A stretch of 64,000 bases of DNA from Mastigias papua (Eukaryota; Cnidaria; Scyphozoa; Rhizostomeae; Mastigiidae). The notes beneath the pieces are model-generated. The model worked only from the letters and a program-made list of their open reading frames with translations, searched no databases and was not told the DNA's origin. The position numbers and the translations under genes were made by a program. The stretch covers positions 4,587,840 to 4,651,839 of the forward strand of contig OZ025276.1 of assembly GCA_964019165.1 (NCBI GenBank), read 5' to 3'. Positions 1 to 64,000 of the stretch are shown in pieces; within the stretch, counting starts at the first letter, position 1, and the number at the start of each line of letters is the position of its first letter.

Positions 1-2033
1 CCGATACTCGAATTAATCAAAGATTACAACAGTTAGCTACACACTGTTCTGTACAAAAGGACAATGTTATCTTACAGTCCTTTGCGTACTCATACATATT
101 TATTTAAACTGATAGACAGCACGCAGACCATTAGTAGATACCACTGCATAAGTGAAAGATGTCCATGTACAGCCTGGAAGTTCCAACTTTAGATGTCATT
201 TCTAACCACTATATAGACCCGAGTCACGGCACATTGATACTCACAATCTGCCTCAGCTTAATACCCAAACTGTTTTTCAATGAAGGTACAATACTGTCCG
301 TCTAGACAATAGTCGATATTACACACTTGCCTGAAGATATTTGACAGTCAAATACCACAAGTTTATTCAAGCGATTACTCCTTCTGTCTTATCACACCAC
401 ATTTACTCTGGAAAGCACTGACATTATCCATGAAGAACCACAGAATCAAACAGTGATAATAAGACCCTCCTTATTTACTTCCTACTCAGACTTTATCACG
501 TGTTAGCATTAGTCTTCCAACAAGTGCAGACAGCATTCTTACATTGTCATTTACATTAATATCCTCCTTCATTTACTTAAAAAACATTCTTAGTATCATT
601 TCTACCCAATAATACCATTCTTATATTCTATGCAATGTAATTTCGATGTTACTCAATTCCCACTTAAAATTTCCGTAGCAAATATACCTTAGATGTCACT
701 GCATTACTATATTTACATATTATTCAGTCTGACCAAATTGGATAGTATTTTTCATATTCTCCAACTTTCTGCATAATATGTTAATTACACATAGTTACAT
801 GGGTTATGCGTTTTCAGGTTCACTTGTGTGTTGTTGCCAAGGGAACCTGTTATGCTTCCCCCAGTGAGTTTCGCACCCCAAGATCTTTGGCTACTTTACA
901 CACACTACCTGCTATTTACGGCCCTTTCAACAGCAATCACCTTAACTCATAGCAAAATTACTCTTTCATATACATTGCAACAATACTACACACCCTCCCA
1001 ATTCATACCAATTTCTCTCATTTTATCCCGCAAAACTCACTGAAATAAGGATTACCCAAACAAAGGATGCAACCTTGATGTGGTGTTTGGGCTTACAACC
1101 AATGCATCTAGCAACAACACAGCATATATCTTCTATATTCTGGGTCACAACTAATTCTCTCATTTTTCTTCCCTAGATTACACCTTAATGAGTCTCATAT
1201 TTTCATTATGCTACACAGAAGTTTCTACAATATTATGACACAGACTAGCTTAGTACTGATAGCCCGCTAGACGCAGGCTCCCCTACCCCAGTTACCTGCA
1301 TTGGGTGTTTGAATGAAGTTGCAGATTAGCCTTGGAAAGACTAACACCGTGCCCCATCACAGCTACATGATCCACATTTGTGATGCTCATCAATCACAAC
1401 AGCGCACAGAATGATGGGAAGGTGATGTCATCCGCCTCTGTGAATGAGCACATGACCTTCAGTCCTCCATTGGTCAACTCAACCCAACTTGCAACAACAT
1501 ATTGTGCTGATAATGCTGCACTACCTGCGCTAGGCTACAGGCCTTTAGAAGATGAAAAAAAAAGTTGAAAAAGTACACAAACAAATTGTGCTAAAAATGC
1601 TCGGATACCTGCGCTAGGCTACGGGGCTTCTCTTAATATGTCATCTTTTTTTAGAGCCCCGTAGCCTAGCGCAGGTATCCGAGCATTTTTAGCACAATTT
1701 GTTTGTGTAATTTTTCAACTTTTTTTTTCATCTTCTAAAGGCCTGTAGCCTAGCACAGGTAGTGCAGCATTATCAGCACAATATGTTGTTGCAAGTTGGG
1801 TTGAGTTGACCAATGGAGGACTGAAGGTCATGTGCTCATTCACAGAGGCGGATGACATCACCTTCCCATCATTCTGTGCGCTGTTGTGATTGATGAGCAT
1901 CACAAATGTGGATCATGTAGCTGTGATGGGGCACGGTGGTAGTCTTTCCAAGGCTAATCTGCAACTTCATTCAAACACCCAATGCGGGTAACTGGGGTAG
2001 GGGAGCCTGCGTCTAGCGGGCTATCAGTACTAA
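1..2033 (+). mobile_element. Helitron H1, 3' part (5' end outside window)
   Basis: Bases ~790-1250 closely match 14,597-15,055 of Helitron H3, including the shared words GGGTTATGCGTTTTCAGG and TTGTTGCCAAGGGAAC. Both stretches run into a long palindrome and the same 3' terminus. The end at 2033 reads hairpin (2004-2022), 11-nt tail, CTAA, as expected of a Helitron 3' end (hairpin ~10 nt before CTRR). No transposase coding remains here; 1-790 is AT-rich with no supported gene. The next base, 2034, starts another Helitron 5' end. The left boundary is unknown. Confidence 0.7.
1250..2033. repeat. 784-bp palindrome forming the 3' end of H1
   Basis: The two arms are reverse complements with very few differences, centred near 1640. 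Both outer ends carry the Helitron terminal sequence (TTAGTACTGATAGCCCGCT and its complement). The core near the centre holds the word TACCTGCGCTAGGCTACGG facing both ways, also found in the other three palindromes. The mirrored 62-codon open frames at 1380-1568 (+) and 1715-1903 (-) are products of the palindrome, not genes. Confidence 0.9.
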
Positions 2034-5000
2034 TCTCTATATACTAAGATGCCTATATGCTAATTTATGCCAGACCAATAACAGGGCTCGATTGGTACCA
2101 CGTGATTCTCGAAGATCAAAGGGGCCTGCAGGTAGCGCGTGAAATTATCTATTCCTGCCGGGTGCGGGGGCTAGAGCTGAGATTTGTTTCGAGGGTCGAT
2201 GCAGGTGTTCTACTTTGTACATATGGTGAGATCCTAATTTTATCTGTTTTTTTCGCCGAGATATTCGACTGTCTGTGAGACCTTATGCGAGCCTTTGTTT
2301 GCCTCTATTGTTCTCCATTGTCTTCGTCCGCAAAGTTGACCAGCTCCCAGTACCACGCGTGCTCTCACAAACTGATGTGGTTCCTCGCGGTATTGGAGAG
2401 GTGGTTACTTTTCCCTCAGGTGAGTAGCTGTTGTCGTGCCAAAAGGGTTGATTCGTAGTTTGCAGTGATTCCTTCCACAGATGTATGCGTTGTCTATGGG
2501 TTTCAGCAACCTGTGGCGTTGATTTCGGCCAGATTGCACTGTTCTCCCTCACGCGACTAGCAGCATGACAGTTGAGCATTTGCCTCGAGGAGACTTTCTG
2601 TCTTTGCTGCAGGTGAGTTGTCGTTTTTGTTATACCTTCTAATTTGATGTATGTTCTAATGTGTTTTCTTCCTCGGATCTATGCAATTTTTACTTTCATC
2701 GGGTGTTTATTTCCAAATTTTCACCCGGTTTGCAATACCTTCCCTCGGGGGTATTTCGCCATGACAGTTTGCCACTTTAGGCAGTGTTTGCAAGGTGGAG
2801 ATTAATGTAGTGACTTCGAGGAGAAATTTGTCTGTATTCGGCTAGATACTTCTTTGGTTTATGTGTGAAGGTATCGGTTTATATTTGCCCCTTTATGTCC
2901 TTTCTTGATTGTATGCTTTTGCGAAGGTTGTCTGAGATGTACCTATTTTGAGCAAATTCGCACGAGATTGCATGCATGGTATGTTGGTGGTACCAGATTC
3001 GTTCAGGCCTGGTGATTTTTGTCGCTAAATAGCCGTTGTTTTTCTACCAAGGTCTGGTGCAATAGGTTTCCCATGCGTGCCGTCATGAGCGAGGGGTTTT
3101 CTCAGTGATTTTCATGTCGTTTTACTTTGAGGGGTTTTCCGAGATCAGTTTCATTTCAGACATAGCTATCACGGCGGGGCAGTAGATTCTGAAATTATAC
3201 ATGCTATAAATCGCTGTGGAATCTACTACAATGTCCGTGAGTGGTTAATAGTTGTAACCCAGTTCCGTTTTGCTTCTAGAATGAATACATTTGCTGGGTT
3301 TGCCAAGTACCGTGTCTATCAACTCATGGCCAATACACTGGGGTACTGGATTCTTAGGAGCATTTGTGTTAATTGTTCTCAAATATATACTCTGAAGTGT
3401 TTATATCGTACTTGCTAAGGATGTTTGGTATAATCCCTCTACCTTTTAAGTGTACGTGAGTTTCGATTTTGTTGTAGATGGTCGCGTGAAATATGATATG
3501 TTCCTGACGTTATCTTACGATAGCAGTTCTTTTGTTTCCGAACAATACACATGACCGCATGTTTGTGGTTGAGGAGTTTCCACAGATGGGATTGTGCTGT
3601 TGGCATTGCAACTGAACTTTGATGCGTTTTTCTACATGGTAAGTCGCCTGTTGTCTTTCAAAAGCTTCGAGTTGGTTTTACCAGTGCTTTTATCCTTACA
3701 TGTTTGTGTTTGCTAGGTCTAAATATGGTGTAGCGGACTCTTTTCATGGAGATTCTCTCGGTTTGCCTCGGCGCTGTGTTATACATGCTATGTTCCAGTT
3801 CCATTGACTTTTCCTTCACAAATGCACTGTGATATTGCTCTTAGAGTTTGATGCAACTATTCACGGAGTATTAACAGTAATATTCCTTGCTGGACTGAGA
3901 TTTAGTAATGTTATTGGTGCTTAATTTAATGGCAGAAAATGAAGTATCATCACAGTCATCCTTAAAGGCATTGGCTAAATTGTTGATTTTATTTCTCATT
4001 CGCCCATTTAACCGTACAAGCATTTATATTGGAGAATGGTTACTGTTTTGCTTCTAAGACGATATTTATTAATGGTGATTTGAGAGAGATTTAATAATTT
4101 TGTTTCTGGGGCGTTATCGGCAAGCCATTTTTCTTCAGATCGCTTGATTTTCGCTACTACATTGCCGCTGTGCCACTGCTAACGTTTACTTCTGCCTACG
4201 TCTGGTATTTATAAGATCCTAGAGTATTATACCCTGATACACTAGGAGTTTGTACCGTGCTCTTGCCGTTTAACTCATGTGTTGGACTTCAGGATATCTC
4301 AGAATTAGGCCGTTTTGTTTACGTTTTTAATGTTGCTAATCAATTCTAATTAGCCCTTAGCTTTTACCATGCAGTCATTCCAACCTAAAGCTAAGCTGTT
4401 GTTCAATGTATTCTTTGCAGCATTGTAGCTAGATAGCTGTACATTCCCATTTTGTTTCAATCCAATATAATAGGGAATGTTTTGTATATGTATTTAGTAC
4501 CCCATACATGAGACATTACTCATTATATTACTCTATATATTACCTCTGTGTTTACATCTGGTTCATAGTTGTTTCAGTGTATGTAGTAGTGTTATTTTTG
4601 TGTAGTCAAGGTGCATTGTCCTGTTATGATGACTGTGTATTTACTGGGAGACATGCCACTTTCAGTCTGAGATCACATGTTACAAATACCATTACTGATT
4701 TCCATAGATCATTCTGCACATGATGATATAGATTTCAGGAATGAATAAGTAGTAGCTAGCAACATCGTGTGTATTGTCCCCTTCATCCCCCCCTTGCAAC
4801 TACTATTTTGTGTTGAAATCTGATTTTGTGATTCATGTTCTACAGTGTATCACCCATTCATGCAATAAGCTCCTCTGCAGTTATTATATGAGGGTATAAT
4901 ATATAATATGTATGTGATAGTATTTTAATTCTATGAACATAAGCTATGATGTCCTCTGAGGTATTAAAGTTGAATAGTTGCTAAGTTTTCATGCCTCTAG

Positions 5001-5158
5001 CACAATATTATATGAGATTGTAAGTGAATAATATACCAGATGAAAGAGACAACCTTGCATTTAAATTTGTATGGAAACCTTTATCTATGACACAGTGTTA
5101 ATGATTAGACTTTATTTGTATCCACAAGTTGACAATTGAATATAGTAGTTAAATTAAA

Positions 5159-5236
<78 letters not shown>
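5159..5236. repeat. (ATG)n microsatellite, ~26 units
   Basis: Uninterrupted GAT/ATG trinucleotide run inside the H2 body. Confidence 0.95.
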
Positions 5237-5279
5237 TTTAGGAGTCAGTAAATTCAATCATCACATGTATTCATTTGTT

Positions 5280-6235
5280 AACTGTAATCCAGAGAGCTGT
5301 GTGGGTTATTTGTTTTAGGTCATACACAGTTATATATGCAGTAAAATATATTGCATTTAGAGAGAAAATACACAAGACAATATTGTATAGAGTTTGACTA
5401 ATTTAGTGTTATTTGATGGGAGATGATTAGTGGTTACAACCAACTGGTAATTTGCTACATTGTACTAGACTCCTTAGGTAAACCTTGATTTCCATGCATA
5501 CATTTACCTGCAATTTATGATGTTTTAAGGGCTTAAGTAGAACAAGCTCTTGGCACAAATATTTATTTCATATTTGTACTCCAGATAGTAGCGACGGTTT
5601 TTCATGTGCATTGATATACAGCAACATATCAAGTAGAATATTCTATTGTACTGAGAAACATGTTGCAATAGACAATATATTATATCTGTCCATTACCACA
5701 CTGTAGGAGATTTAGGAAGATTAATGTTTACAACCAGATTACAGTTGCACTCATGTATTTCAATTTATATACAATATTTAACCTGTTATACACTGCAAAT
5801 TTCCCTGCTACATTGTACTAGACTCCTTAGGCTATAATTGATTTCTATGCATAAGGATACATGTGATTGTGGTATTTTGAGGGATTAAGTAGTACATACT
5901 AGCACCACACATAATCATTTTAGTAACCCTAATGCAAGTAGCGATGTAGGTTCTTGATTTTTATTCATACTCAGCTATATATGTGTTATATTATTCGTAT
6001 TCTATGGAGACGCATGAAGTTATGCACAATATTTAATATAAATAACTTTACCCTATTACATTGTACTAGACCCTGTAGGTTACAAGTGATTCTCATGCTT
6101 AAGAATGCATTTGATTGTGGTATTTTAAGGAATTAGTATAGGGTATAACCACACATTTCATTACCTCAGTTTAATCCAGATAGCAGTGAAAGCTATTCAT
6201 TTTCATTTATACACAGCTGTATATGTAGTATATTA
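5280..6235 (+). repeat. Degenerate ~240-350 bp tandem repeats in H2
   Basis: Two alternating words recur. One is CCAGATAG...ACACAGCTATATATG...TATATTAT, at about 5289, 5582, 5934 and 6175. The other is ACATTGTACTAGACTCC..., at about 5456, 5812 and 6057. The last unit is cut at 6235 by H3 and resumes at 15,639 with GTATTCTATGG...ATGCACAATAT, matching about 5997-6035. This gives a paralogous empty site for H3. Confidence 0.7.
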
Positions 6236-8546
6236 TCACTATATACTAAGATCCCTATATGATAATTTATGCCAAACCAATCAGATTGCTCGAAATTGTA
6301 CCACGTGACCTGATATCGCGCACACGATCTCCTCCCAGGGTATTTGTTCCATGGCCCCCAAATTTCTGTCAAAGGTGGCCATTTGGGTCTACTACTTACA
6401 TAAGAAGAGATATGATTTTTATCATTTTTTTTGCCGAGTTATTCCACTTTCCTCTTATCGCCATTCACTGTTTTTCTACTCTAGACACTCAATGCTCCTC
6501 CGTTCGGGCTCCTGCACAGTTTTTGTTTTTTCGGGGGGTTCTCACTCTGCCCGCATTTGCCTCTCAATAGCTTCCTTACTGCTGATTGTCCTCCTCTATA
6601 AGCAACAGTTACCTCCGTCGTTGTTTTTCTGCAATCGCATGGTCAACTTTGAGGTGATTGATATTCAGTATCTTTGTTCTTGAGCGAGCTTTGAGAGAGG
6701 CACGAACGTGTTTTTAGAGCAAAGTCAAGAACTTCTTCAACTTGTGAGTACTTTTTATTCTTTTCATTTTTGCTCCTGTACTAGCATCACATTTCATCTT
6801 TTCATCACAAGAAATCTCTGTTATCAGCTTTGACGGAATTCCATACGAGATTGTTGGTTGGTATGGCCTACGTTTACTTGTATTTATGAATAAATCGTCC
6901 TTTGCTTTGTTTCTTCGTCTGTTTATCATTGTGTAGTGGATGTAGTTCTTGACAATAATGTTTTATCCTTTGTTTCTACGGTTGGCAGTTGAAGTAGACA
7001 AGGTCATTCTTAATTGTAAACATTTGCCAAACTTCATTCATTCCCCTCGTGTGTTAGCAGTTCCCGCAAGCCCCTTAGACTTTTTCATGTACACAGGAAC
7101 GATATTACTGTTATTGAGGATTTGAGACTGTTATTTTAGTAAGCATAGCATTTTTTCCTGTGTTAAGCTGTGCGTTCACTTGCTTTCCCCGTCATTTTGG
7201 CACTTCAGATGGCAAATTTCTTATTCCGCCATGTTGTCATTAACCATGCGTCCTTCCCCTCGCGTTTGAGCAGTTGAATCACCTCGCTTTGTAGTTTGCA
7301 CATAAAACAGCATTTCCCCCCTTTGTTATGCATGTTATCTTGATATTGTAGTAGCATAGTGATTCGCGTTGAATACTGCTGTGCGTTTACTCTCTTTCCC
7401 GTTTATTTTCCTCAAGAATTCAATTAGCTGGACAACTTCCTTCTGCCGCCATGTTTTGACATTCGGCATGCTTCCTTTACCTCGCGTTCTGCACGTTTCG
7501 GCATACTCCCAATGTATTTTAAGATATAAGCGCACTTTATTGCCCTTCTACCGGGTTTTGTCATCATATTCAACTGGCAGAGTAATTTGTATTTATGTAA
7601 ACTGTGCATTCACTCCCCTTTAGATTTATTTTCATGAATGATGTCATTAGCCAGCTTCCTTCCCCTCGTGGTGTACTGCTTGGCATTCAGACCTTATATT
7701 TACTTTGCAAAACACTGTATAGTTTTCTTTTAAGCATAATTTTTAAGCTAAAGTTTTTTGCCTAGAGAGTTCATCATGTATCTAGATTGTATTTTACATT
7801 CATATGGTATTTTCCCAGCAAAGTTTGCATTGTTAGTGTATAGAGATATAAACACCCCTTCTCCGAATTGTTTTTTACCTGCCTTTCAACAACCATTCTC
7901 TGCTACCGCTTTCTTTTTCTGTACTTCATCTATTACATGAAACCTGTCTTTTCTAAACTATTTCACTTTTTATAACACTCCAGTGCCCCACAGGCAGATA
8001 GACAGATACCACACTAGCATGACAGTGTCACAGGATATATGTACAAATTCAGCAATTTACAGGACGCATTTCTATCCACATTGGGCTCTCAATTTTGTAT
8101 CACCTGCAGGTCAAAAAACCCAGTACCTTAATTGGGGCAAGCAGTACCAGAGTGACATTAAATATGCATTTTTGTTCTTTTTTGACTTTTCTATTTTATC
8201 AGATAAGGCATCCAGTAATCATGTTTTTGACCTTTGTGAGCAGTCATGAACCAAGAGCCTTTGACATTGACTACAGAAATAGTTATTTACAGTAGGATTG
8301 GTACATGTATTCTCATCTTATTTTCCTCTCAAACCTTCTAAACTTCTTTACAGTCATAATTTCAACATTTGTGGTCTACTTTGTACAATCAAATCATTCA
8401 GGAGTTACTATTAGCAAGTTACTATTTGTTCTACATCAGCTCACTGCATATTTTCTCTCCTTCTTTACACTTTTTCCCCCTGCTGCTACTTATCTCCACT
8501 CTCTTCTTATCCATTACTTTCTTTACTACTCACAGCTATTTTCAGC
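6236..8546 (+). other. 5' untranslated part of Helitron H3
   Basis: No protein domain seen. The first ~250 bases match H4 from 16,274, including TACCACGTGACCTGAT (with a CACGTG box), CTCCTCCCAGGGTAT and GGTCTACTACTTACATAAGA. This marks a conserved Helitron 5' leader. It probably holds the promoter, but none can be placed. Confidence 0.6.
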
Positions 8547-11500
8547 ATGCCACGTTTACGACGCCCGCGTGTAGATGATAGAAGGAGACTAACCCGATAT
8601 CGAAACCGTCAACAGCAGGTAGTTGATCAAGCTGTAGATAACAATCATGATCCTCCAGTGATTGCTGCAATGAATGACCTGGCTGTGTTACAGCTACAAC
8701 ATCCAGCTGTAAATGTCCCCATGCTACAAGGTGCACAACAGCCAGTCCTCCCTCAGCAGGATCATATCATTCAGCTGCCAGCACCGCATCGCCTAGGTGA
8801 CATGAACAACAGATGTCCACACTGTGCAGCGCGATATTTCCAAGAAGAGTGCACTACACAACGCGTGTTCAGAAGATGCTGTTTCCAAGGAAAAGTCGCC
8901 TTACCACAAATCCAGCTCCCATCAAATAATATTGTGGAGCTTTTCACCGGTGACACAGCACATTCACGTCACTTCTTGGAACACATTCGCCACTACAATG
9001 CAGTGATGGCAATGGCTTCTTGGAATGCTACAGTCACTGAGCACGCAGGTAGGGGACCAAGGGTTGTTACAATTCATGGTCAACCCTATCATCTCACAGC
9101 TGCCCAAGAAGCTCCACAAGGTATGCCACCTCAGTATGCACAGTTGTACATCCTTGACACCAATGAAGCAATGCACGAGAGGACTAATGATCCACGGAAT
9201 CACAACCTCCGGCCTGACATTTTGCAGCTTCTACAGGATGAACTACTTGCAGTCAATCCATATGCACGGCAATATCACAATATGGGTCACATCCTTCAGA
9301 GGGAAAGGCAAATTGCTGCTGCAAACAATCAGCCTGTTCGTCCTGTCAAAATGATCATTGCAACACGACCATTTCAAGATAGGCGATATGCTAATCCCAC
9401 AGCAACAGAGATTGCAGCAGTGTATGTCGATAATGATGGTACTGCACCCAATCCAGCAGACCGAGATCTTGAAGTGTATCCTGCTCAACCCAATGCACCA
9501 CACACAGTCAAGATCAAGGTGACTTAGATGTATTCCTCCTTAAGAATTTGTGGCACCTATTTTAATAGTTGACCTTGCCTTAGTAGTGATCAATTATTCA
9601 GTATATTCTTCCCTTTCACTACCCTTCAATTTCAACTCAAAAAATTATTGAATGATACCCATGTACAGCAAGATGTTGAATAATATTGTCCTGGCTGAAT
9701 TGTTTTCCTCAGTGTATGGTAATATAGTTTTTGTTTTTGTTATGAATGTTATGAATTTGAATTAATTAATTCATATCAACTTCACATCAAGGCAACATCA
9801 CCAAATGCCGACCCTATGACCTACCCATTGCTGTTCTTCCATGGAGAAATGGGCTGGAATGTCAACATTCAGCGAAATGTTGTAGCCACTGAAAGGCAGC
9901 AAGGGGCAAGACGCAGAGCACGACTCACATTAAATGAGTTCTATGCTTTCAGAATTGCTGTGCGGGACAACTTCTCCACCATTCATCGTTCCCGTCTATT
10001 GCTTCAGCAGTACCTGGTTGATGCATTCACAAAAATTGAAGGGAATGAATTAGCCTACATCAGAACACACCAGCAACAACTGCGTGTGGAATCATACCAA
10101 GGCTTGATGGATCATTTAGGAAGACGTGCCCAAGCAGAAAATGTGACTGTAGGCTGCATTGTCATTCTTCCATCAAGTGTTGAAGGCAGTCAGAGAAACA
10201 TGTACCAAAAGTACCAAGATGCAATGACAATTGTAACAAAGCATGGAAAGCCAGACATTTTCCTCACAATGACAGCAAATCCAAAATGGCCTGAAATTCA
10301 GGAGAACTTGCTTCCACATCAAAATGCAAGTGACAGGCCAGACATTGTCAGCCGCGTCTTCACCTTGAAACTCAAGGAACTTCTTGATGATCTTCTTGAG
10401 AGACATGTACTTGGACATGTAACTGCATTTGTATATACCATTGAATTTCAGAAAAGAGGTTTACCGCATGCACATATGGTCTTATTTCTCACAGATACTG
10501 ACAAACCACGTACAGCACAAGATGTTGATTGCTTGGTGTCTGCAGAAATTCCAGATCCACAGGTGCAGCCAGAATTTCATGAGACTGTCAAAAGACACAT
10601 GATGCATGGCCCATGTGGTGACTTAGACCCTCATTGTGTCTGCATGGAAAATGGAGAGTGCAAACAGAATTTTCCAAAACCTCTCCAACAACAAACAGAA
10701 TTCAATGTTAATGGATATCCATTGTACAGACGACGTGGACAACACAGAGCACAACTACGTCGCCATACAGTGAATGACTCATGGGTGGTACCTCACAATC
10801 CTCACCTACTCATGAAGTTTAATTGCCATATGAATGTGGAGGTGTGCACAACTGTCAGGAGTGTGAAATACATTTTCAAGTATATCCACAAAGGCAATGA
10901 TGCTGCACATGTTGAAATCAGACAGAACCATCTCAACCATGATGAGATTTTGCAGCATCTCAATGCACGCTATGTTGGACCATACCAGGCAGTTTTCAGA
11001 CTCATGCAGTACAAGATGCATGACAAAAGCCACATCATCATCCGGCTTGCAATTCACCTACCACTTCAGCACAATGTATATTATCAGAATGGTAATGAAC
11101 TAGAGGCAGTTGATCGCAATCAACGTACAACACTGATAGCATTTTTCAAGCTCAATGAAGAGGATCAAAATGCACATCAGTATTTGTACCATGAGATTCC
11201 AGAACATTACACATTTGATAAACGAGCAAAAAAGTGGAATCCTAGACGACGACAGACTGCCCCAATCATCGGTAGAATTTATCAGGTTCAACCCTCTGAT
11301 CCGCAACGATTTGCTCTTCGCTTACTCCTTCTACACCGAACAGGAGTTACATCATTTGAAGACCTTAGAACAGTCCAGGGTCACATTCATGCCACATTCA
11401 AAGATGCAGCAAGAGCAATGGGATTGCTTGAGGATGATGCAGAACATAGGCGCTGTTTACAGGAGGCTGCAGTCATGAACATGCCCTCACAGCTGCGCCA

Positions 11501-13503
11501 ATTGTTTGCTACATTAATGGTATTTCAAACACCATCTGACATCAGAGCCCTTCTTGATGAATTCAAGGAAGCTATGTGTGACGATTTTATCAGACATGAC
11601 CACCTCCATGACCCAGAAGCTGCACTGCAGGACAGACACATTCATCTCTGTCTCTGGAACATTGACGCATGCCTCAGGGTTCATGGTAAGTCAATTTCAG
11701 ATATTGAGTTTTCTGATCTTCCACAGCTTCCACACAATTTCGTCCATCCACAAAATCACAATGACCAAATTGACATTGTTCATGAAAGACAGCTCGGTGA
11801 GCACATGCTACATCAGCTGAACAATGATCAACGCCACATTCATGACACCATTGTCAATGCAATCACATCAGATTCTCATCAGAATTGCTACTTTGTGGAT
11901 GGACCAGCTGGCACAGGTAAGACCTTTCTTTACAATACTGTAGTTCACAACCTTCAAGCTTTAGGAATACAGGTGAAATGTATGGCATATTCAGGAATTG
12001 CCAGCACATTGCTCATCAATGGAGCAACTGCACACTCCACATTTCAAATACCTATTCCTCTATTGCCTAATTCTACATGTAACATTAAAAGGCAAAGTGC
12101 CAGAGCTCAAATGCTGAGAGACACGGCAATCTTTATCTGGGATGAAGCATCAATGATCCCAGCAAATGCATTAAAGGCTGTGGATATCCTTCTCAGAGAT
12201 ATTACCCAGGTTGATAGACCTTTTGGGGGTAAATTCATGTTTCTTGGAGGTGATTTTAGACAGGTTCTCCCAGTTGTTCCCAGAGCAGGTAGAGAACAGA
12301 CTGTCCGCCAATGCATTATCAATTCACACCTGTGGCATCATTTTCACCAATTCCAACTGGTGACAAACATGAGAGCTGCTCGAGATGACACATACAGAGA
12401 ATTCTCTGAATGGCTCCTCAGAATTGGCACAGGTGATGAAGCACACGATGCAAATGATTACGTCACCCTTCCAGATGAGATCATGACAGAATCACTGCAA
12501 GAAATGATCAACTTTGTTTACCCACCAACTCAGCCTGGTGATGCAGATCTAATGCAAGATCCTACATACATGTCAGAGCGTTGCTGCTTAACACCACTGA
12601 ATGAGAACTCGCATGAAATCAATGATCTCATTCTACGCCAACTCCAAGGACCAGTGCACACATATCTGAGTACAGACAGAGTTGTCACTGATAATCCAGA
12701 GGAAGCTGCAGCATATCCAATGGAGTTCCTCAATGCACAGACACCCAGTGGACTACCAAAGCATAAACTGGAACTCAAGGTATACCCTTCACTGTATTCA
12801 GTTTATGAATACTACACAGTTTCTACCTCTGTCTAGATATCTTTCATATAAATTGTTCTCTTTTCATGCTATCCATACTTTCCCTACATGACATACACAT
12901 TATTTTGGTACATGACATATTGCGTAAACAGTCTACTTATTTTCACAGGTGCAAATATTCAGAATAGTCATAGCCCTTATACATATCTGATTGCCATATT
13001 TCAATCATATATGCTACACTTGTAGTTAGACATGCATAACAGTTTCATATGTAATCTCTTATTTACATTTAGTTACCTTCCTACAGGTTGGTGCTACCAT
13101 CATTTTGTTACGGAACATCAACCCAAAAAAGGGACTCTGCAATGGCACCCGTCTCATTGTACGGGACCTGCAACGCCATGTCATATGTGCAGAAATCATC
13201 ACAAGTGAGCACAGAGGTCAGTATGTCATGCTACCAAAGATAGCACTGTCATCACAAGATTCTGCTCTGCCAATCAACATTGTCAGGTGCCAATTTCCTG
13301 TCAGACTTGCATACTGCCTTACAATCAACAAGGCACAGGGACAATCATTGAGGTATGTTGGTGTTTACCTTCCTAAACCTGTGTTTAGTCATGGTCAGTT
13401 GTATGTGGCAGTGTCCAGAGCAAAATCATTTGCTGGCCTCAAAGTGTTCACAACAACTGGTAGACAGACACAGAATGTTGTTTACCGGGAAGTTCTCACA
13501 TAA
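8547..13503 (+). CDS. Helitron Rep-helicase transposase (three exons, intact)
   Basis: Rolling-circle transposase: an HUH endonuclease nicks and joins DNA, and a PIF1-like helicase unwinds it. Exons are 8547-9518, 9792-12,779 and 13,087-13,503. Both introns begin GT, end AG and are phase 0, giving about 1458 codons, normal for the family. Exon 1 has a Cys-rich N-terminal motif (CPHC...RRCCFQGKV). Exon 2 has the Rep domain with HAH (codons at 10,467-10,475) and the paired tyrosines YIFKYIHK, then Walker A GPAGTGKT (11,901-11,924), Walker B near 12,135 (IWDEAS) and [10 protein letters not shown]. Exon 3 holds the last helicase motifs ([24 protein letters not shown]). No OTU, RPA or extra endonuclease domain is seen, so it is a canonical Helitron and not a Helentron. 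No stop or frameshift interrupts the joined frame. The ATG at 8547 is the first in frame before the Cys-rich motif; an upstream non-coding exon cannot be excluded. Confidence 0.92.
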
Positions 13504-15054
13504 GCACATGGTTCATGCAGTTTTATGTACACCCCACTTGCATTGCATCACAACACCACATGCAACCACCCTGCTAGATGTCATACACACATTTTTTATA
13601 AGAATATAACCCATAACACTGTATAGACTAATTCCCTGAACTGCACAAAAGTTCAGGAATACTTCAAAGTTACGGTTTCATCAACATTTCACTTTTGTTT
13701 TTATTTTTAATGGTTCTTCACAACAGAGCACATTTGACTTTAAATTGTCTAGCTACAAGTAGCTGTTACCTTATGTCACTCACCACCTTTTTGAGATGTG
13801 TGCATTACACTATATGTTGAGCAATGAGCAACTGTTATTGCTCCATATTAGACACTTGATTATACTTTTTGTGATACTTTGCATGAAAGTCAAACACATT
13901 TTAGATTATTTATACACAGTGAACATGGCATATTCTTATAACATATGTGTATATGTACATCAAAGGTAAGTATCTTCACTTTTCGTTATTGCACATGCTT
14001 TTAAGTAGGTTAGGATAACACATTCTTATTTTCCATCTGCTATTAAGGTAAGATCTTTTAAGTAGAGCATATATGACAGTCAGTGGACCAGCACTCAAAC
14101 AGGTCATGCTATCACAGTCACAGTTACTGCACGCACCATGTAAGTCACTGCAACAGTACTCTCGCTCAGTGCATGTGCTCACAGGCATTCACAGGCCCCA
14201 TCAGTGGCCACGAGTGTAACCATCACATCTACACTCACAGCATTGCCAATCAGTGCACACTCAACCTCCACTGAGTGGACACAGAGCTGCAGAGTACATG
14301 CACACTTACAGTCAGTGCAACCTGTGACAGCATGATAGCTCACTGTCAGTGCATGTACACTAATTGTCAATGTATCCTTTTCTTCTTCATATCTATGCCA
14401 TTTCAACCTCTTATACTCTGCACAGGATAGTTTCATATAATGTTACCCACATCTTACTTTCACTGTGTTTACCACATATACCTCAGAGCTTCCTGCGTAA
14501 CCTTACTTTTTAGAATACTTATCATGGAATCATGGAACTTTAACATTGTATTCTTCACACTTTCCAATTTTTATGTTACATTTTTGTTAGACTTAGTTAC
14601 CTGGGTTATGCGTTTTCAGGTTCACTTGTGTGTTGTTGCCAAGGGAACTTGTTATGCTTCCACCAGTGAGTTTTGTACCCCAACATATTTGGCTACTTCA
14701 ACCACCCTACCTGTGTATTTTCAGCTCTGTCCCCAGTAATAAGTATACATGTTTCTAAAGGTCTTTTTCTTAGACGCTACAAAACTACTATACACCCTCC
14801 CACTTCATAAAACTGTGTTCTATTTTATCCCACAAAACTCACTGAAATAAGGATTACCCAAACAAAGGATGCAACCTTGACGTGGTGTTTGGGCTTACAA
14901 CCAATGCATCTAGCAACAGCACAGTATGCACATACTATATACAAAAATTCATTTCATTCTCTCATTCTTCTCCACAGATTACAGTATTAAAAGCCTTTCA
15001 AATCTTCATGGTGGTATTCTCAATTGTTTACACCATATTGTGGCACAGACTAGC
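13504..15054 (+). other. 3' untranslated part of Helitron H3
   Basis: No gene seen. 14,080-14,350 is rich in short CAGTGCA/CACTG words in both orientations, as a degenerate cluster. 14,597-15,055 matches H1 790-1250. Confidence 0.55.
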
Positions 15055-15638
15055 TTAGTATTGATAGCCCGCTTAACGCGGGCTCCCCTAGCCCCAGGTC
15101 AAAAGTTGCATATTAGCCTTGGAAAGACTACCGCAGTGCCCCCATGAAAGCTGCATGGTCCGCATTGTCGGTGAGCATGGATGAAAAAGCTCGCATAGGA
15201 TCACGAGAGGATGACGTCATGGGCCTCTGCATTGGAGCACGTGATATCCGGCTTTGCAATGGAGAAATCAACAAAAATTTGCGAGAAACACTTGTGCAAA
15301 AATGCTCGGATACCTGCGCTAGGCTATGGGGCTTTAGAAGATGAAGGAGAAAGTCCAAAAGCCCCATAGCCTAGCGCAGGTATCCGAGCATTTTTGCACA
15401 ATTTTGTCTCGCAAATTTTTGTTGATTTCTCCATTGCAAAGCCGGATATCACGTGCTCCAATGCAGAGGCCCATGACGTCATCCTCTCGTGATCCTATGC
15501 GAGCTTTTTCATCCATGCTCACCGACAATGCGGACCATGCAGCTTTCATGGGGGCACTGCGGTAGTCTTTCCAAGGCTAATATGCAACTTTTGACCTGGG
15601 GCTAGGGGAGCCCGCGTTTAGCGGGCTATCAATACTAA
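15055..15638. repeat. 584-bp palindrome at the 3' end of H3
   Basis: Arms are almost perfect reverse complements around a centre near 15,347. Outer ends are TTAGTATTGATAGCCCGCT and its complement. The core AATGCTCGGATACCTGCG...CTAGGCTA.GGGGCT is shared with the other palindromes, while the mid-arm sequence (a CACGTGATATCCGG region) differs from H1. Confidence 0.92.
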
Positions 15639-15750
15639 GCTATGTGTATTCTATGGACACACATGATGCTATGCACAATATGTTATATGCTATGCAACTC
15701 CATGGAATTTTACAAACAATATAGTCCCTATTGATATGATGAAGACTAGC

Positions 15751-16274
15751 AGTTTTTTGATAGCCCGCTAGACGCGTGCTCCCCCTACCCCCAATCAAAG
15801 CTGGAGATTAGCCTTGGAAAGACTAACGCAGTCGCCCATCGAAGCAGCATGGTCCGCATTTTTGATGAGGATCACGGGAAGGTGACGTCATGTGCCTCTG
15901 CGATGGAGCACGTGACCATCAGCATTGCATTGGTCAAATCGACAAAATTGCGAGAAAAAATTGTGCAAAAAATGCTCGGATACCTGCGCTAGGCTACGGG
16001 GCTTTCCTCCTCTTCTTATTCAGCCCCGTAGCCTAGCGCAGGTATCCGAGCATTTTTTGCACAATTTTTTCTCGCAATTTTGTCGATTTGACCAATGCAA
16101 TGCTGATGGTCACGTGCTCCATCGCAGAGGCACATGACGTCACCTTCCCGTGATCCTCATCAAAAATGCGGACCATGCTGCTTCGATGGGCGACTGCGTT
16201 AGTCTTTCCAAGGCTAATCTCCAGCTTTGATTGGGGGTAGGGGGAGCACGCGTCTAGCGGGCTATCAAAAAACT
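15751..16274. repeat. 524-bp palindrome at the 3' end of H2
   Basis: Begins AGTTTTTTGATAGCCCGCTAG and ends with its complement. The centre near 16,013 has the shared TACCTGCGCTAGGCTACGG core, and the terminal hairpin is at 16,245-16,263. The arms are nearly identical to each other but diverged from the other three palindromes. Confidence 0.92.
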
Positions 16275-19098
16275 CTCTATATACTAGGATCCCTATATGC
16301 TAATTTATGCCAAACCAATCAGATTGTTCTAAATTGTACCACGTGACCTGATTATGCGGACACTATCTCCTCCCAGGGTATTCGTTCCATGGCCCCCAAA
16401 TGTTTGTCAAGGATAGACATTTGGGTCTACTACTTACATAAGACGAGATATGATTTTTATCATTGTTTTTCGCTACGTTATTCAACTTTCTTTCCATCAC
16501 CATTCACAGTAAAACTGTTGCTCCTCCCTGCTGTACAGCGTGTTGTCAGTTTTGCGAGCGGTCCTGTAGGACTAAGTATCTGTGTGTGTTATTGCGAGGA
16601 GACTTTGGTTGCTGTTCTTCCTGGTAAGCCTGCTCTACTTTCATGAAATGGATTTTCATTTAAGATTTCCTGTATTTCCTTTGTCCATTTCATCCGTACT
16701 CTACAGTTGCAAACCATTACTACCATATAGTTGCAGTGTGACTTGGAGGAGAATTTTGTCGTTCTGCTTCCAGTTTACTGATGTTCTCGCTTGATTTCAT
16801 TTGCCAAGGAATCCTACTTTTCGAGGGTGATATCGCCATGACAGATCTTCCCGAGCCGTTCGATTCTCTCTGCTAAACCATAGTGCTTTTGCCGGTAAGT
16901 TGTGATAAACCATATAGAAGATAGTTTCATGTTGTATTTTGTGGTATATTATGGTGTATTTCGCTTATTTCTTACACTTTGTTACCTGACATGGGATGAC
17001 ATTCGGGAAGCTTTCAGGTTGGGTTGTTTTTGCATGATGTGAAGTCACAGTTTCATTTTGACGAAAGTAAAGTAAGGCGTGGTAAAATATCAACCAGTAG
17101 CGTACTGAAATTGTTTTTTCTACCATCTAAAGTTTTTCTGTGTTTCTCCTGTATGAGGTTGTTCGTTGTGTTATCTACTATAACTCTGAGAGGTTTGTAG
17201 CCCTCCCCTCGTATGGTTTAAGCAATGAAGAGACTGCTGTTCTTCTTTCATGTCAAGGTTGATTACAAGCAAACTACATGACTTGCTAAGTTTCTTGAGT
17301 GTTAGCCATATAGCGTTTTGGTATCCTCAATCGTCATTCTGGTATACTTTGTCAGTAAACACGCGAGGGGATTCCCAAGTTCATCTCACGATCGCAGATA
17401 CATTCAATCTTTTGTTTCCAAACAACTACATTGTAGATTTGTGACTGCAGAGGTTCTGGAAGTTGTTTGGCAGATTCCTACTGGACTACTTAATAATTGC
17501 TGGGATTTTTAGCGTGCTGTTCACTTTCAGCTATGCTAGGCCACTCTGACATTGTTTACAGTTGAGACCGGTCTGAGTTGAGATGTTGTTTGTTACTTCT
17601 ACATAGCTCTTTATGTTTACAACACAGTTATTTTAGGCTAGAGCTAGGATGTTATCCAATTTAGTCTGTGGATTATTGCAGTTTGATATTCTATTTCTGT
17701 TTCTTTTTCTTGCATTAGTTGCGGGAACAATCTCGTGCATTCTCTCCAGAATCTTGAGGGGCGTTTCATATTACTCTCAGCCCGTAGCTGATGCCTTACT
17801 TACTTCCAGTACAGTTTGTAGCTGAATCCCAGTACTCTTTATTTACAACACTTTTATAGTTCTTTTCACTATGTATCGTAGTGTAAGTTTTGAGGAGTCA
17901 AATTAGGGGTTCCTTTATCCTGAATGTTTCTTTGCTGGAAAACAGTTGCTATAAATTCCATTAATGATTTTCATAGATCATTCTCTACATGATGATTAAG
18001 TTTAAAATGAAGTACTTACTATTAGGTAGCATGATCATCGCTACTGTGTAGACTTGATTGTTCCGAGCCTCTACCATCAACTCCTTCCACAACAAATACT
18101 GTAATTGCTCGAAACCCGATTTGATGATTAATATTGTATAGCATGTTACCTGTACATAACAGTAGTCTTATATTTGTATGAAGTAAGACTATGAGGTCCT
18201 CTCAGCTATTATAATTCGATACAAGCTAATGTAATGGCTAAAGAAAGCTAATATACCAGTTACCATAGGATTACTGGATGCAACCAATTACAGGTTTATG
18301 GCTCAAATTTAATTGTGTACCAGAGTGGAGAAGATTTGTGATCACCCACTTGGTCATAGCCGTAGTCATTCCTGTCAAGTGATTGGGCTATATTGTATAT
18401 GTTATACACTGTTGCAGTTATACCGCTAGATTTTACAACACTATCTACGTTAGAAGTGAAGTATGCAGGAGATAATATGTGATGTTATTCACTAATGTCT
18501 CATGTAAAGAACAGTTTGAGTAATTATGTGCTAAACGCGTGCTCCCCTTACCCCAGTTCAAAAGTTGCAGATTAGCCTTGGAAAGACTAACGCTGTGCCT
18601 CCATAAAAGCTGCATGGCTACATTTTCGATGAGCAAGGATCAAAAAAGCTCGCATAGGATCACGAGAAGGTGACATCATGGGCCTCTGTTATGGAGCACA
18701 TGACCTTTGGCCTTGCATTGTGCAAATCGAAGAAAATTGCAAGAAAAAATTGTGCCAGAAATGCTTGGATACCTGCGCTAGGCTACGGGGCTGTACAGGA
18801 AAAGGCTAAAAGTCAAGAAGCCCTGCAGCCTAGCGCAGGTATCCGAGCATTTCTGGTACACTTTTTTCTTGCAATTTTCTTCGATTTGCACAATGCAAGG
18901 CCGAAGGTCATGTGCTCCATAACAGAGGCCCATGATGTCACCTTCTCATGATCCTATGCGAGCTTTTTTGATCCTTGCTCATCGACAATGTAGACCATGC
19001 AGCTTTTATGGAGGCACAGCGTTAGTCTTTCCAAGGCTAATCTGCAACTTTTGAACTGGGGTAAGGGGAGCAAGCATTTAGCGGGCTACCAGTACTAA
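16274..19098 (+). mobile_element. Helitron H4, non-autonomous (2.8 kb)
   Basis: The 5' end TCTCTATATACTAGG starts on, or one base into, the last base of the H2 terminus. The first ~230 bases match the H3 leader. The 3' end is a degenerate hairpin (19,069-19,087) and the tail ACCAGTACTAA (19,088-19,098). No Rep or helicase coding is present in 16,274-18,528, so mobilisation would depend on an H3-type enzyme. Confidence 0.8.
18529..19098. repeat. ~570-bp palindrome at the 3' end of H4
   Basis: The arms centre near 18,810 with the shared CTGCGCTAGGCTACGG core. The left arm lacks the outermost terminal bases present in the other copies (it starts GCTAAACGCG), and the arms differ more than in H2 or H3, so this palindrome is older or damaged. 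Confidence 0.85.
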
Positions 19099-20603
19099 GC
19101 TATTATATATCTAACTTCACAAAATGGTGCCATGACTATGAATAATGAATAAAAACATGACCATGACTTAACCAATTTGTAGTTTACCCCATGTTTCTTT
19201 CAAAAGTGCATGCAAGTTGTGGCGCACTTTTCACTATATCATCCAACTGAAGGACTGTAAGTGGGCTTACCCATCTATTCCCTGTCGTCTTCATGTGGTC
19301 TTCATGTGACTGATCATACAACAGTTTGGCACTTGGTGCGTTATTTGAAACTTGGATCGATCATGTCGGGGTCTTACTCTACTACATTCCTTTCAATAAG
19401 AAACCTATCAGAAACAGCACAACAATCTATTTAACACCATACCTTTCTTTCTCCAGCTATTGGCTATTGCACATTTGAAAGGAAGCTCCTCTATGATACA
19501 ATGCCTACATGGAGCAATGCACATACAGCTATTTCCTCTGCCACGGATAGAATCGCCCTACAAAGTTGTATGTTACATTAACGACCAAGATTCTGTGATC
19601 AATATTTGCATCATAGGAGATAAGATCATCCCTATCCTTTTGTTCATGAATGTGTAGGGCAGGGGTGATAAACTCATTCTCTTACCCGTTTTTTTATTTA
19701 AAACTAAGTAGTAGTCAGCTGCTCAAGGAAATAAGGGCACTTTAAGTACTGGGTGAAAAATACTTTTTAGTGTAGTAATTGTTCGAGAACAAATTGCTAT
19801 TACTATAGTTTCTTAATTTCCTTGGTTATTACTCGTTTCTTAAAAGCCAGTATTTTATGAAAGACATGCACATGCGTTTCTCTATACAAAATGTGTAGTC
19901 TGCCTCTAAGAAGTACGAGAGAAACCACATAAGAAAGTGTACACTTTCACTATATCTACATATATTAAGTGCTAGTATTAAGCATGCTAAGGAAGTATTA
20001 AATCATGAAACATGTTAAGGAAAGAGCATAGTTTATAACAGAGTAAATAGCAAACTGAACTCATTATGACGCAGGTGTAAAAGGCAAGATGGTTCCTATA
20101 TAGTAAATATTCAAATGGAATAGCATATACATAGCTATCAATTCCTGTCATACCCATCAGTGGAAAGTCTTAATTCCATTGTATAATCACCTAACAACAT
20201 AGCATGATTGCGTGAAACATGCAAAGAAAGGGCCCTACCTTTTCCGTAAGGCATCACAGAATATTTCTGCAAATCTCTAATATATTTCAGTGTCTTCCAA
20301 TCCCACTTACCATTTACAGCGCACACTGGCCATAGCTGATCTATTTTCCTCTTCCAAACTTTTTGCACTTGAGAATTTCGAGAAACTTTTACGGCATGGA
20401 CTTGTCAGACATAACGACCATAACAAATGGGAAGAACGTTAGCTCATTGAATAGATGCAACAACATGAGCCCACTTTACACGACACTTTTTAAACCTAGG
20501 TTACGTTAACCCGGGTTAAAGTTTTTGCGCTTTACAAGGCAAATTTGCTTTTTGTCGTGTAAAGTGGATCAGGGTTTAACCTGGGTTAATATTATCTAAG
20601 CGC

Positions 20604-21947
20604 ATGCGTGTACTGTCTGCCGTTGTTGTGTTGCGAAGGCTGAGCAAAATGGCAGACTACCACACGTTAGCTATTTTAGCAAAGCTTTTCCAGTTGCTGG
20701 CTTTTATATTTAGACGAAGTTCTGCTGTATCGGGAATAAGCCGTAATAGACGGTTAAGGGCAGCTGCAAGAAGAAGAGTAAGGAGTTATTTGCAGATGCG
20801 GCGAAGAACGAATGTAACAACTTTGGCAAACATTGTCCGTGCTCTGTGCTGTCCATTGCCAATAGAAAGAAGTTGTTGGAATAAGGCAAGAAGCGAAAAT
20901 TGGTGGGATGGTATTGTAATTGCAAGGTTTACTGATGAAGATTGGTTAAAAAATTTTAGGATGAGGAAGGCAACATTTACATTTATTTGTGAAAAACTTC
21001 ATCCGTATCTTCACAGACAAGATACAAATATGAGGAAGGCACTTTCTGTTAAAAAACGGGTAGCTGTGGCACTCTGGAGACTTGCAACTGGCTCTTACTT
21101 CAACACTATTGGGCACCTCTTTGGAATATCAGAGGCCAGTGCCTCCTGCATATGTGATGAAGTCTGTGCAGTAGTGGCAAGTAAATTACTAAAAATATTT
21201 GTTAGATTACCAGCTGGACCAGAACTCTCTGAAGTAATTAATGATTTTGAAGAAAGATGGGGGTTTCCACAATGTGCTGGAGCAATAGATGGATCTCATA
21301 TACCAATAAAAGCACCCTTGGATTACCATGCAGATTATTACAACAGAAAAGGTTGGTACTCTGTTATTCTACAAGGGCTTGTTGACAGCAAGTATAGATT
21401 TAGAGATATCAATGTTGGGTGGCCTGGTAAAGTGCATGATGCAAGAGTGTTTTCTAATTCAAGCCTTTACAAGAAAGGAACTGATGGAACACTATTTCCA
21501 GAAAGTCAGGCTAGGAATATAAATGGGACAGCTGTTCCTGCATTTATTATTGCTGATGCTGCATACCCACTCTTGCCATGGGTAATGAAGCCATTTCCTG
21601 ATAATGGTAACCTACCAATTCAAAATTCACATTTCAACTATAGACTTAGTAGGGCACGCATGGTTGTTGAAAATGCATTTGGGTGTCTCAAAGGAAGATG
21701 GAGGTGCCTGTTAAAGCAAAATGAAGCACATTTTGAAAAGATCAACAATGTTGTTGCTGCTTGCTGCACACTTCACAATATTTATGAGACATTTCATGAT
21801 GATTTTGATGCAGATCTAAGTGAAAATGTAGATAGATCAACTCAAAGTGTTTGTGCTGGTGAAACAAGCTTAGGAAATAAAACAAACAGGGATGCAGAGG
21901 CAGTGAGAAATGCTGTTGTTCAATACTGTCAAGATAGCAACACATAA
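20604..21947 (+). CDS. Harbinger transposase (HARBI1-like DDE nuclease)
   Basis: DDE_Tnp_4 family nuclease that excises and inserts the element. The 447-codon frame is open, with catalytic residues D229 (AGAIDGSHIPI), D318 (IIADAAYPLLPW) and E356 (MVVENAFGCLKGRWR), and an HTH-like N-terminal half (WRLATGSYFNTIGHLFGIS, residues 158-176). Normal length for the family. M16 (codon at 20,649, MADYHT) may be the true start, since the first ATG lies close to the TIR. It ends 12 bp from the stop of the convergent partner gene. Confidence 0.93.
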   Translation: MRVLSAVVVLRRLSKMADYHTLAILAKLFQLLAFIFRRSSAVSGISRNRRLRAAARRRVRSYLQMRRRTNVTTLANIVRALCCPLPIERSCWNKARSENWWDGIVIARFTDEDWLKNFRMRKATFTFICEKLHPYLHRQDTNMRKALSVKKRVAVALWRLATGSYFNTIGHLFGISEASASCICDEVCAVVASKLLKIFVRLPAGPELSEVINDFEERWGFPQCAGAIDGSHIPIKAPLDYHADYYNRKGWYSVILQGLVDSKYRFRDINVGWPGKVHDARVFSNSSLYKKGTDGTLFPESQARNINGTAVPAFIIADAAYPLLPWVMKPFPDNGNLPIQNSHFNYRLSRARMVVENAFGCLKGRWRCLLKQNEAHFEKINNVVAACCTLHNIYETFHDDFDADLSENVDRSTQSVCAGETSLGNKTNRDAEAVRNAVVQYCQDSNT

Positions 21948-21958
21948 ACAATATTATA

Positions 21959-23300
21959 TTAAAGCACATTTGTATACACTGGTTCATCTTGATTAGCAGG
22001 AATTTGTTGTTGTTGCCTTGAACTATGAAATGGATACTGGCTGTATGTAGAGGGACCATAAAAGTGGGGTGGTTGTTGCATTAATGTTGCAGCAGTTTGC
22101 ATGAACATATTCCCCATCACTTGCAGCATGTGCATTTCATGGTCGCTTTCTTCCTTTCGTCGTTTCTTTTCTTCTTCTTGTTCCATTTTCTGTCGCTCAT
22201 CTTCCCTTTTGTAAAATTGATGATCTGATAATCTCTGTTGTTCTTGAATCATTGCAATCATATCAGATAAAAAGCTCTCACGTCTTGTTCTTTTTCTACT
22301 CTTCCCATGCTTTTGTGACAGTTGTTTTTTTGCTACTTCCAGAACCTTAAAAAAATTAAAAGAATCAACATAGACATTAAAAAGAATTTCCATGTCTGAT
22401 CATATAATTGGGTAAATTCACAAAAAAGATTTGTGAATTGGCTGGAACCAATGGGGCTGGAACACTGACTGCTAGATAAATACCACACACATATTCCTGT
22501 GAAGGAAACATGCTTTTTTACTGTAAATATTTGAAGAATGATGCCAAATGCCATTATACAGCACATTCTGATCAGACTTCTTAGGTAATTTGATCAATGC
22601 AAAGCAAATGAGTTCATTTTGATCTCTTTGCTTTGTATTACGAGCAGGTTTTTTTTTAATTTTTATTTAGCTTGGGATATAATTTATAACACCATTGCTT
22701 GCATTAAAGGTTGGGAAACAGGCAGACAAGCTGGACGGAAGTCAGAGAAAATGTGTAATTTTAGAGAGGGAAATGATGCACACATACCTGCCTGCCTTCA
22801 ATTTCATCTACCATTGTTGGTATATCAGCAGCTTGACTGTCCAGCTCTAGGGAATCTATTGTTGATGGGGACGATAAGCTGACAGGGACAGGTATAAAAT
22901 CCTCAGAATCTTCATTGCTCTCATCTTTGGGTTCATTCTCGGTTTCCTCTTGGTCTAGACTCTCGAGTAGGTTGATAGGTTTCGTTATGGGCCTATGACC
23001 CAAGATACTGTCTAACTCTTTAAAAAATGGAAATGTTTTTCGTTGATTCCCAGAACGATTATTATTGTCTTGCACTTTTTTATATATCTGCTTCAGCTGC
23101 TTTATTTTTTCTCGAATCTGGACGTGGCTTCTTTCGAAACCTTTCTCAGCTAGTCTTTTGGCCATTTTTTCATAGACAGGCCTTTTTCGTGTGCATCCAT
23201 CAAGATCCTGTGGGATTCGCTCGTCACCCCAAATGTGGAGCAGAGAACGCACTTCCTCGTCATCCCAGAGAGTAGCGCGAACTACTTTATAATTTTCCAT
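21959..23300 (-). CDS. Harbinger SANT/Myb-like accessory protein (two exons)
   Basis: Harbinger partner proteins bind TIRs and help the transposase enter the nucleus (family knowledge). Exon 1 is 23,300-22,788, with donor GTATGT (complement of 22,781-22,787). Exon 2 is 22,345-21,959, after an acceptor AG at 22,346-22,347. Both junctions are phase 0, giving about 299 residues. Exon 1 has a trihelix-like pattern (LWDDEEVRSLLHIWGDERI ... VYEKMAKRLAEKGFERSHVQI ... IKQLKQIYKKV), then an acidic stretch. Exon 2 has a basic stretch and a Glu/Lys-rich coiled coil (ERQKMEQEEEKKRRKEE), then a Gln/Pro/Tyr-rich tail. No stop interrupts it. Confidence 0.88.
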
Positions 23301-23819
23301 AATGGACTGTCACTTTCAGTGGCGTAGCACGCTGGAATTTGGCGGCCTGGTTTATGACGCATGCGCATTGAAGTAAGCAAACCCAGGTTCAACCCACTTT
23401 CACTTTACACGGCACCTAACCTAGGTTCAACCTAGGTTGAACCCACCTCCTAAGCAGGAATTTCTTAACCTGGGTTAAACTTGGGGTGGCTCACTTTACA
23501 CGACAAAATGTAACCCAGGTTAGCGTTAACCTAGGTTAGAAATATGTCGTGTAAAGTGGGCTATGGTCTTCTGAAACAACAGGTTTGCTACTTTTCTGAT
23601 TTCCATGTCAACTACCTTTGAGATATGTAGCTAATCAGTTCATTAATGGGGCAGAAAATATGCAAATGTTACTACTCATTAACAGTCCCTAAAGTACTTG
23701 GATTCAGCGTAATAGATGTTTCTTCATCACCATTCCTATGAACAATATTCCTCACAGGAATAAAGGTATTTATTAATTACTTTCCACTTATGTTCATACT
23801 AGGTACATTGTCTGAAAAC

Positions 23820-24640
23820 CAACTGCAGGGCACGGATGGTACTGCGCAAGCGCCAATGCACCGATGGCTTCAGGTGGAGGTATCCACGGAGGAAGTGCTA
23901 CGGAACCAGGTCTATTAGGGAGAGATCATTTGCTGCCTGTTCACACCTCCCCTTGGCCAAGATTCTGCTTGTCATATACCATTGGTGTTTTTCGGTGCAT
24001 CTTACCTCTTGCATGGGCATGCTGGCAATTGCTGAACACACTGCAGTTGACTGGTTCCAGTACATGAGAGATGAGTGCTCATGGAAACTTATGGCAGAGC
24101 TGATCTTGCTTGGTGGCCCAGAGTCAATAGTGGAGATTGATAAGAGCCTCGTGATCAACAGAAAGTACAATAGAGTTGCTTGCAGGGAATAGCATCAGCA
24201 TTGGGTGTGTATTACAAACAGATTCTTAGGACAAATCTCATTGTTAATTTCCCTCAATATAAGGACAATTTACAATGGTATGGTTTTAATTTGACTCTAT
24301 TGGTGAATGTACATTAGCTACTTTTGCACAATTTCTATTTATATTTACAATTTAGAAAGTAATTGAAGATCTGCATAAATAAACAAGGCCCCCCTTCCAG
24401 AATGATACAACATTTCCTATTTGTCCACTAGGTATTTGGAATATATGACAGAGATACCAATGTCGGCATAATACAATTTGTGGACAGAAGAGATGCAGCC
24501 ACGCTTTTGCCCATAATACAACACCATGTACGCCCTGGTAGCATGATATATTCTGATGGCTGGGCTGCATACAATACATTGGACCAATTGGGTTATGGCC
24601 ACCGGGTTGTAATCCATGATGACAGTTGTTGGAGTTTGTT
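23820..24640 (+). pseudogene. ISXO2-like (IS1595/Merlin) transposase, decayed or intron-split
   Basis: Codes for a cut-and-paste DDE transposase of the IS1595/Merlin type. The first coding block (to about 24,187) ends in GGPESIVEIDKSLV and RKYNR, the ISXO2 motif with the first catalytic Asp. The second block (about 24,432-24,640) has FVDRRDAATLLPIIQ, then IYSDGWAAYNTLDQLGYGH with the second Asp. Between them is ~240 bp of non-coding sequence ending TTTGTCCACTAG, plausibly an intron. The C-terminal Glu block is not recognisable after VVIHDDS, so the protein is probably dead. IS1595 relatives are common in bacteria, but the intron-like gap and surroundings argue for the animal Merlin lineage. 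Confidence 0.65.
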
Positions 24641-25092
24641 GTTGTTCTTTTTTAAAGAATGCTATCAACATTGGCATAGTTGTTTTTTAAGCTCAGTCTA
24701 CTATAAAAGAGATTTAGCAGATATCACCTTCATGTCTTATATTCTTGTTTCGTATGCAATAGCTTTAGCAACCTTGTCACAATAAAGGGAATGATTGAAG
24801 TCTTCCTGATGCTCATATTGACCTGTCGGGAACGTGTGAGTATGGCAACCATGCACATTAGAACAATATAACCTCTCAATAGTAAATTGCATTTGCTTGG
24901 GGCAGTGAGCACCTATTCATTGCAGAGAAAATGGTCACAGAGGAGCTTCCTTTCAAATGTTTAATAGCCAATACCTACAAATTGGTAAGTCGTGGCCACG
25001 TTTTTATTCGTTATTCGTAGTCATGGCACCATTTGGTGACGTTAGATATATAATTTAGGTTGATTTAGTGCATGCCCCAAAGTGCAATCCGC

Positions 25093-26034
<942 letters not shown>

Positions 26035-26428
26035 GATAATGAGTCAAAGCTGCACTAATTTAGTATATAAATAAAACATAGAGAATTGAAAAATATACTT
26101 TCTTCTGTTGTAAACGTTTTGATATATTATCTTCATCAGTACTAACATTACAATGATACGGGGCCTACTTAAATTTCCTACATAACAATGGGGTGACAAT
26201 AGGTGTTACTCAAGGGGATCCTGCTTATTAACAATTGTTCCAGTGGTAGAACGTAATTCAGGGGAGGGCCAAAGCTGTGAAGAAAGAAACAATAGAATGA
26301 CAAGGTGTAGACAAAGGCCATATAACAAGTGTAAATTGAATGCTAGACAAAGAAATAGGTGGGAAATACTGGAGAGTTGAAAACAATAGGCAGACACTAC
26401 TAAGAAACCAGGCATTCTAAAAGAGAAG

Positions 26429-27177
26429 TTATGAGTCTACAAATCTGACGTTAAGTCCTTCTGGTGCAAAACTACCTAGCTTAAACTGCCAAAACTCTTC
26501 TCTATGTCTAGACTCCCCAAAAACCCTGGCTATGATCTGAAAACTAACATCCTCCTGTGATAGATTATAGGCTATATAGGTTTTCCTTACATGGATTTGC
26601 ACTGGTTATAGTAGAGTATTATTAGAGTATTATGTAACGATTAGGTAAGGTATTGATTTAGATGTGCTTAGTATTCAATTTCTACTATTGTTTATGTTAG
26701 GTTTCCTAGGCTACCGCGACATGTCGACATTGTCACTTGTCAACGCTTAGTTGTAGGCACGCACGATATATTTTTAGGGCATTACGCAGCAAAGTTTAGG
26801 TAACTTGGTTTTGTTATGTATTTTAAGTAATTATGTAATGTGACTATTTTGAGTAAATAGTTGTGTATATAAGGAATCTATTTCGCTTGATTTAGTAGTC
26901 GGGCTCAGCGAGCCACACAGATGAGTTGTTTGTGTACGCAAGGTATACTTAGAATATATATATGCTGGTGAATTTATGCTAAAATTCAGTGTTTTCTCTG
27001 CGTATCCTGCAACACCTCCATAAAACCGTGATGATTAGCTTCAGTAAAGTGTCTAGAAATATCCGCCTGTGTGACTACTTCTCCCTTAGAATACCTCCTG
27101 CTAGCTGACTTGTAGTTATTAAATCTAACCCTAAATGACATAAAAGTACTACCTACATACATATATATGTGACCCAA
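26429..27177 (-). pseudogene. GIY-YIG-type endonuclease domain of a retroelement, split by a solo LTR
   Basis: The upstream block (27,177-27,020) has YVGSTFMSFRVRFNNYKS, resembling the GIY-YIG-like C-terminal domain of Penelope-type or related retroelements in aquatic invertebrates. The downstream block (26,550-26,429) continues in frame once the inserted LTR and one 5-bp duplication are discounted, with HREEFWQFKLGSF...GLNVRFV then a stop. The part upstream of 27,177 is lost, so the domain assignment rests on recalled family resemblance. Confidence 0.5.
26556..27014 (+). mobile_element. Solo LTR (459 bp) with 5-bp target duplication
   Basis: Starts TGTGATAG and ends GCAACA (TG...CA), flanked by CCTCC at 26,551-26,555 and 27,015-27,019. 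A TATA-like GTATATAAGG near 26,870 fits + orientation. It cleanly interrupts the GIY-YIG frame, which supports the boundaries. Confidence 0.82.
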
Positions 27178-27399
27178 TCAAATGCATCAATGAAAACAGT
27201 TATCACCAATTACAATAGTAGTATTGTATGTTAAAAGTAGTATGTATTACAAATCTGCTAGTAATATTTGGCCATCTAGCTCTACTGTACAAGAATCACA
27301 TAAGAAGAAGCATTACCGCCAAGTACAGGCCTATCCTCAAATACCCTCATCCATTATTTGCAATACTCAGGTCAACATTTGCCTCCTCTAAAATGATGC

Positions 27400-28641
27400 T
27401 GAATAATGAATAATTTGAATCTATATCAAGCTTTTGAAGTGAGCTCTCAATGGCAGCTAAAATCAAAATGGCCATCATTACCTCATGCTACTGTAACAGT
27501 TTCTTCGATAACACTGCAGCCTATAATGTGGTGGAGGATGTGTGCTTATGACGAGAAATGGGACTTTTAGGATTAAGTTTTTTCCGTTCATCAGCTGTAA
27601 ATCTAATTTGACGAAACCCTTGTAAGGTAGAGTCATGTTATTTATGACACGAAGTTCAAGTAATTCACTTAAATCATGAATTTTCATGGGAGGGAAATGT
27701 TTCATCAAAAGTCCCTCAGATAAGACCGAAACATGTAAGCCAGTATCCTAAAATGCTGTTGATGCAATATCATTAGGCAAGTATTTTACCATACATTTAC
27801 TCCCAATTAATTGAGCGACTTTTGTTTAAGATTTAAGGTGAGGTGACTGACAAATATATCATTATTACAGTTTAGAACTTGTTGCTGATTTAAAAGGTGA
27901 TGTAAGGCTTCACAGAAAGCTTTGTGTTCCGGTCAATGTTTTTTTTCACAATCAGCACTACAATAATGAACACATTGACATTGCTTGCAGAGAAACATCC
28001 AGATTATTAGCATTATGTCCAGTGCTGGCAGAGAAATGCAATATTTATCTTGGGACTCTTTTACAGCTACAATATGTCCCTCAAGCGTAGCTTCCCTTGG
28101 TGTCCCTGGTTTGGCCTTTGCTTTCGGCAACCACGGGCAAAATGGTCACTTGACCAACATATAAAACAATGCTCACAATGAGACATTCCCTGAGATGCAG
28201 AAGTCTAGCATGTAGGGGATCTTGTTGGTTTTTTATCAAGCATATCATTTGGCTTCCCTGACCTATTGTGCCTTATGACTTCTTTTCTTACATCTACATC
28301 TGCTCTTAAGGGCCTCCAATGCTGCAATAAGGTTGCTTGATTTTTCTTTCTTGACATCAACATTAGCTGTTTGTGTTGATTCAGGTACAGCAGCAGCATT
28401 GTCTGGATTTAGTGGCTCTTTTATGGGCAGCAAATTTATGTTGCCTTTGATTGTCTGATGATATTCCAACATTGATTTCCCTTATAAGACTTTCATCTAG
28501 GACTTTACTTCCTTGTGGGAAGGGACGCATTCTTGTACGAATTGCATCACCTGCCAAACTTGTCTCAATGGTATTCAAAAACACACTTTGCACCAGCTCG
28601 TTGTCATATTCCATTTTTGAACCCTTTTCTTCAGTGGTCAA
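27400..28641 (-). pseudogene. LTR-retrotransposon gag-protease relic with CCHC and MYND-like fingers
   Basis: Reading right to left on the - strand there are broken gag-like frames (28,641-28,205). Then comes a zinc knuckle CFICWSSDHFARGC (about 28,190-28,150), then CKQCQCVHYCSADCEKKH (about 27,990-27,933), a MYND-like Cys/His pattern. Last is a protease-type segment (27,708-27,478) with LPYKGFVKLDLQL and LKVPFLV. The order fits the gag/protease junction of Ty3/gypsy-like elements. Frames shift and stop repeatedly and no RT follows. The MYND call is by pattern only. Confidence 0.5.
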
Positions 28642-28758
28642 TAAAATGTGTTGCCATAGTCAGGGGCGGCTGGGAGTCCAAATGAACTGCTACTGAAATA
28701 TTTGCGTATTGAGTTAAAGTGTTTGTAGAGTGTGTTAAGTAGAGGCACAAAAACTTGA

Positions 28759-30052
28759 ATGTTTAGGCAGAAAATGGCACCAACAGCAAAGAGAGCATCA
28801 CAGCTGCAGGGCTTTACCATACTTTCTGCATTAAGGCACTTTCAATCGATTCAAAAAAGGAAAGCAAACCAAAAGCAGACATTCTGTCTTCTTTTAGAAA
28901 ATTTACGGAAATGGAATCGTGCTGTATGTTTGTCGTTTCAACTTGTACTATTGGCTTTCAACCGTTAACAAAGTGTTATGCCAGTTCCTCGAAGTTTTCA
29001 TGGTCTTCCACAATTGCAAGGATGGTAGGATATCGTATGGAACAGCTTTGATAATAAGCGTTTTAAGACCAACTGTCGTATCACGAAAGGAACACTTTTG
29101 TACATATTTGGAGCAGTAGGTGACTTACCGACAAGAGAAACTATTTGTGAAGAGCCAGTGGCTCCAATGACAAGATTAGCAGTGTGCATTTACAGGCTGG
29201 CTAGAGGGGACTACCTCCACACCATTGCTGAGCTCCTAGGGTTAGGAACATCAACTGTGTGTTTAATTGTGCAAGAAGTAGGCAGTGCAGTGATTACTTG
29301 ATAGTGGAAGCCATTTGTTGAGAAAAGTATGCCAAAAACATTGCAAGGTTTTAAAGACAGCATGACATTATTTGAAGAATTATGGCAATTTCCTAGTGTA
29401 AAGGAGTACCATAATTTCAAGAATTTTTATTCGATTGTTGTAATGGCCATTGTTGATGCGAAAGACAGGTTGTGTGTGGGCAAGCAGTGGTTATCCTGGG
29501 AATAGCCATGATGCAATAATTTTCAAATCAACAGATCTAAAGCATAAGATTTCAAACAAAAATTATCTTCCTTCTTGTATCGTGGCTTCTGAAATGGAGA
29601 TATACTCGGTTCTTCTTGGTGATTCTGCCTTCCTTTTTCTTCCATGGTTGATGAAGCCATATGGAAATGCCATTCAAACCAAGGAGCAGCGTTACTTCAA
29701 CTACCGTTTAAGCACAACACTTATGGTAGTAGAAGGAGCATTTGGTCAGCTCAAGGGCCATTGGAGAATCCTTCTTTGGAAGAATGAATGCCACAGTGAA
29801 GAACTGAAACTAGTGTCCCTTGCCTGTATCATTTTGCACAATATATGCATTGATTTAGAAGACAAAGGAATGAGGGCATGGGATATAACATTTGATGAGC
29901 AAGCACAGAAGCAGCACCCAAGAGAAGTTGTGAGAAACATGCTTCATATGACTAGTTGCAGAAAATTTTCTGGGAGTTCACAAAAAGCTAGACAAGTTCG
30001 AGATCACCCCAGAAATAACGTTTGGGATGAGAAACTTCAATTAGATGCTTAG
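28759..30052 (+). pseudogene. Second Harbinger transposase, decayed
   Basis: Same family as 20,604-21,947 but broken. The N-terminal part has frame changes and a TAG near 29,025. The helical part (LAVCIYRLARGDYLHTIAEL, about 29,170-29,235) ends in stops near 29,300. The stretch with the first catalytic Asp (AIDG motif) is missing: sequence passes from WQFPSV straight to KEYHNFKNFYS near 29,400. The C-terminal part (29,470-30,052) keeps LGDSAFLFLPWLMKP with the second Asp. At the Glu position it reads MVVEGAFGQLKGHWR, so the Glu is kept. Deletion of the first Asp makes it inactive. Confidence 0.85.
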
Positions 30053-30059
30053 CTGAACA

Positions 30060-31020
30060 CTGTTAAAGAACAGTTTTAAAGTATATAATAAGAACTATCT
30101 TATGTATTGTGTTCTTACATGCTACATAAGGGAGCTGTCATTTTTACTGCTGGGTACAGGGTGTCAACTTGTTAGAGGGGTGTCAAATTTTTTTGACTTG
30201 TTTTATTGTGAAGCCAAATTTTTGGCAATTCATGATGGAGAATCAATTTTAATAAATTCCCATCATAAATTTACTTTACATGCCTAGTGCAAAATATTTC
30301 TTTTTCTAACAGATATCCATAACATGATTACTTTCTCTAAATAAATGTTTAAGAGCAACAAGCTAATCAAAACATTATTGAGTGTTCTTTGATTCCCTTT
30401 CTGTCCACTTTCCTTCATATCCAGATTTTGATAAAAGCACTCTCAAGCCTTAGATCCAAATTGACTGACATACAGCATTTCAAAATGAGACTTCAAATAT
30501 AATTGAAAAAACAATGGAGAAAGTAACCTTTTTTATTTGTTTCAAAAATTCTTCCAACACTGTACCCACAATTAAAAATGACAATTCCCTGTTTAGCTTC
30601 ACAGCTTTATTTTTGACTTTTGGAAAAAAGTGTAAGAAGGTTCATTCAGGTTTTGGAATTGCACTCATGGTAGAATGCAAGAAATGATACTTCTTTTCTG
30701 CATGTAGAAACATGCTTTATCACATTAAGTTTCTTCAAAAAGCATTTTCCAGCCTGTAATAGCATAATCTGGGTTTAGAGACACATATTGTGCCAGCAGT
30801 AGATAGATTGAGATGTATCTATTTACTCAATTGTACAAAAGTAAACTCTATGAAAATATTAAGGTTGAAGAATTTTGTTATGAATTTTCATCATGATTTA
30901 AGAAGCTTTTACATAAAAAGGATCAACAAAACTGTTGAAAAAGTTTTCATCTGCATGTCTCTATTCAGTCATGAGATAAGTTCTGATTTTGAAAATGTAA
31001 ACTTTGCATACAAATATAGT
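30060..31020. other. AT-rich spacer between Harbinger relic genes
   Basis: No coding domain or clear repeat seen. Confidence 0.5.
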
Positions 31021-31028
31021 TTTATCAC

Positions 31029-32176
31029 TTATAGTATTTTGTTCATTGGAAATATCCAGAGTAGTTTATCTTGATATTCCATCATCCATATAATATATGA
31101 TACCCAGGAAGAATTATTTCTTGAATAGTTGCTCTCGCCACTTCTTGGTTGACTGTGATTAAACATGCATGGATTGTCATACACTTGTGGTTGCCTTTGA
31201 GAGGCAAATGGAATCTGACACTGTAGAGTCATTGGTCCTTGCTCCTGGTTTCTGAATATGGCTATCATTGTTTGGAACATCTGCATCTGCATATACATCA
31301 TTCTTTTCTCATGCTCCCTGTTTTTTCATTTTCTTTCTCTAACCATTCATTCATCCCATTTAATGGATCTTTTAATCAAACATAGTGACTGTTGTCACAG
31401 CCTCCTTCAATAGGCTTATGGGTGTTTCGTTTTTCATTTGTTTTGATGGAGTTGGCAGAAAAAGCCCCTTATCCCTTAGTACATTGTTTGGCAATACATC
31501 CTCAAATGCTCTGGAGTTTGATGTTTCACCAGTACCTGCATTTCTTTCTGCTGCAAGCAAATGATGGCTCAGATGCCAAATTTGGATTGCATGAATCCCG
31601 AGATGCTACAAAAGGGACCACTTGTTTAAACCATGGTGGCTTTTGATCCATACAGTTTTCAAGTCCTGACCCACATGTTATTGTCATTGACGCTTTCTTA
31701 CATATAGCAACACAGGACTTAAATTTTGTCATTGTTTGTACAGGTGTAAATGCAAAGGACTCCTTGCCTCTTTTGTTAAGGCAATCCGTAACGTCATTCA
31801 CAACTTTTGAATAAAGTTCTAGGTTTTTTGATGCTTTATTGTTGGTGAAAATCAGTCTCCTTTTGTACAGCTCATTCTCACACATTACATTAACAACTTC
31901 ATTCACTACTTCGTCTGGCCAGCAAGATTTTCGTCCAGCTTTTCTCTTCTTTTTCAAGGTTACAGATCCTTGTGTATGCAAATCTTGGTCTGATAGTGGG
32001 TCAGCTTCACTATACTCCTCATCTGTTTCTTCTTCGGCTTCACTAACAACGGAGGTTCTATCAAAAGAACTCTCCTGGTCATCTTTGTCTACGGTTTGGG
32101 TATAACACCAATCTTTTTCATTGCTTTCATCTCCTTTCCCAATGATTTTCGAGCAACCCTTTCTGAAGGTCGCCAT
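31029..32176 (-). pseudogene. Harbinger accessory protein relic (partner of 28,759-30,052)
   Basis: The 216-codon block 32,176-31,526 has an acidic N-terminus (EAEEETDEEYSEADP), a basic KKKRKAGRK stretch, and a helical DNA-binding-like part (WPDEVVNEVVNVMCENELY ... VVNDVTDCLNKRGKESFAFT). Downstream frames (31,560-31,372 and 31,301-31,029) continue the C-terminal half in shifted frames, ending in a Met/Gln-rich helix. It converges with the decayed transposase, as in the intact element at 20,468. Confidence 0.6.
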
Positions 32177-32299
32177 ACTTTTCTACTCAAGCTTCGTGGG
32201 CTATGTGGTGGGCATGAGCAACAAGGTTTAATCACCAAAAGGTTTTGATTCATCGTTGATTGGTGATGATTCATCACATTGCCAATTTAATTCACTCCG

Positions 32300-32415
32300 C
32301 TCTCAAAGCACTGTATGAAATGACAGCGAATTCTTCCCTTATTCTTCGCTCGGAGGGGCGAATTAAATTATTTAATATGATTCGAATAGCCAGTTCATTT
32401 CATACAGTGAATTAT
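32300..32415. repeat. Short inverted repeat, possible Harbinger relic end
   Basis: CACTGTATGAAATGA near 32,309 and TCATTTCATACAGTG near 32,395 are complementary, with GAATTAAATT-type words around them. This may be the subterminal region of the decayed Harbinger, but no matching left end was found. 32,460-33,030 beyond it shows nothing recognisable. Confidence 0.4.
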
Positions 32416-33032
32416 CAGCACATCAAATTGACACTTAGAAACTTTTTCATGCAATAATTTAATTCTCCGTGCTCATAATGAACTAGGCCTTAGAGACAGA
32501 AATCAGGTGAAAAAACCACTAACCTGGAAGCAGAACAATGAAAGTCTCATTTCATGCGGCAACATTACAGCAGTCCTAATCAAAACATCCCAAACTGACA
32601 GCAGCATGCATGCCATGCCATTTCATGTCATCTAAATAGGCATCAAGAGCAAATAGACTGCCATAACTTAGCATGAAACACAAAATCAAATATATGCTGA
32701 ATATTTGTTCACAAGTTAGCAGTAAAAGCATGGTGATTTAGCACATAGAATCAAACATCTTGGAGAAGAACTGTCATGGTGGCAATACCCCTGAAGGAAG
32801 GTGGCTGAATCTCATTGAGAGATATGGAAATACATGGATCGCAACATTACGATATGGATGAAATGGACAAAAGAAATACATGAAATCTTAATTCAACCCA
32901 TTTAAGGGAAACAGAGCCTGCTTACCTGGAAGGAGAGGGACAGACCTTACCTTGCGATCACACACACTGCAATATCGACCTCCGTGACCTTTTGCCAATG
33001 TATAAGCACCAGTCCTGCTCAGTTGAGCCAAA

Positions 33033-33317
33033 TGGACATGGAGGAGGGTGTAGGACAGCAATGGCTGTTAAGAGGATTATAACCAAACTCGGTTTAGGGG
33101 TTCTCCTTCAGGTCTACTCACTCATAAAGAAACGATTTTCCCACATCTGTTCTTCTTGCCGAGATTTTCCACTTCTACTTACAGCCATTGCAGTCCTATG
33201 CCCTCCGCCATGTCCATAAGTAGGAGTGGAATATCTTGGCAAGAAGAACAGATGTGGGAAAATCGTTCCTTTATGAGTGAGTAGACCTGAAGGAGAACCC
33301 CTAAACCGGGTTTGGTT
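33033..33317. repeat. Two interleaved inverted repeats (a-b-a'-b')
   Basis: Arm a at 33,033-33,067 (GGACATGGAGGAGGGTG...) pairs with 33,181-33,215. Arm b at 33,081-33,160 (ACCAAACTCGGTTTAGGGG...) pairs with 33,238-33,317 with few mismatches. The arms interleave, so the sequence cannot fold as one simple hairpin. Confidence 0.85.
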
Positions 33318-33389
33318 ATACTCCCCTTGCAGTGCTAGGAGGAGAAGTGTCATTAAAATCGGGCTATAAATGGGTCATGTGGTACAAAA

Positions 33390-34204
33390 TGGAGGCCAGT
33401 GATTCCTTGGTGGCAACACATTTCCTTCTGATCGTTGTAGACGATGGGATGATTGAGGAGTTCCCACTTTCATTTGTGCTGGACTCTCAAGGGCATCAAT
33501 TCTTCCTTCTAGGCTTGGTGGTATTGATCCACAGGTGGTGAATGGCAATATGTCAATATGGGAAGAATCATTGCATTGTAGATCTGTAGTGCAGTCTTTG
33601 CATCGATTAGATTTCTCATTGCTTTCAGTAGGTTTATTCATGAAGCAGCTGTTTTCATCGTTTTTCATACATGTTCCGGCATATTCAGGGTGCTGTTCAA
33701 GTAGAGACCAAGGTATTTGTACGACTGTGCTTGGTTAAAGGTGGTAAAGTGATTCTTGATACAGATTGGCGATGTTTCACTATTTAATCTTTTGCTGGTC
33801 CCGAAAATCATCACCTCCGTTTTTCCCTGTTTTGTGTTTATAATCAGCTCATTACAGTCTAGCCATTTAGATAATGAAGCAAAGTCATTATTCAAGATTA
33901 TTACAATTTGCTTGATATGCTTATGGGAGTAAAACAGAATAGTATCATCTGCATATTTTACAATATTGCAGGACTCAGGCAGTTGCAGCATTGTTAAAGT
34001 GCAGGAGAAATAGCAACAGTCCCAAGATGGATCCCTGCAAGACACCACAGATAATGGGTTCTGCTGAGGATACTGTTTGTTGATAGCATACTTGTTGATG
34101 CCGTCACAGAGGTAACAACAAAACGATTGTTGTGGTAGACCTGTAATACCAAAATTAGGGAGCTTGTCAATAACACTGGCCAACAAACAAAAATTGTTTT
34201 TCAT
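33390..34204 (-). pseudogene. Non-LTR retrotransposon reverse transcriptase relic
   Basis: The - strand carries the RT palm, with the catalytic box KYADDTILFYSH near 33,960, then SLSKWLDCNELIINTKQGKTEV and YKYLGLYLNS, all diagnostic of non-LTR RTs (CR1/L2-like style). A frameshift precedes the YADD box near 34,000-34,100 and another follows 33,670; thumb-like sequence continues in a shifted frame with stops to about 33,500. The upstream RT part is absent. Whether it was once one element with the endonuclease relic at 40,483-41,990 (same strand) cannot be shown. Confidence 0.75.
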
Positions 34205-34602
34205 GGTGCCTAAGATGTTTTAACTGTTTTTAGCTAATTTAAGAGTGCTGATTTCAGAAGTTCTGTCACTTTTTCTCTATCAGGTGTATTTTTTGCTATG
34301 GTATACCCCTCCCTGTTGTAAGCAGATGGCTACAATAATGACAGGCAAATCGAAGACACAATACTTTTTTGTTATTTTATGGCACATATTCATGGAATCA
34401 CATCAAAATAGTCATGATTAAACCTTGAAGTTGTAGAAGAAGCTAGGGATAGACATCGTCAGGCATAAATTGACGTTATAGTGATTTTCTAGAATGGGAG
34501 GCTCCTGCATCATTGCGCTTAATAGACCAACAGTAGTCTGCAAGCATGGTGGCATGCCAACGACCTTGATAGAGACCTTCCATGTTGCTGATGTCTTGAT
34601 AG

Positions 34603-34770
34603 TGTAGTCGGATTAATCACGTGACCCATCAATCATTCTTCATATATAAATTGTGATTACTGTAAATAGATTATTAGTTTTTGATTACGAGATTGCACTG
34701 TGAAGAAGTCTGTTTTCTGAACTATTCTCGTTCGGAACTTCGAATTGGTTATTCTTCGAAAACCATTACA
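34603..34770 (+). repeat. 5' LTR of the gag-only element
   Basis: 168 bp, TG...CA, TATATAA at about 34,643. Confidence 0.92.
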
Positions 34771-34817
34771 AAAAGTGGTGTAGGACCCGTCGCTTTCCTG
34801 CCCTCTCAACGCTCTTA

Positions 34818-37769
34818 ATGGCCTCGTCAGAAGAACTTCTGGGATTGATCAATGGCCTTGCTGGAGCCATTCGTGCGCAACATCAATCCTCAAAAGAACA
34901 ATCTTCTCGAACGCAAGTTCAAATACAGGATTTGTCAAAAGCTGTTGCAGACTTATCTACCTCCGTGCGTTCTCAGTCCTCGCCGCCCACTTCTACGTTA
35001 CGTCTGCCTCCACTTTCTTTACCGGAATTTACAGGCGGTGAGTTTCTTGATCGTTTCCTGGATCAGCTTACGCAGGTTTTGTCTTCGTCCAACGTGGCTC
35101 CACGATTCTGGATTCCTTATCTCAAGCAGCAATGCCAGAAAGATTCCCGTGCCTTTGATATAATTTCATCGTATGAAACGCAACACAAGGCTGAAATTTC
35201 CGACAAAACTACCACTGACGAATTTCGCAAGCTTTACGATGCCTGTCTAAAGACTCTTCGCAACCAGCGCGGCATTCCTGTTGACCAACAAATTCGAACT
35301 CTTCTTGCTACGTACTACTCAATGCGTCAAAACCCTTCCGAATCTGTCTCGAATTTTGCTCATCGTTTCCTGGAAACTCAGAACTCATTAGAAAAACTCA
35401 TTCCTGGCATTCATTCTTCTTCTGATGGAAATCAAATGGAGCTAGTCCACGCCTTTAGCATGAAGTTGCGCCCAGAACTTGCCAAGTCCCTCATCAGTAG
35501 AGATCAACCGTTCCAGGATTTGTTGGCTGCAATCGATTGTGCTAAACACCACGAAGCAATGATGGTTCCCGATTCATCATCCATGCCTGCAGAAGTGCTC
35601 TATTCCGCTCCGGGACGCTCTTCACATAAGTCTACGAACTTTCACGGTAGGACAAATTCTGCAATATGTAGAAATTTTAATCGTTTCTCCCCTTCCCGTT
35701 GTGAGCTTCCCAATAATGTATGTAAGAATGGTTATTTGCATGAATGTAGTGTATGTCTTACGTCTCAGTGTAAGGCTTTACACCATCGCATTCCCCCTAC
35801 CCCTCAGTTTCAGAAGTTTTCTCATAATAAAGCTCACACTCAAGGTAGATTTTCTCGTGGCAACCCCTCCCCTTCTACTGATACTCGTGCTAAGAGGAAT
35901 GGTAATTCAACTCCTTCGTCTAACGTATCAGTTAATGTAGCTGAACCTTTAGATTCTGTTAAAAATCTTATTACTGAATCTTTTGCTAGTTTACGTTCGG
36001 AGTTAACAACAAGCATTATGGATGAAGTGGAAAAACGCCTTCCTGCACCCCCTTCCCACCCTGTTCCCTCGGGTAGTTCAGCGCAAGATCCCCTTTTTGG
36101 CATGCCAGCCGTTACGCCTTCGGCCCCGCTCTCCTCTGTTTCGGCCCTCGATCTTGCGCATCGCAACAGTCTGTGGACTTCCATCACCTCATGTGGTGTT
36201 TCCTTGCCCCTCCCTTTGGATAGTTGCTGCTCTGTTTCGTTGGTTAGTCAAACTCATGCGGAATTAGTTGCCAAAGCTAGCCCTACCCTTCTTTTCACCA
36301 AATTGGAGCAGCCTATCCCCGTGTCTGTCGCAGGGCCTTCTTCCGATTTACGGGCTGTGGGCACTATGCAGGTCCCTATCGTCTGGGAAAATGGTCGTCT
36401 TACCACGTTCACCATGCTTGTTGTTCCCCAATTATCGTGGCCTATTTTGTTTGGTCAGAATCATCTTCGCCAAACTGATGCTCATATTTATTCTAAAGCC
36501 CTCAAGGTTCATTTTGCAGATCCGTCTATGAATTTTACTGTAACATGTTATGATTCTAGTCCTTTATCTGCGTTTCCCACCATTCGCCCTCGTGGTGCGC
36601 CGCAAGCCTCTGCCGCTAATGTTACTTGTTTACTCACTCCCATGCCATCCTTCTCCAGCAGCATTGCTCACGAGGGCAAACTCCAGTTCTCTCAGGGTTT
36701 TACTGTTCTCACTGTGTGTTTACTTATTACCGGTTCACTTCTCAGTTCACCCCTTTTTTCTGGGCCCTTATGGCTGGAAGGCACTACCTTTTCTCCTGGT
36801 CTACATGTTCTCAGCGGCCCTTTTAACCTTCAGTCAATTCAGCAGTTTTCACCCACTGGGGATTTCCTATGTTCCCTTTATTCTACTCCTTCTCTGTTCT
36901 CTTCTAGTGACAAACATAGTTTTTCTGTTTCATCTTCAAATCTTTTGTGCCATGCAGTTTTCCTTTCTACAGGGTCTCCTAGCTCTACAGACGATATAGC
37001 CTCTGGCCGTCTCTTTACTACAAACATTCTCATTCATTCTGATAAGGGCACCGCCTACCTCCCTCATGATATGGCCTTCGGCTCCATTCGTTCTCAAACA
37101 CCAGATGACCTCTTAACCTATAAGGATGCTTCTACTTACACAGCTCATCATCTTGCCGAATCGTGGCATTCTTGTCTTCTCTCAGACGGTCCATTATCAT
37201 TTACAGGAGCCTTTGATCCTGTGGTAACCATGCCTACTGACGTCTCTATGACAAATTCTTCTCGTATTCTGTCTCCATTTCTTGATCAACAGCACTCTGA
37301 CATGACAGTTCAAGACAACTCGTTTCCACCCACCCAGGATTATTCCATTACCAGTTCATCACTTGAGTTTTTACCATTACTTGTTGATTCTTTAGGGCTG
37401 GACACGCCAGCTTCTGCTTATGCTCCCGACATTTTGAGTGATGACTTACGTCCCTCAGAGGACCTTGTAGTTGAACCCCTTCAACCTCTTCCTTCACAGC
37501 CTTCCCATTCTGATGCTCTACCTGACTTGTCCTCCCTCGCTAAAGAATTTGGGAAATACCTGACTTCTCTCCCGTCCAAATCTGCCATCTCCTCGCAAGC
37601 CTGCAAATATATCTATGACCGTTTTCCAGAAGCACAACATCTCCTGGCTACACATGGTAGACTTCGCGGACTAGTCAACGCCTTTCCATACCTCCAGCTT
37701 GATGGTGGTATACATGGTGGCACCTATATTCTATCTGTCAATTCTGAACTTTTTGAAAAATTGATCTAG
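34818..37769 (+). CDS. Gag-like protein with protease-like fold, 983 aa
   Basis: Probable capsid protein of the LTR element, packaging its RNA using enzymes from another element. Residues ~1-260 are Gag-like: a coiled N-terminus, LPEFTGGEFLDRFLDQL, then a helical block with MRQNPSESVSNFAHRFLETQ. A Cys/His cluster follows (C284, C295, C302, H308, C310, C313, C318), unlike a standard CCHC knuckle. Residues ~455-560 look like a retroviral-type aspartic protease (LPLPLDSCCSVSLVS ... WPILFGQNHL), but the usual D-S/T-G is D-S-C. The middle is Ser/Thr/Pro-rich. The last ~70 residues (EFGKYLTSLPSK ... HGRLRGLVNAFP) look like a small helical domain I cannot name. The frame is fully open, consistent with recent activity. 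Confidence 0.75.
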   Translation: MASSEELLGLINGLAGAIRAQHQSSKEQSSRTQVQIQDLSKAVADLSTSVRSQSSPPTSTLRLPPLSLPEFTGGEFLDRFLDQLTQVLSSSNVAPRFWIPYLKQQCQKDSRAFDIISSYETQHKAEISDKTTTDEFRKLYDACLKTLRNQRGIPVDQQIRTLLATYYSMRQNPSESVSNFAHRFLETQNSLEKLIPGIHSSSDGNQMELVHAFSMKLRPELAKSLISRDQPFQDLLAAIDCAKHHEAMMVPDSSSMPAEVLYSAPGRSSHKSTNFHGRTNSAICRNFNRFSPSRCELPNNVCKNGYLHECSVCLTSQCKALHHRIPPTPQFQKFSHNKAHTQGRFSRGNPSPSTDTRAKRNGNSTPSSNVSVNVAEPLDSVKNLITESFASLRSELTTSIMDEVEKRLPAPPSHPVPSGSSAQDPLFGMPAVTPSAPLSSVSALDLAHRNSLWTSITSCGVSLPLPLDSCCSVSLVSQTHAELVAKASPTLLFTKLEQPIPVSVAGPSSDLRAVGTMQVPIVWENGRLTTFTMLVVPQLSWPILFGQNHLRQTDAHIYSKALKVHFADPSMNFTVTCYDSSPLSAFPTIRPRGAPQASAANVTCLLTPMPSFSSSIAHEGKLQFSQGFTVLTVCLLITGSLLSSPLFSGPLWLEGTTFSPGLHVLSGPFNLQSIQQFSPTGDFLCSLYSTPSLFSSSDKHSFSVSSSNLLCHAVFLSTGSPSSTDDIASGRLFTTNILIHSDKGTAYLPHDMAFGSIRSQTPDDLLTYKDASTYTAHHLAESWHSCLLSDGPLSFTGAFDPVVTMPTDVSMTNSSRILSPFLDQQHSDMTVQDNSFPPTQDYSITSSSLEFLPLLVDSLGLDTPASAYAPDILSDDLRPSEDLVVEPLQPLPSQPSHSDALPDLSSLAKEFGKYLTSLPSKSAISSQACKYIYDRFPEAQHLLATHGRLRGLVNAFPYLQLDGGIHGGTYILSVNSELFEKLI

Positions 37770-37840
37770 TTATGTTTGTTAGCACACATGTAAAAAAATG
37801 TATACATTCGTCTCCATTTTTTTTGGTAGGTAGGGTAGAC

Positions 37841-38008
37841 TGTAGTCGGATTAATCACGTGACCCATCAATCATTCTTCATATATAAATTGTGATTACTG
37901 TAAATAGATTATTAGTTTTTGATTACGAGATTGCACTGTGAAGAAGTCTGTTTTCTGAACTATTCTCGTTCGGAACTTCGAATTGGTTATTCTTCGAAAA
38001 CCATTACA
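37841..38008 (+). repeat. 3' LTR of the gag-only element
   Basis: Same sequence as the 5' LTR as far as I can read; preceded by a purine-rich GGTAGGTAGGGTAGA. Confidence 0.92.
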
Positions 38009-39774
38009 ATAGAAGCACCCCCCTTGCTTGTCGCTCACATTACCTAGGTTGTCTGGAAGACATGACAGATGACTGTGCAAAAATGCAACTTGATGCTCAT
38101 ATTTGCACCCAGGTGATGGAGGCTTGCGAGTAATGTTTCAACAAGCTCTTTGTAGTTGGGTGCCTTTGTTTTTCCCAAGAAGAACTTTACTACATCCCTT
38201 AATGGCATCCAGGCATTCATTTCTGCATGATTCACAAAAGTACAGAAATTTGAGTCATTCATTAGCTTTCCATTCTGCAAAAATTCCAGCTTTTAATGTC
38301 TCTATGGTTAGGCCTGGACATTTTATGCAAATATATTTAAAACAGTCGCTATCTTTCTCAAGAGCCTTTACAAACTGTTTCATGATACCAAGCTTTATGT
38401 GAAGAGGAGGAAACACAATCTTGGAACGCTTCAACAAAGGAGGAGCCAGAGCATTGAGAGAGCCAGGAATCAGCTCACTGCGCACAGGCCAATCTCTTTT
38501 TATCCGGAGCTCTGTTCTTGCTCTGCTGTCCCACAAACACAAGAAGCAAGGAAATTTTTTGTAACCACCTTGTAGCCCATCGAGAAACCCAACCATTTTC
38601 AAATCGACACATATGATCCACTGGTGCTGTCTGTGTGAAACTTTCTCCAGAACAAATTTGATTTCATCATATTTTTTTTGAGAGTTGTTGAATGGCCTAG
38701 AGGAACTGATCCATATAAGTTGCCATTGTGAAGAAGAACACATTTCAAACTTCTTTTAGAACTGTCTATAAAAAGGCGCCAATCGTGGAGGTCATACTGT
38801 TGGACACCAAGCTGTCGCAGTAGACCAGCAATGTCGTTGCAATATACTATGCTGTTTTCCCAAGTGAAATATGGCAAGATTTCAATATGGCGTTTTCTAT
38901 AGAAGGTTACAAGAGGTCCATTCTGTAGTAGATTTTTGTCTTTGAGTCTTGAAGCCAGAAGTTCAGAAGATTCTTTGGAAAGGTTGAGATCTCTAGTCAG
39001 ATCATTAAGTTCTCCTTGAGAAAAAAGCTGTGGCAGTGAAGAAGGAGGAAATCGACATCTGAAACAGCACTGTCACTACTGTCAGTGGAGAAAATGGAGG
39101 CTTGGTCTTCTTCTAAGCCAGGCAATTCCAAGTTGAGCAAGCCTTCAAACACACTGGAACAGGAATGTCATTGCAGTGTGGAATTGGGCTAATTGCAAAC
39201 TGGAGATTTGGATAAACCAACAAATTCCTGTTCTTCCTGTTGATTCCCTTCGTGTTGACTGCACAGAAATAGCAGTAAGTCACATGATTTTCTGGTTCAT
39301 GCCAAACCATTGGAATACCAAAGCGGAGTGACTTTCTTTCCTTTTGTCTCCTCTGTCGAAGATGCTCAACATATTTCTTGCGTACAATATGCATGCAATA
39401 CTTTAAAGTAAGCAAGATAACCACACTTCACAAATTCACTGATCCCTCTCCTGGTGGATTGCACTAATTATTCCCCATAAATATAGCAAAACACATTTGG
39501 ATTCTTTAACCAAGGTTGTCTAGAAGATGTAGCCATGCTTAATTTTTGCTCCACAAATCTGCAACTCAAGTGAAATAATGGTGCATGTTCATTTCCTCTG
39601 TGACTTATAAATGACTTCCTTATATCAAAATAATAAACCTTACTGTGACCCAGAAATCAACAAAAAAATGCCACAATTGGTAGCCCTACCTACTACTCAG
39701 TGTCCACTTCATACCTCCTTGTATACCTAATAATAAACCTTAATTTGACCCAGAACTCAACAAGAACATGCCAC

Positions 39775-40250
39775 TGTAGTGAAACATAAACATTGTAACT
39801 TAGGCCATTTCTTATCCAATTGCATTTTTTCCTTCTCATCCATTCATTCACATTCATCCGCAAATCTCGCCAGTCATTTATTCACACTTTCAAGTCTACA
39901 CAAACAAACATCTACTAGGTCACATCATCTTACCATCTCCTATGTTTATTTCTATTCATCTCTACTTCACACCTAACCAGCCCTTCTGCTAACTTGCTTA
40001 CGTAGTTGTAGTTCAGTTAATTTTAGACCACGCTATTTCTGTATACATCCTTGTAATCTGTGTTGCATAGTCAATCAGAGTAGAGTCAGAGTACAGTCAA
40101 CAACACCGTCTCCTCTCTCTGCCTCCGTGTTCTCTGCACCTTGGATAGGGATACACAACAACAACATGGATCAACGAAGGATGTCACTGAACGAGCAAGC
40201 AGTCTATAGGAAGCAACATACACACGTTCATATAATGGTGACCGAGACGT
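39775..40250 (+). mobile_element. Possible LTR plus primer-binding site fragment
   Basis: TGTAGTGAAAC at 39,775 to about CACACGTTCA, followed by TATAA then TGGTGACCGAGACGTGA, which resembles primer-binding sites of invertebrate LTR elements. It begins inside the second copy of a ~95-bp repeat (TAATAAACCTTA...GACCCAGAA at 39,633 and 39,728). There is no second LTR or target duplication, so this is tentative. Confidence 0.3.
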
Positions 40251-40482
40251 GACCAGAGAATCCTTCGCTGATCCAGCTTTATCAAGCAAGCAAGACAAGC
40301 AGCTCATCGCAACTTGCACTCGACCCACTGTAGTGCCTGAACAACACAGCAAAGGTTCCTGGTTAGCCTACTCACTCTTGAGTTGATATCTATCTCGATT
40401 TAGGAGGTATATACTATCGTCCGAGATGATTCATATAGGCCTAAACAATACAATTTGAACTTCTAGATATCAGATATCCCAT

Positions 40483-41990
40483 TTATTCCTGTGGTTTCTG
40501 TTTGGATTTCCTCCACAGAACGAGCAAGCATAAGTGCCCAGTCTGAACGGAAGATCTGCGGATTCAGTTTGTACTCACAGGTAGCCGCCATCAATCTTGT
40601 ACTAGCATTCAGTCTGAAGGCAGCCTACTGTTTTAGTTTCCTAAGATGTGTTAGGACTTCCTCATTGCTGATGTTTCTGAAGGTAAACTGGTGGTTTTCA
40701 AAGTTGACTGCTTCCGAAATAGGTCTCCAAATATGGTTTGCCACTGGAAAGGATGTCTTTTTTAAAGAACTGGCCATTGGTGAGAAGAAATTGCAGAAAG
40801 TGCTGGCAATAGTTAATTTGTTGGTGCTTGTGTCATGATTTATTTTGAATGAAGTTGGTAAGTTGTCTGTTTTCGATTTGGTGGGGAAGATTTCGATTAT
40901 CGTTTTCCAAAATCAGTCAGGTTTATTTGAGTTTTCCCATAATTTGTTTGGCAGTATTTCCTTTTTGCTCATTGTACCTCATTTTTGACAAAATTTCTTT
41001 TACGTTTGTAGGTGATCCAGTCAGCTGCTTCATTAGATTTATGCGCTTTCCACATCATTTGATCACGTGAGTTCATTTCTAATTTTAGCTCATTTGTTAT
41101 CCAAGGAGATGTTTTCTCTTGATTAGTTTGGTTATGAATGGTGCATATTTGTTTAAAGTTTCTTTTAGGAGAACTTTCATATGCAACCAAGCGTAACTCG
41201 GAGAGCTCTTGTTAAAAACAGGTTTCCAATCTTTACTTTGCAAGTCATTATTAATTATTCCAACGTCATAATCTTTGCAGTTTTGAAAGCAGATTGTCTC
41301 TGGTTGATACTGGATATTATTCATTTTTCTGACGCATGCACTTAGCTCATGATCACTCAGTCCTGCTGGGATACCAATTTTATAGCTGATGTTTGCCATT
41401 TGCCTTGAAACAGTCTTTGATTTCTGAATGATCTTTTTTCAAATAGTCCACATTTAAATCACCCATGATTATTGTCTCTTTGTTTCCATTATCCAGCGTT
41501 TGCAATCTCGCCAATAAGACTGTTAAAGTTCTTTGAGAGTTGCTTAGAGGAAGCCAAGGGTCGGTAAATAATTCTGAAAATAAATGGCTTTGAACTGTTT
41601 GGACAGATCTCCACGAAAATCGATTTGACTTCATCATGTTCAAGATCTAATGTCCTTACATAGTCGATATCGTTCTGGATATAAACTCCAACACCACCTC
41701 CATTTCCTTTGCTTCGATTCAATCTTAGTAACATGAACCTGGGAACACTGAATATTGACGATAGAATAACTTCTTTCAGAAACAGTTCAGTAAAACCAAA
41801 AATATCAATTTTGTAACTCAGTAGCAAATCCTTGACTTCCTTGAATGTTCCCTTCAAACCTCTAATGTTTTGATGGCACATTTTTAAACCTGTCTTTAAG
41901 CTAAAGATCTGCATTTCTGGTGTGTTACACATCAGGCCAAACTGCGATTCAACATCACCACGTACAGGTAGTAACAAAAAGCACAAACAA
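40483..41990 (-). pseudogene. Non-LTR retrotransposon endonuclease and RT N-terminus relic
   Basis: Reading from 41,990 leftward: an APE-type endonuclease with CHQNIRGLKGTFKEVKDLL and the Glu motif (FGFTELFL), NGGGVGVYIQND, the metal-site MGDLNVDYLKKD near 41,460, and GLSDHELSACV (the SDH motif) near 41,360. The pre-RT linker follows (PWITNELKLEM), then FRNISNEEVLTHLRKLK near 40,650. Frames change near 41,640-41,490, 41,390, 41,180 and 40,860-40,840, so it is dead. The RT core is missing past 40,483. Confidence 0.75.
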
Positions 41991-41999
41991 ACTTTCCAT

Positions 42000-42641
42000 G
42001 GTATGAACTTTCAAGGCTTGTACCACAACAGTGAGGGCAAATTGGTGTTATTACCTCCAATATGGACATGACATCTCATAGCAATGTTAAATCAATTTCT
42101 TCCGTGTTCTTTGTTCCTGCATAGAACTCAAAATTACAAACACAAGTACAAGAGCGTTCAACAGCACATCTTTCCTTTGTGCCATCTTGATACTTGTTTT
42201 GAAAGGAAGATAAACGCTTTTACCTTGTAAGATTATTAGATTGTTAATAACTCACTGCAGATTTTAACCCCTATATTTGTTAACAATGTTAATTTAGACA
42301 GGACCCTTATTGATAGCAGTAATATATACTGAAAAGGTTATCCTGTATAAATAAGGTATATCATTATTATTAAGCACTTTTATGAACCTTGGTATGTCAT
42401 GCTCTGTTCAATGTTTTGGAGGTAATTACCCTTCTGCCTAAAATATGAGATAAGCATTTAATTCTACAATCTAGTTGTCTTGCAGACAGGCCTAGCTTGC
42501 TGGACTAAGTGGTCTTCCTCCTCAAATGTTGGTCTTCTGTTAACATCAGTGAGTTTTCATATATATCAAAGTGGCCTTTTAAGGGATTGTAAACAAGATT
42601 GGATAATGTCTATAATTACACTCAGGAATGCATAGATTGGC
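42000..42641. other. Spacer without recognised features
   Basis: AT-rich; no domain or repeat recognised before the 9-bp target duplication at 42,642. Confidence 0.5.
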
Positions 42642-42650
42642 AGTTACATC

Positions 42651-43161
42651 AACAGAGGAAACTTTTGTATTAGCCAATCAGAGGACCTCCTCATTGGCCA
42701 ATCAGAAGCCTGGATGGTGACATCACTTTGTTTACATTTTGCACGCCACCCCCATTTGTAATGGGAAAAACCTGGTCGCACAAATAAGGTCATCGGCAGT
42801 AGATGGGTCATTGAAACTATCCCAGTTTCTGGCAGTACTCTGCTAACGAGACAAACTAAAAATCTACTGCCACCCTAAGCGATATCTCTACAACTTGTTT
42901 CTGCAGCGACATTCAAAGTTCATCCTTCCTAAACTGCATTTTGACTTTGCCTAGGCACCCAGGGAGGATGAATCCCCATCAAAAAATGCTCATGCCTCAC
43001 CATCAATGCTGTTAAAATCCTTCACTTTACTTAATGTTAATCTTAACTGTACTTGTGATTCCTCCTTTCTCCGCAAAACGCGCAAAACATAGTTATGATT
43101 TGCAAATCTCCCGCCAAAACATAACACGAGAATGAGGACAAAGAAAATCAAAACTCTTATT
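42651..43161. repeat. Left TIR of the 9-bp-TSD element
   Basis: Inverted copy of 47,717-48,228, beginning AACAGAGGAAAC. Confidence 0.92.
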
Positions 43162-43611
43162 CAATAAGAAGTTTTTTCATCATGGCTGCATCTTGAATAA
43201 CAAATTTGTTGTAGACTACAAGAGAATTAGAGCCTTGCCATTGTATTGATTTTCATATAGCTGTAACCAATGCAATGTTTGAGTCTGATCTCAAGGTCTC
43301 AGTCTATACTTCATCGTTGACGAAAAGAAGAAATTTTCTTGACTATGTCTGGAGGAGAGTGGAGACTGGCCTACGTATCTTGTCTTACGGCAGTATATTT
43401 TATCTATTTTTCAGTCATTCAGTTGATAGGTATTTTGTTTATAGGATACAGTTGTCTAACTGAGTTGCATAGTTGCTTACACTAGGGTACGCCTTTGGCG
43501 GGAAAAATTGCTAGGCCTATCAACTCGTCATCGATTTGTTCCTTGGCTGCCTGTTCTCGTTTATTATAGTCCTGTGTAGATTGTTGTCAACGCATTCCTG
43601 TCAACGGCAGC

Positions 43612-46600
43612 ATGGGAAAGGTTGTTCGGTTGTGTAGCAATGCTTTGCACAACACTTGGTTTACAGGGTACCCAAGAAACGTGGACTTGTTGATACCAAA
43701 CCACCGATACCGAGAGGCCTTCAAAAAAGTCACAACCCACAATGGCTTTAAGCCTCACAGAGTTCGCTTTGTGTGTAAAAAGTGCATTGAAAAGGTAGAA
43801 AAGAAGAGAGATTTCACGCGTTTCTTAAGCTGTGATGAAGCCCCATGCTCTAGCATTGTGGAGGTTGCTATCTTATTCTCAACCTTTTAATTTGATGTTG
43901 TGAGATTTATGTCAATTCTAAGTAAAAATGAAGTATCATTCTAAGATCTCAACTGTGGTGGCATGTCTTTATAAATCTTTTACTTGAAGCCCAATCTATT
44001 ATTTTTCTCTGGCATTACAAAAAAATTTCTTGCTTAATTGTGGTTTTCCATGACAATTGTGTACTTTGCATTGTTTCAATCTGTCTATTATTGATCAAAA
44101 GTAAATGCTGCCATGTGTCTGCAGTTGAGCAATAGATCCATTGAAAAGGTTTAAGTAAATACTTTGATCATTTTAACTAGCTCCTGGTTCATCTCAACGT
44201 GGGACTAAAGCTATCTTACAGTTAAAATTGCAAATATAATCTGATTAGACAAGATTTGAAATTTAGTTGAAACAAACTATTTTGCAGCAAACATGTCCAA
44301 AAGTAATGGAACCTCAGGAGCCTGAAATGCTAATTCAAATGCAATGCAATGACGTCAAAGGTGCATGTCAACAAAATGACTCTGAGAGAACAGAGACACT
44401 CAGCTCCCCAAGCCAAAAATTATGGATCAGCTCCCAAGAGAGTAATGAGCTGTCATGCCCCAGTGCCTCAGGCTCAATTGAATACAAAGAGGACACAGAA
44501 GAAATAAAGAAATATACTGTATACTACAACGAATTAGGAAGAGAAGTAGAAAGTGATGAAAATAACAATGCTATCATAGATAGAGAGTCATTTGAAGCTC
44601 TTTTGAGTAAGGCAAATAAAATGTGTGACTTGAAGCAGGAGCTAGCATTATTACGATCAAAGTGCTTGCAAAAATTTGGAAAATGGGGCAAACCAATAAC
44701 TGACCCAGGGCAGTTTAGACACTTGTGTATAGAAGCGGGATCAGTAAAGTTATGTGATACTATAACTGAAGCAGTAAAAAGTGACAGACATTCAGAACAG
44801 AGACAGCTTCTTAATGAAAGAAGAGCAATTTAAATAATATATATGATGATGTACGGGCAGTCACAACAAGCACATTGGTTCCAGGTTGCGACTGCACGTA
44901 CAGTCAAAGGTTTAGGTACCTCATCTAGAGGAATAGAGACATTGTGAAATATGGGGCTGACAACACACCCCATAACAGCTTCAAAAGTAAGCAGAAAAAT
45001 GTCATTGAGTCACTACGAAAGTGTCAATAAATTTTTTCAGGAAGCAATTTCAAATAAACATATGGTGGTCATCTTTAATGATGATTACCATAACATCCAT
45101 ACAAATCACTGTCCAACAGATATAGCACAAACTCAACCAATTCACATGGCAACCTTGCTTTTGACGAGTTTTCAACTTATTAATGCAGTTTATTCTGCTG
45201 GGCCTCGTGATCAGGCCCCTGAGCCAGCAAACAATGGTCTATTGAGGCACCTCATTGACAAGAAGTCATCAAAGCTGGCAAAATCATATGTTGAAGTCAT
45301 GCCAGATTGGCTACAAGCCACGGTTTTTGATCCAGAGTCTCAAAGATACAGGCTCTTAGCCCATGACTATCAGCAGCATGACAGTTTGAAGATGAGGTCC
45401 ATGGAAGAGTGCAAGCTAGTTGACTGTGTGGAGCTATCACTAAAGTCAAGTGATGATTTTCATTCTGCACTTAAAATCAGTTTAGAAAGTGGGCTGCATC
45501 TGTATTTAGATCACTTTGTGGTCCCTATCATAGGAGATTGGCCTTGCCAGTTCTATGTCCGACACATTGTTTACTTTGAAGGCATCCATAACCTGATTCC
45601 ATTCATTGGTCCTTTGCATATTTCTCTGAATGCAAGGGAAAGCATTTTGCTACAGTTTCACACAGTGTTTTCTGATCTCTATGCTTTTCTTTTTAGTACC
45701 AACAAGCCTCTTGCAAAAAAGCCCAAACCATGGCGCATATCTTTCCTCCTTGACGTTTTGTATGGTGGGTGGCTTCTTGTCCGTGATGCTATAATGTCAG
45801 TATTTGTTACTTCAAAGGATGTGCAGTATCTGGTTTTGCTAAACCTTCTTGATTCTTTGTCCATTTACTCTGTTGTCTTCAAAGGTAATATGGCAGAACT
45901 TTACTATGAGTCACTGCTTCGTTGCTGGGTGATGTTTTTGATGTATCAGAGAAGGCACTATGATAAAGCACCACTAATTGCTCTGTCACCACTAATTCCA
46001 CTAATATGGAGTATTGGAAGAGCATTGATCATCCTCTTGTCTATACACTGCTATCTTATGTTTGTGCTTTTGACGAGTATCCAGTGGAAAATTTTCATTC
46101 AGTTCTACGAGCACATACACATATTACTGATACTCCAGAAATGATAAGCTTGGCAACTAAGGAGATTGATGCACAAAAGGATGAACTGCGTAATTTCCAA
46201 TCTACATTTGTTTCTAAAAAAAGCAAAATTTTACACAAGAATATTGAATTTTTGACGATTAAAGCAGCTGGATTTATTGCAAAAAATTTAAGTTGATCTT
46301 TGAAAAGCCAAATCAAGGAACATGGGTGAAAGCCCCTACAAAGAAAAGCAAAAGCAGAGTGACAAAATGGAGCTTACCTGACATATTTGGTGATGCCAGA
46401 TTGTGACTAATGATGTCCTACCACTGGGCTTTTTGTGCCATGAACTGTCTCCAGATCCAAACAAGTATGCCCTCCTTATATATAAGCAAATATAGAATTA
46501 AAAACTTTTATACACCATAGATCTTCTGTGCAAATGGATCTAACACTTTGCAGTAATTCATTGTGTTCACAACTAACATGTGAAAATGGGGGCATTGTAT

Positions 46601-47649
46601 CAAAGTTATCATGGCTATTTCAAATCATATCATAGTTTGACCTAGTTTTAAATATCATAGCTGTATAAAATAAATACTTTATAGCAAACAGAGAAAAATA
46701 AATCATTTATGCTTATAGGAATCAGAGGGGTGCAGAGGGAATGTACTATTTGACTGGTTCTAGGCACTTTTGAGGTCATGTTAAACTCTTATCTGCATTA
46801 GGGGGTGGTCATAAAGTATCTCTCATGGAGAGCAGAGGCTTTTTGAGAGGGATGTGTAATAAAAATGCTGGGGCTTTAAAAAATACAAGAAAATTGAGGG
46901 GGGATAGCGCAAGTATTACCTATATTTCAAAACTAGAATTGGAATTTACTTCTTCAACCCACTATCACAGGATTTTATATGCATTTCTAAATGTTCTTGT
47001 GAAAACCCTTGCTAAGGTTCTCTGTAAGTTTATTTGCAAAGTCTAAAGCAAATACATATGAATTTTTTCAGGAGGGGGTATGAAGTATGTTTTAAGTACT
47101 TTTTGAGTTAAGTTAATTGCATATAATTATAATTTCACTACATACAAATAGAAGCAAATACATACAAATGAAGCATATTTTCATTTGAAAACAACGCACA
47201 CCGGTACTTATTGCTGACAGTTACCTGGTGATAATTTTTCATGCTCCCCATTGTATGATTTTCATTGTAGGAAATGTGACTTGAAAAACTTTTCACGTAA
47301 TGAATGCTCAATTTGGCGCGTATTTCACGGATGTGGTCATTCCTTCCATACAGCCTGTTTGCTCCCAAACATCGGTTCGTGCCCAATTTGCAAGGGAGTA
47401 CTGAAACACTTTGTTGAGGATCTCAGTGAAAAGGCAAACAACTCTGTACTGAACCCAGACATTTACGGTGACAGTGATGATGAAGATAAGTGCGAAATGG
47501 GTGGTGATGATGAGAACAGCGTCGAGGGAGATGACGAAGCTGACCAAGAGTCTTATTTTGGTGAAGCTGAACATGGTTGCATAGAATCTCTCATTGATGA
47601 CATTTTACGTTGGAAGAGACCTTCTCTGAGTAGTGTTGCCATTCAATAG
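43612..47649 (+). pseudogene. Large TE protein with C-terminal RING-like finger, decayed
   Basis: Only gene of the 42,651-48,228 element, so the likely transposase. Blocks: 43,612-43,890 (Cys-containing N-terminus, FVCKKCIEKVEKK); 44,267-46,464 main exon; 47,271-47,649 last exon. The intron 46,465-47,270 begins GTATGC, ends TGTAG and joins in frame before KCDLKNF. The main exon has VVIFNDDYHNIHT, IGDWPCQFYVRHIVYFEG, GPLHISLNARES, a GGWLLVRDA stretch and FDEYPVENFHSVLRA; these Asp/Glu motifs could be a DDE-type active site (inference). The last exon has GCGHSFHTAC then SCPICK, a RING-H2-like pattern, plus an acidic tail. In-frame TAA (44,831) and TGA (44,945), and a frameshift near 45,990, make this copy inactive. 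I recall related proteins from sponges and corals but no named superfamily. Confidence 0.6.
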
Positions 47650-47716
47650 TGCCCTCTCCTTACCACGCTTGTTCTCCCTGTTCACCATGTTCGCCATGAT
47701 GAACAAACTTCATGTT

Positions 47717-48228
47717 CAATAAGAGTTTTGATTTTCTTTGTCCTCATTCTCGTGTTATGTTTTGGTGGGAGATTTGCAAATCATAACTATATTTTGCGCG
47801 TTTTGCGGAGAAAGGGGGAATCACAAGTACAGTTAAGATTACCATTAAGTAAAGTGAAGGATTTTAACAGCATTGATGGTGAGGCATGAGCATGTTGTGA
47901 TGGGGATTCATCCTCCCTGGGGGCCTAGGCAAATTCAAAATGCAGTTTAGGAAGGATGAACTTTGAATGTCGCTGTAGAAAAAATTTGTAAAGATATCGC
48001 TTAGGGCCGCGGTAGATTTTTAGTTTGTCTCGTTAGGAGAGTACTACCAGAAACTGGGATAGTTTCAATGACCCATCTACTGCTGATGACCTTATTTGTG
48101 CGACCAGGTTTTTCCGATTACAAATGGAGGTGCCGTGCAAAATGTAAACAAAGTGATGTCACCATCCAGGCTTCTGATTGGCCATTGAGGACGACCTCTG
48201 ATTGGCTAATACAAAAGTTTCCTCTGTT
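47717..48228. repeat. Right TIR of the 9-bp-TSD element
   Basis: Inverted copy of 42,651-43,161. Confidence 0.92.
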
Positions 48229-48409
48229 AGTTACATCTGCTGTTATGTTTTATTTTCTACTATTATTCATTATTTCCCTTATAGGTTAGATTTGGGATAG
48301 GTGAAGGGGAAAAAGGGCAACAGATGCACGGCATTGCTAACCAATGAAACAAAAAAGCTGTAGACGTCATAAGTGTGAAGTAGGGGGGACGTTGGTGTGC
48401 AGAAAGAAA

Positions 48410-48830
48410 ATCAGTACATTTTCGCTATTCCAACACAAGGATGATTCAAGTGCCTTCGTGGAAATGACTGCGTTTCTGCAGTGTTAAAGCACTGCCATGG
48501 CCGTAAAAGCCCAAACGGAATCAAAAGCATCAAATTACACACGTTTGTCACCATGGTATCCTAGATAGCGGATTTGCAAGAAAATGAAGTAGGCTGCTTG
48601 GCGAAGCATATGGACCATGACATCAATGGTCACCGGCAGTATTACCAGCTACATGAGTCTACATTAGAGTTGGCAAAGGTGAGCAAATTGTTGTTGGCTG
48701 TAGATGATGGCAGAGCAGGTCAATTTCCTGGAAAAAGGCTCAATGAAATAACAGTTGAAGGTTTGCAAGAAGATAAGCTATGCTTCACTGATGAAAATTA
48801 CTGTCCCATTAGTTTCCAAAGTCTTGTAAC
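48410..48830 (+). pseudogene. TE-type protein C-terminus, possibly tyrosine-recombinase-related
   Basis: The main block (48,574-48,939) has LAKHMDHDINGHRQYYQL then LAKVSKLLLAVDDGRAGQF. Upstream coding traces (PNGIKS, TFVTMVS) are broken by stops before 48,574. A His-x2-x-Tyr arrangement after a GHD-like helix recurs in tyrosine-recombinase-like TE proteins, but resemblance is all I can offer. 48,940-49,321 is AT-rich with nothing recognised. Confidence 0.4.
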
Positions 48831-49324
48831 ATATACATTTACAGTGCAGATGCATTGTAAAAAGGGACCTGCCAATTTCATTATATTTTCCATGCTGCAT
48901 GAAAGTGAGCTAATTTTCTTTTACTTGTTTGTGAAGTGATTTGATTATGTCCTGGAAACTTTTTTCCACACTAGTTTGCTATTCAATGCTAATGCATGGC
49001 TACAGGCAGTTTTTCAATTATATTCTTTATTCAAATTAAACTGTATTTGAATTGACATCTTAATTTAGCACCTTTTAAAGCAAGTTTGTGCCTGTGTTTG
49101 ATATACAAAGTAGTGATTCTCAGTCACTAATTATTGTCATTGATAGTTCATGGTAATCAAAATACTTTCAAGCACAGCCTAGAAAGAGCAAGAAACTGAA
49201 AGTGGCAACAACACTTGATTGAAGCATTACATTTCTTTGGTAGTAATATACCATCTCTATTTTATTCTCTGATATGCATGAATGAGGAAACATTCATTCA
49301 TATTGTTAATGATAATGCGACTAA

Positions 49325-49705
49325 GGCCCCGTTCACACTATTCCGTTTTTGAACAAAAATGCAACTGTTTAGCTCTTTTTTTGGCTTTGCGTTCACATTA
49401 GTCCACACCACAGACGGAGCTAAATGAAAACAATGATAAAGACGGAACTAAATGAAAACGCAGCTAAACAAAAACGCAATTCTGTAGTGTGAACACCAGA
49501 AGGAGAACAATTTGAAAATGCTACTAATAGAGCCAATATAAAAGAAGCTGTGAAGGAGATGCGTTTTTGAGGATAAATGTGAACACCAATTGATAGATAT
49601 CTGTTTCTGTCTGAAAACAGAGTAGTGTTAACAGGGTAGAAAAACAGTCCTGTGTTTGAGAGCAAAACCGCATCTAAATGAAAACAGAGTAATGTGAACG
49701 TAGCC
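49325..49705. mobile_element. MITE, Harbinger-like (381 bp, TAA duplication)
   Basis: The left end GGCCCCGTTCACACTATTCCG pairs imperfectly with the right end (GAGTAATGTGAACGTAGCC). TAA flanks both sides (49,322-49,324 and 49,706-49,708). Internal words of the CATTTAG...CGTTTT type repeat in both directions. No coding. Confidence 0.75.
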
Positions 49706-49729
49706 TAAGAATGTAACATATTGCTAATG

Positions 49730-49984
49730 TATGGTGGCCCATCGTTATCATCACTTGTTTATCCTAACATATTGAGAAATAGTAGTCTTGTTGCAAAAGT
49801 ATTTTGTAATATAAATTATAATGTAAGTATAATATAATCAAAATAAAATTCTATGCTATTCAAAACAAACCTCTAACTTTTACTTTTCAGTTTACTTGGG
49901 GCTTCAAAATGTTTCATTTTGTTTTTCTTTTCAACTTTTTGTGCGTGGCCCATCATTATCATTATCAATTTCAAAGCAAGGCAG
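49730..49984. repeat. Left TIR of the kinase-carrying transposon
   Basis: Inverted copy of 60,826-61,065. The terminal word GTGGCCCATC-TTATCATCA occurs twice, at the tip and again at about 49,945-49,967, suggesting two transposase-binding sites. Confidence 0.88.
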
Positions 49985-50039
49985 ATGCAGAGCTCCATGA
50001 ATAACTCTGTGGATCATCAACTTCAAAGCTCAGATTGAC

Positions 50040-51164
50040 GTGTACCTACATAGTTTGATTGCTCTTTGTACTGACATGGCTTGGAAAGATGATAGAGCAA
50101 TGGCTGCTGATTTAGAAAAGTATGTCAGTCAAAATTTGCAGCGCGCCGAAAACCTAGACTTCATGAAACGTGACTACAACATCTACCGGTGGTCTTTGCC
50201 CACACTGGACAGAAGATTGCGTTATTTTGAACTAAAATACATAGATGCGAATGCTATATTAGATAATGTGAAAGAAGTGGTTCAAAGGGAGCTTGATGGG
50301 CCTGGAAAACTTCTAGGTTACAGGGCCATGAACCAGACATTGCGGACAGAACATAGCATCAAGGTACCTCGGCATCTTGTGCAATGTGTTCTATATGACC
50401 TTAATCCAGAGGGAGTCAGCCAACGTAGGCTAGAAAATAGGAAGAAGCCTAGAAATCGGCCTTTCAGATCAAAGGGGTCCATGTTGGTGGTGTCAGTGGA
50501 TGGACATGATAAGTTGTGTGGGTATCAAAACAGCACTGTTCCTCTTCGTGTGTATGGCTTTTTGGACACTTTCTCAAGGAAGATTCTGTCTCGGAAAGGT
50601 ATGTCCTCTAAGTCAGATCCTGTAATTATTGGACGATTGTACTTTGACCTATTTAATGAGCTTGAAACAATGCCTGTATATTTGAGAATGGACAGAGGCA
50701 CAGAAACTGGCAAAATGGCATCAATTCATAGTTATTTGATGTCTGGACAAAACATGTTTGATAATCCTATTGATTCTGCTGTCTTTGGCCCTAGTACTAC
50801 AAACAAGATTGAAAGATGGTGGGGGGATCTTCATCAAAGGCTAGAGAAGTTTTTTACAGTGCAACTCCAGGATTTGTTAGGTGCAAATGAGTATGATCCT
50901 GCTAATGAAAGAGATAGGCAGCTGCTGGCATATCTTTACATTCCTGTAGTGCAGCGCGAGTGTGACATTTGTGTGACAATGTGGAACAGCCACTGAATAA
51001 AAGAGCAGACAAAGCTAGAACGTACCACGGGCATTCCTGACCATATGCTCTCTTTTCCAGATCAGTATGGTTGGAGTAACATGAGAATTCCCCTCTCTAG
51101 AGATAAACTTGAAGAAATTGCAGCAGCATCTGGCATTTTAGATTCCCTGGTCAACATTTTTTAA
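50040..51164 (+). CDS. Integrase-type DDE transposase (one in-frame TGA)
   Basis: Retroviral-integrase-fold transposase. Catalytic residues D154 (VSVDGHDKLCGY), D218 (LRMDRGTETGKMA) and E258 (TTNKIERWW) show spacing of 64 and 40, as in rve-family enzymes. The N-terminal ~110 residues are helical and look like a DNA-binding region. The frame stops at TGA 50,994-50,996, then the same frame continues with recognisable family sequence (GIPDHMLSFPDQYGW) to TAA at 51,162. One CGA-to-TGA change would explain the stop, so the gene is nearly intact but probably inactive. No good ATG lies upstream before a TGA at 49,998. GTG is the first codon of the reported frame, so the true start is unresolved and may involve splicing from the TIR. 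Confidence 0.8.
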
Positions 51165-51169
51165 CCAAG

Positions 51170-54100
51170 TGTACATAACATTCGTGAACAGAGCTTACCT
51201 CATCCGGAAGCTGTGCAAGCCAAAGATGTAAAAGATAAATATCTTTTCTTAAGGAGCTTAGCCATCAGAAATTGAAAAAAAAACAAAGCTGAAAGTTGTA
51301 GAGCCAATATTATGAAAGAGTCATGTTATTTGAGAAAAAGTTGAATTACATTATCTATCAAATATTAATAGTAGAGGAGGATTTCAAGATCAGACATAAA
51401 ATAGAAAAGAAACTGTTCTGCTTGGTATTATATGGGTCCATGGTTGTTAAAATAGTACTGAATATCTAGGAAAGTGTTGCCAACTTTGATTGAATTTCAA
51501 TAGTAAGAACAACAGATGTCAGGGAAGGAACTAGCGGGTAGAGTCTCCTTCTTAAAAGTAAGAGAGTATTTGGGGCTCAGCACCCCTAGAAATCACATTT
51601 TTGGTTTTATTAGTTCCTATCCTAACATTTAACAGAGGGGGAATAAATAGACGTCACTGGTATCAATAGAAGGAGAATACTCAGGATAGAATGCTCTTTT
51701 CTAATGTTAAAAGGAAAGATACCACTAAATGGGTCCTGTTTCTGAGAAAACCACTTTTGGTATTTTTGTTACCATTTATAAATGTATGAATGTATTTGTG
51801 GAGGATAAGCATGCACTATTGCACAGTTGCCTTAAAAACTAGTTTATGTGCATTCAAAGTGCCCTTTTGCACTTTGTGATTGTGTCCTTCTTATATCCTA
51901 GATAAAACACAAACCATGGAATGTGTGTTAAGCAACTTTCAATTGAAATTTTTTAGGATTATTGGCCAACACAGTTGCTTGGTTTAAAGGCTATGGCTCA
52001 TTTTTATCAATTCCAAGCATTTCACAAAATTGGTTGCACTTATAATCACACAAAAATTGTTGACTTGCAACAGAAGATAAATTTCTAGCACAAAAGTCCA
52101 CCACTCCCAGGGGCAGATCCAGAGATAAAACTGATTGCTGCACAGCACAAGAAACATATCAGTAAAAGGGCGTGGCCCAAAGGCTGTGCTGTGGCCACAC
52201 CCATGTTTTTACCAGTAGCATATATTTACGATTTTTGTGGGATTCGCTTCTCTTCCAGCAATCCTCCTATATCATACAATAGCCTTCATTCTTTGAAGTA
52301 CAATAGTGAGCATACAGTTATCGCGACAGCCTTAATTTGATTCTCTAATTGTCTTTCAAAATTTCATATCAAACTCATATCTGTTCTGTTTTGTTGGCTC
52401 AGCATAGAACAAAGAAAGTAAGTGATTGGCTCTCCTGAAGTCTGTCAGACTTTCTGGATCCACATCTGGGTATTACAAGTCAAAACATCAGTTGTTGGAA
52501 CCATAGAGAAAGTGTCCATCATACAATAATACTTTATATTATAAAACTAATAACCTTTCATTTTCTCTAAAAGCCCACTATAATGTACTAAATCAGTAAT
52601 CAATGTACTTTCGATGAGATGGCTCCACCATTCAATTAAAATTCATTTTTCTGCATTTCATGTATGTACATTGCATTATATAATGCAAGTCAGGACCTCT
52701 ACGTGCTTGGATAACAAAACGGAAGAGTGTATGTTCCTAGCACCATAGTAGTACTGCCCAATGTAGACCTAAGTCAATTTATAACAGTCTTCCTGACTGT
52801 AAAAGCTTGATCATCACAATGATGGGGATGTTCTGTCTGGCACACAAGATAAGTGCCTTCAGTATAGACAAATGCTTATTAGCTTCAATTATATTGTCAA
52901 CTGATTGCCTATAAGGTTTGGTTAAATGTTCAACATGACATTTTAAAATTTTGAGGAAAGTGTTTGTAGTCATAGGAGATATTCTGTGAATTTGAACATT
53001 TTTTCAAGCTCCTACCTTATTAGGTCAAATAAGTATATAAGATGCATTCATTACCATATGGAATCTGAAGGAGTTCATATCCATTCTTTGACGAAATGAA
53101 AGCAATTGGAGACAAAAAGCAGCATTAATGAACCCAGAATAAGAAGGGTACAGGTGCATTGATAACAATGTAGGGATAAACCTTCTATTCTTTAAGATTG
53201 ACACATAAGGCATCTAACCTTTGCACCTGGTTTCTAAATCTTCTCCACTGTTTCAAATATGAACCAATCATCTAGTGTGACAGTTCATAAAAACTGATGA
53301 TAGCAAAATTGCACAAACTAGTGGGGGTGGGGCATTGATAGGGCTCCTTCCATACATTACATCAGTATCACAAAAAGTAATAGTACTAACAGAGAAAAGA
53401 TTCATTGAGGATGTAAAGTATGGTGATAAACGGTAATTTCTATAGGGTTTACATGGGAAAGACAGTTTTATCTGCTTTCTTTTGAGTAACCAGAGGAATC
53501 CATATATGTTGTAACAGTGTAAGTAATCACAATGATGACTGGCATACACAGTATGGTATGGTTTAAAAGAAGAATCAATTTCTTTGGTGCTATTTCCTTC
53601 TCTACACAAAAGGAACCTTTTTGCATTCTTACTGCATATATTCTTAGGAGAAACTAACACCGCCAATCTAAAGATATGTAGATACAGTCCTTTTTATAAG
53701 AACCAGTAAAATTGAGGTTCCTGCTGGCTGTTCTTAATTTTTCAAATTTTCAGTATGAATTGCTCTTAATGTCCTCCTAAATGATTGGGGTGTAGGCAAT
53801 TTAGACATTAGACTATATACTGTACAAGAGAACATTGGGCGTTTATGAAACTGGTATTATTCACGTTGATGATTTGGGTGTTTCAAAGTTCAAAAAGTTA
53901 CACAATTTGCTAAACAATAGAGTAAATAATAGTAAATAATCAGCTATGTAAGTAAATACAATGAAGCAAAAACAATTGCAATGTAACAAACAAAATAGGC
54001 CAATGGATCTAAATGAAGAGAGTCTAATGGGCTTAGGGAAAAATCTACTTTTGAAAATGTCACGTTGGATGATACCATCTTGGTTCATAAAGTGAAAGTA

Positions 54101-54248
54101 AATACCAGGAAAACTCCGCTTTGCCGGGGAGGATGCATAGTCTCTTCATTGGTACAAATCTTAAAGTGGACCTTCCGTAACCAAATCTTTATAGATGTAC
54201 ACGAGATGTAAGTCGAGCGGCATTGCACTACTGCACGACTTTCCTGAC
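51170..54248. other. Interior of the kinase-carrying transposon
   Basis: Mostly non-coding. 52,108-52,467 may be a small hAT-like MITE: CCCAGGGGCAGATCCAGAG at the left resembles the complement of TTTCTGGATCCACATCTGGG at the right, with no clear duplication. 52,990-52,779 (-) encodes a stretch (NIIEANKHLSILKALILCAR) like the DUF4371 region of hAT transposases. Open frames at 53,025-54,088 (-) are not recognised. Confidence 0.35.
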
Positions 54249-54430
54249 TGCCGCTCGATTTTTAATCAAAAAGACCGCCTATTGTTTTCACATTTGACAT
54301 GCCGCTCGATTTTTTTATCAAAAGTGCCTTCTATTGTTCTATGATTGAAATGCCGCTTGATTTTTTGATGAAACAGTACCGCCTATTGGTCTCATGATTG
54401 AAATGCTGCTCGATTTTTTAACGGCTAGAC
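54249..54430. repeat. ~52-bp tandem repeat, about 3.5 copies
   Basis: The unit TGCCGCTCGATTTTT...CGCCTATTG...TGA recurs at about 54,249, 54,300, 54,352 and 54,405 with point differences. Confidence 0.8.
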
Positions 54431-54595
54431 AATTACTTTGACTAGAACTGACATCTTACACAATCAATTGTGACATGTTGTACAAAGCAGGGCCTCCATA
54501 GCTCTATTGTTACCAAAATGCTGCTATATTGTCTGAGGTGCCGCACCAAAAGTCCAATGTAGAACTACATTCGTTAAAGACTATCGTGTTCTTCT

Positions 54596-55830
54596 TCAAT
54601 ACTCGGAAAGCAGTGATGATGTCATGGTACGTAATATTTTTGAATGCCGCACAGGTGGCGTGTGCGGCGCCCTGGATCCGCCTCTGACTCCATCACAAAG
54701 TAAGTCAACAGTTGCAAGTTCTGGGTCGCAAAGATTATAGTCAATCCCTTGTAGGTGAAGGACCATCATATTTTGCTTTGTGCTCTTGTATGTGTACTGA
54801 GCAAAACACTCAGTTTTACAAAGAAGCTCTGTAAAGTGTCCTGACAATTGATAGTTGATCTGGCCATTGTTGTTGATATACTTATGAAAAGAACCAGGAA
54901 TATACTCTTCTAGATTGACAGGGACATCACCCATCATGGCAAAATATATATTACTGTTGTTGAAGCATTTCCCAAACTTTGAAGGGGAACTCTTTGCAAA
55001 ACTTAATGCCAGTGCTCTGGCAGCAGCATTTTTTGGACTTGTTTGTATGTGTAATGAACACTACTTAGATGACGTGTTTGTATTATGTTGTTGATACTCT
55101 TGTCCTTTGCTTTCTTTAGAACCCATTTACTGGGCATCCCTGACTTTGTAGGTGTTGCAATGAAAGCATCCCTGAATCCTCCTTCTGCAAAGTTCTTTTT
55201 CTCAAGTACCACGTCTAGTGTTGTAGCTGTGCTCCAAGTTTTGTTAGTTACATCAAAACTTTGCAAAACCAGGGTGACAGATGACACATCTGGAGGCTCC
55301 ACCAGCTTTCCTGCTGCCAAAAGATCTGCAACAGAAACTGATTTTGCAACTGCCACTGATTGTGCAAATGCACTTGGTGGGACACTAGAAAGGCTAGGCC
55401 CAAAATCAGAGAATCTCCTTCCACTTTCCTTAGAGGGCATGCGTGAAGGAGTGCTTACCAGGTATTTTCCTCTGATCTCGCTTGGAGCATACAGTGCAGC
55501 TTTACACCTAATTTTTACTGGCTCAAGGAATCGAACCATGTAAAATGTCTTTCCTGTTATCTGTTCTGTAAGGAAGTAAGAGGGCCCTCAATCTGTTAGA
55601 AGTACATCACATGTACCAGCTGGCATTTCAAAGAAATTTTTACATGCTTCTTTTATGTTTTCTATTGAGAGCTCTTCATAGGACAAAAAATCAACAAAAT
55701 CTCTTGTATCCAAGGGCTCAAACTTTTTCAGATGATTTGCTTCGTCTGTCATCCTATGCACTTGAAAATGACTTGGGACAGTAGTCTTTGTCTTTCCCAT
55801 GGCTTCTCCTTTCCGTTTTTTGGCAACCAT
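54596..55830 (-). pseudogene. Alpha-type protein kinase (MHCK/EF2K family), TE cargo, damaged
   Basis: Alpha-kinases phosphorylate Ser/Thr with a fold unrelated to most kinases. The N-terminal block (55,830-55,591; VPSHFQVHRMTDEANHL) runs to an in-frame TGA (55,590-55,588), and the same frame resumes (55,539-55,003). It contains EGGFRDAFIAT (Gly-rich N lobe) and SKWVLKKAKD (nucleotide-binding Lys region). A frameshift in an A-run near 55,030 leads to the C lobe (54,937-54,596): YFAMMGDVPVNLEEYIPGSF, HFTELLCKTECFAQYTY, then MMVLHLQGIDYNLCDPEL. The family normally has Asp where this reads His in VLHLQG, so catalysis is doubtful. After DPELATVDLL the reading runs into CAGAGGCGGATCCAGGG-type sequence resembling another element's end, so the C-terminus is cut. 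It lies just inside the right TIR of the 49,730-61,065 transposon. Confidence 0.82.
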
Positions 55831-56133
55831 CTTCTCTTATACATGGAGGTTTCTTTTCAACATCTCGCTCATCGTATATTGGGCAATCTACTCTGTGAAG
55901 GAGCGTGATCGACAGCACCAAAGAAGTTAGTCTCATTTTCATTTCAGCATGGACGATGATAGTGTTGGGCCATTGGCTAAACAGGTGCGAAAAGGGATGT
56001 TTTGGACATAACCCAAAACCACAATATATTTGAGAAAAAGGCATCAATTTTGTCCTAGAGTTAAAATGATAAGCTCTTCTTTTCACACATAAAAGCTTTC
56101 AACAAGGCAGGTCAATAAAGTCAAGGACAACCA

Positions 56134-56416
56134 TGTTATATTGGCAGTTACAACACAGAAAAACCACTGTTTTCTTTGAGAAATACAACATATATGAGAT
56201 ATCAACTATATAGAGAAAACTGCCATGAAGAAGTAAACAGAAAAGAAAAACATGGAAGCTATAAAGTATTGCAGATAAAAGAATCACACATAGGTATTGT
56301 TTAGAGGAGGAACATCTTTTGTGCGCTAGTAAGAAAGTTGAGAGTGATTGACAAATGGAAAACAAAAGGTTATCAAACAAAAGGAAAACAAAAGGATATC
56401 ATCAACAACTACAACA
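56134..56416 (-). repeat. 3' LTR of the Ty3/gypsy element
   Basis: 283 bp with about 11 differences from the 5' LTR, so the insertion is older than the gag-only element at 34,603. Confidence 0.92.
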
Positions 56417-56471
56417 TCTTCCCTTTTTTGAGGAAAATAAGTCCATTGTCCAATAAAAAAGTTATTATAAA

Positions 56472-59400
56472 TCAAGTATATATAAGTTTTTGTGGAGGTT
56501 TCACTAAGCGTCCTGATAGAGTTCTGTACTGATCTTTTATAAGCTCTTTGTTTTCTTGAACGTGGTGTTGTCTTGAACATGGTTTTTCTTTAGATTTTAC
56601 AAGTTCAGTTGTTTGCCCCTGATCATCATAATCATGATCGATAATGATATCACCGTAATCAATGGGTAGTTCTTGTTGGAAAGGCTCATTGGTCTTCAAA
56701 AGATGGCGTTGATTGCGACAAAAATTGTGCCATTCTGTGTTAAAACTTTATACGATCTTGGCTGATCACATTTGTCAATAACAGTACCTTTTAGATACCA
56801 AGTTCCTTTCTGACAAATTCGTATAATATCATTTAACGACAGAGGTAGCAAATGTTTAGAATGCTCATTGTAGTGTCGCATTGTGTAAGATGATTGTTTT
56901 CTTGGAGAAAGTAACTGTTGACTCTTTGAGACACTAGCAAAATTTAAACATGGAAGTAAAGTTCTCGGATTTCTGTTCATCAGCATATAAGCAGGAGACT
57001 TGGTGTTTTCCTTAGTTGGTGTTGTACGTAGAGCTAAAAGACCAAGGTAGACATCATCGCCACTTTGAACAACTTTCCGCAAAGTCTTTTTCACTGTTTG
57101 AATAGTGCGCTCTATCAATCCATTGGATTGCGGATATCTTGGACTTGACGGGTTGAGCTTAAAATCCCACTGCATTGCAAAAGTAGAGAAACTAGTACTA
57201 GAGAATTCTGGACCATTGTCGGATATGACCTCTTTAGGTATGCCATGTCTGCTAAAGATACTCTTGAGATGAGTAATGACAGTTTGATTCTCCTTGTCGG
57301 GAATCTGAGAAATCTCCATAAACTTGGAATGGTAATCTACAGCAATGACGTAATCTTTGTTGAACAAAGTAAAAAGATCTGTACCAATTTTTTCCCATGG
57401 AGAATTGGGTACATCGTGGGAAATGAGAGGCTCTCTTTGTTGGCTGTTTTGATGATCAATGAAATTCGAACAGTTCAAAATCATGTCAGTGATTTCGGCA
57501 GTAATATTTGGCCAAAAAACACTATTTCTTGCGTTGGCTTGAGTTCTCGAAATGCCAATATGACCCTGGTGAAGAATAGATTTAATTTCAGCTCGCATCT
57601 TTAATGGGACAATCACTCGTTGACCCTTCAAAAGAAATCCATCGTGGTACGATATCTCTTCCCGAATACTGAAGAACGGTTTGACTGATTGATGAAATGC
57701 AGAAGGCCAACCATGTAGTGTGTACTTATTAAGCAATTGGAGTGTTGAATCTTCAGCAGTCTCAAACTGTAACTGTTTCCACCGTTGCTCACTTATGGGT
57801 AGATTCGAAACTATGGAATGGATGTATAATTCCATTTCAGATTCAGGTATTTCGGACATCACATCCTTCAGATGAGCACGACTGAGAGCATCTGAAACGT
57901 TCATTTCTTTTCCAGGCACAAAGTCAAGATCAAATCGGTACTTTTGGAGATGCAAAATAAAACGTTGAATCCTTGGAGGGCACTGAGTTATCAATGTAGA
58001 GAATATTGACTTTAACAGTCGATGATCACTGAAAACAACAAATGATCGTCCATGCAAATAATCATGAAACTTTTCACACGCAAACACTATAGCCAAAGTT
58101 TCTTTTTCTATCTGGGCATAATTGTGTTCAGCAGAAGTGAGAGATCTAGATGCAAATCCTATAGGTTTTCAAATTGCATCAGTATCTTGCTGCTCTAAAA
58201 TGGCTCCAAGACCATGAGAACTAGCATCAACAGACACTCTAGTAGGCTGAGATGGATTGTAAAACTTGAGAACTGGAGCTGTTCTTAGAACCTTTTTTAA
58301 TCTATTAATGGCAGCTATCTGTGGCTCATCCAAAGACCACACAGAGTCCTTGATTAAAAGCGTTCTGAGTGGAGCCGTTAACTCTGACAAGTTGTTAATA
58401 AAGTTACCTAGGTAATTGACCATACCTAAGAAACTCTGGAGGCTTTTCTTGTTCTCAGAAATAGGCATGTCACGCACAGCAGATAGTTTTGCTGGATCAG
58501 CCTTGATGCCATCACTAGATACAATGTGACCCAAAAAGTTAATTTGGCTCTCTCCTAAAATACATTTTTCTTTATTTAATTTCAAACCTGCTTTAGATAT
58601 GCTCTTGAGAACTTGTTGCACCTGATTGTCGTGTTCAAATCTAGAGTTTCCCCAGACAATAATGTCATCTTGTGAATTTGCTGTTCCTTCAATACCAGCA
58701 ATTATATTAGCTATTTCTACTTGAAAAATTTCACTCGCAGAATGAATGCCAAATGGAAGCCTTTTAAAATGATATCGACCAAAAGGTGTTGCAAACGTCA
58801 GTAACTTGGAGCTTTCTTCATCAACCTATATTTGCCAATATCCCTGAGAAGCATCAAGTTTAGAGAAATATCGTGCCTAGGACATTTGAGATAAACTATG
58901 TTCAGTTGTGGGAAGCTGAAAATGTTCTCTTTTGATAGGTCTGTTTAGAGGTCGTGGATCCAAGCAAATTCGGAGCTTCCCATTGGGCTTCTCAACAATA
59001 ACAAGACTGTTAACTCAATCAGTAGGCTCTTGAATTGGAGTAATAACACCATTTTTAACCATTATATCTAACTCAACTGTAAGTTGATCTTTTAACGCTA
59101 TGGGACTTTGTCTTGGTGGCATAACAACAGGTTTAACATCATCTTTTAACATAATATGGTATTCACAAGGTAACATTCCTAGCTCACCAAAACAATTCGA
59201 GAATTTGGTTAGTAAATCTTGGTAACAATTTTGAACATTATCTACCATCATCACTCTTTTAATAAGGTTTAGCTTCTCACTAGTTGGAAGGCCAAGTATT
59301 GGTGTGGATATCGTATCAACAATAACAATCATGACTGGAACTGACAGATTATTCTTGTACTCCACATTAGCTACAAATGTACCCTTAACTGGCATATCAG

Positions 59401-59716
59401 AACCATTGTATGCAGTAATTTTGGCTGTAGATGAATGAATTTTAGGTCTGGGTTGGAGATGCAAAAATATACTTTCTGGTAAAATATTGCACTGTGCACC
59501 CGTGTCAATTTTAAACTGAATGGAACATTTGTTAATGCATAAATCCACCGACCAATCAGACGAATTGACATCTTGTTGGACACTCAAAACTTTGCGTTTC
59601 CGGCTCTTATTGCAAATAACAGGTTTGGCAATACCTGAAGCGTTAATTGTGCCTATAAAAAATTCCGAATTTTCATCTTCACTGGACGAAGAATAATCAT
59701 GAGTAACGTGATGCAC
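56472..59716 (-). pseudogene. Ty3/gypsy pol (protease, RT, RNase H, integrase)
   Basis: Protease active site FKIDTGAQCNILP near 59,500. RT follows (RICLDPRPLNRP, then DDIIVWG near 58,660), then the RT connection and RNase H (SVDASSHGLGAIL; VVFSDHRLLKSIF). Integrase has a zinc-binding HHCC motif missing its last Cys (NCSNF), core Asp in GTDLF, Asp in VISDNGPEFSS, and Glu in SNGLIERTIQT, then a C-terminal part to 56,472. In-frame stops lie near 59,017, 58,877, 58,830 and 58,170; all fit single G-to-A or C-to-T changes. The coding is otherwise well kept. Confidence 0.88.
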
Positions 59717-60489
59717 ATACTTACTTTGGCAGAACTTTGCAAAATGGTTTTGTTTTTTGCATTTATGGCATTTGCGACCATAAGCTGGACAATCTCCACG
59801 CTTGTAAGATCTTCCACAGAACTTGCAACTGTTAAGTATAGTTGACTTATTGCTGCCAGGTTGAGACTTAATAGATGCTTGAGGCTTAAAAGGCTTGGTA
59901 TTTTTTTAATGTAATGGACAGATGATGGCACTTCTATTCCTTCTGACAACTCCTTGACATGCTGTTTTGTTTCCTCTGCAGCTTGTCCTACTTTTATTGC
60001 CCGTTGCAAATCCAATTCAGGTTCTCGAAGCATTCTCTCTCTTTCCCGGCTATCATTTACACCACAAATTATTAAATCGCGTATCAGTGAATCTGTACGC
60101 TCCCCAAAGTCACACTCTTCACTCAATTGACGTAACTCCGTGACAAAAGCAAGGAACCGTTGTCCCTCAGATTGCCGATAAATAAAGAATTTGTGACGCA
60201 ACATAGTAATATTTTTTCTTGGGTGACAGAAATGATCAAACTTTGCTATAATAAGAGCAACCTTCATTCGATCTTCATCGCTATCGAATTGACTTGTATT
60301 ATAGATTTCACGACCTCTGTGACCAATACAAGTAAGCAAAATCGAAGGTTTTGTTTTATCGGGATTCTCATCGGATTCCGTTGCAGCGAGAAATAGCTTG
60401 AACTGTTGTCTCCATTGCCGCCATGCCTGACACAAATTTCCAGAGTCAAAGTTCAAAGCACCAGGAGGAGGTAACGTATCCATGGTCAC
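59710..60489 (-). pseudogene. Ty3/gypsy gag
   Basis: Structural capsid protein. It opens MTMDTLPPPGALNF just downstream of the primer site, with a helical Gag domain (WRQWRQQFKLFL ... FLAFVTELRQLSEECDF). A one-base slip in an A-run near 59,905 shifts the frame. The nucleocapsid Cys/His motifs (CKFCGRSY, CHKCKKQNHFAKFC) are read only in the other frame. The shift could be programmed, but the homopolymer and other lesions suggest decay. Confidence 0.8.
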
Positions 60490-60530
60490 GGCCTAGCATT
60501 CATCCACATCTATTACCACTTCTGGTACCA

Positions 60531-60810
60531 TGTTATATTGGCAGTTACAACACAGAAAAACCACTGTTTTCTTTGAGAAATACAACATATATGAGATATC
60601 AACTTTATAGAGAAAACTGCCATGAAGAAGTAAACAGAGAAGAAAACATGGAAGCTATAAAGCTTTGCAGATAAAAGAATCACACATAGGTATTGTGTAG
60701 AGGAGGAAAATCTTTTGTGCGCTAGTAAGAAAGTTGAGTGATTGACAAATGGAAAACAAAAGGATATCAAACAAACGGAAAACAAAAGGATATCATCAAC
60801 GACTACAACA
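60531..60810 (-). repeat. 5' LTR of the Ty3/gypsy element
   Basis: 280 bp; on the - strand it starts TGTTGTAGTCG and ends ATATAACA. Confidence 0.92.
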
Positions 60811-60825
60811 AACGAAGTCCAAAAT

Positions 60826-61065
60826 CACCGCCTCACTTTGAACTTGATGATGATAATGATGGGCCACACGTAAAAAGTGGAAAAAAATACAAAATGAAAA
60901 ATTTTGAAGTCCCAAGTAAAACTGAAAATTAAAAGTTAGAGGTTTGTGTTGAATAGAATAGAATGTTATTTTGATTATATTATACATACATTATAATTTA
61001 GTTTACAAAATACTTTTTTCTCAATATGTTAGGATAAAACTCGATGACAACGATGGGCCACCATA
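60826..61065. repeat. Right TIR of the kinase-carrying transposon
   Basis: Inverted copy of 49,730-49,984. The inner edge is cut by the gypsy 5' LTR a few bases away (60,810). The tip motif is repeated internally at about 60,844-60,868. Confidence 0.88.
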
Positions 61066-61071
61066 CTAATG

Positions 61072-61930
61072 CTATTGAGGCTATTTGGCAAATTCAAGCC
61101 GATCAAACTTAGAGCTTATGTCTCTACGTTTAAAATAGTACAAGATATTACATTTATTATAGCATGATAAAGCAGGAACACTCTTTTAGCATACTGATAC
61201 TCTTTTTTTGTTTGACACTCGTCAGAGTAAGAAATGTTGGATAATTACCAAAAGGTGAATTGCATATATAGCCAGATGCAGATATACGTCATATGATGAA
61301 TAATGCATCTATTTGGCCAATCATAGGGCTGTTGTACACTTGGTTGTTTGATCCCCCCCCCCCCATCTCTAAAAGGAAGTTTCTAGACATAAAAACCAGG
61401 GAGAAAGACTTTTGAAGCATTAACGAGACATTAAAATGATCACTACAAAAGGTATTTCATGAAACATCATTACTATTGTTAAAAAACATCATTATATTAG
61501 AACAGGGGGTGTCAAATTCATTTGGCCCAAGGGCTACATAAGGCATAATATGGGACCGCAATGACTGGGTTGGTTGACAGAGCCTGAGAGGGCTAGGTAA
61601 TAGGGGCTTTCAAATATACATAACTCATTGCATGTTTCCTATCTGTATTCAGCCTTGTAAATGCCACCAGTAAACGGCTCTATTACAATGGGGAAAATAT
61701 CGCTAGATGTCAGATAGTTCACAATTCCTAAGGGGAAATAGTGATGTAATTGGGCTGCAGGCTGTATGTTTGACAGCCCTGTATTAGAAGTAATAGAGAG
61801 TTTCAGAACCACTAGCGAGCTTACGATTGCACTACACAGACTAATACGACGACCTTGTGAGTGGAAGTCACGTGGCAATGTACGTAGTGGATGTTTTTAG
61901 CTTACAAAGACACTACGTAGGGGACTACAT
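61072..61930. other. Spacer between transposons
   Basis: AT-rich with a C-run near 61,350-61,362. No gene. The left end of the next Harbinger-like element probably lies in its last ~120 bp but no TIR can be confirmed. Confidence 0.45.
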
Positions 61931-63049
61931 ATGAGACTTTCCCGCCAAAAGTGTAATGTCAACATGGCCAATTTTGATCAACTACAAGACATTTTGGGGG
62001 GAGCACACGAAGCGCATTTGATTGACGATGAAGACCTTCTTCTGTTACACAATCGTCATCGAAGAAAAAATCCCGTATTTCCTTATTGGAGATATGAAAA
62101 ATTCGATCTAGACACAATGGACAAGTATGAGCATAAGGCTGAGCTTCGATTGTGGAAGAATGATGTTTACATCTTGCTTGAGGCATTGAGATTTCCTGAA
62201 CAACTTCGTTGCTATAATGGGGCCGTTGTAGATTCAGTTGAGGCCCTGTGCATTTTCTTGCAAAGAGTAGCATATCCGTGCAGATATGGTGATTTACTTT
62301 CACAGTTTGCTAGGCCAGTTCCTCAGCTATCTATGATGACCAACCGTGTCGTCAGTGACATTTACGATAGGTTTGGGCATCTTCTGCGTACAATGGATCA
62401 GCCATGGCTTTCCAGACATAATTTAAAGTTATATGCAAATGCTGTTCATGCCAGAGGAGCTACGCTCGACAACTGTTGGGGATTTGTGGATGGAACTGTT
62501 AGACCCATTTGTCATCCAAAAAGAAACCAAAGACTTGTCTACAATGGCCATAAGAGAGTCCATGCTCTCAAATTTCAATCGGTAGTAGCACCTAATGGAC
62601 TAATTGCAAATGTCTATGGTCCAGTTGAAGGGCGTAGGCATGACAGTGCAATGCTTGCTATGTCTGGGCTCCTAACACAAGTAGAAGAGTACTCATTTTC
62701 ACCTGAGAACCAGCCTCTTTGTATCTATGGAGATCCAGCCTACCCCCATAGAATTCACCTTCAATGTCCATATCAGCAAAGACATAACTTGACTCCAGAG
62801 CAGCAGGCATTCAATCACTCTATGAGCCAAGTTAGAGTGTCTGTTGAATGGATATTTGGTGAAATAGTCTCATATCTCAAATCTGTGGACTTCAAAAAAA
62901 ATCTGAAGATTGGTTTGAGTCCTGTAAGCAAGATATATGTTGTATGTGCACTTATGAGAAATGCACTAACATGCTTATATGGATCAAATACTTCAGAGTT
63001 TTTTGGAATCCAACCTCCAACCTTGAATATGTACTTGCATGGAGATTAG
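61931..63049 (+). CDS. Harbinger-like DDE transposase, intact frame
   Basis: A DDE_Tnp_4-type nuclease from a lineage distinct from 20,604-21,947. Catalytic residues are D187 (CWGFVDGTVRPI), D268 (CIYGDPAYPHRI) and E306 (VRVSVEWIFGEI). Other conserved stretches are VYNGHKRVHALKFQSVV and GPVEGRRHDSAML. 372 codons, uninterrupted, normal length. M12 (MANFDQ, codon at 61,964) may be the true start. A coiled-coil partner lies convergent at 63,400-64,000, as in Harbinger pairs. The right end of the element lies beyond the window. Confidence 0.88.
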   Translation: MRLSRQKCNVNMANFDQLQDILGGAHEAHLIDDEDLLLLHNRHRRKNPVFPYWRYEKFDLDTMDKYEHKAELRLWKNDVYILLEALRFPEQLRCYNGAVVDSVEALCIFLQRVAYPCRYGDLLSQFARPVPQLSMMTNRVVSDIYDRFGHLLRTMDQPWLSRHNLKLYANAVHARGATLDNCWGFVDGTVRPICHPKRNQRLVYNGHKRVHALKFQSVVAPNGLIANVYGPVEGRRHDSAMLAMSGLLTQVEEYSFSPENQPLCIYGDPAYPHRIHLQCPYQQRHNLTPEQQAFNHSMSQVRVSVEWIFGEIVSYLKSVDFKKNLKIGLSPVSKIYVVCALMRNALTCLYGSNTSEFFGIQPPTLNMYLHGD

Positions 63050-63399
63050 TTCATAGAAGCAGCTCAAATGGCAGTTTGTGAATACAAAAGAACTCCCCTG
63101 AAAACATCTGCAAATTAAGATCACACTCTAAGAATTCCCTTGAAACTCTTTCAATATTATTTTTGTGCTTTTGGACAAAGAATTGTTCTTTAGTAAACAT
63201 AACCTGATTAAGGGTATGTTCCTGACTTGTCAAACAGTAGTTACAATTGGACAGAAATGATGTGGTTTCCAATTCTTAGATGTCAGTGTCAAGGATAATG
63301 ATTCTTAGATGATAGTTTCATTGTTCAATATCTAAAGATGACTTATGTCAAATGTTTTCAAAAAGAGTGTTCATTCAATGTTTTCTCAATTTTTGTTGT

Positions 63400-64000
63400 C
63401 CAAAAGTGATAGAACTCCTGAAAATTGTTCGTGCATTTGCAGAATTATGGTCTGCAGCATCTTCTGCTGCTCCCTCAGTAAACTTAGTATCTCTAGCTGC
63501 TGCTGTGCCAAATTTTCATCTCTCTTATTGTTGTATTGCTCATCCCTGGATCTTTCCTCTCTTCTCAGAATGCTCTCCTTAATTTCAAACTCTAATGCCT
63601 TCTGTCTGAAGTCCAGTTCCTTCTGTTTTAACTAAAGCTCCCTCCTTTTTATTTCAATCTCTTCTCTTCTTACTTCATTCTCTTTTTCAGCCTTCTCTTG
63701 CAAATATCCCATTATTTCTTGCCCACCCTGCTTCCTCCTCTTTTTCTGTACACTTTCTTGAACACCTTCCCTCTCGCTACTCTCAGCTACTTGCTCCATC
63801 AACCTTTTTCTCACTTCCTCTGCTGTCTGCTGTTCTCTCTGTTTTTCTGCATATGTTTTACTTTCAATTTTATTTAGCTCCCCTTCAGCTGCATCACTCA
63901 AACCAATAATTGACTCACTTGCATCATCGAGCTCAGTTGACTCAGGGGAAATACCACTGGCCCTCTCCTCATTAGCAATTTTTCTTTTATAGTTTCTTTC
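63400..64000 (-). pseudogene. Coiled-coil partner protein of the Harbinger-like element (partial)
   Basis: The - strand frame runs in from the window edge: an acidic segment, then Gln/Glu/Arg-rich coiled coil with KKRRKQGGQEIMGYL and ENEVRREEIEIKRREL. It stops at TAG near 63,632, but the same frame continues with LKQKELDFRQKALEFEIKES and further helix to about 63,400. It is therefore one base from being longer, or a pseudogene. The N-terminal SANT/Myb-like part would lie outside the window. Confidence 0.65.

Follow-up and report, generated by a model that had tools for sequence, protein, structure and literature searches.

A probable IS3EU-type element in the window

Is the alpha-kinase gene enclosed at this locus a gene of the DNA transposon that surrounds it, or cargo that happened to be picked up? 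A sequence-only reading of the window (the whole stretch of 64,000 nucleotides that was analysed) had described a DNA transposon with CTAATG duplications, terminal inverted repeats (TIRs) of ~250 bp, an integrase-type transposase and an alpha-kinase, and all of these were confirmed in the window. The features are as follows.

49724..49729: left target-site duplication CTAATG, exact match at 61066-61071
49730..49982, + strand: left TIR, tip TATGGTGGCCCATC
~215 bases in from the left end: inner direct repeat of the tip sequence in the left TIR
50076..51275, + strand: transposase gene, PF24764 integrase core, in-frame stops
51991..52104, - strand: C-terminal end of the alpha-kinase frame (FCARNLSS...CNQFC), like the C-termini of intact kinases
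52108..54686: nested element of ~2.6 kb inside the kinase gene, boundaries by eye
54692..55830, - strand: alpha-kinase gene, main part, PF02816 at the C-terminal side, one in-frame stop and one frameshift
56134..60810, - strand: Ty3/Gypsy-type LTR retrotransposon with RT, RNase H and integrase matches
60830..61065, - strand: right TIR
~198 bases in from the right end: inner direct repeat of the tip sequence in the right TIR
61066..61071: right target-site duplication CTAATG, exact match at 49724-49729

The stretch 49730-61065 is a decayed copy of a two-gene cut-and-paste DNA transposon, very probably of the IS3EU type. On reading the sequence, an exact 6-bp target-site duplication, CTAATG, bounds the element (49724-49729 and 61066-61071), the ends are TATGG..CCATA and the TIRs are ~84% identical over 254 aligned positions. 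Within the window the 20-base tip is confined to the two element ends, and it did not occur in 100 shuffles. The transposase frame starts at 50076 on the + strand and matches PF24764 (E 1.6e-11); the kinase, starting at about 55830 on the - strand, matches PF02816 (E 3.1e-14; 53.9 bits for the window piece vs. a curated cut-off of 21.3), with its C-terminal ~37 residues encoded at 51991-52104, on the far side of the nested element. The kinase reading frame is interrupted by a single stop, a single frameshift and an insertion, and 4 of the 13 tabulated key positions are lost. A structure predicted for the transposase fragment of the window by itself had a mean pLDDT of 40.8 and was set aside.

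Two later insertions, at about 52108-54686 and 56134-60810, make up most of the 11.3 kb. The nested 2.6-kb element has short TIRs, CAG(G/A)GGC(A/G)GATCCAG, and is possibly flanked by a 5-bp duplication, ACTCC. The Gypsy element (4.7 kb; LTRs at 56134-56416 and about 60531-60810, 96% identical) was inserted between the kinase start and the right TIR, so that the kinase start of this copy now lies away from its TIR. The window copy is old and both of its genes are broken.

Copies elsewhere in the genome

Among the matches listed, ten copies of 3,607 bp were found elsewhere in the genome. These differ by 0-4 bases, both frames are open in each of them, and nine of the ten have their own exact 6-bp duplication. 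The near-identity of this one subfamily indicates that it has moved recently.

We then considered 20 TIR-bounded elements, hand-chosen as tip pairs from the matches listed (100 of 184 tip places); 3-kb pieces around tips (L001-L008) were left out as elements. Both genes were present in 19 of the 20, the exception (L025) having only N-terminal pieces of both left. The 6-bp duplication was exact in 14 elements, had one mismatch in five and was absent from one (L015). All 20, themselves picked by tip, had TATGG..CCATA ends, and the same ends together with an exact 6-bp duplication were seen in two loci, L035 and L038, found via the kinase rather than the tip. Flanks of the copies differ from one another, apart from one 18-base match. 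Two-gene copies at different loci with their own 6-bp duplications, for which the sequence-only reading had proposed to search, do exist, and its claim that the kinase travels within the moving unit is borne out: at many places, with separate duplications, both genes are enclosed by these TIRs. Neither of the outcomes that it had held to speak against it, a kinase never found in other copies or one confined to a single host locus, was observed; the latter was rejected on the kinase-bearing copies at many places. The many copies within this one genome show that a eukaryotic DNA transposon can have a protein kinase as a permanent component.

In the intact copy L009 the TIR is 254 bp long and the ATGs of transposase and kinase lie 267 and 358 bases from the element ends, placing them ~13 and ~104 bases inward of the TIRs, which are identical. 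The earlier view that the genes start just inside the TIRs thus holds for both genes of L009 but not for the window kinase, from which the TIR is separated by the Gypsy element. Because of these short distances it is anatomically plausible that the TIRs serve as a shared promoter of both genes. An inner repeat of the tip was found in 21 of 26 TIR arms (shuffles were as good in at most 6 of 300), with at least one such arm in 13 of 14 elements; in this count the left tips of L033 and L034 were identified by tip sequence alone, since their right ends lie at or beyond the examined stretch. Long TIRs, each with outer and inner direct copies of the transposase site, are also a property of Sleeping Beauty-type IR/DR transposons, which the family of the window element resembles in this respect. 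The Sleeping Beauty type differs in having an unrelated transposase (Tc1/mariner), a TA duplication and one gene.

Association of the transposase with the kinase

Transposase loci were counted from 102 of 310 candidates scored. An alpha-kinase lay within 10 kb of 57 of the 76 IS3EU-like transposase loci, and the two genes were convergent in every one of these 57 pairs, whereas none of 12 distant transposase relatives had a kinase within that distance. Counted from the other side, 61 of the 84 alpha-kinase loci in the genome had a transposase match at a distance of 10 kb or less, with a chance expectation of ~0.006 PF24764 loci per 10-kb neighbourhood of a kinase locus. Alpha-kinase gene counts in such genomes may, as these 61 of 84 loci suggest, refer mostly to transposon genes. 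This count, from the one genome examined, is what bears on the suggestion of the sequence-only reading that carriage by a transposon would explain the uneven expansion of alpha-kinases in some early animals.

For 19 of the 76 IS3EU-like loci no PF02816 match was detected within 10 kb. Four of them were examined: L049 and L052 contain kinase pieces, and no kinase was seen in L053 and L054. L053 is a 1,789-bp deletion copy with an exact duplication, GAGCTG. As it moved without a kinase, a kinase in cis is unnecessary for movement; L053 shows nothing beyond this dispensability in cis.

The assumption that every PF24764 gene has a kinase was rejected, as L041-L044 are without one. Their transposases, with about 24-32% identity to those of IS3EU, belong to a distant lineage, and no inverted repeats bracketing the gene like TIRs were found there: those of L041 are local repeats, and in L044 the pair is due to another piece of the same gene, lying in inverted orientation at the margin of the examined stretch. 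Scans for the transposase in viral and genome contig collections confirmed no relative.

Co-evolution and conservation of the two genes

Distances between kinases followed those between transposases in 17 elements, some of them closely related (Mantel r 0.79; none of 5000 permutations as high), and most groups were common to both trees. The trees conflict at L019+L022, which leaves room for an exchange of kinases. Because the kinase tracks the transposase across subfamilies as a conserved second gene, its earlier description as internal cargo is not supported. The transposon has the kinase as a regular second gene rather than as one-off cargo, and we regard it as almost certain that the kinase is resident in the mobile element.

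Close pairs aside, the kinases are 30-57% identical to each other. All 13 tabulated positions, which we take to be the ATP lysine, the DxQ and DP motifs, the GN loop and the zinc ligands, are kept in 11 of 18 loci, and intact copies have kept the catalytic and zinc positions. Kinases of four relatives scored 104.6-117 bits to PF02816 (cut-off 21.3). For the transposase, D-D-E is kept in 14 of 18 loci, with DD39E spacing in the intact reference relative.

With codon pairs containing a stop excluded, third codon positions differed by 0.59-0.67 between subfamilies, and second positions by 0.26-0.38 in the kinase (9 pairs, 5 sequences) and 0.19-0.30 in the transposase (10 pairs, 5 sequences). This comparison shows purifying selection on the kinase between subfamilies. 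Only one between-subfamily dN/dS value, 0.175, could be obtained, as dS was otherwise saturated. The close kinase pair L021/L026 gave a dN/dS of 1.4-1.7, as expected of decaying copies and not of constraint.

Compared with solved structures, the kinase catalytic domain matched eEF2K (E 2.5e-12), a TRP-related channel kinase (TRPM7-type; 4.1e-10) and MHCK A (7.2e-10). The N-terminal ~190 residues had no Pfam match and nothing significant in the PDB (best E 0.18). Element kinases have DPEIAT or DPEIAS, compared with DPQIHT in eEF2K. The genome also contains a host-type alpha-kinase (L048) with the motif TDPQIHT.

Relation to described IS3EU transposons

On published descriptions of ends, duplication length and gene order, the element very probably belongs to IS3EU. 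The IS3EU transposase is an integrase-like DDE enzyme related to IS3/IS481 and lacking an HHCC domain; here the integrase core matched PF24764 above the cut-off, and the Pfam matches included no H2C2 integrase domain. The passages of Kojima (2025; PMC12730594) on fungal IS3EU describe a transposase gene accompanied by an alpha-kinase gene of opposite orientation, and 6-bp duplications with TAYGG..CCRTA ends in rust-fungus families. The sequence-only reading, which knew of no description of such cargo, is therefore not supported on this point. As far as those descriptions go, the ends, the duplication length and the gene order are common to the fungal elements and the window family. In the same passages, IS3EU of rust fungi and Tuber bear TET/JBP, the described families placing this third gene between transposase and alpha-kinase; in the 3,607-bp copies, in contrast, none was noticed, judged by frame lengths (other frames of at most 133 codons, the four longest frames considered). 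Additional to that account are the recently moved copies, the selection on the kinase, the inner tip repeat and the kinase-less copy that moved. No report of the pairing outside fungi turned up in searches of an open-access library; if the host is an animal, the transposase-kinase pair spans fungi and animals.

Possible role of the kinase and alternative explanations

We propose that the transposase would recognise, in both TIRs, the tip together with its inner repeat, excise the element and insert it with a 6-bp stagger. The promoter of each gene would lie in the adjoining TIR, and both genes would be expressed alike. On the element's behalf the kinase would work in trans, its substrate most likely being either the transposase or a host factor that restricts transposition. 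Such a specific role in regulating transposition is putative, and we rate it a little below an even chance. With similarly restrained confidence we suggest that the alpha-kinase belonged to the ancestral core of IS3EU, fungal and of this genome, and controls the transposase or the host; that the TIRs are built of outer and inner repeats; that these elements seeded most alpha-kinase loci here; and that "expanded" repertoires in some eukaryotes would be largely transposon genes.

Alternatively, the kinase could counter host silencing or another defence rather than aid transposition itself. A comparable role, escape from methylation, is proposed for the TET/JBP genes carried by DNA transposons of fungi, among them IS3EU (in the passages of PMC12730594 cited above). 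Purifying selection on the kinase between subfamilies would suit such a function, and so would the copy that moved without a kinase, since the kinase could then act in trans, if at all. Yet the kinase has no known target and the paired, convergent arrangement (57/57) fits a core gene at least equally well, and we consider counter-defence unlikely, if worth keeping in mind. The ten near-identical copies with open frames are material for direct tests of the role of the kinase in transposition.

Assignment to another integrase-type superfamily (Ginger1, Ginger2 or IS481EU) instead of IS3EU is improbable. PMC10045372 gives TA..TA ends, usually 6-bp duplications and an integrase-type core for IS3EU/GingerRoot, which the window family resembles in all three and in having no H2C2 match; the duplications given there for Ginger1 and Ginger2 are 4-5 bp, whereas those of the window family are 6 bp, and TATGG..CCATA likewise fits IS3EU/GingerRoot. 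A term search of the main text of that paper returned no "kinase", which the window family does have, and the opposite-orientation alpha-kinase is in print for IS3EU in the passages of PMC12730594.

A captured host alpha-kinase carried as a passenger useless to the element is highly improbable. Transposons do capture genes, and L048 shows that the genome has a host-type alpha-kinase; against this, key residues are kept among the divergent element kinases, second codon positions are constrained and kinase distances track those of the transposase. That a transposon merely lies beside a host kinase gene, with long TIRs enclosing both by accident, might be imagined from the window copy, where the genes are a few hundred bases apart and the kinase is split by the 2.6-kb element, but it has practically no likelihood and was rejected together with single-copy cargo, as many copies in different places share the same arrangement against the ~0.006 PF24764 loci expected by chance.

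Structure of the element in the window

The IS3EU-type element at 49730-61065 is a decayed copy with exact CTAATG duplications on both sides and inverted repeats of 253 bp and 236 bp. Its tip, the outermost 20 bases of the terminal inverted repeat (TIR), occurs twice in the window, both times at the element ends (the right one with one mismatch), and was not seen in 100 shuffles. The sequence-only reading of a transposon enclosing a transposase and an alpha-kinase was right, and the following parts were recognized:

Inside the left repeat, + strand: transposase frame, PF24764 integrase-core match (E 1.6e-11)
~55830 down to 51991, - strand: alpha-kinase, pieces of one gene
Splitting the kinase near its C-terminus: nested ~2.6-kb element, bounded by short TIRs and possibly by a 5-bp duplication
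Between the kinase start and the right TIR: Ty3/Gypsy-type retrotransposon whose LTRs share 96% identity

Two later insertions make up the bulk of the 11.3 kb, and the transposase and kinase genes are both broken.

Copies across the genome

A search of the 347-Mb assembly (172 contigs) placed the tip, with at most three mismatches, at 184 sites vs. 11 for a reversed control pattern. We fetched 20 tip pairs, picked among 100 of the 184 places (L-numbers denote stretches fetched from the rest of the genome). Both genes were found in 19 of these 20 elements, the exception being L025, and the 6-bp duplications were exact in 14, carried one mismatch in five and were absent in one (L015). Ten of the 20 share a length of 3,607 bp, with pairwise differences of 0-4 bases; each has a kinase frame of 440 codons and a transposase frame of 408 codons, and nine have their own exact duplication. 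Judged from sequence, these ten copies are a recent burst. Comparison of flanks between different copies gave no match, save for 18 bases shared by two right flanks; the two flanks of one copy match one another in L017, via a local repeat, and in L015, over 16 bases. Two-gene copies at separate places with their own 6-bp duplications, proposed earlier as the check on joint movement, are thus present in the genome. The left flanks of L026 and L027 are 98% alike, and therefore this pair is probably a single insertion duplicated along with its surroundings and not two insertions.

L025 (G000:C1:9328890-9330410), 1,023 bp long, is a non-autonomous derivative that retains N-terminal pieces of the transposase and the kinase and is flanked by an exact 6-bp duplication. 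Counting L025, six tip pairs of similar size occur among the 100 of 184 tip places listed.

Association of the kinase with the transposase

The genome search for the alpha-kinase domain (PF02816; 94 of 94 candidates scored) gave 88 matches, merged into 84 loci. That with the transposase protein gave 115 matches in 88 merged loci, a lower bound with 102 of 310 candidates scored. At 76 of the 88 (likewise a lower bound) a piece is at least 40% identical, and these form the IS3EU-like class. A kinase lies within 10 kb at 57 of the 76, convergent in all 57, and at none of the 12 distant transposase loci. Seen from the kinase side, a match to the transposase lies within 10 kb of 61 of the 84 loci, and a PF24764 match lies within 10 kb of 50, convergent in 48. 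No kinase lies within 10 kb at 49 of 98 merged PF24764 loci; L042, one of the best-scoring of these, was fetched and belongs to the distant lineage.

From the 19 IS3EU-like loci lacking a nearby kinase match, four were fetched. Kinase pieces are present in L049 and L052, and none was found in L053 and L054. L053, a 1,789-bp copy, has inverted repeats of 98% identity and a truncated transposase, and GAGCTG is duplicated exactly at its ends; by its structure it is an internal deletion copy that moved without its own kinase. Among six inspected of the 23 kinase loci without a nearby transposase match, L045 still holds the tail of a transposase, L048 (motif TDPQIHT) is a kinase of the host type and L029 is a decayed, transposon-type relic; L030 and L031 showed kinase pieces and no transposase, and in L032 tblastn found neither gene. 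Transposase pieces occur in all eight further high-scoring kinase loci (L033-L040), which were fetched regardless of the tip.

Shared history and constraint

Kinase and transposase distances are correlated (r 0.79, a value that none of 5000 permutations attained) over 17 elements, which leave out L036 with its short transposase and, several being close relatives, are not 17 independent points. Both trees contain the groups L033+L034, L035 with L039+L040, these five together, L024 with L037+L038, L009+L020+L023, L019+L022 and L021+L026+L028. The main conflict is the position of L019+L022; the window copy joins L021+L026+L028 in the transposase tree, and these plus L019+L022 in the kinase tree.

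In five sequences of each gene, third codon positions differ between subfamilies by 0.59-0.67, near saturation, and second positions by 0.26-0.38 (kinase) and 0.19-0.30 (transposase). The lower divergence at second positions points to purifying selection on both genes, somewhat weaker on the kinase. The exception, L021 vs. L026 (dN/dS 1.4-1.7), is as would be expected of two decaying copies.

Of 18 loci, 11 retain every one of the 13 tabulated kinase positions; one is changed in each of L024, L037, L039 and L040, three in L022 and four in the window copy, while L028 has one changed and lacks the end. The D-D-E triad is intact in 14 of 18 loci. Two of its three residues are gone in L024, L036 is incomplete, and L039 and L040 have S at the last position, where the match ends at an intron-like break and the residue may be an alignment error. 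In the IS3EU lineage of L035, L039, L040 and L053 the transposase match ends at about residue 250 within the catalytic motif NK|IERWW, intron-like, unlike the uninterrupted frame of the 3,607-bp lineage, and the L033 transposase breaks near residue 200. The kinase frame runs through unbroken in L033, L035, L039 and L040; L053 lacks one.

Terminal repeats and proteins

In the intact copy L009 the TIRs are 254 bp long and identical; the start of the transposase lies 267 bases inward of the left end, that of the kinase 358 bases inward of the right end. The predicted 5′ regions of the two genes are largely the same DNA, which would supply both with the same promoter. The 20 tip-adjacent bases recur as a direct repeat ~156-311 bases inward in 21 of 26 TIR arms (at most 6 of 300 shuffles as good). 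This repeat is weak in both L020 arms (16 and 18 of 300) and fails the shuffle test in the right arm of L022 and the left arms of L024 and L028. Since the arms within an element resemble each other, counting by element is the fairer measure, and 13 of 14 elements have the repeat in at least one arm. Subfamily tip variants are repeated inside their own TIR, exactly in L034 and with two mismatches in L035; one transposase binding both the outer tip and the inner copy would explain the matching variants.

The transposase has DD39E spacing (D147, D211 and E251 in the reference), and in L023 its N-terminal part gives an HTH match below threshold. The kinase domain is similar to those of eEF2K, a TRP-related channel kinase and MHCK A; the first ~190 residues have no known match in Pfam and PDB. 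We propose that the kinase would act in trans upon the transposase or a host factor. The main rival, a role against host defence, is less likely.

Relation to known IS3EU elements

In rust fungi, IS3EU elements are described as having TAYGG..CCRTA ends and duplications of 6 bp, and all TET+ IS3EU families as carrying a TET/JBP gene between oppositely oriented transposase and alpha-kinase genes (Kojima 2025, PMC12730594). For IS3EU generally, TA..TA ends and usually 6-bp duplications are given, and the word “kinase” is absent from the main text of that source (PMC10045372). Our element agrees with these published features in its ends, its 6-bp duplications and the opposite orientation of transposase and kinase. 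By this likeness it very probably belongs to the IS3EU superfamily, and we are nearly certain that the mobile element holds the kinase as a resident gene. The idea of an unprecedented cargo was not borne out, as fungal IS3EU with an alpha-kinase is in print (PMC12730594). A description of the pair outside fungi was not found in the open-access literature searched.

Other elements and relatives

A ~5.6-kb element at window 42651-48228 has ends AACAGAGGAAAC..GTTTCCTCTGTT, inverted repeats of 536 bp with 95% identity and what looks like a 9-bp duplication, AGTTACATC, a length which we take to be MULE-like; of its two longest frames (44267-44833 and 44948-46144), neither matches a Pfam family at E 0.001. 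The LTR element at 34603-38009 is probably young; its 169-bp direct repeats are 100% identical and enclose a 1021-codon frame with no Pfam match. At 9723-12836 lies a Helitron frame, which matches both Helitron_like_N and PIF1 helicase. DDE_Tnp_4 transposase frames, presumably Harbinger-type, lie at 20580-21947 and at 61901-63049, the latter less than 1 kb past the right end of the IS3EU-type element. Elsewhere in the genome, L042 (G000:C18:1438500-1443000; 517-codon frame) and L043 (C6:12406500-12411000; 405-codon frame) are distant PF24764 genes without a kinase. Each is adjoined by one more frame, the two adjoining frames look alike, and the PF24764 genes are perhaps domesticated.
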